From Lachnospiraceae bacterium (GTDB lineage: Bacteria; Bacillota; Clostridia; Lachnospirales; Lachnospiraceae), in contig JAGBMJ010000097.1 in NCBI GenBank assembly GCA_017634975.1, forward strand, positions 1 through 58,430: 58,430 nucleotides of DNA, read 5' to 3'. The notes below the pieces were generated by a model. The model had not been told where the DNA came from. It was given only the letters and a program-made list of their open reading frames with translations, and made no database searches. Position numbers and translations under genes: made by a program. This document shows, piece by piece, positions 1 to 58,430 of the stretch. Every line of letters starts with the position of its first letter. Position 1 is the stretch's first letter.

Positions 1-2
1 AT

Positions 3-380
3 GTTGGCTACAAATTACGAAGAATACCGGGAGCACTTATTGCAACGTTCGGTATGATACTGCCGTCTTTCTGTATAGTTTTTCTGATCTCACAATTCCT
101 GGAACGCTTTTTGGAGATAAAGTGGGTATCAAATGCTTTCCGGGGGATCAAAATTGCTGTTGCTATTCTAATAATGGACGCAGCAATAAAGATGATTAAG
201 AAAATGGATAAAAAACCATTCCCGATCATCATAATGATTGCCGCCCTGATCAGCATGCTTGTCATAAATTTTCTGGCCTTGCACATTTCATCTTTGGTGA
301 TACTGCTTTTGGGTGCTGTATCAGGCTTGGTCTTTTATGCGATACATAATCGAAAAGGAAAGGAGTCGGCAGTAAAATGA
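3..380 (+). CDS. Chromate transporter family protein, first half-size subunit (5' end outside window)
   Basis: The reading frame is open from the left edge, so the start lies upstream; about 126 residues are visible. It is strongly hydrophobic, with at least three membrane segments and a basic C-terminal end. It overlaps the next gene by 4 nt (ATGA at 377-380), so the two are translationally coupled. That next gene carries the diagnostic chromate-transporter N-terminal motif, and short ChrA proteins usually occur as such tandem pairs. Membrane anion transport, possibly of chromate or sulfate, is inferred from the pair; the substrate cannot be read from the sequence. Confidence 0.75.
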   Translation, partial: VGYKLRRIPGALIATFGMILPSFCIVFLISQFLERFLEIKWVSNAFRGIKIAVAILIMDAAIKMIKKMDKKPFPIIIMIAALISMLVINFLALHISSLVILLLGAVSGLVFYAIHNRKGKESAVK

Positions 381-940
381 TCTATTTAGAACTGTTTATT
401 GCTTTTTTTGAGGTCGGACTCTTTTCGTTTGGAGGGGGTTATGTATCGATACCTCTGATACGTGAGATCGTACTAACTTACGATTGGATGGATGACGAAA
501 TGATTACTCATATGATTGCTGTAAGTGAGAGTACGCCCGGTCCATTGATGGTCAATATGGCAACATATGTCGGCAGTACTCAGGGAGGGATTCTTGGAGC
601 GCTGATTGCTACACTGGCAGTTGTGCTCCCTGCGTTTCTGATAATCATATTGGTAACGGCAATATTCAGGAGATTTATCAGCAACAGATATTTTCAAGGG
701 ATGCTTAGCGGAATGAAACCATGCATTATCGGAATAATAATGGCAATGGGCATCTATATGATGGTTCAGAATTGCTGTGGAAGCATGATTTCGGGAATAG
801 ATATCATTGCGGTTCTTTTGGTGATAATACTTGGCACTGTTTTTTGGGGATCCAGAAAAATAAAGAAGAATGGAATCTCTCCAATTTTACTGATCATCAT
901 TTCTGCGGGGACCGGAATTTTCTTCTATGGTTTTAGATAA
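377..940 (+). CDS. Chromate transporter family protein, second half-size subunit
   Basis: A 187-residue inner-membrane protein of the short-chain CHR (ChrA) family. The N-terminus reads FFEVGLFSFGGGYVSIP, the hallmark of this family, followed by STPGPLMVNMATYVG, another conserved stretch, and four to five hydrophobic segments. Its start codon overlaps the stop of the upstream partner, so both are made from one transcript and probably form a heterodimer. The family exports chromate in some bacteria; in anaerobic Firmicutes the physiological substrate is usually unknown. Nothing after it resembles a strong terminator before the LUD gene promoter. Confidence 0.85.
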   Translation: MIYLELFIAFFEVGLFSFGGGYVSIPLIREIVLTYDWMDDEMITHMIAVSESTPGPLMVNMATYVGSTQGGILGALIATLAVVLPAFLIIILVTAIFRRFISNRYFQGMLSGMKPCIIGIIMAMGIYMMVQNCCGSMISGIDIIAVLLVIILGTVFWGSRKIKKNGISPILLIIISAGTGIFFYGFR

Positions 941-1023
941 ATTCTGGCACAAGCAGTATGGGGGCTGACTAAGTTTTCTAAACCACAAATGCACCCAAAT
1001 TGTGCAAAACATCCAACAATATC

Positions 1024-1053
1024 TTGTGAAAAAACGCCTATAAATGGTATAAT
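1024..1053 (+). promoter_or_regulatory. Sigma-A promoter of the LUD gene
   Basis: TTGTGA (1024-1029) and a perfect TATAAT (1048-1053) are separated by 18 nt. The start codon at 1089 follows a GGAGGG ribosome site, giving a short leader. Confidence 0.7.
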
Positions 1054-1088
1054 TTACATATCCATGGGAAGTTTAAGGAGGGAAAGAT

Positions 1089-1727
1089 ATGAACGAAAAT
1101 ATCGTAAAGCGTAATGAACTCTTGGCGCAGAAGGTGATCAAGGGGCTGGAATCCCGCAATATGAGCGGGTATTATGCGCCTACGGCCGAAGAAGCTCTGA
1201 AGAAAGCTTTAGAGCTGATCCCGCAGGGGGCTTCAGTCACCATGGGCGGTGCAATGAGTGCTCATGAGATCGGACTGGTAACGGCGCTCAAAAACGGGAA
1301 CTATGAATTTGTAGACCGTGATGCCGCAAAGACACCGGAAGAAAAACGCAAGATCATGTTAAAGGGCTATGACGCGGATTTCTTTCTGACCAGCGCAAAT
1401 GCCATGACGGAAGACGGAATTATGGTGAATATAGACGGTAATTCGAATCGTGTTTCCATGATCGCGCAGGGGCCGAAAAAGGTGCTCTGCATTGTGGGGA
1501 TGAATAAGATCTGCGATGATGTGGACGGCGCAATGAAGCGTGCGAGAAATGTGGCGGCCCCCATCAATGCGCAGCGCTTCGGATTACAGACACCTTGCGC
1601 AAAGACAGGCTCATGTATGAACTGCAAGTCGCCGGATACGATCTGCTGTCAATTCCTGATCACAAGATTCTCCAGACACAAGGATCGGATCCATGTGATA
1701 CTGGTAGGCGAACCGCTGGGATTCTGA
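1089..1727 (+). CDS. LUD domain protein (lactate utilization LutC/YkgG-like)
   Basis: A 212-residue cytoplasmic protein of the LUD superfamily (DUF162). Visible features are an N-terminal helical region (AEEALKKALELIPQGASVTMGGAMSAHEIG), the central ADFFLTSANAMTEDG block and KKVLCIVGMNKI, all typical of stand-alone LutC-like proteins. A C-terminal group of cysteines (TPCAKTGSCMNCKSPDTICC) is common in clostridial members and may bind metal or be redox active. LutC proteins take part in L-lactate oxidation with LutA/LutB, but those partners are not adjacent, so the role here is unproven. It has its own promoter and a strong GGAGG site, so it is probably monocistronic. Confidence 0.85.
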   Translation: MNENIVKRNELLAQKVIKGLESRNMSGYYAPTAEEALKKALELIPQGASVTMGGAMSAHEIGLVTALKNGNYEFVDRDAAKTPEEKRKIMLKGYDADFFLTSANAMTEDGIMVNIDGNSNRVSMIAQGPKKVLCIVGMNKICDDVDGAMKRARNVAAPINAQRFGLQTPCAKTGSCMNCKSPDTICCQFLITRFSRHKDRIHVILVGEPLGF

Positions 1728-1734
1728 AATGCAC

Positions 1735-1762
1735 TTGAATTTTGGTTCCCATATATTATAAT
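1735..1762 (+). promoter_or_regulatory. Sigma-A promoter upstream of the RHH gene
   Basis: TTGAAT (1735-1740), a 16-nt spacer and a perfect TATAAT (1757-1762). The RHH start lies 28 nt downstream. Confidence 0.6.
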
Positions 1763-1790
1763 CGGTATATAGACGAAAGTGAGGTGCAGA

Positions 1791-1970
1791 ATGCCCAGGA
1801 GAGAAGGAGCCGGAAGGCCGAAGCTGGATGATCCCAAAGCAAATAAGGTTAGTATGAGACTTTCCAATGAGGATCTGGCACGATTCGAGGCATATGCCAA
1901 AAAGTATGGCCTATCCAAAGCGGACACCCTAAGAAAAGCAGTCGATGAACTGCTCAAAAGGGACAGGTAG
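1791..1970 (+). CDS. Small ribbon-helix-helix (CopG/Arc-like) protein
   Basis: A 59-residue basic protein. The stretch NKVSMRLSNEDLARFEAYAKKYGLSKADTLRKAVDELL has the beta strand, helix, turn and helix expected of an RHH DNA-binding domain; such proteins are antitoxins or small repressors. The ATG at 1791 is preferred over the in-frame GTG at 1779 because GAGGTG at 1781-1786 is correctly spaced for it. No toxin-like gene follows directly. Downstream comes a short overlapping frame at 2005-2118 (37 codons, with its own AGAGAGGTG site) and then the DUF2130 gene. An autoregulatory repressor is likely but the target is not visible. Confidence 0.65.
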   Translation: MPRREGAGRPKLDDPKANKVSMRLSNEDLARFEAYAKKYGLSKADTLRKAVDELLKRDR

Positions 1971-2071
1971 ATTAGTTGTTCCTTGCCTTAAGAGAGGTGA
2001 AAGTATGGCTATCCGGAGAGGCAAAGCAACTTATAGAGACACGTCTTTTGCAATTTCGAAAGGAGTTTTCT

Positions 2072-3277
2072 ATGGCAGAATTGAAGTGCCCGCATTGCGG
2101 GCAGGCGTTTACTGTTGACGATACAGAGCTCAGTTCAATTATTCAGCAGATAAGAGATAAGGAGTTCGAGAAGGATCTCAACTCTAGAGTTAGTGAGCTT
2201 GAAGAGCATATGCAGGAGAAACATGAGCTTGAACTGGAAGCTCAAGAAAGTGAGATAAAGCTTCAGGTTAAGGAAACTCATGAAAAAGAGCTGCAAAAGC
2301 TTAAGGATCAACTAAAAAAAGCTGAGGACAAAGCGCAGAAGTTACAGACGCAGCTGGATGCAACAGAAGATAAGAAGACAATTGCAGTAATGCAGGCTGT
2401 TAAGAAGGTTGAAGAAGAAAAACGCGATCTTGAAAACGAGCTTGCAAAGGAAAAGGACAAGGGAAAACTGCTTCTTGAGCAGAAAGATGAGCAGATTGCC
2501 TATTACAAGGACCTGAAGACCCGAATGTCAACTAAGATGGTTGGTGAAACACTAGAACAGCATTGTGAAATTCAGTTTAACCAACTTAGAGCAACGGCTT
2601 TCCGAAATGCGTATTTTGAAAAGGATAATGATGCTCGTTCCGGAAGTAAGGGTGACTATATATATCGTGAATGTGATGAAAACGGTGTCGAAATAATTTC
2701 CATCATGTTTGAAATGAAGAATGAGATGGATGAGACATCCACAAAGCATAAGAATGAGGATTTCTTCAAGGAACTCGATAAGGATCGCAGGGAGAAGGGC
2801 TGTGAGTATGCGGTGTTGGTTTCTTTGCTTGAAAACGAGAGCGAGTTGTATAATGCCGGCATCGTAGATGTATCATATAAGTATGACAAGATGTATGTTG
2901 TAAGACCGCAGTGCTTTATCCCTATAATTACGCTCCTTAGAAACGCAGCGATGAATGCCTTAATGTATAAGCAGGAGCTTGCGGTGGTTCGTAATCAGGA
3001 TATCGATATTTCCAATTTTGAGGATAGTTTGCTAAAGTTTAAGGATGACTTTAGCCGCAATTACGAGATCGCGCATTCTCATTTTGACAAAGCAATAGAC
3101 GAGATTGACAAGACAATCCAGCACTTGGAGAAAGTAAAAAAGGAACTCCAGGGGTCTGACAATCAGCTTAGAATTGCGAACAATAAGGTTGATGAGGTCA
3201 GCGTTAAGAAACTGACAAAAGGCAATCCGACTATGCAGGCGAAGTTTGATGAACTGAAGAAAAGTAATAAAAAGTAG
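2072..3277 (+). CDS. DUF2130 domain protein with N-terminal zinc ribbon and coiled coil
   Basis: About 401 residues. The start at 2072 is chosen because an AAAGGAG site precedes it and the protein then opens with the usual [10 protein letters not shown], a CxxC half zinc ribbon. Residues ~35-160 are a long charged coiled coil rich in Glu, Lys and Gln. The remainder (from about [21 protein letters not shown]) is the DUF2130 domain, containing [15 protein letters not shown] and an EMKNEMD segment that recalls the nuclease-like D-ExK arrangement proposed for this family. Function is unknown; the family is scattered among accessory genes. The gene body is AT-richer than the core genes later in the window, which fits acquisition. 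Confidence 0.75.
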
Positions 3278-3313
3278 ATATGGTAAGAAAAAAATTGAAG
3301 ATTTATTTTATGA

Positions 3314-3340
3314 GGGGACGGTTCGCGAAGGACCATCCCC
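3314..3340. repeat. Imperfect palindrome of the GGGGACGG type
   Basis: GGGGACGGTTC ... GGACCATCCCC form a short hairpin after the DUF2130 gene. Related GGGGACGG cores recur at 5473-5498, 7325-7349 and 33876-33949, so this is one member of a dispersed palindromic element. Confidence 0.55.
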
Positions 3341-3378
3341 ATTTACAAGCAATTAAACAGTGTTATCATTAGTGATTG

Positions 3379-3410
3379 GAGGACTGTGCTCAAACAGTCC
3401 TCTTATTTTT
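3379..3410 (+). terminator. Rho-independent terminator after the DUF2130 gene
   Basis: Perfect stem GAGGACTG / CAGTCCTC (3379-3386 and 3395-3402), 8-nt loop, followed by TTATTTTT. Confidence 0.8.
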
Positions 3411-3472
3411 AAAAATAATAGTTGACAAATGCAATAAATGCGAATATCATCAAACAAAAGGCGGAAGAGTCA

Positions 3473-3922
3473 ATGGATAAAATACAACAGCTTCGTGAAT
3501 ATACAAGAGAATTAGAATGTCATCTGGACAATATAAATCAAGCGGATTGCTGTCAATGTGGTGCCAGCAAGGCCGAGTGCTTTTTGATTGTAGAGATTGG
3601 GCGCAAACCGGAAATCGGTATTAAAGAACTAGCCGGGATATTGAAGGTGGACAAGAGCGGGGTGAGCCGAAGCGTTGAAGAACTGGTGAAAAAAGGATTT
3701 GTTACAAGGGAACCATCGAAGACAGACAGGCGCAGCGTTGTTCTGAAACTTACCGAGAGTGGAAATGACAGATTCACAAAAATCGAGAAAGACATGTATA
3801 TAGAGTATAAAAAGGTCTTTTCAATGATCAAGAAGAGCGATCAGGACAAAGTCCTGGAGGCGCTGCGAATATATAATGAAGCATGCAGAAAAGTGGAAGA
3901 CCGGGAAAATAAAGATGAGTGA
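3473..3922 (+). CDS. MarR-family transcriptional regulator with cysteine cluster
   Basis: About 149 residues. The winged-helix region contains IGIKELAGILKVDKSGVSRSVEELVKKGFVTREPSKTDRRSVVLKLTESG, the MarR recognition helix and wing with the conserved DRR. Before it lies ADCCQCGASKAEC, four cysteines in 11 residues, so the protein may sense redox state or a metal. The ATG at 3473 (GGAAG upstream) is preferred over the TTG at 3422, because the TTGACA around that TTG looks like a -35 element. The last 8 nt overlap the downstream C_GCAxxG_C_C gene, so the two are co-translated and the regulator probably controls it. Confidence 0.8.
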   Translation: MDKIQQLREYTRELECHLDNINQADCCQCGASKAECFLIVEIGRKPEIGIKELAGILKVDKSGVSRSVEELVKKGFVTREPSKTDRRSVVLKLTESGNDRFTKIEKDMYIEYKKVFSMIKKSDQDKVLEALRIYNEACRKVEDRENKDE

Positions 3923-4367
3923 GAATAATAAGCGGGATAGGGCATTAGAATATTTTTCCGCAAAAATGCACTGTTCACAGTCGGTGCTGGCGGCATTTTC
4001 AGAAGAGTGTGGGATATCGGAAGAGCAGGCTTTCCGACTCGGATCCTGCTTTGGAGGCGGGATGCGTAAGGGAGAGGTTTGTGGAGCGTGTACAGGAGCA
4101 CTTATGGTATTGGGGCTTTTGTATGGTGAGACACACCCTGGAAATAAGGAAGAGCGCGAACTCTCAAATAGCATAAATGATCTTATGATGAGTCGTTTTA
4201 AGGAAGCAAACGGATCTTACAAATGTAATGATCTTCTTGGATATGATATTTCTACTCCAGAGGGAGCGCAGAAGGCCAGAGTGGAAGGATTATTTACAGA
4301 GTTTTGCCCTAAGATGGTTGCAAGTGCAGTGGATATTTTAGAAGGAATCCTAGAGGAGATGGATTGA
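3915..4367 (+). CDS. C_GCAxxG_C_C family (putative redox) protein
   Basis: A 150-residue protein matching the C_GCAxxG_C_C family, with CSQSVLAAF near the N-terminus, GSCFGGGMRKGEVCGACTGALMVLG in the middle and a late conserved Cys in FCPKMV. The regularly placed cysteines suggest a redox or metal-binding protein; no enzyme activity is established for the family. The start is set by the MSENNKRDRALEYF N-terminus and its overlap with the MarR stop. Adjacent MarR/C_GCAxxG_C_C pairs suggest a small oxidative or metal response unit; this is inference. Confidence 0.8.
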   Translation: MSENNKRDRALEYFSAKMHCSQSVLAAFSEECGISEEQAFRLGSCFGGGMRKGEVCGACTGALMVLGLLYGETHPGNKEERELSNSINDLMMSRFKEANGSYKCNDLLGYDISTPEGAQKARVEGLFTEFCPKMVASAVDILEGILEEMD

Positions 4368-4470
4368 TGATATCCGCGCATAGAGACGCGGAGAAGACTT
4401 GAGGATATCTGCACGCAGAGGTGTGGATAAGACAAATGAGAGAAAAAAATACAAACAGGAGGATAAAAAA

Positions 4471-4908
4471 ATGCAATTTGAAACATTACAGAAAGACATG
4501 ATCGCAGCAATGAAGGAGCACAACAAGGCAAGAAAGGATGCCATTTCTTCGGTGATCCAAGCGGTTAAAAAGGTAGCGATTGATGAGGGACATCGGGACG
4601 ATATCGGTGAAGAACTGGTAGACCGTGTTATTTTGAAGGAATTAAAATCCGTAAAGGAGCAGATCGATACCTGCCCTGCAGGCAGAGATGAGCTTAAGGC
4701 GGAGTATCAGTTCCGTTATGATGTGATCAGTGAGTATGCGCCCAAGCTGATGAGCGCAGAGGAAGTGGAGGCACTGCTCAAAGAAAAGTTTGCAGAAGTG
4801 ATCGCCACCAAGAACAAAGGCCAGATCATGAAAGCAGTGATGGCAGAACTAAAGGGGAAAGCGGACGGTAAGGTCATCAACGAAGTTGTAGCGAAGCTTT
4901 GCAGCTGA
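4471..4908 (+). CDS. GatB/YqeY domain-containing protein
   Basis: A 145-residue cytoplasmic protein of the YqeY family, homologous to the tRNA-binding tail domain of GatB. The sequence shows the family pattern: MKEHNKARKDAISSVIQAVK, then an Asp/Glu-rich middle with VDRVILKELKSVKEQID, and a C-terminal segment KGQIMKAVMAELKGKADGKVINEVV. A strong AGGAGG at 4458-4463 fixes the start. The 100 nt before it contain partial repeats of 'GATATC(C/T)GC' and no clear gene. The role is probably linked to amidation of Glu/Asp-tRNA or to tRNA metabolism, but is not established. Confidence 0.9.
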   Translation: MQFETLQKDMIAAMKEHNKARKDAISSVIQAVKKVAIDEGHRDDIGEELVDRVILKELKSVKEQIDTCPAGRDELKAEYQFRYDVISEYAPKLMSAEEVEALLKEKFAEVIATKNKGQIMKAVMAELKGKADGKVINEVVAKLCS

Positions 4909-5061
4909 AGGATAGGACCGAAGACACCCTGACGGATCTTCTGAACGGAAGTCCTAATTAAAGCGGGAAAGCTACGGCATCTTTGTATAGCTTCTGAAGC
5001 GTATGGATAAATATGGCAAGGCTCTCGCGGTTGTCTGGCTTGTGGGTGCAGAGGACGCAGT

Positions 5062-5415
5062 GAAAGCATCGGAATTCAAGAATTATACGAAATCCGATGC
5101 TTTTTTCTTGTAAAGCTGGCGAGAAAAGCATCGGAAATTGAGATTTTTGCGAATTTTGATGCTTTTTTCTTACGGAGCGAGCGCGAAAAGCATCGGAAAT
5201 TGAGATTTTTGCGAATTCTGATGCTTTTTTCTTGCGGAGTGGGCGAGAAAAGCATCGGAAATTGAGATTTTTGCGAATTTTGATGCTTTTTTCTTGAGAA
5301 GCTGGGGAGGAAAGCATCAGAAATTGAGATTTTTGTGAATTCTGATGCTTTTTTCTTGAGAAGCTGGGGAGGAAAGCATCGGAATTCAAGAATTATGCGG
5401 AATCCGATGCTTTTT
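5062..5415. repeat. Array A: six tandem ~62-bp palindromic units
   Basis: Six copies start at about 5062, 5124, 5186, 5248, 5310 and 5371. Each has a core AAAGCATC(A/G)GAAATT ... GAATTCTGATGCTTTTTT that folds into a ~15-bp stem, then a spacer of the type CTTGAGAAGCTGGGGAGG. Both arms end in A/T runs, so each unit looks like a bidirectional intrinsic terminator. First and last units share a variant loop (TTCAAGAATTAT) different from the four inner ones (TGAGATTTTTG). The unit period is constant. The preceding 4909-5061 contains no recognisable gene. A related array lies on the other side of the Fic gene. Confidence 0.9.
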
Positions 5416-5424
5416 GCTTTTTCG

Positions 5425-5498
5425 GCCGAGGTGATCAGGGGGATAGGAAACAGAGGAAACTACGGGCAGAAGAACCACAAGGTCCGTCCCCGTGGTTT
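5425..5498. repeat. Conserved 74-bp tail of array A (GGTCCGTCCCC element)
   Basis: Starts GCCGAGGTGATCAGGG and ends GGTCCGTCCCCGTGGTTT; it contains the inverted repeat AACCAC (5473-5478) / GTGGTT (5492-5497). A nearly identical 76-bp copy follows array B at 7274-7349, so array plus tail behave as one composite repeat. Confidence 0.85.
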
Positions 5499-5501
5499 CC
5501 A

Positions 5502-5742
5502 ACAGCCATCTACGCCCAGGCAGATGATGAAGGAGGGAAACTGGGTGTCAGGGTGCAGACTTCAAACGTCAGCGATCCGACCTTTGAAGAGGCGGCTACG
5601 AATATCATGATCGACAAGGCTCTTGAAACGGGAGAAAATGGAACTGAAAGGGACTATCTTCTTGAAAGATTTTCGAGAAGGTGGTCTTGAACAGGCAACT
5701 AAGAAACTTGTAGGTCGACTTGATTTACTACCTAAAAAATGA
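5502..5742 (+). pseudogene. Probable gene remnants between array A and the Fic gene
   Basis: Two overlapping frames look protein-like but lack proper starts. One runs to a stop at 5690 and includes LGVRVQTSNVSDPTFEEAA and NIMIDKALETG; it has no start codon with a ribosome site. The other, 5638-5742, encodes MELKGTIFLKDFREGGLEQ and ends LLPKK. They may be pieces of one gene broken by a frameshift near 5640-5690. The family is not recognised. The remnant shows the ground next to the Fic gene has been rearranged. Confidence 0.35.
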
Positions 5743-5760
5743 TAATATTTAGGTAGTAAA
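5724..5760. promoter_or_regulatory. Perfect 13-bp inverted repeat upstream of the Fic gene (probable operator)
   Basis: TTTACTACCTAAA (5724-5736) and TTTAGGTAGTAAA (5748-5760) are exact complements around an 11-nt AT-rich centre, 22 nt before the ATG. Because the Fic protein ends in a winged-helix-like domain, autoregulation at this site is a reasonable inference. Confidence 0.6.
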
Positions 5761-5781
5761 TTGTTCTTTGGGGAGTTAAGT

Positions 5782-6834
5782 ATGCATAAATATGACTATT
5801 CATTTTTGAAAGACACTATTCCAGGGAATATAGTTGGTCTTGCTGATATAATAGCCGATTTAAAATCCCGTGAAGAGTTTCGCAAACTCCAATATAGTGA
5901 AACATTTGAAAGCCTCAGACAGAAAGCAATAATTGAATCTGTAAAAGGCAGTAACGCTATTGAAGGTATAGTAACAACAGATGACAGAATACGAGATATC
6001 GTTGCCGGAGCAGTTCCTGTAACGCATGATGAGATGGAGATTTCAGGATATAAGGACGCTTTGAATCTCATCCATACCACATACATGGATCTTGACCTGT
6101 CAGAAGATGTGATATGTCTTTTTCATAAAACAATAGAGGAAGAGACAAATCGTCTGGAAGCCGGGCATTATAAGAAAACAAACAATTTTATAATGGAGTA
6201 CGGTCCGGATGGAAACAGGCGTGTGAGATTCAAACCTGTTTCGGCGAAAAACGTACAAAATGACATGGAACAATTGATATTGGCGTATTATGAGGCAAGA
6301 CAAGATTCAGAGATACCATCCCTTCTGCTTATACCGTGTTTTGTTCTGGATTTCTTGTGCATACATCCATTTCTTGATGGAAATGGTCGTGTTTCAAGAC
6401 TTATAACCGTTCTATTGTTATATATATCGGGATATGATATCGTCAGATACATTTCATATGAGGGACAGATCAACAAATACAAGGCCGGTTATTACGAGGC
6501 ACTGCAAATATCATCGGAATCATGGCATGAGAACAAGAATGATTATGTGCCATTCATCATAAATTTCATGCAGATTTTATATAGATGTTATAAAGATCTG
6601 GACGAGTCTTTTACAGACATATCCCTTAAAAAGGCAAAGAAATCCGAGCGTGTTGAAAGCATATTGCTTGGTGCAATCGTTCCGATATCTAAACAGGATA
6701 TTATGCAAAAAGTTCCTGATATAAGCGTGAAAACAGTAGAATTAGTACTTGGCAAAATGTTGAAAGAAAAAAAGATAAAAAAAATAGGAACGTACAAAGA
6801 TGCACGTTACACAAGAAATGATGATGTGCGATAG
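5782..6834 (+). CDS. Fic family protein (AMPylator-type) with N-terminal inhibitory motif
   Basis: About 350 residues. The catalytic motif HPFLDGNGRVSR is intact (HPFxDGNGRxxR), so AMP transfer or a related nucleotidyl transfer is expected. The N-terminal helix contains KGSNAIEGI, matching the (S/T)xxxE(G/N) inhibitory motif of class II Fic proteins, so activity is probably self-restrained. The C-terminal ~70 residues (ESILLGAIVPISKQDIMQKVPDISVKTVELVLGKMLKEKKI) look like a winged helix. ATG 5782 follows GGGGAG and is preferred over the TTG at 5761. The gene is AT-rich and sits between two repeat arrays, consistent with an acquired module. No separate antitoxin gene is visible. Confidence 0.88.
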   Translation: MHKYDYSFLKDTIPGNIVGLADIIADLKSREEFRKLQYSETFESLRQKAIIESVKGSNAIEGIVTTDDRIRDIVAGAVPVTHDEMEISGYKDALNLIHTTYMDLDLSEDVICLFHKTIEEETNRLEAGHYKKTNNFIMEYGPDGNRRVRFKPVSAKNVQNDMEQLILAYYEARQDSEIPSLLLIPCFVLDFLCIHPFLDGNGRVSRLITVLLLYISGYDIVRYISYEGQINKYKAGYYEALQISSESWHENKNDYVPFIINFMQILYRCYKDLDESFTDISLKKAKKSERVESILLGAIVPISKQDIMQKVPDISVKTVELVLGKMLKEKKIKKIGTYKDARYTRNDDVR

Positions 6835-6891
6835 TGGGTTTTATTGGAATATATTCCAGAATTGCCCAAACAAAATAATAGAAAAGTCATA

Positions 6892-6967
6892 GGAACCGTG
6901 TATCATTACATAAATATTAAGTAATGTAACAATATTGTAACGGTACACGGTTCCAAGGTTTCTTTTT
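6892..6967 (+). terminator. Long hairpin with T-run after the Fic gene
   Basis: GGAACCGTGTA (6892-6902) pairs with TACACGGTTCC (6944-6954), with an inner CATTAC/GTAATG pair, followed within a few bases by CTTTTTTT. The right arm with its flank (TGTAACGGTACACGGTTCC, 6936-6954) recurs exactly at 15166-15184, so it is also a dispersed repeat. Confidence 0.6.
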
Positions 6968-6980
6968 TTGTGGCCGGGGG

Positions 6981-7271
6981 AAAGCATCAGAAATTGAGAT
7001 TTTAGCGAATTCTGATGCTTTTTTCTTGCGGAGCTGGGGAGAAAAGCATCAGAAATTGAAATATTTGCGAATTTTGATGCTTTTTTCTTGCGGAGCTGGG
7101 GAGAAAAGCATCAGAAATTGAGATTTTAGCGAATTCTGATGCTTTTTTCTTGCGGAGCTGGGGAGAAAAGCATCAGAAATTGAGATTTTAGCGAATTCTG
7201 ATGCTTTTTTCTTGCGGAGCGGGCGAGAAAAGCATCGGAAATTGAGATTTTTGCGGAATCCGATGCTTTTT
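6981..7271. repeat. Array B: five tandem ~62-bp palindromic units
   Basis: Five copies start at about 6981, 7042, 7104, 7166 and 7228, with the same core (AAAGCATCAGAAATTGAGAT ... GAATTCTGATGCTTTTTT) and spacer (CTTGCGGAGCTGGGGAG) as array A. The last unit is the CGG/CCG variant. Array B is closest in sequence to the inner units of array A, and together the arrays contain 11 units on the two sides of the Fic gene. Confidence 0.9.
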
Positions 7272-7273
7272 CA

Positions 7274-7349
7274 GCCGAGGTGATCAGGGGGGATAGGAAA
7301 ACAGAGGAAATCACGGGCGGAAGAACCATAAGGTCCGTCCCCGTGGTTT
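7274..7349. repeat. Conserved 76-bp tail of array B
   Basis: Nearly identical to 5425-5498, from GCCGAGGTGATCAGGGG to GGTCCGTCCCCGTGGTTT. It shows that the two arrays are copies of one composite element in the same orientation. Confidence 0.85.
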
Positions 7350-7403
7350 GTGACGCCTGATGTTGCAATTGAAAAAACATTGAATATAAATTCAACAAAA
7401 TGC

Positions 7404-7432
7404 TTGACAAATGATTTGACGATGATTATAAT
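7404..7432 (+). promoter_or_regulatory. Consensus sigma-A promoter of the flavoprotein gene
   Basis: Perfect TTGACA (7404-7409), 17-nt spacer and perfect TATAAT (7427-7432). The following leader to 7540 is A-rich, with repeated ATCAA/ACCAA motifs, and ends in GATGGAGGT. A TetR gene follows the flavoprotein and is a candidate regulator of this promoter. Confidence 0.9.
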
Positions 7433-7540
7433 GAACCCATAATCAATGAACGAAGATTCAATGAAATAAAAAACCAAACAAGAAAAACCAATAACCAAAC
7501 CAATTCAACCAAATAACAAAAACCAAGATGGAGGTTAACT

Positions 7541-9037
7541 ATGAACGCGAACGGAAAAGAAAAGATAGTAGTAATCGGCGGTGGTATCGCAGGACTGACA
7601 GCAGGCATCTACGCGCTGCGTGCAGGCTTTGCAGCAGAGATATTTGAGAAAAATGCAATTCCCGGCGGCGAGTGCATCGGCTGGAACCGTAAGGGATACC
7701 ACATTGATAACTGCATCCACTGGCTTACCGGAACCAAGAAGGGCACCGAGATGTACGATGTGTGGAGCAAGGTCGGAGCACTTTCCGACGATATGCAGTA
7801 TGCACCTATTGATGCATTTTACATTTCCACATATAATGGAAAGAGCGTAACGCTCTGGAACGATCTGAAGAAGACGGAGCGCGAACTGATCGCGGCTTCT
7901 CCGGAAGATGAAGCAGAGATCCGGAAATTCATTCAGGCGGTGGAATACTCCAAGCAGTGTGTCTTTCCTGCAGGTAAACCGATGGAGATGTGGGGCATCA
8001 AAGATTACATCAATATGGGCGCATCTATGAAGGACTTCCCCAAGGTAATGAAGGAATTCGGAAAGATCTCACTGGAAGAGTACAGCAAGCGTTTTAAATC
8101 GCCCCTGCTGCAGCGGATGATCTGCGATTACCTGCCGAAGGAATATGCGGCATACTCCTTCCTGGTATCCTATGCGACCATGGCAGACGGCAACGGCAGC
8201 ATCCCGATGGGCGCATCCCTGCAGATGTCCCTTCGGATGGAGAAAAAGTTCAAGGAACTGGGCGGTGTGATCCACTATAATAAGGGTGTGGAGGAGATCG
8301 TTCTGGAAGGCGGGAATGCTACAGGGGTAAAGTTTGCGGACGGTTCTTTTGTGGAAGCCGACTATGTGATCCCGACCGTTGACACCCATATCCTGTTTAA
8401 CAAAATGCTTCCCGCAAAATATATGCCGGCGGAACTCAAGGAGGCTTATGACGCGCCGAAGACCTATCCCGCAACCAGCGGTTTTCAGGTAGCCTACGCG
8501 GTCAGCACGGAGTTTAAGCGCGGCGAGACGATCTTCATCGAGATCGATCCGATCCGTGTCGGCAACCGCAGCTTCAGCAGAATGTATGTAAAGGCATACG
8601 GTTACGATCCGGTATGCGTAAAGGACGGAAAACAGGTGATCCAGACCTGCCTTTCCCAGACGGATGAGGATTACGAGTACTGGAAGAGCCTGAGCAAAGA
8701 AGAGTATAAGAGCGTAAAGGAAGCGCTGGTTAGGGAAGTGAGCAAGAGGATCGAAGAAGCATTTCCGGAGCTTGCAGGGGACCTGGAATTCCTGGATGCC
8801 TGGACACCGCTTACTTACGAGAGATATATGCATGCATATCACGGCAGCTACATGAGCTTTGTCACCACGCCGGGCGGCAAGCAGATCAAGATGAAGGGGC
8901 AGCTGAAGGGGATCAAAAACCTGTACATTGCAGGCCAGTGGACCAATTCTCCCGGAGGACTGCCGGTGGCAGCAGCGAGCGGCAAGTTTGCGATCCAGAG
9001 GATCTTAAAGAAACAGCGCAGAGATATTAATTTATAA
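7541..9037 (+). CDS. Phytoene-desaturase-like NAD(P)/FAD-dependent oxidoreductase
   Basis: A 498-residue flavoprotein of the CrtI/retinol saturase-like family. The N-terminus contains VVIGGGIAGLTAGIYALRAGF (Rossmann GxGxxG with an acidic end at EIFEKN) and PGGECIGWNRKGYHIDNCIHWLTG, the CrtI-type substrate-side strand. The C-terminal FAD-binding motif is visible at GIKNLYIAGQWTNSPGGLPVAAASGK. No carotenoid genes are nearby, so the substrate is unknown; gut Firmicute homologues may act on lipids or isoprenoids. A consensus promoter drives the gene and a TetR gene follows 142 nt later, a layout typical of an inducible detoxification or lipid-modifying enzyme. Confidence 0.85.
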   Translation: MNANGKEKIVVIGGGIAGLTAGIYALRAGFAAEIFEKNAIPGGECIGWNRKGYHIDNCIHWLTGTKKGTEMYDVWSKVGALSDDMQYAPIDAFYISTYNGKSVTLWNDLKKTERELIAASPEDEAEIRKFIQAVEYSKQCVFPAGKPMEMWGIKDYINMGASMKDFPKVMKEFGKISLEEYSKRFKSPLLQRMICDYLPKEYAAYSFLVSYATMADGNGSIPMGASLQMSLRMEKKFKELGGVIHYNKGVEEIVLEGGNATGVKFADGSFVEADYVIPTVDTHILFNKMLPAKYMPAELKEAYDAPKTYPATSGFQVAYAVSTEFKRGETIFIEIDPIRVGNRSFSRMYVKAYGYDPVCVKDGKQVIQTCLSQTDEDYEYWKSLSKEEYKSVKEALVREVSKRIEEAFPELAGDLEFLDAWTPLTYERYMHAYHGSYMSFVTTPGGKQIKMKGQLKGIKNLYIAGQWTNSPGGLPVAAASGKFAIQRILKKQRRDINL

Positions 9038-9179
9038 AGTGTATCGCAGCGCAGAACCAGCAATAGGAAAGTGCAGAGCGGCACGGAAAATGCAACATAA
9101 AAATGCAGAGCGACAGATAACCAGAAGCGTATAAAGTGCTGCGCAGCACAGAAACCATAGCATTTAAGGCGGAATAAGT

Positions 9180-9746
9180 ATGACGAGAAAAGAACAGAAA
9201 GAAGAACGCAGGAAAGCAATCCTGATGACAGCATTGAACCTCTTTGTGAAGAGGGGATATTACGAGACAAAGATCGCGGATATCGCGGAAGCGGTTCCGA
9301 TGAGCACGGGACTGTTGTTCCATTATTTTGAGTCGAAAGAAGAACTGCTGTTGGAACTGGTCAAGATGGGAGCCGGGGCCACGTCTTCGGTGGAGAAGAT
9401 GGGAGAGGTTCCGCCGGAGCTGTTTTTTACAGGCTTTTTGAAACGGCTCTTCGCATATGCCAAGAACGAGCCTTGGGTGTTCAATATGTTTGTGCTGATG
9501 GGACAGGCAAGGCGCGTGGGGATGCCGGAAGAAGTAAGGAAGATCGCGCTCTCCACAGGAACGATCGATATGTGCGCCGAGGTGATCAAAAAAGGCCAAG
9601 GCTCCGGCGTTTTCCGGGACGGAGATGCAAGGCTGCTTTCCGTGTGCTTCTGGGCAACGGTTCAGGGCGTGATGGAAGAAATGGCACTCAATCCTGAAAT
9701 GGAAGCGCCGGATCCCGAATGGATCGCCGCAATACTGCGTAAGTAA
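9180..9746 (+). CDS. TetR/AcrR family transcriptional regulator
   Basis: 188 residues. The N-terminal helix-turn-helix reads RKAILMTALNLFVKRGYYETKIADIAEAVPMSTGLLFHYFESKEELL, a clear TetR DNA-binding domain; the rest is the helical ligand domain. It follows the CrtI-like flavoprotein in the same direction. The spacer between them (9038-9179) holds several short GTGC-AGAGCG-type repeats and a GTGCTGCGCAGCAC palindrome, which could be an operator. Regulation of the upstream flavoprotein is the simplest inference; the ligand is unknown. Confidence 0.9.
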   Translation: MTRKEQKEERRKAILMTALNLFVKRGYYETKIADIAEAVPMSTGLLFHYFESKEELLLELVKMGAGATSSVEKMGEVPPELFFTGFLKRLFAYAKNEPWVFNMFVLMGQARRVGMPEEVRKIALSTGTIDMCAEVIKKGQGSGVFRDGDARLLSVCFWATVQGVMEEMALNPEMEAPDPEWIAAILRK

Positions 9747-9763
9747 GGCCGGAAGGTGCGCTT

Positions 9764-10096
9764 TTACGCGCTCAGCATATCCGGCAGCACAGCCTTATCA
9801 TCAATATAGTAATCACAAGTGATCTTCCGGGAATTGTTGCCGTATTTTTCAACAATCTCCGGAAGATTGTCGTTGATGGCATCAAATTCCAGCTGCTGCT
9901 CACGGCACCAGGAGACAGCTTTCTCCAGGGCTTCGCCGGCACGGCAAGTCCAGAGGATCAGCTTGTTACCGGATCGTTTCTGTTCGATCAGGTAATGGAT
10001 CAGCGGGAGATTGGGCTCGCCGAGCTCCGGCCAGTTGCTGAAGCAGAGTGTTCCGTCAAAATCAACGGCGATGATCTGATATACGGTATCGGTCAT
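9764..10096 (-). CDS. Small HAD-like phosphohydrolase (BT0820-type)
   Basis: 110 residues on the reverse strand. VYQIIAVDFDGTLCFSNWPELGEPN carries the HAD motif I (DxDGT), ILWTCRAGEAL is the motif II Thr/Arg region, and CDYYIDDKAV is the late acidic motif. The start at 10096 follows a GAAAGGAGGTT site; longer versions of the frame lack one. It lies 23 nt after the DUF5131 gene in the same direction, so the two are one operon. The compact size without a cap domain fits the BT0820 group; the substrate is unknown. Confidence 0.8.
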   Translation of the reverse strand: MTDTVYQIIAVDFDGTLCFSNWPELGEPNLPLIHYLIEQKRSGNKLILWTCRAGEALEKAVSWCREQQLEFDAINDNLPEIVEKYGNNSRKITCDYYIDDKAVLPDMLSA

Positions 10097-10119
10097 TGGC
10101 AACCTCCTTTCGGTGTATG

Positions 10120-10926
10120 TTATGTCGTATCCAGCCCGGCTTTGTGTGCCTGAGAGTGCTGCAGCGGTCTGGGGATGTTGTACAGTTTTCCGTCCTTTAG
10201 CAGCCTGGCTCCGGTCTGGTGATAGTAAAAGGATATTCCGTTTTCTGTGCATTGTTCGTGCACATCTTTTACCCAATCAAAATCGCAGATCCGTGCACGG
10301 GGGCCGGATTCGCCGCCGACGGAAACGTGCTTGATGGTGGGGCTTCCGTCGGGACAGCGGCAGTTTGCAATATAGGAGCGAAGGTCTACCGCAGTCAGCA
10401 TCGGCTCGATCATCACGGAGTGACGGAAGAGCGGGAGCGATAAATATACCGGCAGCCGCTTGTCTGCCATTGCCTGATTTTCGCAGGTGACGGCAATGGT
10501 TACGTGCTCCCAGCCGGGCCCCCAGCCGGTCGGCAGGTGATCGGCGATCCGTTCCGGCCTCTTGGTGATCATAAAAAAGCTGCAGTCGGAGCGTTCCTTC
10601 ATCATATCCCAGGCGTCGTTTCGCCAGTCATCCGCATCCGGATGAAAGAAATCCGAAGAAAAACATGTCCAGATCTGTGAACCGGCCGGGATCTTGTACC
10701 GGTCTTTATTTTTCCCGGAACGCAGGATCCTTACCGGCAGGTCAAAGTGATCGGTCTTTTGAACCACGGACGGATCCCGGCCTACGGATTCATCCCGGCG
10801 GTACATATAGCAGTTGAGGCATCCCGTGCTTGCACGCGTGCATCCGTGCCAGAGGTTCCAGTTCAGCGAGACCGGTGGCCTCAGGTCGATATTCTCTTCC
10901 GGAAAAAAGGATAACTGCTGTTGCAT
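10120..10926 (-). CDS. DUF5131 (phage Gp37/Gp68-like) protein
   Basis: 268 residues. NWNLWHGCTRASTGCLNCYM near the N-terminus holds the conserved cysteine triad of this family, and later blocks WTCFSSDFFH, FFMITKRPERIADHLP, VSVGGESGPRARICDFDWVKDV and FYYHQTG are typical. The family resembles radical-SAM proteins in its Cys arrangement and is common in phages and gut genomes; its reaction is not known. It is the first gene of a two-gene reverse-strand operon with the small HAD protein. The 10927-11204 spacer upstream is AT-rich and contains the divergent start regions but no gene. Confidence 0.85.
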   Translation of the reverse strand: MQQQLSFFPEENIDLRPPVSLNWNLWHGCTRASTGCLNCYMYRRDESVGRDPSVVQKTDHFDLPVRILRSGKNKDRYKIPAGSQIWTCFSSDFFHPDADDWRNDAWDMMKERSDCSFFMITKRPERIADHLPTGWGPGWEHVTIAVTCENQAMADKRLPVYLSLPLFRHSVMIEPMLTAVDLRSYIANCRCPDGSPTIKHVSVGGESGPRARICDFDWVKDVHEQCTENGISFYYHQTGARLLKDGKLYNIPRPLQHSQAHKAGLDTT

Positions 10927-11204
10927 AGTATCGTCTCATAAATGGTGTCCTATATTTTGGACACGAATAACTGGTTTCTATATACAAGATAACATATCGA
11001 ACAAGCGTTTGCAATTGTGATTTTTAACAAAAAAAGAAAAAGAAAATGGTATTTTCTTAAATCCGGAAGGCCAATATGTACAGGAAATAGTGATAATGAA
11101 TTCTTAAAGTAACATATATTGGACCGGAAAAGTGGATAATAGGAGATAGACGGGGGGGAGCGGTAGGTCAGCACAGCCGGGAGCCGGCAGAAAGGGTGGT
11201 AGAT

Positions 11205-11606
11205 ATGAAGGATATATTTGACTATCTGGGTAAAGTAATCTTAGCAATCTGGGTATTGTGGATCGTATTAAAGCTGCTTGTGGCGCTTACACCTTCCAGA
11301 CCGTCTTACTGGTCGAGCTCCAACAGCAACAGTTACAGGAGCTCCGGCTACAGCAGCTCAAGCAGCTACCGCACGCCGACACCTACGCCGAGACCGGCAA
11401 CAGCATCGCGGACCACAAACTCGTCCCGGACGACGAGCGGTTCTTCACGAACGACCGGTTCCGGCAGGACATCTACCGGCAGCTACTCGAACAGGGACGT
11501 GGACGATTACGATGTGGATGGCTTCTATTATGATAACCGTGGCGACTTCGAGAACGAAGACGATGCCTGGGATTACCTGGAGGATGAGCCGGACGATTGG
11601 GATTGA
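11205..11606 (+). CDS. Small membrane protein with Ser/Thr-rich linker and acidic tail
   Basis: About 133 residues. A hydrophobic helix at residues ~8-28 (LGKVILAIWVLWIVLKLLVAL) is followed by ~75 residues of low complexity (SSSNSNSYRSSGYSSSSSY, then TPTPTPRP and repeated SSRTT/TGSGRT) and a strongly acidic Asp/Tyr-rich tail ending DDWD. ATG 11205 is closer to the AAAGGGTGG site than the GTG at 11196. No family is recognised. The linker could span the wall or be glycosylated; the acidic tail could bind cations. It starts a run of three tiny genes, the last of which is also acidic. Confidence 0.65.
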   Translation: MKDIFDYLGKVILAIWVLWIVLKLLVALTPSRPSYWSSSNSNSYRSSGYSSSSSYRTPTPTPRPATASRTTNSSRTTSGSSRTTGSGRTSTGSYSNRDVDDYDVDGFYYDNRGDFENEDDAWDYLEDEPDDWD

Positions 11607-11671
11607 TCCATATAGCGTGAAACCATAGAGGGGGAGACGGTAACCAACAAAACCAAAGGAGGGAACCGGAT

Positions 11672-11857
11672 ATGACAAGATTAGTATGGTGGCAATGTGG
11701 CAGGAAGAAACGGTACCGGGACGAACACGAGGCAAACATTAACCGGAAACGGTGCGAACAGATGCGGGGCAAGAAGCTGGATTATTACTGGTGCGGATTC
11801 TGCAAGGGGTTTCATCTGACGAGCAATGTGGAGGATGCGATAACAGCGGAAGAATAG
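11672..11857 (+). CDS. Small basic Cys-rich protein
   Basis: 61 residues beginning MTRLVWWQCGRKKRYRDEHEAN. Four cysteines are present, one early, one central and a CGFC pair at WCGFCKGFHLTS, a plausible zinc ribbon. The start follows a GGAGGG-type site (AAAGGAGGGAACCGG). It lies between two genes for acidic proteins and is itself basic, so a charge-based partnership is conceivable. Similar short 'WCxxCxxFHLT' proteins occur as uncharacterised genes in other bacteria; function unknown. Confidence 0.6.
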   Translation: MTRLVWWQCGRKKRYRDEHEANINRKRCEQMRGKKLDYYWCGFCKGFHLTSNVEDAITAEE

Positions 11858-11891
11858 GCAGAACTACAGACAAAGACGAGGAGGTAGGCTT

Positions 11892-12110
11892 ATGTTAAGG
11901 CACACAGATGAACTGTTTGATCGGAACCACGATGGTGAGCTGGATTTCTTTGAGCGGTGGCAGCGGGACGAGTTCGAGGAAGAGATGATCCGCGAGAACA
12001 GCGGAGGGTATTCGGACGACGAAGACGAGGATGAGGACGGTGATCTCTTTGACGAAGATGACGATTTCGATGAGGATGAAGACGGTGATTTTGACGTAGA
12101 TGATTTCTGA
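11892..12110 (+). CDS. Small EF-hand-like, extremely acidic protein
   Basis: 72 residues. DRNHDGELDFFE matches the EF-hand calcium loop (Asp at positions 1, 3 and 5, Gly at 6, Glu at 12). The C-terminal half is almost only Asp and Glu, with no Lys or Arg. The start has an AGGAGGTAGGCTT site. A calcium-binding protein is the best guess. It closes a three-gene run of tiny proteins. The hairpin AGTAG...GCCGGCAG / CTGCCGGC...TACTA at 12114-12160 follows, without a long T-run. Confidence 0.6.
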   Translation: MLRHTDELFDRNHDGELDFFERWQRDEFEEEMIRENSGGYSDDEDEDEDGDLFDEDDDFDEDEDGDFDVDDF

Positions 12111-12122
12111 GCCAGTAGTGTG

Positions 12123-12155
12123 GCCGGCAGTTACCTTGGGATGGTGGCTGCCGGC
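12123..12155 (+). terminator. GC-rich hairpin after the acidic EF-hand gene
   Basis: GCCGGCAG (12123-12130) pairs with CTGCCGGC (12148-12155), extended by AGTAG/CTACT outside. It marks the end of the small-gene run and the left edge of an AT-rich island. From here to 12488 only short open frames (for example ~31 codons ending near 12418) are seen, with no recognisable gene. Confidence 0.5.
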
Positions 12156-12488
12156 TACTATATAAATATAGCAGAGATTTATAAGTTGACATAACATAGA
12201 AATAGAAGAATTGTGCATAATTCACATATATTAATTGCGCTGATGGGGTATATATGGTAATATTGTATATATAATTTGTTGGGGGCAGACTAGTTTGATA
12301 ATGATAATGAACATGAAATGAATGCTAATGACAAATTTATTAGAGATTATGAGTATAATACGCTGCCAACGTTTTCCGTGTTTTTTGGAGATGTACTTCG
12401 ACCAGAAGCGTTGATGGGGTGAAGGATGTCGGGACGAAGTAGAATTTCAGAGAATAGATTTTGATAAGATTTTAGGAGAAGTATAGAT

Positions 12489-12617
12489 ATGGCAGTTTTG
12501 ATTAGAATCATAGGAGATGATGATGGCAGCGATGAATATTGTGCAGCCAAAAGGCTAAAGAAAATAATAGAAGATATGGCTGGATCGGTAAAGTGGCGTA
12601 AGGGGGTATGTACATGA
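12489..12617 (+). CDS. 42-residue ORF translationally coupled to the NYN gene
   Basis: Begins MAVLIRIIGDDDGSDEYCAA and ends KWRKGVCT, after an AGGAGA site. Its stop overlaps the ATG of the NYN/PIN gene (ATGA at 12614-12617), a typical sign of translational coupling. The family is not recognised. As the short first gene of a two-gene unit with a nuclease, it could be an antitoxin or a control peptide; this is only inference. Confidence 0.5.
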   Translation: MAVLIRIIGDDDGSDEYCAAKRLKKIIEDMAGSVKWRKGVCT

Positions 12618-13255
12618 GGATTTTTTATATTGATTTTGAAAATGTCAAAGACCGGGGACTTAATGGCATAGCCAAACTGGATGCTAAGGATGTGGTCAGG
12701 ATTTATTATAGTGAAGACGCTAACAAAATGACTTTTGGAACACACAGGAGGATTATTGAATCACCGGCTAAGTTTGAATATGTCAGGATGCGTAAGGATA
12801 TGAAGGGGGTTAAGAATGCTCTTGATGTAATACTCATGAATGATTTATCTGACCGTATGATAGAAGAAAAGAATGCTGAGTATTTCATTGTGTCTGACGA
12901 TGGTGATTTTGATAATTACATTCAGGAAAAGCAAAAGAGAAAAATAAGCATAAACAAGATACCTGAGGTTTGCAAAGCAAGTCAAAATATCGCTCCGAAC
13001 AAGCCTGCTTCAAATAATGGAAATTCAAAAGAGATAGATGCATACAAGAAGAAGGAAATGGCTTTCCGCAGTCATTTTGGTAAGTACTTAAAAGATGAGT
13101 ATGATGATAATAAAGAGGATATTCTTGATGCGTACATGAATGCTTCTACAAGACGGGAACTAAACAACAATCTTCAGCAATACTTTTATAATGATGCTGT
13201 GAGTGATATTTTGAGAAGGCTATCCGATTTGATAAAGAGTATGCCGGGGAGGTAA
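12614..13255 (+). CDS. NYN/PIN-like domain protein (putative RNase)
   Basis: 213 residues. The N-terminal ~125 residues form a PIN-like NYN domain: IFYIDFENVKDRG supplies the first acidic residue and Asn, NALDVILMNDL the second, and EYFIVSDDGDFDNYI the third acidic cluster. The remaining ~85 residues are charged and helical. PIN/NYN proteins are Mg2+-dependent RNases, often toxins or defence effectors. It opens an AT-rich block of nuclease-like genes. After its stop comes a 27-codon frame (13258-13341, MGKVRIRRQPTHYRLKAL) with a GGGGAGG site that looks like a truncated gene start. Confidence 0.75.
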   Translation: MRIFYIDFENVKDRGLNGIAKLDAKDVVRIYYSEDANKMTFGTHRRIIESPAKFEYVRMRKDMKGVKNALDVILMNDLSDRMIEEKNAEYFIVSDDGDFDNYIQEKQKRKISINKIPEVCKASQNIAPNKPASNNGNSKEIDAYKKKEMAFRSHFGKYLKDEYDDNKEDILDAYMNASTRRELNNNLQQYFYNDAVSDILRRLSDLIKSMPGR

Positions 13256-13376
13256 ACATGGGTAAAGTAAGAATAAGACGACAGCCAACACATTATAGAT
13301 TGAAGGCTCTCCAAGTGAGCAGAATTCTGTTCTGTCATTAGTTGAAGATTTTTCGTACTAGAAAGAGGAGAAAAAT

Positions 13377-15109
13377 ATGGCAAAGTCGAATATTGACCAA
13401 AAGGCAGTAAAAACACTATTTTCTGAAAAAATGCAGATTTTTTAATACCTGATTACCAGCGCCCATACGCATGGGAAGAAAAAGAATGTCAAACATTGTG
13501 GGATGACTTATTCTCATTTGCATTTCCGGATGAAAACTGTGAAAAGTTTGATTCTAATGAGGAATACTTCCTTGGCCCTATGGTTACTTACATAAATGAA
13601 GGTAAGGCAGAGATAATAGATGGTCAACAGAGATTGACTACGCTAATGCTCTTGCTTCGTGCTTTTTACGAACGGTATGGATCTATGAAGAATGATAAGG
13701 CAAAGAAGACAGCCAGATTGATAGAACAATGCATTTGGAAAACAGATGAGTTTGGAGATTCCGATAAAACAGCGCTTAAAATAAACTCGGAAGTTGCAAC
13801 GGACAATGAAAAAGAGGAATTCCTATCAATACTTACAAATGGTGATGCAAGTGGAAAGAAAAGTCACTACGCAGAAAACTATAGATTTTTTCAGAAGAAA
13901 ATAAATGATTTCTTAAATGCATACCCAGACGAGTTTTCTTTTCTGCCTATTCGTATACTGAATAATTGTGTATTACTTGTGATAGAGGCTGAATCTCAGG
14001 ATACTGCCCTTAGGATATTTTCAACATTGAACGATAGAGGAAAGCCTTTGTCTGATGCGGATATTTTTAAGGCGCAGTTCTATAAGTATTTCACAGGGCT
14101 TGGAAAAAAGGATGATTTCATCAATAAATGGAAAGAGTTAGAAGCCTTGTGTAATGAGATATTTCATCCGATTCAAGGTACGCCAATGGATGAAATATTT
14201 ACTCGCTACATGTACTATGAAAGGGCGAAACAGGGAATAAAGAGTTCTACAACAGAAGCTCTTAGAAAATTTTATGAGAAAGAATCGTATAAGCTATTAA
14301 AGAATGAAGAAACTTTTGACAGCTTGATAGACCTTGCTAATTTTTGGAGTGACATAGAGAAACAAGATGAAGAGCGTTTTACCGAGAGGGTACTCAGAAA
14401 ACTGTTTGTTTTGAATTATGCTCCAAACGGAATGTGGACGTATTTCCTGTCGGTATATTATATGTCTAATAAGGATAGTGCAGGAAACCTTGCCGAGGAT
14501 GCTTTGTGTATTTTCTTAGATAGAATCATAGCTTTTATATGGACTTATGCAGTTACAAATCCCGGTGTCAATGCATTAAGAACACCTGTCTATGCAGAAA
14601 TGATAAATATCGTTAATCATCAGCCGGTTCTTTTTAGTGATTTTAAGTTTGAAGGTGATAGTGTAAGAAGCGCTTTTGTAAATTATTCTTTTAGCAACAA
14701 TAGAGCCATAACAAAATCAATGTTGACATGGTGGGCTTATAGACAGGATGAACAGGCGCTTTTTCCGCTCGATACGGTGATAGAGATTGAACATATATAC
14801 GCAAGGAATAGACAAGACAAAGAAAAGGGGTTAAAGAACAGGAAGAATCTGGAGGCACTCGGAAATAAAGCTTTGTTGGAAAAACGAATTAATATAAGAG
14901 CTTCTGATTACAGATTTAGCGATAAAATAAAGTATTATAAAGGGTATGAGAATGCTCGTAAGCAGAAGAAAGAAGGTACTAAGAATATAGAATTACTGCA
15001 GTTGGCTAATTCTAAAGCAGACTTCAACGAAAATGACATTGAAAATCGCAACAAAAGTATCATAGACACATTTATTAAATATCTTGGCGAGATGGATCTT
15101 ACAAAATAA
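13377..15109 (+). pseudogene. DUF262-DUF1524 (GmrSD-like) gene with a frameshift near its start
   Basis: The gene starts at ATG 13377 after AGAGGAG and encodes MAKSNIDQKAVKTLFSEKMQIF before a stop. Shifting by one base within the run of six T (13438-13443) continues FLIPDYQRPYAWEEKECQ, the family's (V/I)PxYQRxYxW motif. The rest is intact: EIIDGQQRLTTL is the DUF262 nucleotide-binding DGQQR motif, and IEIEHIYARNRQ...NLEALGN is the HNH-like DUF1524 motif. One extra T would restore a ~577-residue protein. GmrSD-type proteins cut modified phage DNA. Loss of function, sequencing error or a slippage switch are all possible. Confidence 0.8.
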
Positions 15110-15165
15110 TCAAATATGATATGTATAAAAGGTAGCATGTAATTTAACGAAAACATGTAGCTTTT

Positions 15166-15184
15166 TGTAACGGTACACGGTTCC
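15166..15184 (+). repeat. 19-bp copy of the GGTACACGGTTCC element
   Basis: TGTAACGGTACACGGTTCC is identical to 6936-6954. It sits immediately before the topoisomerase-type zinc-finger gene, where a promoter or ribosome site would be expected. Confidence 0.7.
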
Positions 15185-15191
15185 TATATGT

Positions 15192-15431
15192 ATGAACCTT
15201 GGAACTTGCAAATATTGTGCTCATAATGATCCGGAAGTAAAGAAACGGAAAGAACTACAAATACAGAAGGATAAACAAATAGCAAGAATGCGGATGGATG
15301 AAGAAACAAAGAATAGTATGTTGAAATGCCCTAAGTGTGGAGGGACTTTGGCAAAAAGAAAAGGTCCGTATGGAGAGTTCTTTGGATGTGACAATTTTCC
15401 GAAATGCAGATATACAAAGAAAGGGATATAA
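15192..15431 (+). CDS. Small topoisomerase-type zinc-ribbon protein (possibly truncated)
   Basis: 79 residues. The C-terminal half, [29 protein letters not shown], is the C4 zinc finger found at the C-terminus of DNA topoisomerase I. The N-terminal half has another Cys pair (CKYC) and a charged helix. No ribosome site is evident and a dispersed repeat ends 7 nt before the ATG, so this may be the preserved 3' end of a longer gene such as a nuclease or helicase with a Topo-type finger. It could alternatively be a genuine small DNA-binding protein. Confidence 0.55.
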
Positions 15432-15483
15432 GAGAGCAATTAAGTCTTGGAAATTAATGGAAACAAGATAAGAAAATGGGTAT

Positions 15484-16665
15484 ATGGAAAAGAAAAGTCT
15501 TAATGAGTTTGGATACCATTTGAAGGTAGAAGAAAAATATTATAATTCTCTTGATATAGAAGGTTTTTCACATATGATGAAAGATCCGTCTTACTGTTAT
15601 AAGTTTTACTGGCTAGAGGCATTGGTAAAACTGGTATCGGAAGGAGTTGATGAAACCACTTTTGATACAGTGATTAATGAGATGATCTGTAATGCTTGGT
15701 ACTCTGTACGGGAGTTTCATATTCACTTATCTGGCCTGCAAGCGGATGGTCAGGTAAGAGATGGTTTGGAAAGAGCCGTTCTTCGACTTGCAGAATTGAG
15801 TGATATTTCTGCTAATGCATCAAAGGTGGAAATAAGAAATGCGATAAAAAAATATGATAACGATTTGAAATATGCAAAAGAGCAGTTGACGAAAATGGTA
15901 CCATATCGTGCTCTGGCTGGTTTCTTTTCAAAAGTGGATTTACCTATTGAGTGGGAAAGCGCAAGGAGAATGATTTCTTATATTCAAAGGATAAATGCAG
16001 AGTTCGTTCTTCTTCCGTATACTTTGGGGGAATCTGCTAAATTAAAAAAGGAAATCTATTTCCAGAAGGACTGGATAGAAATGATTCGGGATAATACGGT
16101 GTCTATTCTGGGATGGATCCAGTATGAAAAAGTAAAGTGGCTACAAAACAATAATCCTGAGGTACCGGGGCTTGTTTATAAACTGGCACCGATGGATGAA
16201 AAGATGAGAAAACTAAACAAAGTACGGAAACTATGGGAGGGAATTATAGATCTGTGTGAAGTAAAGGATGTATTTACCGGGGATGCGGTAGTACCAAAGC
16301 AGTATGAAGTGAACCATTTTATTCCCTGGTCATTTGTGATGAATGACGAGTTATGGAACTTAATGCCGATGGATTCATCTCTAAATAGTGTTAAAAGTAA
16401 TCGGCTGCCTAAATGGGATCCTTTTTTTACAAGATTCGCGGAAAATCAGTTTCTGCTTTATGGTTATATTCATTCAAAACCGAGAATTCGAAAACTATAC
16501 GAGGCTTGTTTTCGGGATAATCTGCATTCTATCTGGGCTTGGCAGGAGTTATATCGTAAAGGTAATACACAGGAAGAGTTTTACAATATTCTACAGAAGA
16601 ATATGCAACCTGTATACGAATCAGCCAGGCGACAGGGATATGAAATCTGGAATAAAAGCGTGTAG
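15484..16665 (+). CDS. HNH endonuclease domain protein
   Basis: 393 residues. Near residue 278 a HNH nuclease motif appears: YEVNHFIPWSFVMNDELWNL followed by MPMDSSLNSVKSNRLP, with the conserved His, Asn-Leu-x-P, Asn and Lys. The N-terminal two thirds are helical and not assigned to a family. The gene is AT-rich like its neighbours. Its position between a GmrSD-like gene and a possible toxin-antitoxin-like pair suggests a restriction or anti-phage role; no partner helicase or methylase is present. The short spacer upstream has a weak ribosome site (AAGATAAGAAAATGG). Confidence 0.75.
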   Translation: MEKKSLNEFGYHLKVEEKYYNSLDIEGFSHMMKDPSYCYKFYWLEALVKLVSEGVDETTFDTVINEMICNAWYSVREFHIHLSGLQADGQVRDGLERAVLRLAELSDISANASKVEIRNAIKKYDNDLKYAKEQLTKMVPYRALAGFFSKVDLPIEWESARRMISYIQRINAEFVLLPYTLGESAKLKKEIYFQKDWIEMIRDNTVSILGWIQYEKVKWLQNNNPEVPGLVYKLAPMDEKMRKLNKVRKLWEGIIDLCEVKDVFTGDAVVPKQYEVNHFIPWSFVMNDELWNLMPMDSSLNSVKSNRLPKWDPFFTRFAENQFLLYGYIHSKPRIRKLYEACFRDNLHSIWAWQELYRKGNTQEEFYNILQKNMQPVYESARRQGYEIWNKSV

Positions 16666-16794
16666 ATAATGGTATGATGATAAATGGGATACAAAAAGAT
16701 ATATCGCTATTATTTGCGATATAATTGTCAAAATGATATAGTAATCGGAATTTTTATTTAGATTTCAACAAAGTGTATAGGAGATGGTTTTATA

Positions 16795-17232
16795 GTGAGT
16801 ATAGATAAAAGACAAGAAATACATAAATATTATAGTTTAATTCTTGATGTTACAAAAAAGGACTATAATCCGGCGATATTGAAAGAATATATAGATAGAA
16901 TGACTGGAGAGGAGGTTGAAAATTCTTATCATAAACTTGTTTTTAGTGGGATAATGAAATTTCCATTTCTGCTGATGGGGCCAATGGGGATAGCGGCTAC
17001 ACTTCCTATAACGGTAATAGAAATTGCGAATACTACTGAGACTATATTAAAATGTATTGGGAGCTATGATTATTCAGATAAAACAGTTACGGAGATTAAT
17101 GGTAATCAGTTCACATATGATAAGGATTTTCCAATTGATGAATACAGAGAGGAATTATATAGAATTGGAAATGATATAAAAGATGAGATATTTACTGTTT
17201 ATATTCAGGATGGAGAATTGGTGGTGTACTAA
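16795..17232 (+). CDS. Unknown 145-residue protein, first gene of a four-gene unit
   Basis: Starts at GTG 16795 after GGAGATGG. Residues ~50-75 are hydrophobic (MKFPFLLMGPMGIAATLPIT) but short and Pro/Gly-broken, so a buried hairpin or peripheral membrane contact is as likely as a true transmembrane segment. The rest is charged. No family is recognised. Only one base separates it from the next gene, which resembles PemK-like proteins, so it may be a partner or antidote of that protein; this is inference from layout. Confidence 0.55.
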   Translation: MSIDKRQEIHKYYSLILDVTKKDYNPAILKEYIDRMTGEEVENSYHKLVFSGIMKFPFLLMGPMGIAATLPITVIEIANTTETILKCIGSYDYSDKTVTEINGNQFTYDKDFPIDEYREELYRIGNDIKDEIFTVYIQDGELVVY

Positions 17233-17233
17233 A

Positions 17234-17626
17234 ATGGAATTAATAAAAAAAGGAACAATTGCATTGGCGAAGGGCCTTGTTTTTGAGAATGGAGAAGTGG
17301 ATAGAAAACCGTGCAGACCTGCAATGATTGCTATTTCAGCAGATTCTTTGACGGGAGATCTTTATTTATTGGCGCTTACATCTAATATACATAAATATGA
17401 AAAGTTTCAGGAATCGTATTATGCTTTGTTAGAAGAAGATTGGATAGATGCAGGACTGAAAGTACCGTCATTAATAAATCTAAATAAGGTATATAGGGTG
17501 AAATCTGTTGGGGAAGTGAAAGGCGGATTGCGACCAACTATTTATAAAGATGTTATAGCTAAATTGAAAAAATATAAGGAACGATACAAAGATGATGTTT
17601 ATGAACAGATTAAAGGAAAATTGTAA
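17234..17626 (+). CDS. PemK/MazF-like candidate protein
   Basis: 130 residues, starting MELIKKGTIALAKGLVFENG. The pattern of a basic N-terminal strand, RPAMIAI, YLLALTSN, then LKVPSLINLNKVYRVKSVGE resembles the small beta-barrel of PemK/MazF-type proteins (R-P-V/A and ...S.INL.../...I... strands), but the catalytic residues cannot be confirmed by eye. A translation start at 17234 is one base after the upstream stop. A toxin, or a protein with that fold, is plausible. Confidence 0.45.
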   Translation: MELIKKGTIALAKGLVFENGEVDRKPCRPAMIAISADSLTGDLYLLALTSNIHKYEKFQESYYALLEEDWIDAGLKVPSLINLNKVYRVKSVGEVKGGLRPTIYKDVIAKLKKYKERYKDDVYEQIKGKL

Positions 17627-17687
17627 TGAGTTTGCGTTGGGCTTGAAATAACTGGTTTGGATGGGATATTTTGGGAGGTGATTAGTT

Positions 17688-18806
17688 TTGGCACTTGTAT
17701 ATTGCGGTGAGTGTAAGGCAAAAATATCAGAAAAAGCTAAAGTCTGCCCTTTTTGTGGCTGCCCAAAAGATAAAAATAATCAGATATATGTATATGAAAA
17801 CAGATCTATTATTCGGCTGATAGAAGAAGGAGATAACCCTTATGGGGTTAGTAATTATGTGCCGATGAGCGAGGAACAACAGGCAACTATACTTTCATTA
17901 TTTGGAAAGGCTGAAAATTTACAGCGTATCGCTCCGGATGTTTACAATGTTTTGGAGGGGGTTATAGGCCATACAGAATTGGTGGCAGATATAACGCCGG
18001 AAATACAGAAAATGCTAAATTCTGGTGAATATCTGATTCAAGTCAAAAAAACAGGTGAATTACTTGCTCAGATTATTAAAAAGGATGGTAAGAAAATAGT
18101 AAAACACATAAACTTAAAGAATAAAATATTTAGGACTAACTTGGGCACAGCTCTTGCGGATTTACAAATGCAACTGAGTATGATGCAAGTAATGGAGAAA
18201 CTGAAGCAAATTGAGGTTGAATTACGTGATGTTTCAACAGGACTTCACGACGATCGTATTGCTGAGTTTGAAAGCTGTTGGATGCAATATCAGCAAGCGC
18301 AAGAGATTCAAGATGCTAGGCTACGTATGAATAAATTGTTACTAATATTGGGCCAAGTTACAACAGCAAAATGCAAGTTGATGAAAGAATTAAGTAAAGA
18401 AAAGAAATATTTTGATGAAAAGAAAAATAATAAACATGGAATATTTGATAATAAAGGTGGACAAACGGAACGGAGAAAAATGGATATTATTCGAAGTGAT
18501 TTGATGGCTATATGTCAGGCTACACGTATTGAGATAGGATGTTATTTAAGCTGCGGAGAGAAAGAAGCAGCTAAACTTAGTGCACAGCAATTATTGAGCT
18601 ATATTAAATCGGAACAATTGGATGATCGTGATGAGGTGCTATTCTTGAATTCATGCGATCATAATAATGATTTTTTGTTTCCGAATGTTTGTATAGAAAT
18701 CGAGAATAAACTCAATCAATTATCAAAAGTTAAGGATAACAGAATAAAAAGAAAAAAAAAGACAATCTATATAAACAGGGGTGATAAACATGGAGAGAGT
18801 ATGTAA
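17688..18806 (+). CDS. Zinc-ribbon protein of unknown function
   Basis: 372 residues beginning with a zinc ribbon (CGECKAKISEKAKVCPFCG). The start is TTG at 17688, supported by GGAGGTG at 17674-17680. The body is helical and charged (LEGVIGHTELVADITPEIQKML; LQMQLSMMQVMEKLKQIEVELRDVSTGLHDDRI) with no transmembrane segment. Its layout, a ribbon followed by a DUF-like body with a repeated 'QQLLSYIKSEQL' helical end, is seen in uncharacterised accessory proteins. It overlaps the small zinc-ribbon/membrane protein by 17 nt, so the two are translated together. Confidence 0.65.
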   Translation: MALVYCGECKAKISEKAKVCPFCGCPKDKNNQIYVYENRSIIRLIEEGDNPYGVSNYVPMSEEQQATILSLFGKAENLQRIAPDVYNVLEGVIGHTELVADITPEIQKMLNSGEYLIQVKKTGELLAQIIKKDGKKIVKHINLKNKIFRTNLGTALADLQMQLSMMQVMEKLKQIEVELRDVSTGLHDDRIAEFESCWMQYQQAQEIQDARLRMNKLLLILGQVTTAKCKLMKELSKEKKYFDEKKNNKHGIFDNKGGQTERRKMDIIRSDLMAICQATRIEIGCYLSCGEKEAAKLSAQQLLSYIKSEQLDDRDEVLFLNSCDHNNDFLFPNVCIEIENKLNQLSKVKDNRIKRKKKTIYINRGDKHGESM

Positions 18807-18972
18807 GAAATGTAAAAAACCATTATCAGCATATGACAAAAAGAATATATGTCAGAGCTGTCAGACGAAAAAAATAGACAAATTAAAAAAATCTTTTGGG
18901 GTATTTGGGATAGTTGGAGGAACGGTTGGAACAGCATATATTGTAGCAAAAAAACTGGGGATAAAAATTTAA
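18790..18972 (+). CDS. Small zinc-ribbon protein with a C-terminal membrane segment
   Basis: 60 residues: CKKCKKPLSAYDKKNICQSC is a four-Cys zinc ribbon, then a basic helix, then GVFGIVGGTVGTAYIVAKKLG, a Gly-rich single membrane span. ATG 18790 lies behind AGGGGTG. It overlaps the end of the preceding zinc-ribbon gene by 17 nt. The pair of zinc-ribbon proteins, one soluble and one membrane-anchored, may assemble at the membrane. Function unknown. Confidence 0.55.
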   Translation: MERVCKKCKKPLSAYDKKNICQSCQTKKIDKLKKSFGVFGIVGGTVGTAYIVAKKLGIKI

Positions 18973-19031
18973 ATGTTGACGGTGAGAGGAGTGCCAATTA
19001 CTGTGAACAGGATTATTTCAAGAAGAAGGGA

Positions 19032-19071
19032 GTGCCAGACACTGTAAACAATAGTTCAAAGTGACTGGCAC
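19032..19071. repeat. GTGCCAG-type inverted repeat
   Basis: GTGCCAGACACT (19032-19043) and AGTGACTGGCAC (19060-19071) pair with one mismatch. Related pieces lie at about 18991 (GTGCCAATTACTGTGAAC) and 19991 (GTGACTGTCACTGCGAAC). They mark the right edge of the AT-rich island. Confidence 0.6.
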
Positions 19072-19115
19072 CAAGTTCACGTAATTTTGGATAATGACTT
19101 AATGAGGTCTTAATT

Positions 19116-19760
19116 ATGTTGGATAATGGTATTCAGCACAAAATCAGTTTCAGAGGCGTGATCCTGTCGGTTCAGCCACGTTCGAATGTGTGGAGGTATC
19201 GCCTGGATAATCGTACCCACAACACGACCGGATACAACATTTTTCTAAAAGGCGATGCGGAAGGTGTAACGAAGGAATATGCCGTTGCAATATCCGAAAA
19301 GCAACAGCAGAAGTTTCATTTTCATATCGGAGATGAGATCAGCGGTACTGCGTGGACGAAGATGTATCCGAAGTTGGAATACGCGGACTATTACCGTGTG
19401 GGTGGTTTGAAGAAGATCTCTGAAGCACCAATGCCTGATGAAGACAAAGCATCTCCGTGGGTCGGAGAGGTGCCGGAGCTTTCGGTATATGATTGGCGAG
19501 GCTGCAGGATGCTTGCAGCCACCAGCTGGAAGAGCAAGTGTTTTACCTGCAAGTGGGCTTGTATGTCAAATGTGGCTATTGAGTACGACTGGGGCGTGTC
19601 ACAGAAGTTTCGCTATGAGAGCTTTTGCTATGGCCCGAAGAACTGCAAGCTGTACAAGATGGGGAAGCCCAGGGCGGTTCCCTATAAGAATTACGGATCG
19701 GTATATGATGAGGGATGGCTGGATGATATTTGCACGGAGAGGCGTGGAGAAGAAGAATGA
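19116..19760 (+). CDS. Unknown protein with Cys-rich C-terminal motif
   Basis: 214 residues. The N-terminal half has beta-rich sequence (GVILSVQPRSNVWRYRLDNR) suggesting an OB-like or nucleic-acid-binding fold. The C-terminal half holds KCFTCKWACMSNV and FCYGPKNCKLYKMGKPRAVPYK, five cysteines that could hold zinc or an iron-sulfur cluster. I recognise the motif as conserved-looking but cannot name the family. Its stop overlaps the next gene's start (ATGA at 19757-19760). Confidence 0.6.
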   Translation: MLDNGIQHKISFRGVILSVQPRSNVWRYRLDNRTHNTTGYNIFLKGDAEGVTKEYAVAISEKQQQKFHFHIGDEISGTAWTKMYPKLEYADYYRVGGLKKISEAPMPDEDKASPWVGEVPELSVYDWRGCRMLAATSWKSKCFTCKWACMSNVAIEYDWGVSQKFRYESFCYGPKNCKLYKMGKPRAVPYKNYGSVYDEGWLDDICTERRGEEE

Positions 19761-19993
19761 GCATTAGTACAAAGAATAAACGTAAACTTGTATATGGTGA
19801 AAAAACATATTATTGGCACGTATCGACGGATTATGACAGGGCGGAATTGCGTAAGAATTTCAATGTTCTTCATATTATTGCGGATGACAAGTCATTGGAA
19901 TATCATATACCATTGGAACATCTGGAGCCTGTTCCGGAAGCGGTTACACCATCATACGTGAAGGATATTGTGGAAAGGTCTATGAACAGGTGA
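19757..19993 (+). CDS. Small unknown protein coupled to the Cys-rich protein
   Basis: 78 residues beginning MSISTKNKRKLVYGEKTYYW. Its ATG overlaps the stop of the upstream gene, so it is co-translated with it. The sequence is mixed alpha/beta with no membrane segment, and no family is recognised. A GTGACTGTCACTGCGAAC piece related to the dispersed GTGCCAG element follows its stop. Confidence 0.55.
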   Translation: MSISTKNKRKLVYGEKTYYWHVSTDYDRAELRKNFNVLHIIADDKSLEYHIPLEHLEPVPEAVTPSYVKDIVERSMNR

Positions 19994-20050
19994 GTGACTG
20001 TCACTGCGAACAGAAGGGATGCATCAATGGGATATGAAGAGGAGAGCATG

Positions 20051-21085
20051 ATGAAAACTACAGGCAGAAATCATGAAGTGACTGATGAGCAGGAACTGCT
20101 TAATGAACATGGTGAGCTTAGGGAACCCGGATGGTCACGCAAGCTTGTGCAGAAGTATGACAGATCAATGATCAGGGCGCCTAAGTGGCGTATCAAAGAA
20201 TGGGATTATTACCTTGTACTGAACAGATCATTTGCAGCTGCTTTTACCGTTTCGGATGACGGTTATATTGGCTTGCAGTCGGTTTCACTGATAGAGTTCG
20301 GTGATTCGCCGTGGGAACATACTGAGACGGTTCTGAATGCATTTCCAATGGGAAGGATAGGACTGCCTGCCGATTCTTCTACAGGGCCAACAAAATATAT
20401 GGATAAAAGGCTAAAGATGAAGTTTGATGTCTTAAATGGAAAAAGACGGATAAGATGCCGCTTTAATGATTTCTGTGACGGAAAAACTTTTGAGTGTGAT
20501 ATTTTTTTGGCACAGCCGGATATGGATACTATGGTCATAGCCACTCCGTGGGATAAGCGTCACGCCTTCTATTACAATCAGAAGATAAACTGCATGCGTG
20601 CTTCGGGATATATAAAATATAACGGAAAAACTTATGAATTCGATCCGGGAGTAGATTTCGGAACTCTGGACTGGGGGCGCGGAGTATGGACTTATGACAA
20701 TACCTGGTATTGGGGCTCAGGAAATGGAGATATTAATGGAAATGCATTTGGCTTCAATATCGGTTACGGATTCGGTAATACGTCCGCAGCGACGGAAAAT
20801 GTGATCTTTTATAATGGCGTGGCTCATAAGATTGATGATATAGAGTTCCATATCCCAGAGGACAGTTATATGAAGCCCTGGCAGTTTACATCGTCGGATG
20901 GCAGATTTGAGATGGATTTTGTGCCGGTGATCGACAGGGCAGCCTGCCTGGATTATAAAGCTATTGTTTCGGATCAACACCAGGTATTTGGGAGAATGTC
21001 CGGTAAAGCTGTTCTGGATGACGGTAAAGTGATCAACATCAAAGATCTGATGTGTTTTGCTGAGAAAGTGCATAATAGATATTAG
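20051..21085 (+). CDS. DUF2804 domain-containing protein
   Basis: About 344 residues. ATG 20051 is chosen for its GAAGAGGAGA site; earlier in-frame starts lack one. Typical family features are the N-terminal LLNEHGELREPGWSRKLVQKYDR, then a long beta-rich body with DFGTLDWGRGVWTYDNTWYWGSG, the Trp-rich DUF2804 signature, and FGFNIGYGFGNTSAATEN. The family may be a lipocalin-like or beta-sandwich fold; its role is unknown. It is soluble with no signal peptide. Confidence 0.8.
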   Translation: MKTTGRNHEVTDEQELLNEHGELREPGWSRKLVQKYDRSMIRAPKWRIKEWDYYLVLNRSFAAAFTVSDDGYIGLQSVSLIEFGDSPWEHTETVLNAFPMGRIGLPADSSTGPTKYMDKRLKMKFDVLNGKRRIRCRFNDFCDGKTFECDIFLAQPDMDTMVIATPWDKRHAFYYNQKINCMRASGYIKYNGKTYEFDPGVDFGTLDWGRGVWTYDNTWYWGSGNGDINGNAFGFNIGYGFGNTSAATENVIFYNGVAHKIDDIEFHIPEDSYMKPWQFTSSDGRFEMDFVPVIDRAACLDYKAIVSDQHQVFGRMSGKAVLDDGKVINIKDLMCFAEKVHNRY

Positions 21086-21162
21086 CGGCATACTTGCACT
21101 TTGGGTGCTATCATTCCATGATAACGGAATGTGTAATACGGCAAGGTATGGAGGGTTTGCTT

Positions 21163-22200
21163 ATGAAACAGGTAATTCTCGGAAGAACGGGGATCACGGT
21201 CCCGCAGAACGGATTTGGTGCATTGCCGATCCAGCGGATCTCACAGGAGGATGCAGTGCACCTTCTCCGGAAGGCGTATGATGGCGGAATACGGTTTTTT
21301 GATACGGCAAGGGCCTACAGCGACAGTGAGACAAAGGTGGGAGCCGCTTTCGGCGACGGCTATGTTCGGCGCGAAGAGATTGTAATCGCGACCAAGACTG
21401 CGGCAAAGACGCCGGCGGATTTTTGGAAAGATCTGGAACGTTCCCTGAACGAACTGAAGACGGACTATATCGATATCTACCAGTTTCATATGATGGGAAG
21501 CTGCTGGAAGCCGGGCGAAGATAACGGAATGTACGATTGCATGCGCAAGGCGAAGGAGCAGGGCAAGATTCGGCACATCAGCGGAACGGCACACAAACTT
21601 GGTGTGGCAAAAGAGATCGTGGAATCGGGATTGTACGATACGCTGCAGTATCCGATCAGCTATCTTGTGGATGAAAAGGAGATCGAGCTGATCCGGATGT
21701 GCAACGCGCACAATGTGGGCCTGATCTGTATGAAGGGGCTGGCCGGAGGGCTGATCCGCAATTCCCGGGCAGCGATGGCTTTTATCGATCAGTTCGACGG
21801 GGCAGTTTCCATCTGGGGAATCCAGAGGGAGAGCGAACTGGACGAGTGGCTTTCCTATATGGAGCATACACCGGGAATGGATGCGGAGATGACCGCATTT
21901 ATCGAAGGGGAACGGGCGGAGCTGAAAGGGGAATTCTGCAGGGGATGTGGCTACTGCGCGCCCTGCACCGTCGGGATACAGATCAATCAGTGCAACCGCA
22001 TGAGTCTGCTGCTGCGACGCGCCCCCAGTCAGGGATGGCTGAGCGAATACTGGCAGGCGGAGATGGCAAAGATCGAAAACTGCGTGGAATGCGGGGCCTG
22101 CCTTCCGAAATGTCCGTATGGCCTGAACATTCCGGAACTGCTCAAGAAGAATCTGGAAGATTACAGAGAAGTGCTGGCCGGAAACCGGCAGGTGTCCTAG
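21163..22200 (+). CDS. Aldo/keto reductase with C-terminal ferredoxin-like domain
   Basis: 345 residues. The AKR barrel shows GRTGITVPQNGFGALPI, the catalytic Asp and Tyr in FFDTARAYSDSE, Lys in VIATKTAAK and His in YQFHMM. The C-terminal ~90 residues hold two 4Fe-4S-type cysteine groups, CRGCGYCAPC and CVECGACLPKCPYG. This combination is the anaerobe AKR family that couples NAD(P)H-type reduction to iron-sulfur electron flow; the natural substrate is unknown. ATG 21163 is preceded by a GGAGGG-like site. It precedes a GH43 enzyme, though no functional link is certain. Confidence 0.88.
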   Translation: MKQVILGRTGITVPQNGFGALPIQRISQEDAVHLLRKAYDGGIRFFDTARAYSDSETKVGAAFGDGYVRREEIVIATKTAAKTPADFWKDLERSLNELKTDYIDIYQFHMMGSCWKPGEDNGMYDCMRKAKEQGKIRHISGTAHKLGVAKEIVESGLYDTLQYPISYLVDEKEIELIRMCNAHNVGLICMKGLAGGLIRNSRAAMAFIDQFDGAVSIWGIQRESELDEWLSYMEHTPGMDAEMTAFIEGERAELKGEFCRGCGYCAPCTVGIQINQCNRMSLLLRRAPSQGWLSEYWQAEMAKIENCVECGACLPKCPYGLNIPELLKKNLEDYREVLAGNRQVS

Positions 22201-22238
22201 GAAAAAACATCGGATTGCGATCGGTTTTCGGAAGGGTC

Positions 22239-22265
22239 AGATGCGGCTTGAAAAAGGCCGCATCT
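22239..22265 (+). terminator. Hairpin after the aldo/keto reductase gene
   Basis: AGATGCGGC (22239-22247) pairs with GCCGCATCT (22257-22265), 9 nt loop; no long T-run, so termination may be partial and GH43 may still be read through. Confidence 0.5.
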
Positions 22266-22317
22266 TATGTTAATTTCAAAACAGGAACAGAATAACCGGG
22301 AAACGGGGGATAAAAAG

Positions 22318-23754
22318 ATGAAGAATTATATCAAAGGCGCCAATCCGTATATGCCGCTGTGGGAACATGTGCCCGACGGCGAGCCGAGAGTATTTGAACA
22401 TGAGGGGAAGAAACGCGTGTATGTTTACGGTTCCCATGATATTGAGAGGGACCAGTACTGCGGAAGAAACTATGTTGTGTGGTCTGCGCCGGTGGAAGAC
22501 CTGACTGACTGGACATGTCATGGTGTGGCTTATGAGACACATTATGATTCGATCCTGTATGCACCGGATGTCGTGAAGCGGAACGGCATGTATTATATGT
22601 ATGCGGCGGAGCGCAAGGGGAGCCTGGTCGTGGTGGCAAGCTCCAGGACACCGTGGGGACCGTTTGAAAATCCGGTGGAGACAAAGCTTGGCTTTGACCC
22701 GGGCATACTGGTGGACGATGACAACCGTGTGTATGCATACTGGGGAGGCTGTGCGGCACCCTGCTACATCGCAGAGATGGAAGACGATATGGCAACGATC
22801 AAGGAAGAGACGCTGGTGTCCAATCCGATGGGACATTCCACCTGTCCGTGGGATCCGGTGGATGATGGACACATCTCTCTGATCGATGCGTTCTTTGAAG
22901 CATCCAGCCCGAGAAAAGTGATGGGCAAATATGTCTACATCTTTTCCAGACGTTATGAAAAGCCGATACCGGAGCTTGGGGTTTATACCGCTAACAACGG
23001 ATTCCTGTCCTATCGTTTCAGCGATACCCCGTTTGGCCCGTTTATCGAGGGCGGGGATTTTTCCTTTAACGGCGGCGAGATTTTAAAGGATGCGGACGGA
23101 CGCGGCACGATGACCTACCAGTGGGGAAACAACCATGGCTCCATCATGGAAGTGAATGGCAAATGGTATGTATTTTATCACCGCCAGACCGGTGTGAACG
23201 AGTATTCCAGACAGGCGATGATCGAACCGGTCGATGTGGCTATGGGCACCGATGGGCGGCTGTTTATCGGAGATATCAGGTATCTGGATGGAGAGCCGGT
23301 CTCTGCAAAGCCGGTGGAGATGACTTCACAGGGAGCGCAGATCAACGGACTGGATGCCTACTGCTGGATCTCAGCCGGATATGCCTGCCATATCTACGGC
23401 AGCAAAAAACGGGCTTATATACGGCCGGGCTATGAACAGACCGATGAGATCTCCACGCCGGTGGTCGGCATTACCGACGGTACGACCGTGGGCTTTCGTT
23501 ATCTGCAGTTCGGCAACAATGCACCCAAAGGGGTGAGTGTTGTTTTGGAAGAGGCGAAGAAGGTGCGTGTCAGAGTACGGCTGGATTCCTATCATGGCCG
23601 TGTGGTGGCGACGCTGGATTTTGACGGCAGCAAAACGGAGCTGACGGCACCGCTGCTCACGGGGATCGTGGGACGGCATGCCGTGTATTTTGAGTTCTGC
23701 TCGGAAGATGCGGAGGCAGACTTCAGCTTTGACCGTTTCAGCTTTGAGCAATAA
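22318..23754 (+). CDS. Glycoside hydrolase family 43-type protein with C-terminal beta-sandwich domain
   Basis: 479 residues. The five-bladed propeller shows RVYVYGSHDIERDQYCGRNY, VVWSAPVEDLTDW, YAPDVVKRNGMYYMYAA and DPGILVDDDNRVYAYWGG, with a proposed catalytic Asp and Glu (IDAFFEASSPRKVMGKYVYIFSRR). Residues ~345-479 form a beta-rich domain of the CBM6 type. No signal peptide is present, so it acts on imported oligosaccharides such as arabino- or xylo-oligosaccharides; the exact linkage is not known. No transporter or regulator is adjacent. The start follows a GGGGG run at 22303-22310. Confidence 0.88.
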   Translation: MKNYIKGANPYMPLWEHVPDGEPRVFEHEGKKRVYVYGSHDIERDQYCGRNYVVWSAPVEDLTDWTCHGVAYETHYDSILYAPDVVKRNGMYYMYAAERKGSLVVVASSRTPWGPFENPVETKLGFDPGILVDDDNRVYAYWGGCAAPCYIAEMEDDMATIKEETLVSNPMGHSTCPWDPVDDGHISLIDAFFEASSPRKVMGKYVYIFSRRYEKPIPELGVYTANNGFLSYRFSDTPFGPFIEGGDFSFNGGEILKDADGRGTMTYQWGNNHGSIMEVNGKWYVFYHRQTGVNEYSRQAMIEPVDVAMGTDGRLFIGDIRYLDGEPVSAKPVEMTSQGAQINGLDAYCWISAGYACHIYGSKKRAYIRPGYEQTDEISTPVVGITDGTTVGFRYLQFGNNAPKGVSVVLEEAKKVRVRVRLDSYHGRVVATLDFDGSKTELTAPLLTGIVGRHAVYFEFCSEDAEADFSFDRFSFEQ

Positions 23755-23844
23755 AACAAGAAGTGATATGGGGAAAAACAGATTTTAAGTAGAGGAGCCC
23801 GGTGTTTGACGGCATAATTACTTCAAAAACAGGAGGAAGACATC

Positions 23845-25023
23845 ATGTTCGGTTTTAACTATTATACCCCTACCAAAGTGGTATTCGGCAAGGACACCGA
23901 GAATCAGGTGGCGGATCTGGTAAAGGAATTCGGCGGCACAAAGGTGCTGGTACACTACGGCGGCGGCAGCGTGGTACGCTCCGGGCTGCTGGCACGTGTA
24001 ACGGATAAGCTGGAAGAAGCAGGGATCCCATATGTGACGCTGGGTGGTGCAGTGCCCAATCCGCACCTGGGACTGGTATACGAAGGGATCGAACTCTGCA
24101 AAAAGGAAAAGGTGGATTTTCTCCTCGGTGTAGGCGGCGGCAGCGCGATCGATTCGGCAAAGGCAATCGGCTACGGTGTGGCCAATGAAGGAGATGTGTG
24201 GGATTTCTATGATTACAAGCGCAAGGCGACCGGATGTCTGCCGCTGGGTGTGATCCTGACGATTGCGGCAACCGGCAGCGAGATGAGTGATTCTTCCGTG
24301 ATCACGAAGGAAGAGGGACTTGTGAAACGCGGCTACAGCAGCAACTACGCGCGGCCGAAATTTGCGATCATGAACCCGGAACTGACGATGACGCTGCCGG
24401 ATTACCAGACCGCCTGCGGCTGTACGGATATCATGATGCATACGATGGAGCGTTATTTTACAAACGGCGGCAATATGGAGATCACCGATGCGCTCGCGGA
24501 AGGCCTGCTGCGGACCGTGAAAAAGAATGCATTGATCCTGAACGAGGATCCGAAGAACTATGATGCACGTGCGGAGGTGATGTGGGCCGGCAGTCTGGCG
24601 CACAATGGCCTGACCGGCTGTGGTAATGACGGCGGTGACTGGATGACACATAAGCTGGAGCATGAGCTTGGCGGACTGTACGATGTGGCACACGGTGCCG
24701 GACTGGCCGCTATCTGGGGCAGCTGGGCACGCTATGTCTACAAGGATTGTCTCCCGCGCTTTAGGAAGTTTGCCATCAATGTGATGGACGTGGAGGAGGT
24801 CGGCAGTGATGAAGAGATCGCGCTGTGCGGCATTGAGGCGATGGAAGAATTTTACCGTACCATACATATGCCGACAAACCTGCGGGAGCTGGGAGTGAAC
24901 CCGACGGAAGAAGAGCTGGCGCTGATGGCGAAGAAATGCGCGATCGGTGTGGGCGGCGAGATGGGTTCTGCCAAGGTGCTGAATGAAGAAGCGATGCTAG
25001 CAATCTACAAGGCGAGTATGTAA
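23845..25023 (+). CDS. Iron-containing alcohol dehydrogenase (butanol dehydrogenase type)
   Basis: 392 residues. The family's nucleotide-binding block GVGGGSAIDSAKAIGYG is intact (GGGSxxDxAK). The metal ligands are supplied by Asp in the AACGCTDIMMHTMERYF region and His in MTHKLEHELGG and YDVAHGAGLAAIW. Such enzymes reduce aldehydes (butyraldehyde, acetaldehyde) with NAD(P)H in fermenting Firmicutes. A strong AGGAGG site precedes ATG 23845, and a perfect terminator follows, so it is likely monocistronic. Confidence 0.93.
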   Translation: MFGFNYYTPTKVVFGKDTENQVADLVKEFGGTKVLVHYGGGSVVRSGLLARVTDKLEEAGIPYVTLGGAVPNPHLGLVYEGIELCKKEKVDFLLGVGGGSAIDSAKAIGYGVANEGDVWDFYDYKRKATGCLPLGVILTIAATGSEMSDSSVITKEEGLVKRGYSSNYARPKFAIMNPELTMTLPDYQTACGCTDIMMHTMERYFTNGGNMEITDALAEGLLRTVKKNALILNEDPKNYDARAEVMWAGSLAHNGLTGCGNDGGDWMTHKLEHELGGLYDVAHGAGLAAIWGSWARYVYKDCLPRFRKFAINVMDVEEVGSDEEIALCGIEAMEEFYRTIHMPTNLRELGVNPTEEELALMAKKCAIGVGGEMGSAKVLNEEAMLAIYKASM

Positions 25024-25066
25024 TAGGATGAATTGGTTTATAATACATAATTTGTAAGGAAGGATG

Positions 25067-25095
25067 CCGGGGAGAGTTCTCCCCGGTATTATTAT
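25067..25095 (+). terminator. Terminator after the Fe-ADH gene
   Basis: CCGGGGAGA (25067-25075) pairs with TCTCCCCGG (25078-25086), followed by TATTATTAT. The 25096-25298 region has no gene. Confidence 0.8.
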
Positions 25096-25298
25096 ACGTA
25101 ATAACGGAAATCATTTCCTGTATTGCGTATAGGCCCTTTGCAGGCTGTCCCGTAAGAGGAGCAAAAATGTCAACCGGAAGGAATTGACAACGGGCAAGGG
25201 GAAAAGGTATTATTATTGTTTGTCACGGACAAAACAAAGGGCACCGCGACAATAGCGGATCATAGATTTTTGAAGCGACATTAAAGGGAGAGAAAAAG

Positions 25299-27941
25299 GT
25301 GGAAAATCAAGAGCAGACCAAAGGTTTGACAACGCAGGAAGCCCTGGAGCGGGCGAAAAACGGAAGGAACGTGCTCACTCAGGGAAAGAAGAAAAGTATG
25401 CTGGCCATCGTGCTGGGACAGTTTGCATCGCCGCTGCTGATATTACTGATCGTGGCAGCGGGCATCTCCATTGCGACCGGGGAGCTGGTGGACGGTGTCA
25501 TCATTATCGTGGTGGTGCTGGCCAATGTCATCATCGGTACCGTGCAGGAGGTATCCGCGGAAAAATCCGTGGAGGCACTTAAGCAGATCAATGCATCGAC
25601 GGCCGTGGTCATTCGTGACGGTACGGAAAAAGAGATCCCGGCAGCCGACCTGGTAGTGGGGGACTATGTTATCCTGGAAGCCGGGCGTGTGGTACCGGCG
25701 GATCTGCATCTGACGGGAACCAGTTCGCTGAAGGTCAATGAATCGGCCCTGACCGGTGAGAGCGTTGCCGTGGAAAAGGATCACCGCGAAAAAAGCGATG
25801 AAAAGACACCCCTTGCCGACCGCAAGGATAAGGCATATATGTCCACGCTGGTGGAGTACGGCCGCGGTGAAGGCGTGGTAGAAAAGATCGGAGACGATAC
25901 CGAGATCGGTAAGATTTCCAGTATGCTCAACAAGATCACCAAGGAGGAGACGCCGCTGCAGAAGAACTTAAACAGCATCTCCATGGTGCTGGGGATCGCA
26001 GGTGTCGTGCTCTGCATTCTGATGTTTGTCTGCCAGCTCATTGTTTATAAGACCGAACTCGTAGAAACCCTGATGATCTCGATCGCGTTTGCAGTAGCGG
26101 TTATTCCGGAAGGTCTGGCTACGGTGGTCACCCTGGTGCTTTCCGCCGGTATCCAGAAGATGAGCAAGCGCAATGCGATCGTAAAGCAGATCCACGCAGT
26201 CGAGACGCTGGGAGCCGTAAATGTCATCTGCTCCGACAAGACCGGTACCCTGACCCAGAACAAGATGACAGTAGTCCGCTGGTTTTTGCTGGGGGAGGAA
26301 AAGCCGGAGGAAGAAGTCGACAAGAAAGATCCGGTATTCGGACAGTTACTGACCGGTTTTCTGGCATGCAATGATGCGAAGTATTCCGAAGAGACCGGCG
26401 AGGAGATCGGTGATCCGACGGAGACGGCTTTTGTAAAGTATGCCAAGGATCATAAGCTGGGCTACGATGCGATCATGGGCAAGATCAGGCGTTTTGACGA
26501 GATCCCCTTTGACTCGGACCGTAAGATGATGACCACGCTGAGCAAGGTGGATGCGGACGGAACGACAAAGAATGTATCCTTTACCAAGGGTGCCATCGAT
26601 TCCGTGATCGTACGATGCAACCGGATCCTGGATGATAACGGTGTGCGTGATATTACCAATGAAGACGTGCTGCTGGCGACCAAGTCGGCGGATAAGATGA
26701 GCTCCGAGGCGCTGCGTGTGCTGGCACTGGCTTACCGCGAGGGGGATGAAAAGCCACAGGAAGAGGATATGATCTTTGTCGGGCTGGCTGCCGAGATCGA
26801 CCCGCCGAAGGAAGGCGTAAAGGAGACGGTGGATGAGTGTCATCATGCCGGCATTGATGTGGCGATGATCACCGGTGACCACAAGATCACGGCTTTTGCG
26901 ATCGCAAAGGAACTGGACATTGCAACGGATATCTCCCAGAGCATCTCCGGTGCCGAGATCGATGCGATGGATCCGGAGGAGTTCCGCAAGAATGTGCTGA
27001 ATTACCGCGTGTTTGCCCGGGTATCCCCGGAGAACAAGGTGCAGATCGTGCAGGCATTCCAGTCGCACGGCAAGATCTGCTCCATGACCGGTGACGGTGT
27101 AAACGATGCTCCGTCCTTAAAGGCAGCCAATATCGGTGTGGCTATGGGTATCGGCGGTACTGAGGTGGCGAAGGATGCTGCCGAGGTGATCCTGGTGGAT
27201 GACAACTTTATCACCATCAAGAATGCCGTGATGGAAGGCCGTAACCTGTTCAATAATATAAAAAAATCCGTGGTTTACCTGCTGCGTTCCAACTTTGGTG
27301 AAGTGGTGCTGATGGCTTCGGCGATCTTTGCCGGATTTTCCTCACCGCTGTCAACCATCCAGATCCTGTGGGTGAACCTGCTGACCGATACGGCGCCGTC
27401 TCTGGCCCTTGGTATGGATGTGGGCTCGGATGCCGTGATGAACGAGAAACCGCGTGATGTCAAAGCCGGTATCTTAAACCGTGGGGATTATTTAAACATC
27501 GTGATCCAGGGTGTGATCAGCGGGGGCGTGGCACTGCTGGCATTCCTGCTCCCGGTAATCGGACGCTACGGAATGGGCAATCTGCTGGCAAATCTGGGTA
27601 ACGATGCAGAACTGCTCAAGATGTGCCGTACCTACTGCTTCAGTACCCTGGCAATCAACGAGATGCTGATGGCGTATGTCTGCAAGACCAAGGGCAGTCT
27701 GGCGTTTGCAACGAAAGACTCCTGGAACAACAAAGCACTGAATGTGATCACCCTGATCGGGATCGTATTGCAGCTGGGCGTGCTGGTGATCCCGCCGCTG
27801 CGCAATCTGCTGAAACTGGCTGCTGTCGGTGTCGGCGATATCGCAACGATCGTAGTCATCGCAGTAGCTGGCGTTATGGTCAATGCGGCGATCACTCTGG
27901 CAAAAGAGCGTCTGGATATCCGCCGCGAGCGGAATCTGTGA
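25299..27941 (+). CDS. P-type cation-transporting ATPase (Ca2+-type, PMCA/SERCA-like)
   Basis: 880 residues, starting at GTG 25299 after AAAGGGAG. The phosphorylation motif CSDKTGTLTQNKM puts the catalytic Asp at about residue 313. Also present are TGES in the actuator domain, the PEGL cation motif in AVIPEGLATVVTLVL, the nucleotide-binding KGAID block and TGDGVNDAPSLKAANIGVAMG in the hinge. Ten hydrophobic spans are expected. The order and length fit the bacterial Ca2+-exporting group (such as LMCA1) in the cell membrane. Metal specificity is inferred from overall type, not proved. Confidence 0.9.
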   Translation: MENQEQTKGLTTQEALERAKNGRNVLTQGKKKSMLAIVLGQFASPLLILLIVAAGISIATGELVDGVIIIVVVLANVIIGTVQEVSAEKSVEALKQINASTAVVIRDGTEKEIPAADLVVGDYVILEAGRVVPADLHLTGTSSLKVNESALTGESVAVEKDHREKSDEKTPLADRKDKAYMSTLVEYGRGEGVVEKIGDDTEIGKISSMLNKITKEETPLQKNLNSISMVLGIAGVVLCILMFVCQLIVYKTELVETLMISIAFAVAVIPEGLATVVTLVLSAGIQKMSKRNAIVKQIHAVETLGAVNVICSDKTGTLTQNKMTVVRWFLLGEEKPEEEVDKKDPVFGQLLTGFLACNDAKYSEETGEEIGDPTETAFVKYAKDHKLGYDAIMGKIRRFDEIPFDSDRKMMTTLSKVDADGTTKNVSFTKGAIDSVIVRCNRILDDNGVRDITNEDVLLATKSADKMSSEALRVLALAYREGDEKPQEEDMIFVGLAAEIDPPKEGVKETVDECHHAGIDVAMITGDHKITAFAIAKELDIATDISQSISGAEIDAMDPEEFRKNVLNYRVFARVSPENKVQIVQAFQSHGKICSMTGDGVNDAPSLKAANIGVAMGIGGTEVAKDAAEVILVDDNFITIKNAVMEGRNLFNNIKKSVVYLLRSNFGEVVLMASAIFAGFSSPLSTIQILWVNLLTDTAPSLALGMDVGSDAVMNEKPRDVKAGILNRGDYLNIVIQGVISGGVALLAFLLPVIGRYGMGNLLANLGNDAELLKMCRTYCFSTLAINEMLMAYVCKTKGSLAFATKDSWNNKALNVITLIGIVLQLGVLVIPPLRNLLKLAAVGVGDIATIVVIAVAGVMVNAAITLAKERLDIRRERNL

Positions 27942-28022
27942 TCCCGGAGCCGGAGATAAAGCCAAAACAGGGTGAAAATGATACATTTTGACGAAAAATG
28001 ACAGCTGAAAAGCGGGAAAATG

Positions 28023-28051
28023 TTGAATTTTGTCCAAAGATAACGTATAAT
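28023..28051 (+). promoter_or_regulatory. Sigma-A promoter of the receiver-protein gene
   Basis: TTGAAT (28023-28028), a 17-nt spacer and a perfect TATAAT (28046-28051). The start at 28083 follows GATGGAGGTG. Confidence 0.8.
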
Positions 28052-28082
28052 CAGAGTATGATTTTTACGATGGAGGTGTCTT

Positions 28083-29384
28083 ATGTTTTGTCAACTGTTT
28101 GGGAACTACCTGCAGGAACGGGAAGTTATCAATGAATTTGATTATCGCCAACTGATCAAAGAGCAGATGTCCGTACGTGTAAAGCTGGGCACCATTGCCG
28201 TGATGGACGGGATCCTGACCGAAGCACAGGTCGAGAAGATCAATGAGCTGCAAAAGACGCAGGACCGTCGTTTCGGTGATATCGCCGTGGAGCAGGGGCT
28301 GCTGACGGATGAACAGGTCGGAGGACTTTTGAAGAAGCAGGGAAATGCTTACCTGCAGTTTGTACAGCTTTTGATGGATATGACAGATATCTCCAAGGAA
28401 AAACTGGAAGAATATCTTGAGGATTTCCGGACAAAGATCGGTTTTGCACCGGATGAGATGGAAAAACTGAAAAAAGATGATCTGGATGAGCTGCTGCCGA
28501 TGTTTGTATATTCTTCCAAGCCGTACGTGCTGGATATCGCCGGGCTGCTCACCAGAAATATCACGCGTTTTGTATCCCGTGATTTCTTTATTGAAAAAGC
28601 GAGAAAGAGCAAGGAAATGAATTACACGCATCTGGCCTGCCAGAAGATCGCCGGTGATCATACTGTCTATATTGCGATCGCGGAGGCAGAGGAGCAGGGC
28701 GCCTTTTTGCAGGTGGCATCTTCGTTCTCCAAGCAGGATATGGATGCGGTCTATGATGATGCTTACGATGCGGTATGTGAGTTTATCAATGTGAACAGCG
28801 GGCTGTTGGCCAGTGCATTGAGTGAAAAGGCGGTCAATATCGATATGGATCCGCCGCAGGGCTTTGCGGGGCAGGTGGCCAAAGGTGACTTTTATGTGCT
28901 GCCGGTCGTTCTGGAGGGACGACGGCTGGAACTCATCATCGCTGTGGACAGTGATTTTGAACCCGGGCAGGAGCCTTTGAAGCTGGGCAGTGTGACCACC
29001 GAAGAGGATACCTCGGAAGGCGAAGGTGCGAGAGTGCTGATCGTGGACGATTCCAGAATGTCCAGACAGATGCTGCGCAACATCCTCGAAAAAGACGGCT
29101 ACCGTGTGGCCATGGAGGCGAGCAACGGTTTGGAAGGTCTTGCAGCCTATATGAAGTGCAAGCCGGACCTGGTGACGCTGGATATCACGATGCCGGAGAT
29201 GGACGGTCTGGAGGCTCTGGAGAAGATTCTGGCTTATGATCCGAAGGCAAATGCGATCATGATCACGGCGGCAGGGCAGCAGGACAAGCTGATGCGTGCG
29301 CTGCGTGCCGGAGCGAAGTATTTTATCAGCAAGCCTTTTAATGAGGATGAAATACTTGCAAATATCAGGAAGGTTCTGGCGTAA
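28083..29384 (+). CDS. Response regulator with N-terminal helical and CheX-like domains
   Basis: 433 residues. Residues ~35-85 repeat LGTIAVMDGILTEAQVEKINELQ and RRFGDIAVEQGLLTDEQVGGLL, resembling the MshEN/GspE-N helical repeat that can bind cyclic-di-GMP. Residues ~170-300 resemble the CheX phosphatase fold (FVSRDFFIEKARKS...). The C-terminal receiver from ~315 has VLIVDDSRMSRQML, phosphorylatable Asp in LVTLDITMPEMDG, Thr in IMITAAG and Lys in FISKPF. This combination suggests a chemotaxis or motility signal protein linked to the flagellar genes. The kinase is not in the window. Confidence 0.75.
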   Translation: MFCQLFGNYLQEREVINEFDYRQLIKEQMSVRVKLGTIAVMDGILTEAQVEKINELQKTQDRRFGDIAVEQGLLTDEQVGGLLKKQGNAYLQFVQLLMDMTDISKEKLEEYLEDFRTKIGFAPDEMEKLKKDDLDELLPMFVYSSKPYVLDIAGLLTRNITRFVSRDFFIEKARKSKEMNYTHLACQKIAGDHTVYIAIAEAEEQGAFLQVASSFSKQDMDAVYDDAYDAVCEFINVNSGLLASALSEKAVNIDMDPPQGFAGQVAKGDFYVLPVVLEGRRLELIIAVDSDFEPGQEPLKLGSVTTEEDTSEGEGARVLIVDDSRMSRQMLRNILEKDGYRVAMEASNGLEGLAAYMKCKPDLVTLDITMPEMDGLEALEKILAYDPKANAIMITAAGQQDKLMRALRAGAKYFISKPFNEDEILANIRKVLA

Positions 29385-29433
29385 AATGCCGGAAACGCTC
29401 CGGAGGTAATGGAACGGAGCGGAGTGTAAGAAA

Positions 29434-32400
29434 ATGTATTTGTTTAAAGAATGGAAGACGGAAAAGAATGCACGGGGCTGGCTCTTATGGGCATTAGCCT
29501 CGGCATTTATGTTTACGGTCTTTGCACCGTTAGATGCTTATTTTGCCAATGAGAGTGAATTCTGGTTTCGACTGTCGCAGCTGCTGCCGGTGGTGGTGGT
29601 GTGTTTTGCGGCATCTTTTTTGATCCTGTTTGCCATAGCGGAGGTGCTGTACCGCTGCATCGGGCAGAAAAAGTCCGGCTGGATCGTCTTTACTTTCCTT
29701 TTGAATACGCTGCTGTATTTTTATGTGCAGGGGAATTTTATTCCAAGGCACTATGGCGTGCTGAACGGGGTGTCGATCGATTTTGACCGGCATCCGGTGT
29801 ATGCCTGGGCCAGTATCGTGCTGATCGCGGGCGCTGTCGTGGCTGCGGTCTTCAGCATTTTGGTGATCAAAGAAAAGATATATGCGTTCGGACGTTTTGT
29901 ATGTGCGGTACTGCTCGGATTACAGCTGGTCACGCTGTGTTTTTCCTTTTATAAAAAACATATTATGAATGCGCCGGTGCGTTCGGAGGTCGTGGTGACA
30001 AACCGGGATCTGCTTACTCTGGGGCAGGAGGAGAACATCATCTTTTTTATCCTGGATACCTTTGACGGGGAGGATATGGAAGATCTGTTCTTCCGGGAGC
30101 ACTATAATGGGTATTATCAGGAGATGTTTGAGGATTTTACCTATTATCAGGATACGACGTCTATGTATCCGACGACCAAGGGGGCACTGCCGTATCTGCT
30201 GACCGGCGTGCCGTATCTGAATCAGGAGACTTATGCAGATTATATCCGGCGGGCCTACGGGGAGACCGATCTGTATGACGTACTGGCGCAGGAAGGCATA
30301 CAGGTAAGCGTGTATACGGATAACAGTGATTTTCTGGATCCGGATTGCGCAAAATATACCAATGTGGAACATGGGCGGTACCGGATCGGAAGCAACCTGG
30401 AATTTGCGAAGGAGATGTATTCGCTGGTGGCATTTAACTATATGCCGCACCAGCTGAAACGCTTTTTCTTCGTGGATACGGAAGATTTCGGAGCGCTGCA
30501 GGCAACGGCAGAGGGGGATTCCGCTTTTTCCTGGGATGTACAGGATTTTTATAACAAACTGACGACGGAGCGGCTGCAGAAAGGAGATGCGGCAAAGTGG
30601 ATGCACGTGTATCATCTGGCGGGGATTCATCTTCCGTATACCTTTGACGGAAATCTGCATTCGGAAGCCGACCGGATCTACAACGTGATCGATGAAGCGG
30701 AGGGAAACTGCACAATGGTCGGGGAGTATCTGGACCAGCTCCGGGAGCTTGGCCTGTATGATAGTGCAACGATCATTGTTACGGCAGATCACGGAAATTA
30801 CGGACACGGTCAGTATCCGATCTTTTTTGTGAAGAACGCAGGCGAACATCATCCGTTTAAGATCTCGTCTGCAAAGAATTCGCATGCCAATATGATGACG
30901 CTGTTAAAGGAGGTGGCGCAGGGAAAGACGTTTGATGAGGAAGCCGTGCGTGCCTGCAATCCGGAGGAGAGCCCGCGGAGGTTTTATTATTACAGCTGGG
31001 ATGATGGATGGGAGGATCTGTACCTGCCGGAGATCGCCGAGATGGAGCAGGACGGGATCGCGATCGAGGATTCGGCTCTGAAGGAGACCGGCGTGCGGTA
31101 TGCTCCTGCGGGGCAGAAGGAACGGGCTCCTGTGGAAGGACCGTTATCGCGTCTGCTGAAGAAGTGCATGGATTGGTGCTACCGGTTCTGCGGCAACTAC
31201 GGTCTGGCAATCCTTTTGTTTACACTGTTTTCCAAGCTGGTATTGCTGCCGTTATCCATCTGGACACACATCAATTCGATCACTATGATCCGGATACAGC
31301 CGCAGATCAATTTCCTGAAGGCGCGTTACTACGGACAGAAGGATAAGGTGGGCGAGGAGCAGACCAGGATCTTTAAGGAAGAAGGCTATCACCCGCTGCT
31401 GTCAACGATCCCGATGATCGTACAGCTGGTGCTGCTGATCGGCGTGGTGGCAGCGATCCGTGCCGGGATCGAGGATCCGACGATCAATATGAATTGGGGC
31501 GCGGTCAATCTGGGGCAGGTGCCTTCGCAGACGGGACTGCGTCTGCTGTGGTCACCGCTGGCGGCAGCCGCATCGGCGTGGCTGATGAGCTACACACAGA
31601 ATAAGAGCAATGTACTGCAGGCAGAACAGAGCAAGTGGAATCAGTACGGGATGATGGCCTTTTCGGTAGGATTATCCCTGTATCTGGGCTGGTTCGTGCC
31701 GGTGGGGACTGCATTGTACTGGGTAGCGTCCAACCTGCTGTCCATCGTACAGATGTATGCGCTGAACGCGGTGATCCCACCAAAGAAATATGTGGATTAC
31801 CAGCAGCTGGAAGAGAGCCGTAAGGCGCTGGCCGGTCTGCAGACCGTGGGCGGCAGGAAGAAGGAAGGCTATTTTTCCGCCAACCGCAAGCGGGAACGGA
31901 AGGACTATAAGCGCTTCTTCTCCGTGCTGAACAAGCATCTGGTCTTCTATTCCGAGGGCAGCGGTTTTTATAAGTATTTTAAGGGCTATATCGAGTATAT
32001 CCTGAAGTACACGGATCTGACGATCCACTATATCACCAGCGATCCGAAGGATGCGATCTTTGCTAAGGCTTCGGAAGAACCGAAACTCCGTGCCTATTAC
32101 ATCGGTGAGAACAAACTGATCACGCTGATGATGAAGCTGGAAGCAGACGTGGTGGTAATGACCATGCCGGATCTGGAACATTTTCATATCAAGCGCAGTT
32201 ATCTGCGGCAGGATATGAAGTATATCTATGTGCAGCACAATATCGGAAGCAATAACCTGACCATGCGCAAGATGTGTATGGAATACTTTGACATCGTCTT
32301 CTGCGCGGATAAGCTGCAGAAGGAAGAAGAGCAGGCAATCGAAGAGAAGTATGACCTGCGGAAAAAAGTGCTGGCGGAGGTGGGCTACCCTCTGCTGGAT

Positions 32401-33042
32401 GATATGCGTGCTGCTTATCGCGCAGGCACGCATGAGAAGCATACGAGAAAGCAGATCCTGATCGCACCGTCCTGGCAGGCGGACAATATCGTGGACAGCT
32501 GTTTGGAGGAGATGCTTGCGGAACTGTCAAGGGGGGATTACGATGTGACCGTGCGTCCGCATCCGCAGGAAGTGCGTCTGAAAGCGGAGTATATGCAGCA
32601 GCTGAAGGAAAAGTACGAGTCGGAACACGTGCACATCCAGACCGACTTTTCTTCCAATAATACAGTCATGGAGGCGGATCTGCTGATCACGGACTGGTCC
32701 GGCATCGCCTGGGAGTACGCGTTTACGACGGGGCGGCCGGTACTGTATGTTGACACGCCGATGAAGATCATGAATGAAGATTACAAAGAGATCGATATTG
32801 AACCGTTTGATATCCGGCTGCGGGATATGATCGGCAAACGGCTGAACCCGGATCAGATGAAAGAGATCCGGGCGGTGGCCGAAGATCTGCTGGCACATTC
32901 CGCGGAGTATCAGGAACATACGGAGGCACTGGTGCAGGAGTACATCTGTCATCCGGATCACGCGGCAGCCGTAGGCGGTGACGTGATCGTATCGGAAGTG
33001 CTCGCACAGATCGCACGCAGAAAGGAGGCACAGGCGGGATGA
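29434..33042 (+). CDS. Tripartite fusion: sulfatase/LtaS-like, YidC-like insertase, TagF-like glycerophosphotransferase
   Basis: 1202 residues. Residues ~10-175 hold 4-5 membrane spans. Residues ~200-500 are sulfatase/alkaline-phosphatase-like: FFILDTFDGED (metal Asp), YPTTKGALPYLLTG (candidate Thr nucleophile) and VTADHGNYGHG (Asp-His). Residues ~570-790 are YidC/Oxa1-like: NYGLAILLFTLFSKLVLLPL, IQPQINFLKARYYGQKDK, GYHPLLSTIPMIVQL and PVGTALYWVASNLLS. Residues ~820-1185 are CDP-glycerol glycerophosphotransferase-like, with TVRPHPQEV and LLITDWSGIAWEYAF. The TagF-type part is cytoplasmic, the phosphatase part outside. The three pieces in one chain suggest a teichoic-acid-like polymer machine; the product is inferred. 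It starts an operon with the next two genes. Confidence 0.85.
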   Translation: MYLFKEWKTEKNARGWLLWALASAFMFTVFAPLDAYFANESEFWFRLSQLLPVVVVCFAASFLILFAIAEVLYRCIGQKKSGWIVFTFLLNTLLYFYVQGNFIPRHYGVLNGVSIDFDRHPVYAWASIVLIAGAVVAAVFSILVIKEKIYAFGRFVCAVLLGLQLVTLCFSFYKKHIMNAPVRSEVVVTNRDLLTLGQEENIIFFILDTFDGEDMEDLFFREHYNGYYQEMFEDFTYYQDTTSMYPTTKGALPYLLTGVPYLNQETYADYIRRAYGETDLYDVLAQEGIQVSVYTDNSDFLDPDCAKYTNVEHGRYRIGSNLEFAKEMYSLVAFNYMPHQLKRFFFVDTEDFGALQATAEGDSAFSWDVQDFYNKLTTERLQKGDAAKWMHVYHLAGIHLPYTFDGNLHSEADRIYNVIDEAEGNCTMVGEYLDQLRELGLYDSATIIVTADHGNYGHGQYPIFFVKNAGEHHPFKISSAKNSHANMMTLLKEVAQGKTFDEEAVRACNPEESPRRFYYYSWDDGWEDLYLPEIAEMEQDGIAIEDSALKETGVRYAPAGQKERAPVEGPLSRLLKKCMDWCYRFCGNYGLAILLFTLFSKLVLLPLSIWTHINSITMIRIQPQINFLKARYYGQKDKVGEEQTRIFKEEGYHPLLSTIPMIVQLVLLIGVVAAIRAGIEDPTINMNWGAVNLGQVPSQTGLRLLWSPLAAAASAWLMSYTQNKSNVLQAEQSKWNQYGMMAFSVGLSLYLGWFVPVGTALYWVASNLLSIVQMYALNAVIPPKKYVDYQQLEESRKALAGLQTVGGRKKEGYFSANRKRERKDYKRFFSVLNKHLVFYSEGSGFYKYFKGYIEYILKYTDLTIHYITSDPKDAIFAKASEEPKLRAYYIGENKLITLMMKLEADVVVMTMPDLEHFHIKRSYLRQDMKYIYVQHNIGSNNLTMRKMCMEYFDIVFCADKLQKEEEQAIEEKYDLRKKVLAEVGYPLLDDMRAAYRAGTHEKHTRKQILIAPSWQADNIVDSCLEEMLAELSRGDYDVTVRPHPQEVRLKAEYMQQLKEKYESEHVHIQTDFSSNNTVMEADLLITDWSGIAWEYAFTTGRPVLYVDTPMKIMNEDYKEIDIEPFDIRLRDMIGKRLNPDQMKEIRAVAEDLLAHSAEYQEHTEALVQEYICHPDHAAAVGGDVIVSEVLAQIARRKEAQAG

Positions 33043-33314
33043 GAAGAGCTTTGAAGTATATCGTGTTTACGGCCTGGTGCTTCGGTGCGGCAATGCTTTT
33101 GTTCGGCGTGACGGCGTATGCTTACATCGATCCGTCGGTCATGACTTACGTGATCCAGGCAGTGGCCGGTGTGGTGATCGCGCTGGGAGCGGTTTTCGGG
33201 ATCTATTTCCGCAAGATGAAGAAGGCGCTGTTTGCCTTACTGCATATCGATGAGAACCGGGGCAAAGAAGTGGAGAGCGATGATGTCGTCTACCGGAAAC
33301 CGCAAGAATTCTGA
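33039..33314 (+). CDS. Small membrane protein of the YIDPS/YIDPG type
   Basis: 91 residues. It has an N-terminal hydrophobic helix, then AYAYIDPSVMTYVIQAVAGVVIALGAVFGIYFRKMK, a YIDP(S/G) signature followed by a second hydrophobic span and a basic cytoplasmic stretch. Such small 'YIDPG' proteins are common in exopolysaccharide and wall-polymer clusters. Its ATG overlaps the upstream stop (33039-33042), so it is tightly coupled to the fusion protein and probably interacts with it. Confidence 0.7.
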   Translation: MRRALKYIVFTAWCFGAAMLLFGVTAYAYIDPSVMTYVIQAVAGVVIALGAVFGIYFRKMKKALFALLHIDENRGKEVESDDVVYRKPQEF

Positions 33315-33879
33315 AAAAAAGGAACGATCGGAAAGAGCGCCGGAAAGAAGCGGCGGAAAGCGAAAAATATCAAAACGAAGCACCCCCGCGAGGGGAGAGA
33401 CACGGAAACCGCATCCGGACCGGCAGGGTAAGGCGCTGAAAAAAAGTGTGATCCGCTTTGTCCAAAAGAATCGTGTATGGCTGCTCTGTGCGGCAGCAGC
33501 ATTTTTGGCGGCGTGGCTGGTCTCGGCTTTTTTTGTACAGCTGGTACTCATTCGGGATGCCTCGATGGAGCCGGCGTATCACAACGGGCAGATCGTGGCG
33601 GTGAGCAAGCTGAGGCGGGAGTATCAGCGCGGGGATGTGATCGTCTTTGATGCGCCGCAGCTGGGCTGCCGTCTGGTAAAGCGGATCGCACACGTGCCGG
33701 GGGATCATTTATCGCCGGAGGAGGCAGCGATGTACGGCCGCGGGACGCTGGCCGGCTATACCCTTCCGGAAGGAGCTTATCTTGTGCTGGGGGACAATGC
33801 GGATGAGAGTGTGGACAGCCGGGATGAGAGAGTGGGTGTGGTAAGGAGTGAGAAGATTGTCGGCGTGTTGCTGCGGTGA
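33280..33879 (+). CDS. Signal peptidase I
   Basis: About 199 residues. After a basic N-terminal tail (RKNSEKKERSERAPERSGGK) and one membrane span (WLLCAAAAFLAAWLVSAFF), the catalytic Ser lies in IRDASMEPAYHNG and Lys in GCRLVKRIAHVPGD. The later motif YLVLGDNADESVDSRDERVG is the conserved SPase I box. It cleaves secreted proteins outside the membrane. ATG 33280 follows GGAGAGCG and overlaps the upstream gene by 35 nt. It is coupled to the polymer-machine genes, so it may process their products. A long inverted repeat overlaps the stop. Confidence 0.88.
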   Translation: MMSSTGNRKNSEKKERSERAPERSGGKRKISKRSTPARGETRKPHPDRQGKALKKSVIRFVQKNRVWLLCAAAAFLAAWLVSAFFVQLVLIRDASMEPAYHNGQIVAVSKLRREYQRGDVIVFDAPQLGCRLVKRIAHVPGDHLSPEEAAMYGRGTLAGYTLPEGAYLVLGDNADESVDSRDERVGVVRSEKIVGVLLR

Positions 33880-33949
33880 GCCACGGGGACGGTTCTTATG
33901 GCAACAAGCTCAAAGATCTTTAGCCACAAGAACCGTCCCCATGGCTCAC
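33876..33949. repeat. 27-bp inverted repeat, GGGGACGGTTC element
   Basis: Left arm 33876-33902 and right arm 33923-33949 are complementary with two G-T mismatches. The left arm includes the TGA stop of the signal peptidase gene. It belongs to the same dispersed family as 3314-3340 and the array tails, and may act as a transcript end. Confidence 0.8.
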
Positions 33950-34051
33950 TGGGCTGCGCGAAGCAGAACGGCAGATCCGGAAACGGACAAGAGGTTTTTG
34001 CCGTGATGGAGTCGCGGTAAGCGCTTACATTGAATTTCACGCATTTTTAGC

Positions 34052-34080
34052 TTGAACCGGGGGGGAGAATTGTATATAAT
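34052..34080 (+). promoter_or_regulatory. Sigma-A promoter of fba
   Basis: TTGAAC (34052-34057), a 17-nt spacer and TATAAT (34075-34080). Confidence 0.8.
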
Positions 34081-34130
34081 AAGTTGCGACTAATCCTAAA
34101 CAAATTTTCAAGAAAGGAAGGTTTTGTTTT

Positions 34131-35099
34131 ATGGCACTTGTAACAACAACAGAAATGTTCAAGAAGGCATACAACGGCGGATACGCTGTAGGTGCTTTCA
34201 ACGTGAACAACATGGAGATCGTTCAGGGTATCACGGAAGCAGCGGATGAGCTGAAGGCACCGGTGATCCTGCAGGTTTCCAAGGGCGCAAGAGCTTATGC
34301 AAATCATACGTATCTGGTAAAGCTGGTTGAGGCAGCCGTGATCGAGCATCCGGACATCCCTATCGCTTTGCACCTGGATCACGGTGATACTTTCGAGCTT
34401 TGCAAGGACTGCATCGATGGCGGATTTACTTCTGTTATGATCGACGCTTCCTCCAAGAGCTTTGAGGATAACATCGCTCTGACCAAGCAGGTTGTAGAAT
34501 ATGCACACGCACATGGCGTAGTGGTAGAAGCTGAGCTGGGTACCCTTGCAGGTATCGAGGATGAAGTGGTTGTAGAGTCCGGTAAGGAAGCTTACACCCG
34601 TCCGGAAGAAGTAGAAGAGTTCGTATCCAAGACCGGCTGCGATTCTCTGGCAATCGCGATCGGTACTTCCCACGGCGCATACAAGTTTACAGCTGCACAG
34701 TGCACCAGAAATGCTGACGGCATCCTGGTTCCGCCTCCACTGCGTTTCGACGTACTGGAAGAGTGCATGAAGAGACTGCCGAACTTCCCGATCGTTCTGC
34801 ACGGATCTTCTTCCGTACCGCAGGAGTTCGTAAAGATGGTAAATCAGTACGGCGGCAACATGCCGGATGCAGTAGGTATTCCGGAAGAGCAGCTGCGTAA
34901 GGCTGCAGAGCTGGCTGTCTGCAAGATCAATATCGATTCCGATATCCGTCTGGCAATGACCGGTAACATCCGCAAGTACTTCGCTGAGCACCCGGATCAC
35001 TTTGACCCGAGACAGTATCTGAAGCCGGCTCGTCAGGCCGTTAAGGATATGGTAGCTCACAAGATCAAGAACGTACTGGGCTGCGATGGCAAGGCTTGA
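34131..35099 (+). CDS. fba: Class II fructose-1,6-bisphosphate aldolase
   Basis: 322 residues. The Zn2+-binding and catalytic blocks are IALHLDHGD (metal His, catalytic Asp), EAELGTLAGIEDEV (metal Glu), AIAIGTSHGAYKF (metal His) and VLHGSSSVP (metal His). It splits fructose-1,6-bisphosphate into DHAP and glyceraldehyde-3-phosphate in the cytoplasm. A strong promoter and a terminator frame it, so it is its own unit. Codon use is strongly biased to common codons, as expected for an abundant protein. Placement between two YidC-fusion genes is probably coincidental. Confidence 0.95.
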   Translation: MALVTTTEMFKKAYNGGYAVGAFNVNNMEIVQGITEAADELKAPVILQVSKGARAYANHTYLVKLVEAAVIEHPDIPIALHLDHGDTFELCKDCIDGGFTSVMIDASSKSFEDNIALTKQVVEYAHAHGVVVEAELGTLAGIEDEVVVESGKEAYTRPEEVEEFVSKTGCDSLAIAIGTSHGAYKFTAAQCTRNADGILVPPPLRFDVLEECMKRLPNFPIVLHGSSSVPQEFVKMVNQYGGNMPDAVGIPEEQLRKAAELAVCKINIDSDIRLAMTGNIRKYFAEHPDHFDPRQYLKPARQAVKDMVAHKIKNVLGCDGKA

Positions 35100-35124
35100 G
35101 TTTTCTGAGAACTGAACGTAAAGG

Positions 35125-35153
35125 GGCGTCTCCGAAAGGGGGCGCCTTTTTTT
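35125..35153 (+). terminator. Terminator of fba
   Basis: GGCGTCTCC (35125-35133) pairs with GGGGGCGCC (35138-35146, G-T wobbles), GAAA loop, followed by TTTTTTT. Confidence 0.9.
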
Positions 35154-35220
35154 GCTTTATAGGAAATTGTTACGAGAGGGGAAATCGGAAGCGTTAACAT
35201 TTTATGAACATGGAAGGTTT

Positions 35221-35251
35221 TTGTTGATTTTATGGGGGAATCATGTATAAT
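35221..35251 (+). promoter_or_regulatory. Probable promoter of pckA
   Basis: TATAAT at 35246-35251, with TTGATT (35224-35229, 16-nt spacer) or TTGTTG (35221-35226, 19-nt spacer) as -35. Confidence 0.6.
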
Positions 35252-35311
35252 ATTGTATTGGTGAGTTCGTAGCGTAAAACTACATCAAATAAAAAGAAAG
35301 AGGTAAAAGAA

Positions 35312-36925
35312 ATGGCACAGATCGATTTGAGCAAGTATGGCATCAACGGTGTTAAGGAAATCATCTACAATCCGTCCTATGAGCAGCTGTTCAAGGATGA
35401 GATGGATCCGTCCCTGACCGGTTATGACAAGGGTCAGAACACTGAGCTGGATGCAGTGAACGTAATGACCGGTATCTACACCGGACGTTCCCCGAAAGAC
35501 AAATTCATCGTTGACGATGCAACATCTCATGACACTGTATGGTGGACATCTGAGGAGTATCCGAACGACAACCATCGTGCAAGCCAGGAAGCTTGGGATG
35601 CCTGCAAGAAGCTGGCAGTAGAAGAGCTGTCCAACAAGAAGCTGTACGTAGTAGATGCATTCTGCGGTGCTAACAAGGACACCAGAATGGCTGTACGTTT
35701 CATTATGGAGGTAGCTTGGCAGGCACACTTCGTAACCAATATGTTCATCAAGCCGACCGCTGAGGAAGAGGCAAACTTTGAGCCGAACTTCATCGTTTAC
35801 ACTGCTTCCAAGGCTAAGGTTGAGAACTACAAGGAACTGGGCCTGAACTCTGAGACCGCTGTTCTGTTCAACGTAACTTCCCGTGAGCAGGTTATCCTGA
35901 ACACCTGGTACGGCGGCGAAATGAAGAAGGGTATGTTCTCCATGCAGAACTACTTCCTGCCGCTGCAGGGTATGGCTTCCATGCACTGCTCCGCAAATAC
36001 CGATATGGAAGGTAAGCACACTGCTATCTTCTTCGGTCTGTCCGGTACCGGTAAGACTACGCTGTCCACTGACCCGAAGAGACTGCTCATCGGTGATGAC
36101 GAGCACGGCTGGGATGACAACGGCGTATTCAACCTGGAAGGCGGCTGCTATGCAAAGGTTATCGGCCTTTCCAAGGAGCACGAGCCGGACATCTACAACG
36201 CAATCAAGAGAAATGCTCTGCTTGAGAACGTTACCGTTGATGCAAACGGCAAGATCGACTTTGACGATAAGAGCGTTACCGAGAATACTCGTGTATCTTA
36301 CCCGATCGACCACATCAAGAACATTGCAAAGAATGTAAACGGCGTATCCTCCGGCCCGGCTGCAGAGAACGTAATCTTCCTTTCCGCAGATGCATTTGGT
36401 GTACTTCCTCCGGTATCCATCCTGACTCCGGAGCAGACACAGTACTACTTCCTGAGCGGTTTCACCGCTAAGCTGGCTGGTACCGAGCGTGGTATCACCG
36501 AGCCGACCCCGACTTTCTCCGCTTGCTTCGGCCAGGCATTCCTGGAGCTGCACCCGACAAAGTACGGCGAGGAGCTGGTTAAGAAGATGAAGAAGAGCGG
36601 CGCTAAGGCATATCTGGTTAACACCGGTTGGAACGGCACCGGCAAGCGTATCTCTATTCCGGATACCCGTGGTATCATCGATGCGATCCTGAACGGCGAC
36701 ATCGCTAAGGCAGAAACCAAGAAGATCCCTATCTTCGATTTCGAAGTTCCGACTTCTCTGCCGGGCGTAAGCACCGAGATCTTGGATCCGAGAGATACCT
36801 ACGCTGATGCTTCCGAATGGGAGAAAAAGGCAAAAGATCTGGCTGCTCGTTTCCAGAAGAACTTCAAGAAGTACGAGACCAACGAGGCTGGCAAGGCACT
36901 GGTTGCTGCAGGTCCTCAGCTGTAA
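35312..36925 (+). CDS. pckA: Phosphoenolpyruvate carboxykinase (ATP)
   Basis: 537 residues, the usual size. The kinase-1a loop reads [13 protein letters not shown], the kinase-2 region [14 protein letters not shown], and [11 protein letters not shown] is the substrate block; [13 protein letters not shown] is also characteristic. It converts oxaloacetate and ATP to PEP, CO2 and ADP, or runs in reverse to fix CO2 in fermentation. It follows fba with separate promoter and terminator. Codon use indicates strong expression. Confidence 0.96.
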
Positions 36926-36948
36926 TTCACAGTTTCGACTTACTACAG

Positions 36949-36977
36949 GGCACCTCCGTAAGGGGGTGCCTTTTTTT
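36949..36977 (+). terminator. Terminator of pckA
   Basis: GGCACCTCC (36949-36957) pairs with GGGGGTGCC (36962-36970), GTAA loop, then TTTTTTT. Confidence 0.92.
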
Positions 36978-37026
36978 CGCTTTCTTTCTTACGGGAAGAA
37001 CCCGGGAAGACAGGGAAAGACGATAT

Positions 37027-37054
37027 TTGCATTCAAGCGCAAATATGGTAAAAT
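37027..37054 (+). promoter_or_regulatory. Possible promoter of the YidC-sulfatase gene
   Basis: TTGCAT (37027-37032), 16-nt spacer, TAAAAT (37049-37054). Confidence 0.4.
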
Positions 37055-37089
37055 ATTATGGATTATGAAGTTTTGGAAGTGGACCGGAA

Positions 37090-39849
37090 GTGTTATACCG
37101 TTTAGTGATATCACCAATTGAATATCTGATCGAAGTAGTATTTACCATAATGAATGGCTTCTTCGGGCATGAGGGATATGCGATCATCGCCGTGAGTATG
37201 ACGATCAGCACCCTGGTGCTGCCACTGTACCTGCGGGCGGATGCGATCCAGGAGGCGGAGCAGAAGAAGCAGAAGGCGATGGAACGCTGGCTCGCCCATA
37301 TCAGGAAGACGTTTACGGGCGATGAGCGTTATATGATGACGAATGCCTACTATGCGGAGATGGATTATAAACCGCTGTATGCATTGAAGGGACTGATCCC
37401 GTTATTATTACAGATCCCGTTCTTTATTGCGGCGTATCATTTTCTGTCGAACTTAAAATGCCTGCAGGGAACAAGTTTCTGGCTGATCGCGGATCTTGGG
37501 GCGGAAGACAGGATGCTGAAGCTCGGGGGGCTTGCGATCAATGTGCTGCCGGTATTGATGACCGGTATCAACCTGATCAGCAGCGTGATCTATACAAGGG
37601 ATGCGACGCTGAAACAGAAGATCCAGCCGGTGGTGCTGGCGCTGGTTTTTCTGGTACTTTTGTATCACAGCCCTGCGGGACTCGTGCTGTACTGGACGAT
37701 GAACAACCTGTACTCCATGTGCAAAAACGTGGTGATGAAGATCGTAAAACATCCGGAGCGGCTGGGCATGATCGGACCGGTGGTGATCGCGGCATTGTTT
37801 CTGGTATTTCTGCTGGCGACAGGCAAGCTGCAGGAGCGGATCGCCTGGAAGGATCATGAAAGTCTGTTCCTATACGGACTGATCGTGCTGGCGCTGCTGG
37901 CAGCACCGACGAAGGTGTGGCTTGGTAAGACGGGTATTTTCGAAAAACGATCTTACGGCAATCAGCAGGGGGCGGAAAAAGCGGAAGGTACGAAATCGGC
38001 GGAACGGAAACCAGGCAGGGGACAGACCACGACAGGAAAAAACGTTCACATTACCGTGATCCTTCTGGAACTGGCGCTGGCACTATTGCTGGGACTGGTG
38101 ATCCCGCTGCTGGTACTATCGGTGGCACCGATGGACTTTCTCGTGATCGACCGGACAACGGATCCGTTGCATTATGCGTATGCGGCGTTTGCCGTAGCAT
38201 CCGGAGTGTTCCTGGTATGGGGCAGCCTGATCTACGCGATGGCGGAAGAAAAGGGACGCTTTGCTTACGGGCGCGTGCTGCTGATCCTTTTGTTCATCGC
38301 TTTGGTGGATATGCTCGGTTTCAAGGCAGTGGTCGGTAATGTATCGACCATGCTGGAGTTTGAAAAGATGCCGCATTTTGCGTTGCTTCCGAAAGCAATC
38401 AATCTGGCAGCTCTAGGTGCAGCGGCGGTCGCCGGATGGCTGCTCTGGGACAAAGGCGGCAAAGTGCGGGATGGGCTGGCGGCGGTGGTCTGCCTGACTT
38501 TTACTGCGATGGCGGTTATGAACATACAGGCGACAAAGGCGGGGATCCATGAGGTGGATGATGGCGCAGAGGTGGATTATGTGCTGCCGCTGTCAACGGA
38601 AGGCCGGAACGTGATCGTGCTGATGATGGATCGTGCCATTTCGGCTTATGTACCGTTTCTCTTTGAGGAAAAGCCGGAATTGTATGATATGTATGCCGGG
38701 TTTACCTATTATCCGAACACGCTGTCCTTTGGACGCGGAACCGGAAGCGGCGGACCGGCCCTGTACGGAGGATATGAATATACAACGGAACATCTGCCGG
38801 TGGCAGATGAAGACCGTCACCGGAAGCACATCGAAGCACTGCTGGTGCAGCCGATCCTTTTTGGGGAGAACGGATTTGAAGTGACGGTTACCGATCCGGG
38901 CTTTTGGGCAGCTTCGGCTACGGATTATTCCATATACGATCCGTATCCGTACATTTCGGCATACAGCCTGGAGCAGAACCTGCCGGTCGGCTATGATCTG
39001 GAAGGGATGAAGGCGGCACGCGAGAGGAACTTTTTCTTTTACAGTATCTACCGTATCGCTCCGGCTATGCTGCAGGATGAGATCTATGGCAAGGGACGTT
39101 TCCTTGCGGCGGATCATACATCCTTTGTGGGAGAGGGCGAATTCCGAAGAGGATACACGGTGCTAAAAAATCTGCCGGAACTGACACGGATCGAAGAGGG
39201 GGATCGTGATCACTTCCTGGCCATCGGTAATAACACGACCCATGCGGAATCGATGCTGGCACTGCCGGATTATACTGATGAGCGGGAAGCGGATTATACG
39301 GGGATCGATATCGCGGCGGATAAGCACGCCGGAAATCTGACACTCCATTTCGACCGAGATAACGAGGGCTTAAGTGTGGGGCATTACCACAGCAATATGG
39401 CGGCATTTCTGAAGCTTGGGGCGTGGTTTGACTATCTGCGGGAACAGGGTGTGTTTGACAATACCCGAATCATCATCGTATCGGACCATGGCTACGGTCT
39501 GCCCCAGCGGGAGGACATGCTGCTGCCGGGCGGAGTAAATGTGGAGGCGGTCAATCCGGTGCTGCTGGTCAAGGATTTTGACAGTAACGGAGCGTTTACC
39601 GTGGATACGCAGTTTATGACCAATGCCGACACGACAGTACTGGCCACGCAGGGGATCGTTGCAGATCCGGTCAACCCGTTTACCGGAAACGCGATGACGT
39701 TGGAGCCCAAGGAAGGTGGCGTGGACTTTATGTGGCAGCCGCTGGAGTGGGATTTTTACGGGGATCCGTATGCCGGAGACAAGTGGTATCACGTGAGTGA
39801 TGATATCCTGGATCCGGAGAAGTGGGTGCCGATCGAGGCACTGCGGTAA
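37090..39849 (+). CDS. YidC-like insertase fused to a sulfatase-like phosphotransferase
   Basis: 919 residues, starting at GTG 37090; the upstream frame closes at 37066. Residues ~1-225 form a YidC/Oxa1 domain (YAIIAVSMTISTLVLPLYLRAD, LKGLIPLLLQIPFFIAAYHFLSN, YHSPAGLVLYWTMNNLYSM). Residues ~240-490 hold further membrane spans. Residues ~505-870 are sulfatase-like: NVIVLMMDRAISAYVPFLFE (metal Asp), TGSGGPALYGGYEY (candidate nucleophile region, less certain) and RIIIVSDHGYGLPQ (Asp-His). It shares two domains with the 1202-residue protein ~4 kb upstream but in the opposite order. A wall- or membrane-polymer role is inferred. Confidence 0.8.
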   Translation: MLYRLVISPIEYLIEVVFTIMNGFFGHEGYAIIAVSMTISTLVLPLYLRADAIQEAEQKKQKAMERWLAHIRKTFTGDERYMMTNAYYAEMDYKPLYALKGLIPLLLQIPFFIAAYHFLSNLKCLQGTSFWLIADLGAEDRMLKLGGLAINVLPVLMTGINLISSVIYTRDATLKQKIQPVVLALVFLVLLYHSPAGLVLYWTMNNLYSMCKNVVMKIVKHPERLGMIGPVVIAALFLVFLLATGKLQERIAWKDHESLFLYGLIVLALLAAPTKVWLGKTGIFEKRSYGNQQGAEKAEGTKSAERKPGRGQTTTGKNVHITVILLELALALLLGLVIPLLVLSVAPMDFLVIDRTTDPLHYAYAAFAVASGVFLVWGSLIYAMAEEKGRFAYGRVLLILLFIALVDMLGFKAVVGNVSTMLEFEKMPHFALLPKAINLAALGAAAVAGWLLWDKGGKVRDGLAAVVCLTFTAMAVMNIQATKAGIHEVDDGAEVDYVLPLSTEGRNVIVLMMDRAISAYVPFLFEEKPELYDMYAGFTYYPNTLSFGRGTGSGGPALYGGYEYTTEHLPVADEDRHRKHIEALLVQPILFGENGFEVTVTDPGFWAASATDYSIYDPYPYISAYSLEQNLPVGYDLEGMKAARERNFFFYSIYRIAPAMLQDEIYGKGRFLAADHTSFVGEGEFRRGYTVLKNLPELTRIEEGDRDHFLAIGNNTTHAESMLALPDYTDEREADYTGIDIAADKHAGNLTLHFDRDNEGLSVGHYHSNMAAFLKLGAWFDYLREQGVFDNTRIIIVSDHGYGLPQREDMLLPGGVNVEAVNPVLLVKDFDSNGAFTVDTQFMTNADTTVLATQGIVADPVNPFTGNAMTLEPKEGGVDFMWQPLEWDFYGDPYAGDKWYHVSDDILDPEKWVPIEALR

Positions 39850-39984
39850 GTATTATGCGGGATGAGTTTTTTTGACAGTAAGGAACTGTTGCAAAATAAC
39901 TTTACAATTTGCCTTGTCTTTCTGGCCATCTGCATCATCGAAAAATCTTGACGAGTAAAGAAAACTATTTAAGGAGGAGGGAGT

Positions 39985-41028
39985 ATGGGACTGCGGTTTC
40001 GTAAGAGCATTACGCTGTGCAAGGGGGTTAAACTGAATCTGAGTAACAAGAGCGCGTCTCTGAGCGTGGGAAGAAAGGGGATCCATCAGAGCATTTCCAC
40101 GACCGGGCGGACGACGACATCCATTGGTATTCCGGGAACCGGTGTGTCGTATCAAAAGAGCTTCAATCTGAAGAAGGGCTTTGCAAGTCTCTTTAAGAAG
40201 GATAAGAAGGAAGAAAAAGAGGCAAAAGCGGATACCGGAAAGAAGGGCAGCAAAAAGGACAGTGCGATCGCAGACAGTGCGGTAAGTCCGACGCAGCAGC
40301 AGAATGCGGCTCTTTTGGAAGAGAATAAAGCTACTTACGACAGCTTTGTACAGCAGATCGAATATATGAAGTCGCTGCATAAGGTGGCGGATGAACCCAT
40401 TGACTGGAAAGAGGTGTTTGACCGCCCGGCACCGGCAGGCGGAGCACTGGCTTCCCTGCGCAGTGATACCAAGGCGGAAATGGAAGAATGGAAGACATTA
40501 CACGAAATGGCGGAAAAGGTGCTCGCAGGGGATGTGGATGCCTATCTGGACGTGGTGGAAGAGCTTCGGCCTTATGATGATATCCTGGAGTACGGCAGTG
40601 ACTTTGAGGTGGGCACGGACGATCCGAAACTGCTGGAGGTGGAATTCCGCGTGAAATCCGAAGAAGTGGTACCGCCTGCGGAATATGTGCTGGATGCGAA
40701 GGGCAATCTGAAAGAGAAGGAACTGTCGAAATCGGCCTATTTTGATCTGGTGCAGGATTATGTATGCAGCTGTATCCTGCGCATCGCCAGAGATTCGTTT
40801 GCACTGCTGCCCGTGGAAAAGGTGGTGATCCACGCTGTGGATACGATTCTGAACACTGCGACCGGGCAGGATGAGGAGATCACGATCGTATCGGTTGCGA
40901 TAGACCGGGAAACACTGGAAAAACTCAATTTTGAGCGTCTGGATCCGTCGGATGCCGTGAATTCCTTCCCGGGGAAGATGAGCTTTAAGAAGACGAAGGG
41001 ATTTGAACCGGTTGCAAGATTGGATTGA
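39985..41028 (+). CDS. DUF4236 domain protein
   Basis: 347 residues. MGLRFRKSITLCKGVKLNLSNKSASLSVGRKG and TSIGIPGTGVSYQKSF are the DUF4236 signature, a small beta domain found at the N-terminus of accessory proteins. A Lys-rich linker follows at ~65-90, and the C-terminal ~220 residues include an alpha/beta domain with IHAVDTILNTATGQDEEITIVSVAID. No catalytic motif is obvious. The start follows AGGAGGAGGG. Function unknown. Confidence 0.75.
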   Translation: MGLRFRKSITLCKGVKLNLSNKSASLSVGRKGIHQSISTTGRTTTSIGIPGTGVSYQKSFNLKKGFASLFKKDKKEEKEAKADTGKKGSKKDSAIADSAVSPTQQQNAALLEENKATYDSFVQQIEYMKSLHKVADEPIDWKEVFDRPAPAGGALASLRSDTKAEMEEWKTLHEMAEKVLAGDVDAYLDVVEELRPYDDILEYGSDFEVGTDDPKLLEVEFRVKSEEVVPPAEYVLDAKGNLKEKELSKSAYFDLVQDYVCSCILRIARDSFALLPVEKVVIHAVDTILNTATGQDEEITIVSVAIDRETLEKLNFERLDPSDAVNSFPGKMSFKKTKGFEPVARLD

Positions 41029-41105
41029 CATACAGGGGAACATCTCATCCGTCGCCTTCCACGCAAGGGAAAGGCAGGGAGAATCATTTCTGACGGGGGC
41101 TGCTT

Positions 41106-43439
41106 ATGGGGAAGCTGCAGAAAAGCCTGATCGCGATCATGACCTTGTTCTGGCTGATCTATGCGACTGCGACCGTGGCGGGCATCGATATCATTTACAA
41201 TGTTTTTTCGCCGCTTACGGCACTGGCTGCGGTACTGTTGATCGCCAGCTGTCTGAAACACGCCGGAAAGTACAGAAAAGCGGCGATCTTTGTGATGTGC
41301 GGGATCATCGCGTGGATGCTCTCGGACATTATCCTGTACCTGTATACCTATATCCTGATGGGGCATGAACTCCTGATCACCGTGAGCGACCAGATGTATC
41401 TGATGCCGAATTACCTGTTCGGCGCAGGACTTACAGCCTATATCATTGCGGATTTCCGCAAACAGGATATCTTCCGGCTGCTGATCGATACCTTTCTGAT
41501 CGGTGTGTCCGGTTTTGTGTTTGTACGGAAGCTGTACATTTACGGTTTCGGCATCAATACCTATGAAGGAACCTTTTCGTACAGTGCGTTGTTTTATCTG
41601 GTTGCCGTGATGTATGTGATCGTGATGATGCTGCTGATCCTGTCGATCCGCGGTGTTTTCCGGCATACGCGTGCCGGTTATCTGGTCTTTGCGGCTCTGC
41701 TGATCTACAACCTGTTCGAGATGCGTTATACCTACTATACGGCGGGCGGGCTGGATGCAGAGAACATTTACATTGACATCATCTATATGGCGTGCGTATG
41801 CGTGCTGGGCATTGCCTTTGCCGATCCGTCGCTGAAAACAGCGATGGAGAACTCGGACAAGCTGATGAAAGAGCCGCTGGATATCCGCAAGTCCATGGGA
41901 GCCGGCTGGATCTACGGCCTGGTACTGCTGCCGGTAGTGATCGGTGTTTACCGGCTGGGTATTCTGACGGAGAATGAGTTTTACATCCTGCTGATCAGCT
42001 GTCTGGCGTATCTCATCATGTGGAAGACGCAGCAGGCGAATGAACTGACGCAGGCTCTGCTGGCACAGCAGAAAGAGGAAAACAGCAAGCTGGGAGAATG
42101 GGTGGATTACCAGACAAGGGAGCTGGAAGTCGCCAACGAGCAGCTGGAGAAGGTGTCCTATAAGGATATGCTGACCGGGTTGTATAACCGCAAGTACGGA
42201 AGGATCCATTTGAACCAGATCGTGACGGAGGATCCGAAGGCGGAATTTGCACTGGCTACGATGGATCTGAACTATTTCAAGTCGATCAATGATAACTACG
42301 GCGTGGAAACCGGCGATAAGGTACTGATCGAAGTGGCGGAGCGTTTGCGGAGTCTGGAGAACGAAAAAGCATGTGCGTTCCGCGTGGGCGGAGATGAGTT
42401 TTCCATCGTCTTTCGCGATTACGGCAGCAGGGATGAGCTGGTGCATCTGGTGATGGCACTCAAGGAAGCGATGGATGCGCCGATCGAAGTGGATGAGCAG
42501 GTATTCCGGCTGTCATTGAGCATCGGTGTTGCGGAATATCCGCAGGATGCGGAGAACACGGAACAGCTTTTAAAATTTGCGGATTCGGCACGGCTGTCGA
42601 TCAAGCACAGGCACAGCCGTACGGAGTTCCGTTTCTATGATTCCGAGCTGATCGGACAGATCTCCAGACAGCACCGGCTGGAGGTGAAGCTGCAGTCGGC
42701 CGATTATGACCGGGACTTCCAGCTGTATTACCAGCCGCAGGTAGACTGCGCTACCGGGGAGTTGATCGGCATGGAAGCGCTGCTCCGCTGGATCGATCCG
42801 GTCGATGGGTTCATCTCGCCGGGCGAGTTCATACCCCTTGCCGAGGAGATGGGGCTGATGGGCAATATCGGTGCCTGGGTGAACCGGACGGCGATGAGCC
42901 AGATCAGGGAATGGAATGAGAAATACAAAAGAGAACTGGTGACGGGGATCAATGTGTCACCCGTACAGCTGAGGGATACGGCTTTTGCGGAGCATTTCAT
43001 TCAGGAAATGAACGCACAGGAGGTGCCGGCAAAGTGGCTGGATGTGGAGATCACGGAAGGGTTTGCACTCAACCGTATGATCGCAGGGGAAGATATCATT
43101 CAGAAGCTCAAGGATGCAGGACTCACCTTTTCGGTGGATGATTTCGGTACGGGCTATGCCAGCTTCAATAATATGCTGGATTTTACCTTTGACCGGATCA
43201 AGATCGCGAAGGAGCTGATCGACGATATTGAGACAAATCACAATGCATATGTGATCGTCAAGGTCATCATCCTGATGGCAGAGGGACTGAATCTGAAGAC
43301 GATCGCGGAGGGCGTAGAGAACCGCGGACAGCTGGAGATCCTGCGGGATCTGGGATGCAGCCAGATCCAGGGATACTATTTCGGACGGCCGCTGCCGCCG
43401 GATCAGTTTGAAAAGAAGTGGCTCTTGCAGGAGAGCTGA
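41106..43439 (+). CDS. Membrane GGDEF-EAL bifunctional cyclic-di-GMP protein
   Basis: 777 residues. The N-terminal ~300 hold about nine membrane spans. A coiled coil (~310-345) leads to a GGDEF domain with MLTGLYNRKYG and an intact AFRVGGDEFSIVF active site; the residues at the usual RxxD inhibitory site are NEKA, so product inhibition is unlikely. The EAL domain has GMEALLRW, NVSPVQL, VEITEGFALN, DDFGTGYAS and EGVENRGQLEIL, all catalytic residues. Both synthesis and breakdown look possible. Control of motility is likely given the flagellar genes downstream. Confidence 0.93.
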   Translation: MGKLQKSLIAIMTLFWLIYATATVAGIDIIYNVFSPLTALAAVLLIASCLKHAGKYRKAAIFVMCGIIAWMLSDIILYLYTYILMGHELLITVSDQMYLMPNYLFGAGLTAYIIADFRKQDIFRLLIDTFLIGVSGFVFVRKLYIYGFGINTYEGTFSYSALFYLVAVMYVIVMMLLILSIRGVFRHTRAGYLVFAALLIYNLFEMRYTYYTAGGLDAENIYIDIIYMACVCVLGIAFADPSLKTAMENSDKLMKEPLDIRKSMGAGWIYGLVLLPVVIGVYRLGILTENEFYILLISCLAYLIMWKTQQANELTQALLAQQKEENSKLGEWVDYQTRELEVANEQLEKVSYKDMLTGLYNRKYGRIHLNQIVTEDPKAEFALATMDLNYFKSINDNYGVETGDKVLIEVAERLRSLENEKACAFRVGGDEFSIVFRDYGSRDELVHLVMALKEAMDAPIEVDEQVFRLSLSIGVAEYPQDAENTEQLLKFADSARLSIKHRHSRTEFRFYDSELIGQISRQHRLEVKLQSADYDRDFQLYYQPQVDCATGELIGMEALLRWIDPVDGFISPGEFIPLAEEMGLMGNIGAWVNRTAMSQIREWNEKYKRELVTGINVSPVQLRDTAFAEHFIQEMNAQEVPAKWLDVEITEGFALNRMIAGEDIIQKLKDAGLTFSVDDFGTGYASFNNMLDFTFDRIKIAKELIDDIETNHNAYVIVKVIILMAEGLNLKTIAEGVENRGQLEILRDLGCSQIQGYYFGRPLPPDQFEKKWLLQES

Positions 43440-43457
43440 GGATAAGGAGGAAAAACG

Positions 43458-43727
43458 ATGAAATACGAGTTTGACTTAAAAGGGGTATATAATCCGGATG
43501 ATTTTTACTCCGTGCTGGGGGAGCAGATGGAGCTGCCGGAGTACTTCGGATACAATCTGGATGCACTGCATGACTGGTTTACGGAGATCGGTAAGGAGAC
43601 GGAGATCAGCTTCACCGGTGTGGCAGAAGCGGAAGTGATGATGTCGAAGTATATGCGCAACCTGAAGCGTCTGTGTGCTGCGGTGGAGAAAGAGAATGCG
43701 CATATGAAGTTTCGCTTTGATGATTGA
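43458..43727 (+). CDS. Barstar family protein
   Basis: 89 residues, starting MKYEFDLKGVYNPDDFYSVL. LPEYFGYNLDALHDWFTEIG is the barstar helix-2 region that, in the Bacillus protein, fills the barnase active site. No RNase gene is present nearby, so it is an orphan inhibitor, perhaps protecting against a barnase-like effector from other cells. It follows the GGDEF-EAL gene by 18 nt and has an AAGGAGGAAA site. Confidence 0.88.
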   Translation: MKYEFDLKGVYNPDDFYSVLGEQMELPEYFGYNLDALHDWFTEIGKETEISFTGVAEAEVMMSKYMRNLKRLCAAVEKENAHMKFRFDD

Positions 43728-43744
43728 GTGAGGGCAACCTTCCG

Positions 43745-43773
43745 TTGACACTTTGCGCAGATGCGAGTATACT
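43745..43773 (+). promoter_or_regulatory. Sigma-A promoter of mscL
   Basis: TTGACA (43745-43750), 17-nt spacer and TATACT (43768-43773). Confidence 0.85.
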
Positions 43774-43863
43774 TAACAATGTTTGAGGGTGGGCATTCGG
43801 CACGGTTTTCAGTTTTTTCATGCTTCAATGACCCGGTAAAACACAGAAAAGGAGAGAATAGAG

Positions 43864-44370
43864 ATGAAGAAGTTTTTAGCAGAATTTAAGGAGTTTGCAT
43901 TAAAGGGTAATGTCATGGATATGGCCATCGGTGTTATCATCGGTGCTGCGTTCGGCAACATCGTGACATCCCTGACAGAGAATTTTATCAATCCCCTGAT
44001 CGCAGTGATCTTTGGCGGCAACAGTGAGGACGGCTTACAGATCGGCGGACAGTTCAAAATCGCCGGAGTGGTATTTAATTACGGAGCATTTTTATCTGCA
44101 GTAGTAAACTTTCTGATCATCGCCCTGATCCTGTTTATCATGCTCAAGGCCATCAACGGTGCGGCGGAAAAGGCCAAAAAGCTGGCGTTGAAGAAGGCGG
44201 AAGAAGGCAAGGGAGATGAGCCGGCACCGGAAGATCCGGCAGATGTTGCCCTGCTGAAGGAGATGGTAGCGCTGATGAAGGAGAGCAATCCGGATGCAGC
44301 TAAGAAGGTAGAAGAGAAGCGTGCGGAAGCTTTGAAGAAGGCAGAGAAGGAAGCAGAAGAGGCAAAATAA
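43864..44370 (+). CDS. mscL: Large-conductance mechanosensitive channel MscL
   Basis: 168 residues. MKKFLAEFKEFALKGNVMDMAIGVIIGAAFG is the conserved N-terminal helix and TM1, with TM2 near FLIIALILFIMLKAI. The cytoplasmic tail is longer than usual, with AAEKAKKLALKKAEEG and a second charged helix; a helical bundle is expected. It opens under strong membrane tension to protect cells from osmotic downshift. Strong promoter and terminator make it an independent unit. Confidence 0.95.
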   Translation: MKKFLAEFKEFALKGNVMDMAIGVIIGAAFGNIVTSLTENFINPLIAVIFGGNSEDGLQIGGQFKIAGVVFNYGAFLSAVVNFLIIALILFIMLKAINGAAEKAKKLALKKAEEGKGDEPAPEDPADVALLKEMVALMKESNPDAAKKVEEKRAEALKKAEKEAEEAK

Positions 44371-44407
44371 ATCTGTGCTTTCGAAGCAAGATATATAAAC
44401 AATTCAG

Positions 44408-44445
44408 GCGCTGTTCCCGAAATAGAAAGGGAACGGCGCTTTTTG
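44408..44445 (+). terminator. Terminator of mscL
   Basis: GCGCTGTTCCC (44408-44418) pairs with GGGAACGGCGC (44429-44439, one G-T), followed by TTTTT. Confidence 0.9.
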
Positions 44446-44485
44446 TATAGAATCGAACGGCTTTAAGAAATATTTTGTTAACCTC

Positions 44486-44512
44486 TAAAGTCTTATGGGA
44501 AGTTGCCGATAT
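44486..44512 (+). promoter_or_regulatory. Sigma-28 (sigma-D) promoter of flgM
   Basis: TAAA (44486-44489), exactly 15 nt, then GCCGATAT (44505-44512) is the perfect Gram-positive sigma-D consensus. The FlgM start lies 62 nt downstream. As FlgM is the anti-sigma-28 factor, this forms a negative feedback loop. Confidence 0.9.
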
Positions 44513-44574
44513 TTAAAACAAGAGTTGAGAAAGTGAGTATCGCAGCACAAGAAAGGTAAAGGAGGAATGGGAAT

Positions 44575-44856
44575 ATGATCCGAGTAGATACATATTCGCA
44601 GATCCAAAATTTGTATAATGTTTCCAAACCTGCGGGGAATCGGGAAAGCGCGAAAGCGGCGGCTCCGGATTTTAAAGACAGGCTGAACATTTCAGGACAG
44701 GGTAAGGATCTGCAGGTGGCAAAACAGGCGGTGGCAGCAACGCCGGATATCCGGGAGGATCGTGTGGCAGCACTGAAGGCGGCTTACCAGAGCGGCACGT
44801 ATAATATCAGTGCAAATGCAGTGGCAGATAAGATCCTGGAGAATTACGAACTGTAA
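44575..44856 (+). CDS. flgM: FlgM, anti-sigma-28 factor
   Basis: 93 residues. The N-terminus is disordered and basic; the C-terminal RVAALKAAYQSGTYNISANAVADKILENYEL is the sigma-28-binding FlgM helix region. It binds and blocks sigma-28 until it is exported through the finished hook. A strong AAAGGAGG site precedes the ATG. It opens the flagellar late-gene block under a sigma-28 promoter. Confidence 0.92.
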   Translation: MIRVDTYSQIQNLYNVSKPAGNRESAKAAAPDFKDRLNISGQGKDLQVAKQAVAATPDIREDRVAALKAAYQSGTYNISANAVADKILENYEL

Positions 44857-44890
44857 AAAGGGATGCAAATAACTGTTGCAAGCAGTTATG

Positions 44891-44932
44891 AAAACGGTAT
44901 CTGTAAGGCAAAACCTGCAGGTACCGTTTTTT
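44891..44932 (+). terminator. Hairpin between flgM and flgN
   Basis: AAAACGGTA (44891-44899) pairs with TACCGTTTT (44922-44930), with CTG/CAG inside, then TT. A smaller TAACTG/CAGTTA hairpin precedes it (44870-44888). It may separate flgM from flgN or reduce downstream expression. Confidence 0.6.
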
Positions 44933-44984
44933 ACCTTATCGGGACAAGAAAAACGCTATTTTAAGGTATTGGGAGGACAGTAAA

Positions 44985-45500
44985 ATGGCCAGTCTGATGG
45001 AACATATCATAGAGGTGCTGGAGCAGGAGAATACGGAGTACCGGACGCTCATCAAACTCTCGGAGGAAAAGACGCCGATCATCATCAAAGCAGATTTGGA
45101 GAATTTAAACCGCATCACAGAGGCAGAACAGGTGATCGTGGCACGGATCCAGAAACTGGAAAAAGACCGGATGAGCACGATGGCAGATATCGCGGAAGTA
45201 ACGAATCTTAAGCCGGATATCAAGCTGGGGGACCTGATCACGATGATGGACAAGCATCCGGAGGAACAGAAGAAACTGCAGGATCTGCATGACCGTCTGA
45301 AGGAGACCATGCGCCGGATGAAGCAGGTGAACGAACAGAACCGTGATCTGCTGCAGGATTCGCTGGAGATGGTGCAGTTTGAGATGAATCTGCTGCAATC
45401 CCTAAAGACAGCGCCCGAAACAGCCGATTATAATAGTAGCGCATACGCAAACGGAAGCATTATGGGGAGCGGGACAAAGCGCTTTGATGCAAAACAGTAA
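44985..45500 (+). CDS. flgN: FlgN-type flagellar export chaperone
   Basis: 171 residues, all-helical and acidic/basic alternating (LMEHIIEVLEQENTEYRTLIKLSEEKTPIII, MDKHPEEQKKLQDLHDRLKETMRRMKQVNEQN). It is the FlgN-family position, immediately before flgK, whose product (with FlgL) it holds for export. No catalytic motif. The C-terminal SAYANGSIMGSGTKRFDAKQ resembles the FlgK/FlgL-facing tail. Confidence 0.85.
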   Translation: MASLMEHIIEVLEQENTEYRTLIKLSEEKTPIIIKADLENLNRITEAEQVIVARIQKLEKDRMSTMADIAEVTNLKPDIKLGDLITMMDKHPEEQKKLQDLHDRLKETMRRMKQVNEQNRDLLQDSLEMVQFEMNLLQSLKTAPETADYNSSAYANGSIMGSGTKRFDAKQ

Positions 45501-45521
45501 AATGCGAAGAGGGAAGAGCTT

Positions 45522-47288
45522 ATGGGTTTGTTTTCCAATCTTTACATAGGAACCTCGGGACTGCAGTCCAGCCAGGAGGCACTGAACATGGTGGCGCATA
45601 ACGTCACCAATGCCGACACCGAGGGCTATACCAGACAGCAGGTATCCTACGGGACCAGAGAATACCATCGTCTGTCCAATTCGTCGATCGGTGTGTCGAT
45701 GAAGCAGACCGGTCTGGGCGTGTACATCACGGAAGTACGTCAGGTGCGTGACCGTTTTGTGGATGCTTCGTACCGGAACCAGGCAGGACGCCAGGGCTTC
45801 TACAACGAATCCTATTCGGCGATCGAGGAGATCCAGGGGATCTTCGGCGAGCTGGACGGACCGACGTTTGAAAACTCCATGAACGATCTGCAGACGGCAC
45901 TGGCGGAACTGGCCAAGGAGCCTACCAGTGAAGTCAAGCAGTCGATGGCCGTACAGTATGCAAACTCCTTTGTGGAAGCGGCACAGAACGTGTACCGCGA
46001 TCTTTCCAATTATCAGGATAAACTGAACCAGCGCATTCAGGGCGCGGTGGATGAGATCAATGCTCTGGGGCACGAGATCTACACGCTGAACCAGAAGATC
46101 CGCGGGATCGCTACCGGCGGTGTGGAGAATCCCAATGATCTGTATGACCAGAGAAACCTGGCGCTGGATAAGCTGGGGGCGATGATCAATATCAGCTATC
46201 GTGAGGACAAATTCGGAAACGTGCTGGTGAAAGCGGAAAACCATGACTTCGTATCTATGAACGGCGTGAATGAGATGGCGTGCCAGGCAGAAGACGATGA
46301 GACGGTCGGAGAACCGGGCTTCTACAACGTGTTCTGGACAGACGGTGCTACCGTGGAAGCACGCGATGAGCATGGGCAGATCGTCAGGTATGTACAGGAT
46401 ACCGTACGCAACAATCCGCATACCGATCCGCCGACCGTGGCGACCGGAGCTGTATATAACTGGAATCTGCCGATCTCGTCCAAGCTGGATACGGATGTGG
46501 GGACCTTAAAGGGGCTGCTGCTGGCACGCGGCAACCATCGCGGAAACTTTACGGATCTGCAGGATGAAGAGACTTACGCCACTGTATCCGATTCCATCCT
46601 GATGAACGTGATGGCGGAATTTGACGGACTGGTACACAATGCGGTAACCGCGATGAACAACGTGCTGAAAGAGGCGGCGGAAGCCGTGGATCCCGCTTTT
46701 GGATATCTGCGGGACAAGAACGGAAACGTCATCCAGCTGTTTGAGCGTATCTCCTGTGAGGAGTATCTGGAAGACGGAACCCACGTGGATGAGGATCTGC
46801 CGAGAACGGACGTGAATCCGCTTAACCAGAAAAAGACATACCACCCGGGAGACAATACTACCTGGTTTACCACAGCCAATCTGGTGGTGAACGAGGATCT
46901 GCGGCAGCACCCGACCCATCTGGGACTGAAACTGCCGGATGCATCGGAAGACGGCGGAAACGGCACGGCAGAGAAGCTGCGGGATGTGTTCCAAAATGAG
47001 GATTATCTGCTGAACCCGACCTTGGCAAACAAGACTTCGCTGCGGCGCTATTATGCAAACTTTGTAGCACAGATCGCCAACTCCGGGAATGTCTACCAGA
47101 ACCTGAAAGACAATCAGGATCTGACAGTGGAGGCCGTGGAAGCCAACCGGCAGGGTTCCATCGGTGTGGCGACCGATGAAGAGCTGGCCAATATGGTGAA
47201 GTTCCAGAATGCCTACAATGCCAGCAGCCGTTTTATCAATGTGATCGACGAGTGCATCGAGCACATCATCAATACACTTGGAACGTAA
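45522..47288 (+). CDS. flgK: Flagellar hook-associated protein FlgK (first copy)
   Basis: 588 residues. SNLYIGTSGLQSSQEALNMVAHNVTNADTEGYTRQQV is the FlgK/rod-hook N-terminal motif, and the C-terminal ANMVKFQNAYNASSRFINVIDE is the flagellar-protein coiled-coil end. It forms the hook-filament junction. It starts 21 nt after flgN. A larger FlgK paralogue follows 26 nt downstream. Confidence 0.93.
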   Translation: MGLFSNLYIGTSGLQSSQEALNMVAHNVTNADTEGYTRQQVSYGTREYHRLSNSSIGVSMKQTGLGVYITEVRQVRDRFVDASYRNQAGRQGFYNESYSAIEEIQGIFGELDGPTFENSMNDLQTALAELAKEPTSEVKQSMAVQYANSFVEAAQNVYRDLSNYQDKLNQRIQGAVDEINALGHEIYTLNQKIRGIATGGVENPNDLYDQRNLALDKLGAMINISYREDKFGNVLVKAENHDFVSMNGVNEMACQAEDDETVGEPGFYNVFWTDGATVEARDEHGQIVRYVQDTVRNNPHTDPPTVATGAVYNWNLPISSKLDTDVGTLKGLLLARGNHRGNFTDLQDEETYATVSDSILMNVMAEFDGLVHNAVTAMNNVLKEAAEAVDPAFGYLRDKNGNVIQLFERISCEEYLEDGTHVDEDLPRTDVNPLNQKKTYHPGDNTTWFTTANLVVNEDLRQHPTHLGLKLPDASEDGGNGTAEKLRDVFQNEDYLLNPTLANKTSLRRYYANFVAQIANSGNVYQNLKDNQDLTVEAVEANRQGSIGVATDEELANMVKFQNAYNASSRFINVIDECIEHIINTLGT

Positions 47289-47314
47289 GTTATCAGTAGA
47301 ATGAGGTAAAGCCT

Positions 47315-49507
47315 ATGTCATCCACTTTTATGGGACTCAATACCGCATATACCGGTCTGCAGGCAGCCAATGCAGCCTTGAATACGACTGCGAACAATAT
47401 CGCAAACATCGAGACCAAGGGCTACAGCCGGCAGCAGGTGACCACACAGGCTGCGGAAGCCATCCGTATGTTTACTACCTACGGCTGCGTGGGGGCAGGT
47501 GTGGAGACGATCGCGATCGAGCGGATCCGGGATACTTTTTATGACAATAAGTACTGGGGAAACCAGACACAGCTGGGGCAGTACGAAGTGCAGAAGTATT
47601 ATATGGAATGCGTCGAGGATTATTATAAAGACGATGACATGATCAAGGGTTTCACCACGATCTTCAACGAGTATGACAATGCGATGCAGGAGCTGGCGAA
47701 GAACCCGGATGATACGAAGTACCGGCAGCAGATGATCGGTGCGGCAGGAAATCTGACTACCTATTTCCGGGATACCTATAGCAATATGCAGAAACTGCAG
47801 GACGATGTAAACCAGGAGATCAAGGTGAATATCGACCGGATCAATTCCATCGTGGAAGAGGTCGCTTCCCTAAACAAGCAGGTAAATGTCATCGAGATGA
47901 ACTCCGGTGCGGTAGCGAATGAGCTGCGTGACCAGCGTGATATCCTGATCGATGAGCTGGCGGAGATCGCGGATGTGGAAGTGACCGAAGTGCCGGTGAT
48001 CGATTATACCGATGTGGGGCGCGATACCGGCGGTACGCGTTATCTGGTGAAGGTGTGCGGGGAGCAGCTGGTGGACGGCAACAGCTATAAGACCCTGACC
48101 TGCGTGCCGCGGGAAAGTACGGTGAAGGTGAACCAGACAGATATCCAGGGGCTGTTTGATATCTATATCTCCGGAGAGAGTGACTGGACGGCAGACGATT
48201 ACCGGCGTAAGGGGGATGCGGTGCAGGTGTACAGTGCGACAGCCGGCGGCAAACTGGCCGGACTGTTCCAGATGCGCGACGGGAATAACGGCGAGTATTT
48301 CCAGGGGAGTGTAGCCGGCACCGGGATGACGACGGATACCGACGGCAAGAGCGCGCAGACGGTGACGATCCGCACAACGGAGAACCACCTGAAGGACTTG
48401 ACCAAGCTGAACCTGACGCAGAGCGGCGGCATCATCCAGATCGCAAATCAGAATTATTACTTCAAGGAATGGACCTACAGCTATACGGAAGGATCTCCGT
48501 ATGCGGAATATACCATCACGCTGGACAATGAGAGAAATCTGGATCTGAACGGAAATGTACGCTTCGTGCCGGACAGTGCGAGGGATAAAGAAGCGGCCAT
48601 CGGCAGTGCCGTGCATTACCAAGGGGTTCCGTACTATCTGTCCCAGATGAATGAGTGGGTACGTCTGTATGCACAGGCGGCGAATGATATCGTACAGGGT
48701 GGCAAGCTCGATGACGGAAGCGACGGACATGTGATGTTTACCGGCGAGCATCCGGTCAGCGGAAGGGATCTGGTACGCAGCAAGACCGACCGTGTGGACG
48801 GGACGGATGCAAGTGGTAAAGACGTGCGCTATACGATCGCTGATTTTACCGGAAGCACGCGGACCATGGAACTGGATGGTACGTCGAACTTTAAGCTGGG
48901 TGTGAAGAACGCGACGTCCGGCGGATCGATCCTGACAGATGAGACGGGGACGAAGTACGAGGTGACGGCGCTGTCCGGCAATACCTATACGCTGACCAGT
49001 CAGAAAGACGGCAGCACGAAAACGGTGACCGTGAACGGCACAAACGGTGTGATCAATACCGGTGACAGCTACTATATGACACAGGGCGGCAATTTCACCG
49101 TGAACTCCGAGCTGGAGGATCCGGATCACGGAGCGGAATTTCTGGCAACCCGCAGCGAGCTGAAACAGGAAAGCAGCGGTGTGGAAAAGAATGATATCGT
49201 GAAGACTCTCCTGAAGCTGCGGACGGATAAGAGTATGATGAGCTTCCGCGGCTGCGCGGCGGATCAGTATCTGGTGAATATGCTGGGAGATGTGGCGCTG
49301 AACTCGCAGAGGTCGCAGTTGTTTACCGAAAACTATACTTATATGCAGAAGAACATTCAGAACCAGCGCTACAGTGTGAGTGGCGTGGATAACGACGAGG
49401 AAGCGGTGAACCTGAGCAAATTCCAGCAGCAGTACAACATCGCGTCCAAGATGATTCAGGTGCTGAAGGAAGTGTATGACAGACTGATCCTGCAGACAGG
49501 GGTGTAA
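47315..49507 (+). CDS. flgK: Flagellar hook-associated protein FlgK (second, longer copy)
   Basis: 730 residues. The N-terminus MGLNTAYTGLQAANAALNTTANNIANIETKGYSRQQV and the C-terminal NLSKFQQQYNIASKMIQVLKEVYDRL match FlgK. About 140 residues more than the first copy come from the central domain, around ADFTGSTRTMELDGTSNFKLGVKNATSGGSI, a beta-rich insert probably exposed on the surface. Two tandem FlgK genes may form a mixed junction or one may be specialised. It sits 10 nt before flgL in the same operon. Confidence 0.9.
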   Translation: MSSTFMGLNTAYTGLQAANAALNTTANNIANIETKGYSRQQVTTQAAEAIRMFTTYGCVGAGVETIAIERIRDTFYDNKYWGNQTQLGQYEVQKYYMECVEDYYKDDDMIKGFTTIFNEYDNAMQELAKNPDDTKYRQQMIGAAGNLTTYFRDTYSNMQKLQDDVNQEIKVNIDRINSIVEEVASLNKQVNVIEMNSGAVANELRDQRDILIDELAEIADVEVTEVPVIDYTDVGRDTGGTRYLVKVCGEQLVDGNSYKTLTCVPRESTVKVNQTDIQGLFDIYISGESDWTADDYRRKGDAVQVYSATAGGKLAGLFQMRDGNNGEYFQGSVAGTGMTTDTDGKSAQTVTIRTTENHLKDLTKLNLTQSGGIIQIANQNYYFKEWTYSYTEGSPYAEYTITLDNERNLDLNGNVRFVPDSARDKEAAIGSAVHYQGVPYYLSQMNEWVRLYAQAANDIVQGGKLDDGSDGHVMFTGEHPVSGRDLVRSKTDRVDGTDASGKDVRYTIADFTGSTRTMELDGTSNFKLGVKNATSGGSILTDETGTKYEVTALSGNTYTLTSQKDGSTKTVTVNGTNGVINTGDSYYMTQGGNFTVNSELEDPDHGAEFLATRSELKQESSGVEKNDIVKTLLKLRTDKSMMSFRGCAADQYLVNMLGDVALNSQRSQLFTENYTYMQKNIQNQRYSVSGVDNDEEAVNLSKFQQQYNIASKMIQVLKEVYDRLILQTGV

Positions 49508-49517
49508 GGAGGTTTTT

Positions 49518-51053
49518 ATGAGAATCACAAACAAAGTAATGCAGAACAATGTGCTTTCGAATATCAATAAGAACAAGATGATGCAGGACAGCTTAAATAC
49601 CCAGCTGTCAACCGGCAAGAAGATCCAGAAACCCTCCGAAGATCCGGTCGTGGCGATTCGTGCACTGCGTCTGCGTACCGATCTGTCCCAGATCCAGCAG
49701 TTCTATAAGAAGAATATCCCGGATGCACAGTCCTGGCTGCAGCTGACCGAGACCGCGATCAAAACGACGGTATCGGTGGTAAAGAGTATGATCACCGAGT
49801 GCGAGAGGGGTGCTTCTGATTCTCTGGAAACTTCTGACCGTGAGAAGATCATCGACAGCCTGCGTGCCCTGCGGGATGAGGCATACAAGACCGGTGACGC
49901 GGATTATGCCGGGCGTTATATCTTTACCGGATACCGCACGGATACTTCCCTGACCTTTGCCAAGCCGATGGAGAAGGAATACCAGATCACCGAGGCGTTT
50001 GAGTTTAAAGATCTGGATGAGATGACGGCAGTGAATACCGCGAATCTGTATGATATCACGGAAGCAAACTACAATGGTGTGAATCTCGTGGAGCAGAATA
50101 TCGATACGTCTACCTACTATCGTTTCCGTCTGGCCTATGACGGACTAGATAAAATGGTACCGAAGCAGGATCTGGACGGGAATGCTCTGACCGCGGCGAT
50201 CACGGTGCGCGCGAAGGAGGGTGAAACGCCTACGGCATACACCTATCAGCCGGTTTTGGTGAATGATGCGGAAACTGCGTACAAGAATGCAGCAAATAAC
50301 CAGACAGCGTGCTATCTGGTACCATCGACCGGTGAGCTGGTCATGGGGAAAGAAGTATATAATAAGTTTAATCAGGAAGGTGTCAGCTACAATATCACCT
50401 ATAACAAGAGCAACTGGGCAGCAACGGATCTGCGGCCGGAACATTACTTCTACTGTGAGTCCCATAACGATCAGGATCTGAACGTAAAGTACAATCCGAC
50501 GTATCTGACCGGAAACGCATCTCCGGATCAGAAGATCGAGTATCAGGTGGGCTTTGACCAGCATGTACAGGTGAATACTTATGCATGTGACGTGTATAAG
50601 CACGATATCAGCCGGGATGTGGATGAGATCATCGATCTGGCAGCGAATGTGAGCAAGGTGGAAGAGATGGTGAAACGCCTGGAAACGATGCAGCAGGATC
50701 CGGCAAAGAACCAGGACAAGATCGAACTGCAGATGGCGGCAGCAAAGAAAGCGCAGACCTATATGAATGACCAGCTGCAGAAGCGTTTCAGTAAATATAT
50801 CACCAATTCGCAAGGGTATCTGAATGATATCGATGAAGCGCTTACGATCGTCGGAAACCGTTCCAAGCGTGTGTCTCTGGCGGAGAACCGTCTGAGTGAC
50901 CAGGAAACCTCTTTTATGACCCTGCAGTCCAATAATGAAGATGCCGATGCTACCGAAGTGGCAGTAAAGCTCTCCAGTGCAGAAGTATCCTATGAAGCGG
51001 CATTGATGGCTACCGGTAAGATGATACAGAATACGCTGCTGAACTATCTGTAG
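49518..51053 (+). CDS. flgL: Flagellar hook-filament junction protein FlgL
   Basis: 511 residues, longer than the usual ~300. The N-terminus MRITNKVMQNNVLSNINKNKMMQDSLNTQLSTGKKI is the FlgL/flagellin D0 region, and the C-terminal ATEVAVKLSSAEVSYEAALMATGKMI matches the other end of the coil. The central residues ~190-360 are an extra domain. A GGAGG site at 49508 follows the FlgK2 stop. It is the second junction protein between hook and filament. Confidence 0.92.
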   Translation: MRITNKVMQNNVLSNINKNKMMQDSLNTQLSTGKKIQKPSEDPVVAIRALRLRTDLSQIQQFYKKNIPDAQSWLQLTETAIKTTVSVVKSMITECERGASDSLETSDREKIIDSLRALRDEAYKTGDADYAGRYIFTGYRTDTSLTFAKPMEKEYQITEAFEFKDLDEMTAVNTANLYDITEANYNGVNLVEQNIDTSTYYRFRLAYDGLDKMVPKQDLDGNALTAAITVRAKEGETPTAYTYQPVLVNDAETAYKNAANNQTACYLVPSTGELVMGKEVYNKFNQEGVSYNITYNKSNWAATDLRPEHYFYCESHNDQDLNVKYNPTYLTGNASPDQKIEYQVGFDQHVQVNTYACDVYKHDISRDVDEIIDLAANVSKVEEMVKRLETMQQDPAKNQDKIELQMAAAKKAQTYMNDQLQKRFSKYITNSQGYLNDIDEALTIVGNRSKRVSLAENRLSDQETSFMTLQSNNEDADATEVAVKLSSAEVSYEAALMATGKMIQNTLLNYL

Positions 51054-51070
51054 AAGCAGAGAGAATAGTG

Positions 51071-51604
51071 ATGAAAAAAGTCGATTACAAATATAGTGTT
51101 TCAGATATTTTTGCTTTACCGGAAGGGCAGCGGGGAGAATTGATCGATGGCGATCTGTATATGATGGCACCGCCGCGTTTTCGGCATCAGCGCATTTTAA
51201 CGGGAATTACAGCACGCATATATAATTATATAGAAAAGAACAAGGGGAAATGTGTGGTTGTTCCTGCACCTTTCGGAGTATTTCTGGAGGAAGATGATCA
51301 AAACTATGTAGAGCCGGATATCTCTGTGATCTGTGATCCCGATAAGATCAAAGAGGATGGATGCCATGGAGCACCGGACTGGATCATCGAGATCGTATCC
51401 CCGGCCAGCAGGAAGATGGATTGCTTTATCAAGCTGGAAAGCTATCGCAAAGCCGGCGTTCGTGAGTATTGGATCGTGGATCCCGAGACAAGCAAGGTCA
51501 GGGTGTATGATTTTGGAAAAGCAGAGGAAAAGAACTATACGTTTGCGGATGTGATCCCGGTGGGGATTTATGAGGATTTTGAAATCAATATGAAAGAAAT
51601 CTGA
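51071..51604 (+). CDS. Uma2 family (PD-(D/E)XK-like) endonuclease
   Basis: 177 residues, starting at ATG 51071. The family pattern is clear: LPEGQRGELIDGDLYMMAPPRFRHQ, then PFGVFLEEDDQNYVEPDISVICD with the Asp and PDWIIEIVSPASRKMD with ExV, followed by KLESYRKAGVREYWIVDPE. Uma2 proteins are abundant in cyanobacteria and Firmicutes, and no substrate is known. It interrupts the flagellar gene order between flgL and fliW. Two hairpins follow it (51610-51649 and 51656-51693). Confidence 0.88.
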   Translation: MKKVDYKYSVSDIFALPEGQRGELIDGDLYMMAPPRFRHQRILTGITARIYNYIEKNKGKCVVVPAPFGVFLEEDDQNYVEPDISVICDPDKIKEDGCHGAPDWIIEIVSPASRKMDCFIKLESYRKAGVREYWIVDPETSKVRVYDFGKAEEKNYTFADVIPVGIYEDFEINMKEI

Positions 51605-51655
51605 CAGGGGAGCACGCGAGGAGATTAGCCGCTAAAGCGGCACGTGCTCGGCGCA

Positions 51656-51693
51656 ACTCATAAACGAAACGGCAAGCCATTTCGTTTATGAGT
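51656..51693 (+). terminator. Hairpins after the Uma2 gene
   Basis: ACTCATAAACGAAA (51656-51669) pairs perfectly with TTTCGTTTATGAGT (51680-51693). A second hairpin GAGCACG/CGTGCTC with inner GCCGC/GCGGC lies just before (51610-51649). There is no long T-run. Confidence 0.6.
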
Positions 51694-51718
51694 ATATAAA
51701 TAATCCACAAAATCACAC

Positions 51719-51747
51719 TTGTAACCGTGGATAATTTAGGTTATAAT
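51719..51747 (+). promoter_or_regulatory. Sigma-A promoter of fliW-csrA
   Basis: TTGTAA (51719-51724), 17-nt spacer, TATAAT (51742-51747). fliW-csrA thus have a separate promoter after the Uma2 gene and its hairpins. Confidence 0.75.
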
Positions 51748-51829
51748 ATACTATAACTACGGTAAGAGCCGGAGAAGGAGATAAGAAGGTTAGGTATTTA
51801 GCAGACAACAGAAAAGGAGAGTGTGGGGT

Positions 51830-52291
51830 ATGGTTATCAAGACGAGGATTTTTGGTGAGGTTACGATCGATGATGAAAAAATGATCCATTTTCCGAATGG
51901 TATCGTGGGATTTCCGGAACTGACGGATTTTGCGTTGATCCATGATGCAGAGAAGGGAAACCAGGGCGGTATCCGCTGGCTGCAGAGCGTGCAGGAACCG
52001 AATTTTGCGATGCCGGTGGTGGATCCGCTGGTGATCCGTACGGATTACAATCCCAGTGTGGATGATGAGCTGCTCAAAGTGATCGGTGATGGCGATAACC
52101 TGCTGGTGCTGGTGACGATCACTGTGCCTACGGACCTTAAGAAGATGAGCATCAATCTGAAAGCTCCGCTGGTTGTTAACGTAGATACCCGCAAGGCAGT
52201 ACAGGTGGTTCTGGAGGATGACTTCCCGGTGAAGTTCCAGATCTATGATATCCTGAAGGCAAATCAGGAAGCGGCGAAGAAGAGCGAATAA
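51830..52291 (+). CDS. fliW: Flagellar assembly factor FliW
   Basis: 153 residues. The family's N-terminal block TRIFGEVTIDDEKMIHFPNGIVGFPELTDF is intact, followed by NFAMPVVDPLVI and NLKAPLVVNVDTRKAVQVVLED. FliW binds flagellin, and when free binds CsrA to release flagellin mRNA. ATG 51830 is used; AAGGAG lies at 51813-51818. It is directly upstream of csrA, as in other Gram-positives. Confidence 0.95.
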   Translation: MVIKTRIFGEVTIDDEKMIHFPNGIVGFPELTDFALIHDAEKGNQGGIRWLQSVQEPNFAMPVVDPLVIRTDYNPSVDDELLKVIGDGDNLLVLVTITVPTDLKKMSINLKAPLVVNVDTRKAVQVVLEDDFPVKFQIYDILKANQEAAKKSE

Positions 52292-52319
52292 GAAATAAAA
52301 CGAGAAAGAGGTGAGTAGC

Positions 52320-52541
52320 ATGCTCGCATTGTCCCGCAAAAAGGGCGAGGCACTGGTGGTCGGTAATAATATCGAGATCACGATTCTGGAAGTAAAAGGA
52401 GATCAGATCAAGATCGGAATTAAAGCTCCCAAGGAAGTGCCCATCTATCGAAAGGAAGTCTACGAGCAGATCCAGCAGGCCAATAAAGAGGCAATGGCAG
52501 ATCAGACGCCGGAAGCGATCAGCAAGCTGTTCAATAATTGA
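52320..52541 (+). CDS. csrA: Carbon storage regulator CsrA
   Basis: 73 residues. MLALSRKKGEALVVGNNIEITILEVKGDQIKIGIKAPKEVPIYRKEV is a complete CsrA. It binds GGA motifs in mRNA leaders; the flagellin leader in this window has one in a hairpin loop (57202-57217). The GAAAGAGGTGAG site precedes the ATG. The FliW-CsrA pair provides homeostatic control of flagellin synthesis. Confidence 0.95.
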   Translation: MLALSRKKGEALVVGNNIEITILEVKGDQIKIGIKAPKEVPIYRKEVYEQIQQANKEAMADQTPEAISKLFNN

Positions 52542-52555
52542 AAATAATTTATCCT

Positions 52556-52600
52556 TTAGTTATCTCTTATGTCAGTTGATATAAGAGATAACTTATATAT
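52556..52600. repeat. Left copy of the 45-bp hairpin direct repeat
   Basis: AGTTATCTCTTAT (52558-52570) pairs with ATAAGAGATAACT (52581-52593). The whole ~45-bp segment is repeated in the same direction at 53626-53669, with only the loop changed. Confidence 0.85.
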
Positions 52601-52742
52601 AGGGGATGGGTTTTGCTCTTTTTCTGTATTATCAGCACGTTGACAATTTTGGCCTTTACATCCGGATTGAAATATGATACTATTCAAATTACATTTTTGG
52701 AGGCATATCTGGATGATTCATCCGATTTTCTATGAACTGTAC

Positions 52743-52771
52743 TTGTAACTAAATTGCAGAAACCGTATAAT
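52743..52771 (+). promoter_or_regulatory. Promoter of the GNAT module
   Basis: TTGTAA (52743-52748), 17-nt spacer and TATAAT (52766-52771), only ~15 nt before the ATG at 52786, so the module has its own promoter inside the flagellar block. Confidence 0.75.
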
Positions 52772-52785
52772 GAAAGGAGAAGCGG

Positions 52786-53076
52786 ATGGAGCAGACTATT
52801 TTTTGCAACAGTGATGTAAGAGCTGATGGTGGAAAGCAGGTGATCATGATGGCGGGTGTTAGTGCATATGCAAGACCGATCAAGATGCCGTTGGTAGCTA
52901 AAAAACCATTGAAAAGAAAGATGTCAAAGAAAGCAAAGGAACACTTCGAACGTTTATTCTCGAAAGATGTGGAATTATTCGAGGATGAACAGTCCGGTGA
53001 ACTGTATGCCAAAATAACCGATAATAAAACTGGATGTTCAGAAATCAGAAAGTGTGAGTATACAGATGAAGATTAA
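52786..53076 (+). CDS. Small basic protein of the GNAT module (candidate antitoxin)
   Basis: 96 residues with AAAGGAG ribosome site. The N-terminus (MEQTIFCNSDVRADGGKQVI) is beta-like; the centre is strongly basic (VAKKPLKRKMSKKAKEHFERLF); the C-terminus is acidic. It overlaps the acetyltransferase-like gene by 11 nt. The pairing of a small first gene with a GNAT, and an own promoter, recalls GNAT toxin-antitoxin modules, but it does not look like the known DUF1778 antitoxin. No family is named with certainty. Confidence 0.5.
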   Translation: MEQTIFCNSDVRADGGKQVIMMAGVSAYARPIKMPLVAKKPLKRKMSKKAKEHFERLFSKDVELFEDEQSGELYAKITDNKTGCSEIRKCEYTDED

Positions 53077-53599
53077 TACAGAGTTGTATCGGAACGAAAT
53101 GCGGAAAATGGCATTAGAGTTCTCGTCTGGAAATGGCTTTCTTGATCACTTTTTGAAATCTGATGAGGCATTTGATGATGGTATAGGAAAGACATTTGTA
53201 TGGATTAACAAGAAGCGCACGAAGATTATAGGATATTATAATATTGGCGTTGGTTACATTGATACCTATAATGGAGACGATAAATACAAGATCGGAGGTT
53301 CGGTTCATCTGAATTTTTTTGCTCTGGATAGTGACTACAGAGGCGTATCTGTTGAAACGAGGGCAGATGGATCAAGGCTGAAGGTATCAGATCAGTTATT
53401 TGCTGATTTTATGCAGAAAGTATATGAATTACGTGAGAATTATATTGGATTCTCTTTTGTTACTTTGGCAGCTACGGATGAAGGTTATTCATTATATAAA
53501 CGTAATATGTTTGAAGAATTGGATGACGACCTGCATTTTTCGCTGAAAGATGATGAAAAAGGATGCCGTCCAATGTATTTAGCGCTTGATTACGAGTAA
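53066..53599 (+). CDS. GNAT-like acetyltransferase candidate
   Basis: About 177 residues starting at ATG 53066, which overlaps the upstream stop. IIGYYNIGVGYIDTYN and GSVHLNFFALDSDYRGVSVETRADG resemble the central GNAT strands, with a DYRG pattern near the expected acetyl-CoA loop, and FVTLAATDEGYSLYKRNMFEEL is the late GNAT helix-strand. A toxin that acetylates tRNA is possible; so is a simple protein acetylase. The gene lies within the csrA-flaG interval and is flanked by direct repeats. Confidence 0.55.
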   Translation: MKINTELYRNEMRKMALEFSSGNGFLDHFLKSDEAFDDGIGKTFVWINKKRTKIIGYYNIGVGYIDTYNGDDKYKIGGSVHLNFFALDSDYRGVSVETRADGSRLKVSDQLFADFMQKVYELRENYIGFSFVTLAATDEGYSLYKRNMFEELDDDLHFSLKDDEKGCRPMYLALDYE

Positions 53600-53625
53600 A
53601 AAGTGAAAAATAATATGTAATACCC

Positions 53626-53669
53626 TAAAGTTATCTCTTATATTGTCCGATATAAGAGATAACTTATAT
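53626..53669. repeat. Right copy of the 45-bp hairpin repeat, overlapping a sigma-28-like promoter
   Basis: AAGTTATCTCTTATAT (53628-53643) pairs perfectly with ATATAAGAGATAACTT (53650-53665). The same stretch reads TAAA (53626-53629), 16 nt, TCCGATAT (53646-53653), close to the sigma-D consensus, and lies upstream of flaG. The left copy (52556-52600) lacks the CCGATAT part. Confidence 0.75.
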
Positions 53670-53731
53670 TAGCAACATATCTCCAAGAGGGGGATCGTGA
53701 ACAGGAATATAATCACACGGAGGTGATCAGT

Positions 53732-54178
53732 ATGGCAGGAATAGAACCTATTAACAGTGCAATGAGCTATACCATGGCGCAGCCGGTAGCCAAAGCTGCC
53801 GAAGCGCAGAATGCCACGACGGAGTTCAGGGAAGGACAGCCGATGGAAACCAACGCACCTCAGGTGGATGCGAAAGTCATTTCCATGGCGAAAACACAGA
53901 AGGAAGAGGACAGCGAAGGTAAGGATAACGGCGAAAGTAAACAGCAGCAGGCACCGATGAATGATGAGTCCATTAAGCAGGCAATGAAGGAGCTGGCGAA
54001 GAAGCAGGCAAACTTTACGTCTGAGTTCGGAATTCATGAGAAAACACACCGCGTGACGGTGAAGATCGTGGATAAAAAGACCAAAGAAGTGATCAAGGAA
54101 CTGCCGCCGGAGAAGACCCTGGATATGATCGCCAAGATGTGGGAGTATGCAGGACTGATCGTTGATGAGAAGCGATAA
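53732..54178 (+). CDS. flaG: FlaG family flagellar protein
   Basis: 148 residues. A variable Gln/Glu/Lys-rich N-terminal part is followed by the conserved FlaG C-terminal HEKTHRVTVKIVDKKTKEVIKELPPEKTLDMIAKMWEYAGLIVDEKR. FlaG affects filament length or cap function. The ATG at 53732 follows the strong GGAGGTGATC site. It is the first gene of the flaG-fliD-fliS-fliT unit after the GNAT insert. Confidence 0.88.
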   Translation: MAGIEPINSAMSYTMAQPVAKAAEAQNATTEFREGQPMETNAPQVDAKVISMAKTQKEEDSEGKDNGESKQQQAPMNDESIKQAMKELAKKQANFTSEFGIHEKTHRVTVKIVDKKTKEVIKELPPEKTLDMIAKMWEYAGLIVDEKR

Positions 54179-54217
54179 GGAGATTGCTTTGGAAAAGAAT
54201 ACAAGGAGGTAAATGGT

Positions 54218-55849
54218 ATGGGATCTGATCTGATCAGGATGACGGGTATGATCTCCGGTATGGATACCGAGAGTGTCATTAAAGCGTATACATCCAAAAC
54301 GGAAGCAAAACTGAAAAAAGCGCGTAACAGCAAAACGTTGAATACGTGGAAGCAGGATGCGTGGAAAGATCTGAATAATAAGATCTATTCTTTTTATTCC
54401 AAGACGCTTTCCACAAACCGTTTTTCCGGTGCGTATAAAAAGATGAAGACCACTACGTCCAACAGTGCGTTGTCGGTTACTGCCGGCGACAATGCCGTGA
54501 CCGGCGCACAGACGGCGCAGATCAAATCGGCAGCAAGTTCGGCGTATATGACGGGAAGCAAAGTAACCGGAGCAGGTCAGGAGGCGTTGAAGGCGGATGA
54601 TACACTGAGTAAACTGGGAATCACGGAAGAGACGACTCTGACATTGACCAAGGGTGATGGTACACCTACGAGCATTACGGTATCCGGCGAGACCACAATG
54701 AATGACTTTGTGAAACAGCTGAAAGATGCCGGCTTGAACGCGAACTTTGACGAGAGTAACCAGCGTCTGTTCATCAGTGCCAAATCGACAGGTGCGGACA
54801 GTGATTTCAATTTTTCTGCCGACTATACTTCCGATGCCGGCATGACGGCGCTGTCCAAATTGGGACTGGCCACCCAGAAAGATTTTGAAAAATATGCTGC
54901 GGCACATTCGGTGACCGAGACTCCGGAAGAAGGAGATCCGGTGACCAGACAGATGACCACGTCGGAGGCCTTGGCGAAGTTTGACAAGACCGCTTCTACG
55001 ATGGCCAGCAAGATTGACGGCACCAATGCGAAGCTGATCCTGAATGGCGCGGAATTTGAATCCCAGACGAATACGTTTAAGATCAACGGGAGTACGTATA
55101 CCATTAATCATATGCCAAGCGATCCGAACGAGAACATCTCGGTGAATACGGATACGGACTATGATGGTGTGTATGATGTGGTCAAGGGTATCCTGAAAGA
55201 GTTTAATTCTCTTATAAATGAGATGAGCAAGCTCTATAATGCCGACTCTGCAAAAGGCTATGATCCGCTGACCGATGAGCAGAAGGAAGCGATGGGGGAT
55301 AAGGAAGTAGAGGAATGGGAGAAGAAGATCAAAGATTCCCTGCTTCGTAACGATGAGAATCTTTCCGGCGTGATGGAAGCGCTCACGAGCGTTACACGAG
55401 ATGGCATCAGTGTGGGCGGCAAGACGATGTATCTGTCGGATTTCGGCATTTCTACGCAGGAGTATTTCTCGGCGGATAAGAATGAACGGAATGCTTTGCA
55501 TATTGATGGTGATCCGGATGATGATGTATCTGCCGGCAATACGGACAAATTGAAAGCGATGATCGCGTCGGATCCGGAAGCGGTGACCAGCTTCTTCCAG
55601 CAGTTTGCCAGCAAGATGTATGACAAACTGTATGATAAGATGGGATCCTCTTCGCTCAGCAGTATTTATAAGGTGTATAATGATAAGCAGCTTGCTACAG
55701 AATCCAGCAACTGGGATTCCAAGATCCTGGAACTGGAGGATAAGATCACGGCGATCGAGGATAAGTGGTACAGCAAGTTCAGTAAGATGGAGAGCAAACT
55801 GGCGAAGATGCAGAAGAATCAGACAGCAGTGAGCGGATTCTTCGGATGA
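54218..55849 (+). CDS. fliD: Flagellar filament cap protein FliD
   Basis: 543 residues. The N-terminal DLIRMTGMISGMDTESVIKAYTSKTEAKLKKAR and the conserved NLVKKLNS-like helical parts are the FliD N-domain, and the C-terminal LELEDKITAIEDKWYSKFSKMESKLAKMQKNQTAVSGFF is the cap coiled-coil. The central beta domains span ~70-420. It sits at the filament tip and guides flagellin folding. An AAGGAGGTAAATGGT site precedes the ATG. Confidence 0.93.
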   Translation: MGSDLIRMTGMISGMDTESVIKAYTSKTEAKLKKARNSKTLNTWKQDAWKDLNNKIYSFYSKTLSTNRFSGAYKKMKTTTSNSALSVTAGDNAVTGAQTAQIKSAASSAYMTGSKVTGAGQEALKADDTLSKLGITEETTLTLTKGDGTPTSITVSGETTMNDFVKQLKDAGLNANFDESNQRLFISAKSTGADSDFNFSADYTSDAGMTALSKLGLATQKDFEKYAAAHSVTETPEEGDPVTRQMTTSEALAKFDKTASTMASKIDGTNAKLILNGAEFESQTNTFKINGSTYTINHMPSDPNENISVNTDTDYDGVYDVVKGILKEFNSLINEMSKLYNADSAKGYDPLTDEQKEAMGDKEVEEWEKKIKDSLLRNDENLSGVMEALTSVTRDGISVGGKTMYLSDFGISTQEYFSADKNERNALHIDGDPDDDVSAGNTDKLKAMIASDPEAVTSFFQQFASKMYDKLYDKMGSSSLSSIYKVYNDKQLATESSNWDSKILELEDKITAIEDKWYSKFSKMESKLAKMQKNQTAVSGFFG

Positions 55850-55936
55850 TGACGTCAGAGTAACCAATGTCAATAAGGCAGGTATATGTAAAGATATATC
55901 TGCCTTATAATATAAGGGAACGGGGAGAAGGTAAAA

Positions 55937-56320
55937 ATGGCAAATAATCCTTATGCGCAGTACGAGAGAAACAAGATCATGACGGCAACACCGGCAGAGC
56001 TGACACTGATGCTTTATGAGGGGGCAATCAAATTTGGGAACATTGCCATCAAGTCGATCGAAGATGGTGATATGCAGAAAGCACATACCAATATCGTAAA
56101 AGTAGAGCAGATCATTGATGAGTTTCGCAGGACGCTGGACTTCAAGTATCCGGTGGCACAGGATTTTGAGAATATCTACAGTTATCTGAGCCGGCGGCTG
56201 GTCGAGGCGAATATGAAAAAGGATAAAGAGATCATGGAAGAGGTGGTGAAGCATCTGCGCTCCGTGCGTGATACCTGGAAAGAAGTGATGCGCATCGCCA
56301 AGACACAGAAACCGCAATAA
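55937..56320 (+). CDS. fliS: Flagellin export chaperone FliS
   Basis: 127 residues. NPYAQYERNKIMTATPAELTLMLYEGAIKF is the FliS motif, with the helix bundle ending in SVRDTWKEVMRIAK. It binds the flagellin C-terminus to stop early polymerisation. It is followed by a perfect hairpin (AGTATGCAGCGC / GCGCTGCATACT, 56333-56359) and a FliT-like gene. Confidence 0.93.
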   Translation: MANNPYAQYERNKIMTATPAELTLMLYEGAIKFGNIAIKSIEDGDMQKAHTNIVKVEQIIDEFRRTLDFKYPVAQDFENIYSYLSRRLVEANMKKDKEIMEEVVKHLRSVRDTWKEVMRIAKTQKPQ

Positions 56321-56332
56321 ATATTGGAAAAC

Positions 56333-56359
56333 AGTATGCAGCGCCGGGCGCTGCATACT
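56333..56359 (+). promoter_or_regulatory. Perfect 12-bp hairpin between fliS and the FliT-like gene
   Basis: AGTATGCAGCGC (56333-56344), CGG loop, GCGCTGCATACT (56348-56359), no U-run. It lies just before the ribosome site at ~56367-56372 and could alter mRNA stability or the ratio of FliS to the next protein. Confidence 0.6.
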
Positions 56360-56377
56360 TTATATAAAGGGGGCAAG

Positions 56378-56851
56378 ATGGAACGATATCTGGACGCAAT
56401 GATACAATCTATGGATGAAAAATCAGCTTGTCTGAAACAATTGCTTGATATGACGGCGCAACAGGAGAAAGCACTGACCGGCGATAGCATTGACTGGGAT
56501 GCCTTTGACCGCCTGATCGATGAAAAAGAAGCGGTGATCGATCAACTGGGGCAGCTGGATGAGGGCTTTCAGGCTGTTTTTGACAAGATCCGGGAGAAAC
56601 TGGAAGAGCGAAAGGCACAGTACAAAGACCGCATCGCGAAACTGCAGGAGCAGATCCGGCAGGTAACGGATCAGAGCAATGCCCTGATCACTGCGGAACA
56701 CCGCAACAAGACGCTGATGGAGACACAGGCCACGCAGGAACGGAAGCGTATCCGGCAGACAAAAGCAAATGCCAAAGCTGCTACCCATTACTATAATAGT
56801 ATGAATCGGATCAATTATATCGACCCCCAGCTGATGGACAAGAAGAAGTGA
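56378..56851 (+). CDS. FliT/FlgN-like flagellar chaperone candidate
   Basis: 157 residues, starting at ATG 56378 after AAAGGGGGC. It is all-helical and charged (LDAMIQSMDEKSACLKQLLDMTAQQEKALTGDSIDWDAFDRLIDEKEAVIDQL), with a long Gln/Lys-rich coil and C-terminal YYNSMNRINYIDPQLMDKKK. Position after fliS and the four-helix style fit FliT, the chaperone of FliD, or a second FlgN-type protein; sequence alone does not separate them. Confidence 0.65.
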   Translation: MERYLDAMIQSMDEKSACLKQLLDMTAQQEKALTGDSIDWDAFDRLIDEKEAVIDQLGQLDEGFQAVFDKIREKLEERKAQYKDRIAKLQEQIRQVTDQSNALITAEHRNKTLMETQATQERKRIRQTKANAKAATHYYNSMNRINYIDPQLMDKKK

Positions 56852-56926
56852 AAATATTGACATCATTGGAGGAAAGTAGTATATTAATTTTAGCCAAAGT
56901 AATAAGGTAATATGTGTTATTACAAG

Positions 56927-56962
56927 AAAGCCCCCAACTACTCGCGATAGTTGAGGGCTTTT
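56927..56962 (+). terminator. Terminator after the fliS/fliT-like unit
   Basis: AAAGCCCCCAACTA (56927-56940) pairs with TAGTTGAGGGCTTTT (56948-56962), loop CTCGCGA, T-run included. The following 56963-57244 is the flagellin promoter and leader. Confidence 0.9.
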
Positions 56963-57132
56963 ATGTACATTCTCAGTAAGAACATATAGAAAGTAATAGC
57001 CCGAAAAAATTCATAAAATGTACTTGGATTTTCGGGAAAAGTATGGTAATATTACACTATCAGCACGGAAGCTGTAGCACGTTTGAAATTTGAATAACAG
57101 GAAAGAAATTCAAAAAATTTCAGATCAGGTAT

Positions 57133-57159
57133 TTAGTATTGGGAGATCTCTTCCGATAC
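57133..57159 (+). promoter_or_regulatory. Sigma-28-like promoter of flagellin
   Basis: TTAG (57133-57136), 15 nt, TCCGATAC (57152-57159). The -10 matches the sigma-D type well and the -35 weakly. The copy at 58138-58190 has TAAG at the -35 and the same -10. Confidence 0.7.
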
Positions 57160-57170
57160 ATATAATACAA

Positions 57171-57236
57171 GCGGGGTAGAACCCTAAACAAACCAATCAA
57201 CGTGGCAAGGATGCCACCCAAACAAATTCAAGGAGG
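57171..57236 (+). promoter_or_regulatory. Flagellin mRNA leader with a CsrA-type hairpin
   Basis: GTGGCA (57202-57207) and TGCCAC (57212-57217) close a loop AGGA (57208-57211), the typical CsrA binding form. The ribosome site AAGGAGG follows at 57230-57236. A smaller hairpin GGGT/ACCC lies at ~57174-57184. The copy at 58227-58242 keeps the AGGA loop with a one-pair shorter stem. CsrA bound to both GGA sites would block flagellin translation. Confidence 0.75.
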
Positions 57237-57244
57237 AATGAGTT

Positions 57245-58060
57245 ATGGTAGTACAGCACAACTTAAGAGCAATGAACAGCAACAGACAGTTAGGTCTTAC
57301 GACCAATGCACAGTCCAAGAGCACCGAGAAGCTTTCTTCTGGTTATCGTGTAAACCGTGCAGCAGATGACGCAGCAGGCTTGGCAATTTCCGAGAAAATG
57401 CGTCGCCAGGTAAAAGGCTTGACCCAGGCATCAAGAAATGCACAGGATGGTATCTCTTCCGTACAGACAGCAGAAGGTGCTTTGAATGAAGTACACGATA
57501 TGCTGCAGAGAATGAACACCATCGCTAACCAGTCCGCAAACGGCACCAACACCAGTGTTGACCGTGGATATCTGGACAAAGAGTTCCAGGCGCTGAAGAG
57601 CGAGATCACTCGTGTTGCTCAGACGACTACGTTCAATGAGCAGAATCTGTTGGATGGTGATTTTACAAACAAGAATCTTCAGGTTGGTGCGGAAGCAGGA
57701 CAGTATATCAATGTTTCTATCGCAGCAATGTCTGCCGGAGCATTGACTTTGACCGGTGGTATCACCATTTCTACCGTAGCAGCTGCATCTGATGCGATCG
57801 CAACAGTTAAGACTGCACTGGAGAAGGTTTCCACTCAGAGATCTGACCTTGGTGCTATCCAGAACCGTCTGGAGCACACTATCGCTAACCTGGACAACGT
57901 AGTAGAGAATACTACAGCAGCTGAGAGCCAGATCCGTGATACCGATATGGCTACCGAGATGGTTGCATACAGCAACAACAACATCTTGGCACAGGCAGGT
58001 ACTTCGATGTTGGCACAGGCAAATCAGGCAAACCAGAGCGTACTGTCCATCCTCGGATAA
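57245..58060 (+). CDS. Flagellin
   Basis: 271 residues. The N-terminus MVVQHNLRAMNSNRQLG..., the conserved QLSSGYRVNRAADDAAGLAISEKMR and the C-terminal ATEMVAYSNNNILAQAGTSMLAQANQANQSVLSILG are the flagellin D0/D1 regions. The central variable part is very short (~25 residues), so D2 and D3 are lacking. The region LQRMNTIANQSANGT corresponds to the TLR5-facing helix. It is under the sigma-28-like promoter with a CsrA-type leader. Confidence 0.95.
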   Translation: MVVQHNLRAMNSNRQLGLTTNAQSKSTEKLSSGYRVNRAADDAAGLAISEKMRRQVKGLTQASRNAQDGISSVQTAEGALNEVHDMLQRMNTIANQSANGTNTSVDRGYLDKEFQALKSEITRVAQTTTFNEQNLLDGDFTNKNLQVGAEAGQYINVSIAAMSAGALTLTGGITISTVAAASDAIATVKTALEKVSTQRSDLGAIQNRLEHTIANLDNVVENTTAAESQIRDTDMATEMVAYSNNNILAQAGTSMLAQANQANQSVLSILG

Positions 58061-58097
58061 TATCTGGATCAAGTTTCAAAATTAATGTTGCTACCTT

Positions 58098-58124
58098 AAA
58101 GCCTATCCGAAAGGATAGGCTTTT
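58098..58124 (+). terminator. Terminator of the flagellin gene
   Basis: GCCTATCC (58101-58108) GAAA GGATAGGC (58113-58120) followed by TTTT; the preceding AAA extends the stem. Confidence 0.92.
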
Positions 58125-58137
58125 ACATAATTACACA

Positions 58138-58294
58138 AAAAAATATGTATCAGGTATTAAGTATTGGGAGATTTCTTCCGATACATATAATACAAGCGGG
58201 GTAGAACCCCAAACAAACCCATCAACGTGGCAAGGAAGCCACTCAGACAAATTCAAGGAGGAATGAGTTATGGTAGTACAGCACAACTTATAAA
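58138..58294 (+). pseudogene. Duplicated flagellin promoter/leader with a seven-codon flagellin start (truncated)
   Basis: The stretch 58145-58290 repeats 57120-57268 closely, including the TCCGATAC -10, the CsrA-type hairpin and AAGGAGGAATGAGTTATG. The ATG at 58270 encodes MVVQHNL, identical to flagellin, and then a TAA. After 58291 the sequence diverges abruptly. It is a second flagellin gene cut at codon 8 by an insertion or rearrangement. Confidence 0.75.
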
Positions 58295-58430
58295 GTGCTC
58301 CCCTTGTCAAGGACATTTTTGATTTAGTTAGGGTTAAAACTGTACAAAGTGTGTTATACTCTCCCTGCTCGGACGGAGGATAGGGCAACGCTGAGGAGCG
58401 ACCCGAGCGCCGATCAGAGCCACGGGAGGG
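58291..58430. other. Unrelated sequence after the flagellin break point
   Basis: Begins AAAGTGCTCCCCTTGTCAAG, and carries TATACT (58355-58360) and a GC-rich segment at 58365-58430. It looks like the end of a mobile element or a new transcription start; no gene is recognisable before the window ends. Confidence 0.4.

Follow-up and report, generated by a model that had tools for sequence, protein, structure and literature searches.

A single-chain fusion of LtaS-like, YidC and TagF-like domains in Lachnospiraceae with a possible role in decorating the cell surface

The window analyzed here, a stretch of 58,430 nucleotides from the genome of a gut or rumen bacterium of the Lachnospiraceae, encodes a protein in which an LtaS-like domain, a YidC-type membrane domain and a TagF-like transferase domain follow one another in one chain (Table 1). 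In related bacteria the same parts are joined in different ways, and because of this, the strongest sign in our analysis, we consider the three to act together: that the triad is kept together is well supported by sequence comparison, and its members probably work jointly. The parts belong to known families; a search of the open-licence literature by titles and the beginnings of abstracts returned no description of their combination. It is often obscure by which route head groups and lipid-linked building blocks get through the membrane, and where a YidC domain is naturally fused with putative transferases for either face, lipid crossing can be examined directly with a single purified chain. 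Found across Lachnospiraceae, other Bacillota and Saccharibacteria, the module may link envelope phosphonates to a delivery machine.

Table 1. Features of the window, with positions counted from its first nucleotide.
Feature	Position	Strand	Remarks
Triple-fusion gene	29434..33042	+	Single 1202-aa frame with membrane helices followed by LtaS-like, YidC and TagF-like domains
Five predicted membrane helices, residues 11-174	29464..29955	+	Predicted structure: 11-38, 47-77, 80-102, 121-144, 146-174
Outside alkaline-phosphatase-superfamily (LtaS-like) domain, about residues 198-560	30025..31113	+	
D208, likely metal ligand	30055..30057	+	Invariant, 41/41 aligned sequences; putative role
T248, likely nucleophile	30175..30177	+	Invariant, 41/41 aligned sequences
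D452-H453, likely metal ligands	30787..30792	+	Invariant, 41/41 aligned sequences; stretch aligns to LtaS
YidC/Oxa1-type membrane domain, residues 589-778	31198..31767	+	60KD_IMP 99.8 bits; fold match YidC 3wo7
K601, groove site	31234..31236	+	Pairs with an Arg of E. coli YidC in the alignment
TagF-like GT-B domain, about residues 830-1198	31921..33027	+	His935 and His1043 invariant
Type 2 sister system, 919 aa: YidC domain, membrane helices, LtaS-like domain	37090..39849	+	60KD_IMP 82.6 bits
Signal peptidase I gene	33232..33879	+	189 bases downstream of triple fusion
433-aa protein: CheX-like stretch (at Pfam cut-off), C-terminal receiver domain	28083-29384	+	49 bases upstream of triple fusion
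Two FlgK-like hook-associated protein genes in tandem	45522-47288, 47315-49507	+	
GmrSD-type restriction gene, then HNH-endonuclease gene	13496-16665	+	
Fic-domain gene	5761-6834		
895-aa open frame without Pfam match	53669-56356	-	Opposite FliD gene

Domain architecture of the triple fusion

The first-pass annotation, made from the letters of the DNA, had read sulfatase, YidC and TagF-type domains in this order, and a Pfam profile scan bears out both the three calls and their order, with the sulfatase, YidC and Glyphos_transf profiles all scoring above their cut-offs. The predicted helices are also consistent with the topology proposed there, in which the LtaS-like part would lie outside and the TagF-like part inside, a placement read from the positions of the helices. 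Note that the predicted model of the full chain has a pTM of 0.43, too low to fix the arrangement of the domains.

The N-terminal part shows the architecture of LtaS, a protein with five membrane helices, in that five helices precede an outside domain of the AlkP fold in the predicted model. By sequence, the LtaS-like profile has LtaS as its best solved match; the fold search did not separate LtaS from sulfatases. Residues D208, T248, D452 and H453 are invariant (n=41); for the Asp-His stretch the match to LtaS comes from an alignment, for the others from position, and T248 is presumably the counterpart of LtaS Thr300. The part thus shares with the lipoteichoic acid synthases LtaS and LtaP the five helices and the outside AlkP-superfamily domain, but, unlike them, it is joined to YidC and a TagF-like transferase by fusion or within an operon, and its cargo is probably not glycerol phosphate.

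The C-terminal part matches Glyphos_transf with 45.6 bits at a cut-off of 22.1. TagF is the top fold match of this domain at 18% identity, with scores that tie with those of UDP-GlcNAc 2-epimerases, and as a search of the PDB with the TagF-like profile found no TagF chain at E up to 1, we regard it as a remote relative of TagF. Family membership and top fold match are what it has in common with the teichoic acid polymerases TagF and TarL; the low identity, the junction with YidC and nearby donor genes that are mostly not for glycerol set it apart. Between the two, the YidC part is recognized by the Pfam and NCBIfam YidC domains and has the YidC fold.

Distribution of the fusion and of its separate parts

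An assembly join, the artefact that the first-pass annotation had named as the alternative to a true fusion, is ruled out as the source of the triple fusion by its recurrence in other assemblies. Ten of the 35 genomes of the genus match the query P0001 (E up to 1e-60); the full-length triple fusion is present in this genome as well as in G801, G803 and G817 (94, 93 and 84% identity), and in G800 it is divided between two contig ends. A permuted fusion in the order YidC-TagF-LtaS-like occurs in six genomes of the genus, this one included: another seven long frames are of this kind, two of them in G800 and one each in G000, G803, G807, G817 and G818. The dN/dS of the triple fusion is 0.03-0.17 across every stretch, linkers too. 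Contigs C11 and C102 of this genome gave identical matches, and their YidC fusion was counted once; the two loci concerned (L015 and L019) have identical predicted proteins on both contigs, in agreement with the 7.5% contamination estimate for the assembly. A plasmid search yielded no match.

The YidC-TagF module (type 1) was scanned against named GTDB contigs, and the best 80 of 250 relatives were examined, a sample skewed to the closest relatives. They are mostly Lachnospiraceae, with Erysipelotrichaceae, Oscillospiraceae, other Bacillota and Saccharibacteria, and many stem from animal guts. The LtaS-like part is fused in seven of the 80, six times on the N side and once on the C side; in 39 an LtaS-like gene adjoins YidC-TagF on the same strand within less than 300 bases, in ten it lies elsewhere in the locus, and in 24 none was seen, eight of which have a contig edge less than 1.8 kb away, the split G800 copy (L038) among them. 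In the tree of YidC domains there are three N-side changes of fusion state and one C-side change, four being forced by well-supported branches, where each change may stand for gain or for loss of a fusion and where L022 and L038, cut by contig ends, are labelled unfused. They are most simply read as four fusions. Over 45 loci the distances of the LtaS-like part and those of its partner are correlated (Mantel r 0.74, reached in 0 of 2000 permutations), a value that shared ancestry alone is able to produce.

The module is sporadic: of 398 genomes sampled evenly from the phylum, three match at E up to 1e-80, namely this genome, G546 and, with the TagF-like part alone, G524. Cultured carriers of the YidC-TagF gene exist, for example the strain entered as Lacrimispora saccharolytica An861 (L111). 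Several named loci coincide with numbered genomes of the other samples (L035=G801, L036=G803, L037=G817, L038=G800, L047=G086, L051=G135, L067=G546, L076=G818), so that counts from different samples are not additive. Among L070-L090, 14 loci from Saccharibacteria carry the YidC-TagF module and form one clade of 14 rows (100/99), which suggests transfer of the module between phyla.

A sister system in the same window, termed type 2, has YidC fused to the LtaS-like part. It is found at three more places in this genome and in 18 of 397 genomes of the family (E up to 1e-60). The protein in the window has no Pfam Sulfatase match of its own at E 0.001; its relatives at L018, L029 and L030 score above the Sulfatase cut-off and align with it over their length. 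At 14 of the 24 type-2 loci in the 18 genomes a TagF-like gene adjoins the type-2 gene or lies one gene off (four of these 14 seeded the search model), at one more it lies 1.7 kb away, and at nine, including the one in this window, none was seen. The product of the associated gene carries a YIDPGTGS motif near its start. Both partner parts are homologous between the types, the TagF-like parts over 352 columns (hhalign E 1.6e-38) and the LtaS-like parts over 464 columns (E 3.6e-38), and the YidC domains split into three groups (100/98, 100/99, 94/91): 44 rows of type 1, 12 of type 2 and 14 from housekeeping proteins. An extra short YidC in G013 (L024) is, judged by eye from its sequence, neither type 1 nor type 2.

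Donor genes and the nature of the head group

Genes for activated donors were surveyed in the 80 loci over up to 9 kb per side and counted per domain. CobD-like decarboxylase genes are present in 23 loci, in 21 of them fused to a cytidylyltransferase-like domain. In one such NTP-CobD protein the CobD-like part has 6oux as its best solved match (172.6 bits), and the cytidylyltransferase part matches phosphocholine cytidylyltransferase 1jyk (52.4) about as well as PntC 6pd1 (49.5); the product of these proteins would be CDP-ethanolamine or a close analogue. Phosphonate-synthesis genes occur in 15 loci, with representatives of PEP mutase, phosphonopyruvate decarboxylase and aminoethylphosphonate transaminase above cut-off, and phosphonate-transporter-like genes, whose representatives score below cut-off, in five; all three sets are absent from 37 of the 80 loci.

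The three sets do not overlap in any locus (P 0.0033 for 23 against 15, ancestry ignored). Among the 15 phosphonate loci are L106, at 64 bits, and L098, which is partial and lies 8 kb away; with both dropped, the overlap of the remaining 13 is still 0 (P 0.0078 against 23, and P 0.021 against the 19 strong CobD loci, both ignoring ancestry). A first clustering had placed both donor sets in nine of 14 phosphonate loci, a result that was rejected since it had chained unlike nucleotidyltransferases into a 50-locus cluster. YidC-TagF proteins that are 86 (L041 and L040), 79 and 75% identical adjoin different donor sets. As aminoethylphosphonate and phosphoethanolamine are close in shape, such a swap of the donor set is plausible.

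Across 150 genomes of the family, a PEP mutase above cut-off is found in 6 of the 10 YidC-fusion genomes among the matches listed versus 9 of 140 others (Fisher P 5.9e-5). In this genome, contig C26 carries PEP mutase and phosphonopyruvate decarboxylase genes above cut-off and a nucleotidyltransferase gene at the contig edge; the genome yielded no aminoethylphosphonate transaminase above cut-off, and C26 ends 87 bases beyond the mutase gene. No donor set was recognized within the window, and the NTP-CobD protein, searched in the window's own genome, gave only separate matches of at most 47 bits. Some loci resemble Pnt phosphonyl tailoring, which uses CMP-aminoethylphosphonate (PMC6697681), in having genes for PEP mutase, a cytidylyltransferase and a decarboxylase nearby; that pathway differs in that LicD-like transferases are named for it and in that neither YidC nor sulfatase appears in the main text of that source.

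Taken together, the donor genes suggest a head group of the ethanolamine type (CDP-ethanolamine-like or CMP-aminoethylphosphonate as donor) more than glycerol phosphate. The first-pass annotation had assumed a glycerophosphate cargo, which the same counts support weakly: an ethanolamine-type or phosphonate set is present in 43 of the 80 loci, as against glycerol-3-phosphate cytidylyltransferase-like genes in seven. That the chain makes teichoic acid, with the TagF-like and LtaS-like domains both handling glycerol phosphate, would suit the family names, the rank of LtaS as best solved sequence match and those seven loci, yet we hold it to be very improbable in view of the 43, of the score below the TIGR01518 cut-off for the only cytidylyltransferase-like gene scanned among the seven, and of the failure of the TagF-like profile to find a TagF chain in the PDB.

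The YidC domain and a putative make-flip-transfer chain

The reading that we tentatively prefer is that of a one-chain machine which makes a loaded lipid, flips it and transfers its head group, and so decorates the cell surface. Inside, the TagF-like domain would put a cytidylyl-activated head group, from a CDP-ethanolamine-like donor or CMP-2-aminoethylphosphonate and in this genome probably a phosphonate, on a membrane lipid or a lipid-linked acceptor. The YidC domain, which forms a clade of its own, would then move the loaded lipid to the outer leaflet, and the LtaS-like domain would take the head group onto its threonine and pass it to a surface polymer. In this scheme each catalytic role, the nature of the carrier lipid, its flipping and the final acceptor are our inference. 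MprF works on the most similar principle, a single chain producing a modified lipid inside and then flipping it; we claim no homology, the domains being others and the outside transferase being extra here. We know of no settled biological role for lipid scrambling of the YidC type. A preprint (PMC10491306) describes phospholipid scrambling by E. coli YidC in liposomes, and in vitro by further Oxa1 members, and presents it as a general property of insertases and not as one peculiar to a single clade. The YidC step has indirect support from this activity and from the positive groove residue and the polar positions conserved in type-1 domains. A conjecture of wider scope, possible but held with reserve, is that both fused YidC clades have given up protein insertion and now serve solely as lipid carriers in make-flip-deliver machines for ethanolamine-phosphate or phosphonate head groups, each with a cytidylyl-dependent transferase inside and an AlkP-type transferase outside.

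The fused domain might instead have remained a protein insertase or chaperone, its task being to insert, fold or metal-load either the LtaS-like part or some small, dedicated membrane protein, and a nearby signal peptidase would process the product. K601 is aligned with an arginine that we take to be Arg366 of E. coli YidC, and all 85 type-1 domains have a positive residue at this groove site (Lys in 83, Arg in two), in line with insertion. The residue is not diagnostic, however, since all 12 type-2 domains carry Asn or Ser there and thus lack the positive charge altogether, and seven of 14 housekeeping YidCs carry Tyr. LtaS of S. aureus is cleaved by signal peptidase, a signal peptidase I gene lies less than 7 kb away in 23 of the 80 loci, and the one in the window possibly processes the LtaS-like domain. 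In B. subtilis, LtaS is reported to need Mn and TerC proteins that work with the secretion machinery (PMC10550928). Against these points, the fused domains form clades separate from the housekeeping proteins, a yidC frame of ordinary length is also present in eight of the ten fusion-carrying genomes among the matches listed (this genome and G052 are without), and the TagF-like domain as a fixed partner in type 1 is left unexplained; we consider an insertase function somewhat less likely than flipping. In the assembly of this genome, searches for a yidC frame of ordinary length and for rnpA, which commonly lies next to it, found neither, and the ordinary yidC may lie in an assembly gap. With YidC and Oxa1 insertases the fused part thus shares the Pfam and NCBIfam domain, the fold and the groove lysine, the last not universal in the 14 housekeeping copies, and it differs from them in its separate clade and in the TagF-like domain that follows its last helix.

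Both orders, LtaS-like-YidC-TagF and YidC-TagF-LtaS-like, would be expected if nearness were what counts, that is, if the YidC part were a passive membrane scaffold co-locating the inside and outside transferases while another flippase moved the lipid; the first-pass annotation had named a scaffold beside a conduit as the suggested role. The constraint on the domain renders this unlikely: by the same count method, 26 polar positions are kept in more than 90% of sequences in type 1 (n=85) and 21 in housekeeping YidCs (n=14), so that the constraint on type-1 YidC is similar to that on working YidCs, and the dN/dS of the YidC part, 0.035-0.064, is among the lowest in the chain.

As for the remaining genes of the window, the 895-aa frame is probably a shadow frame. 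Genes similar in size to the one that precedes the triple fusion here lie directly upstream of the fusion in L036 and L037.
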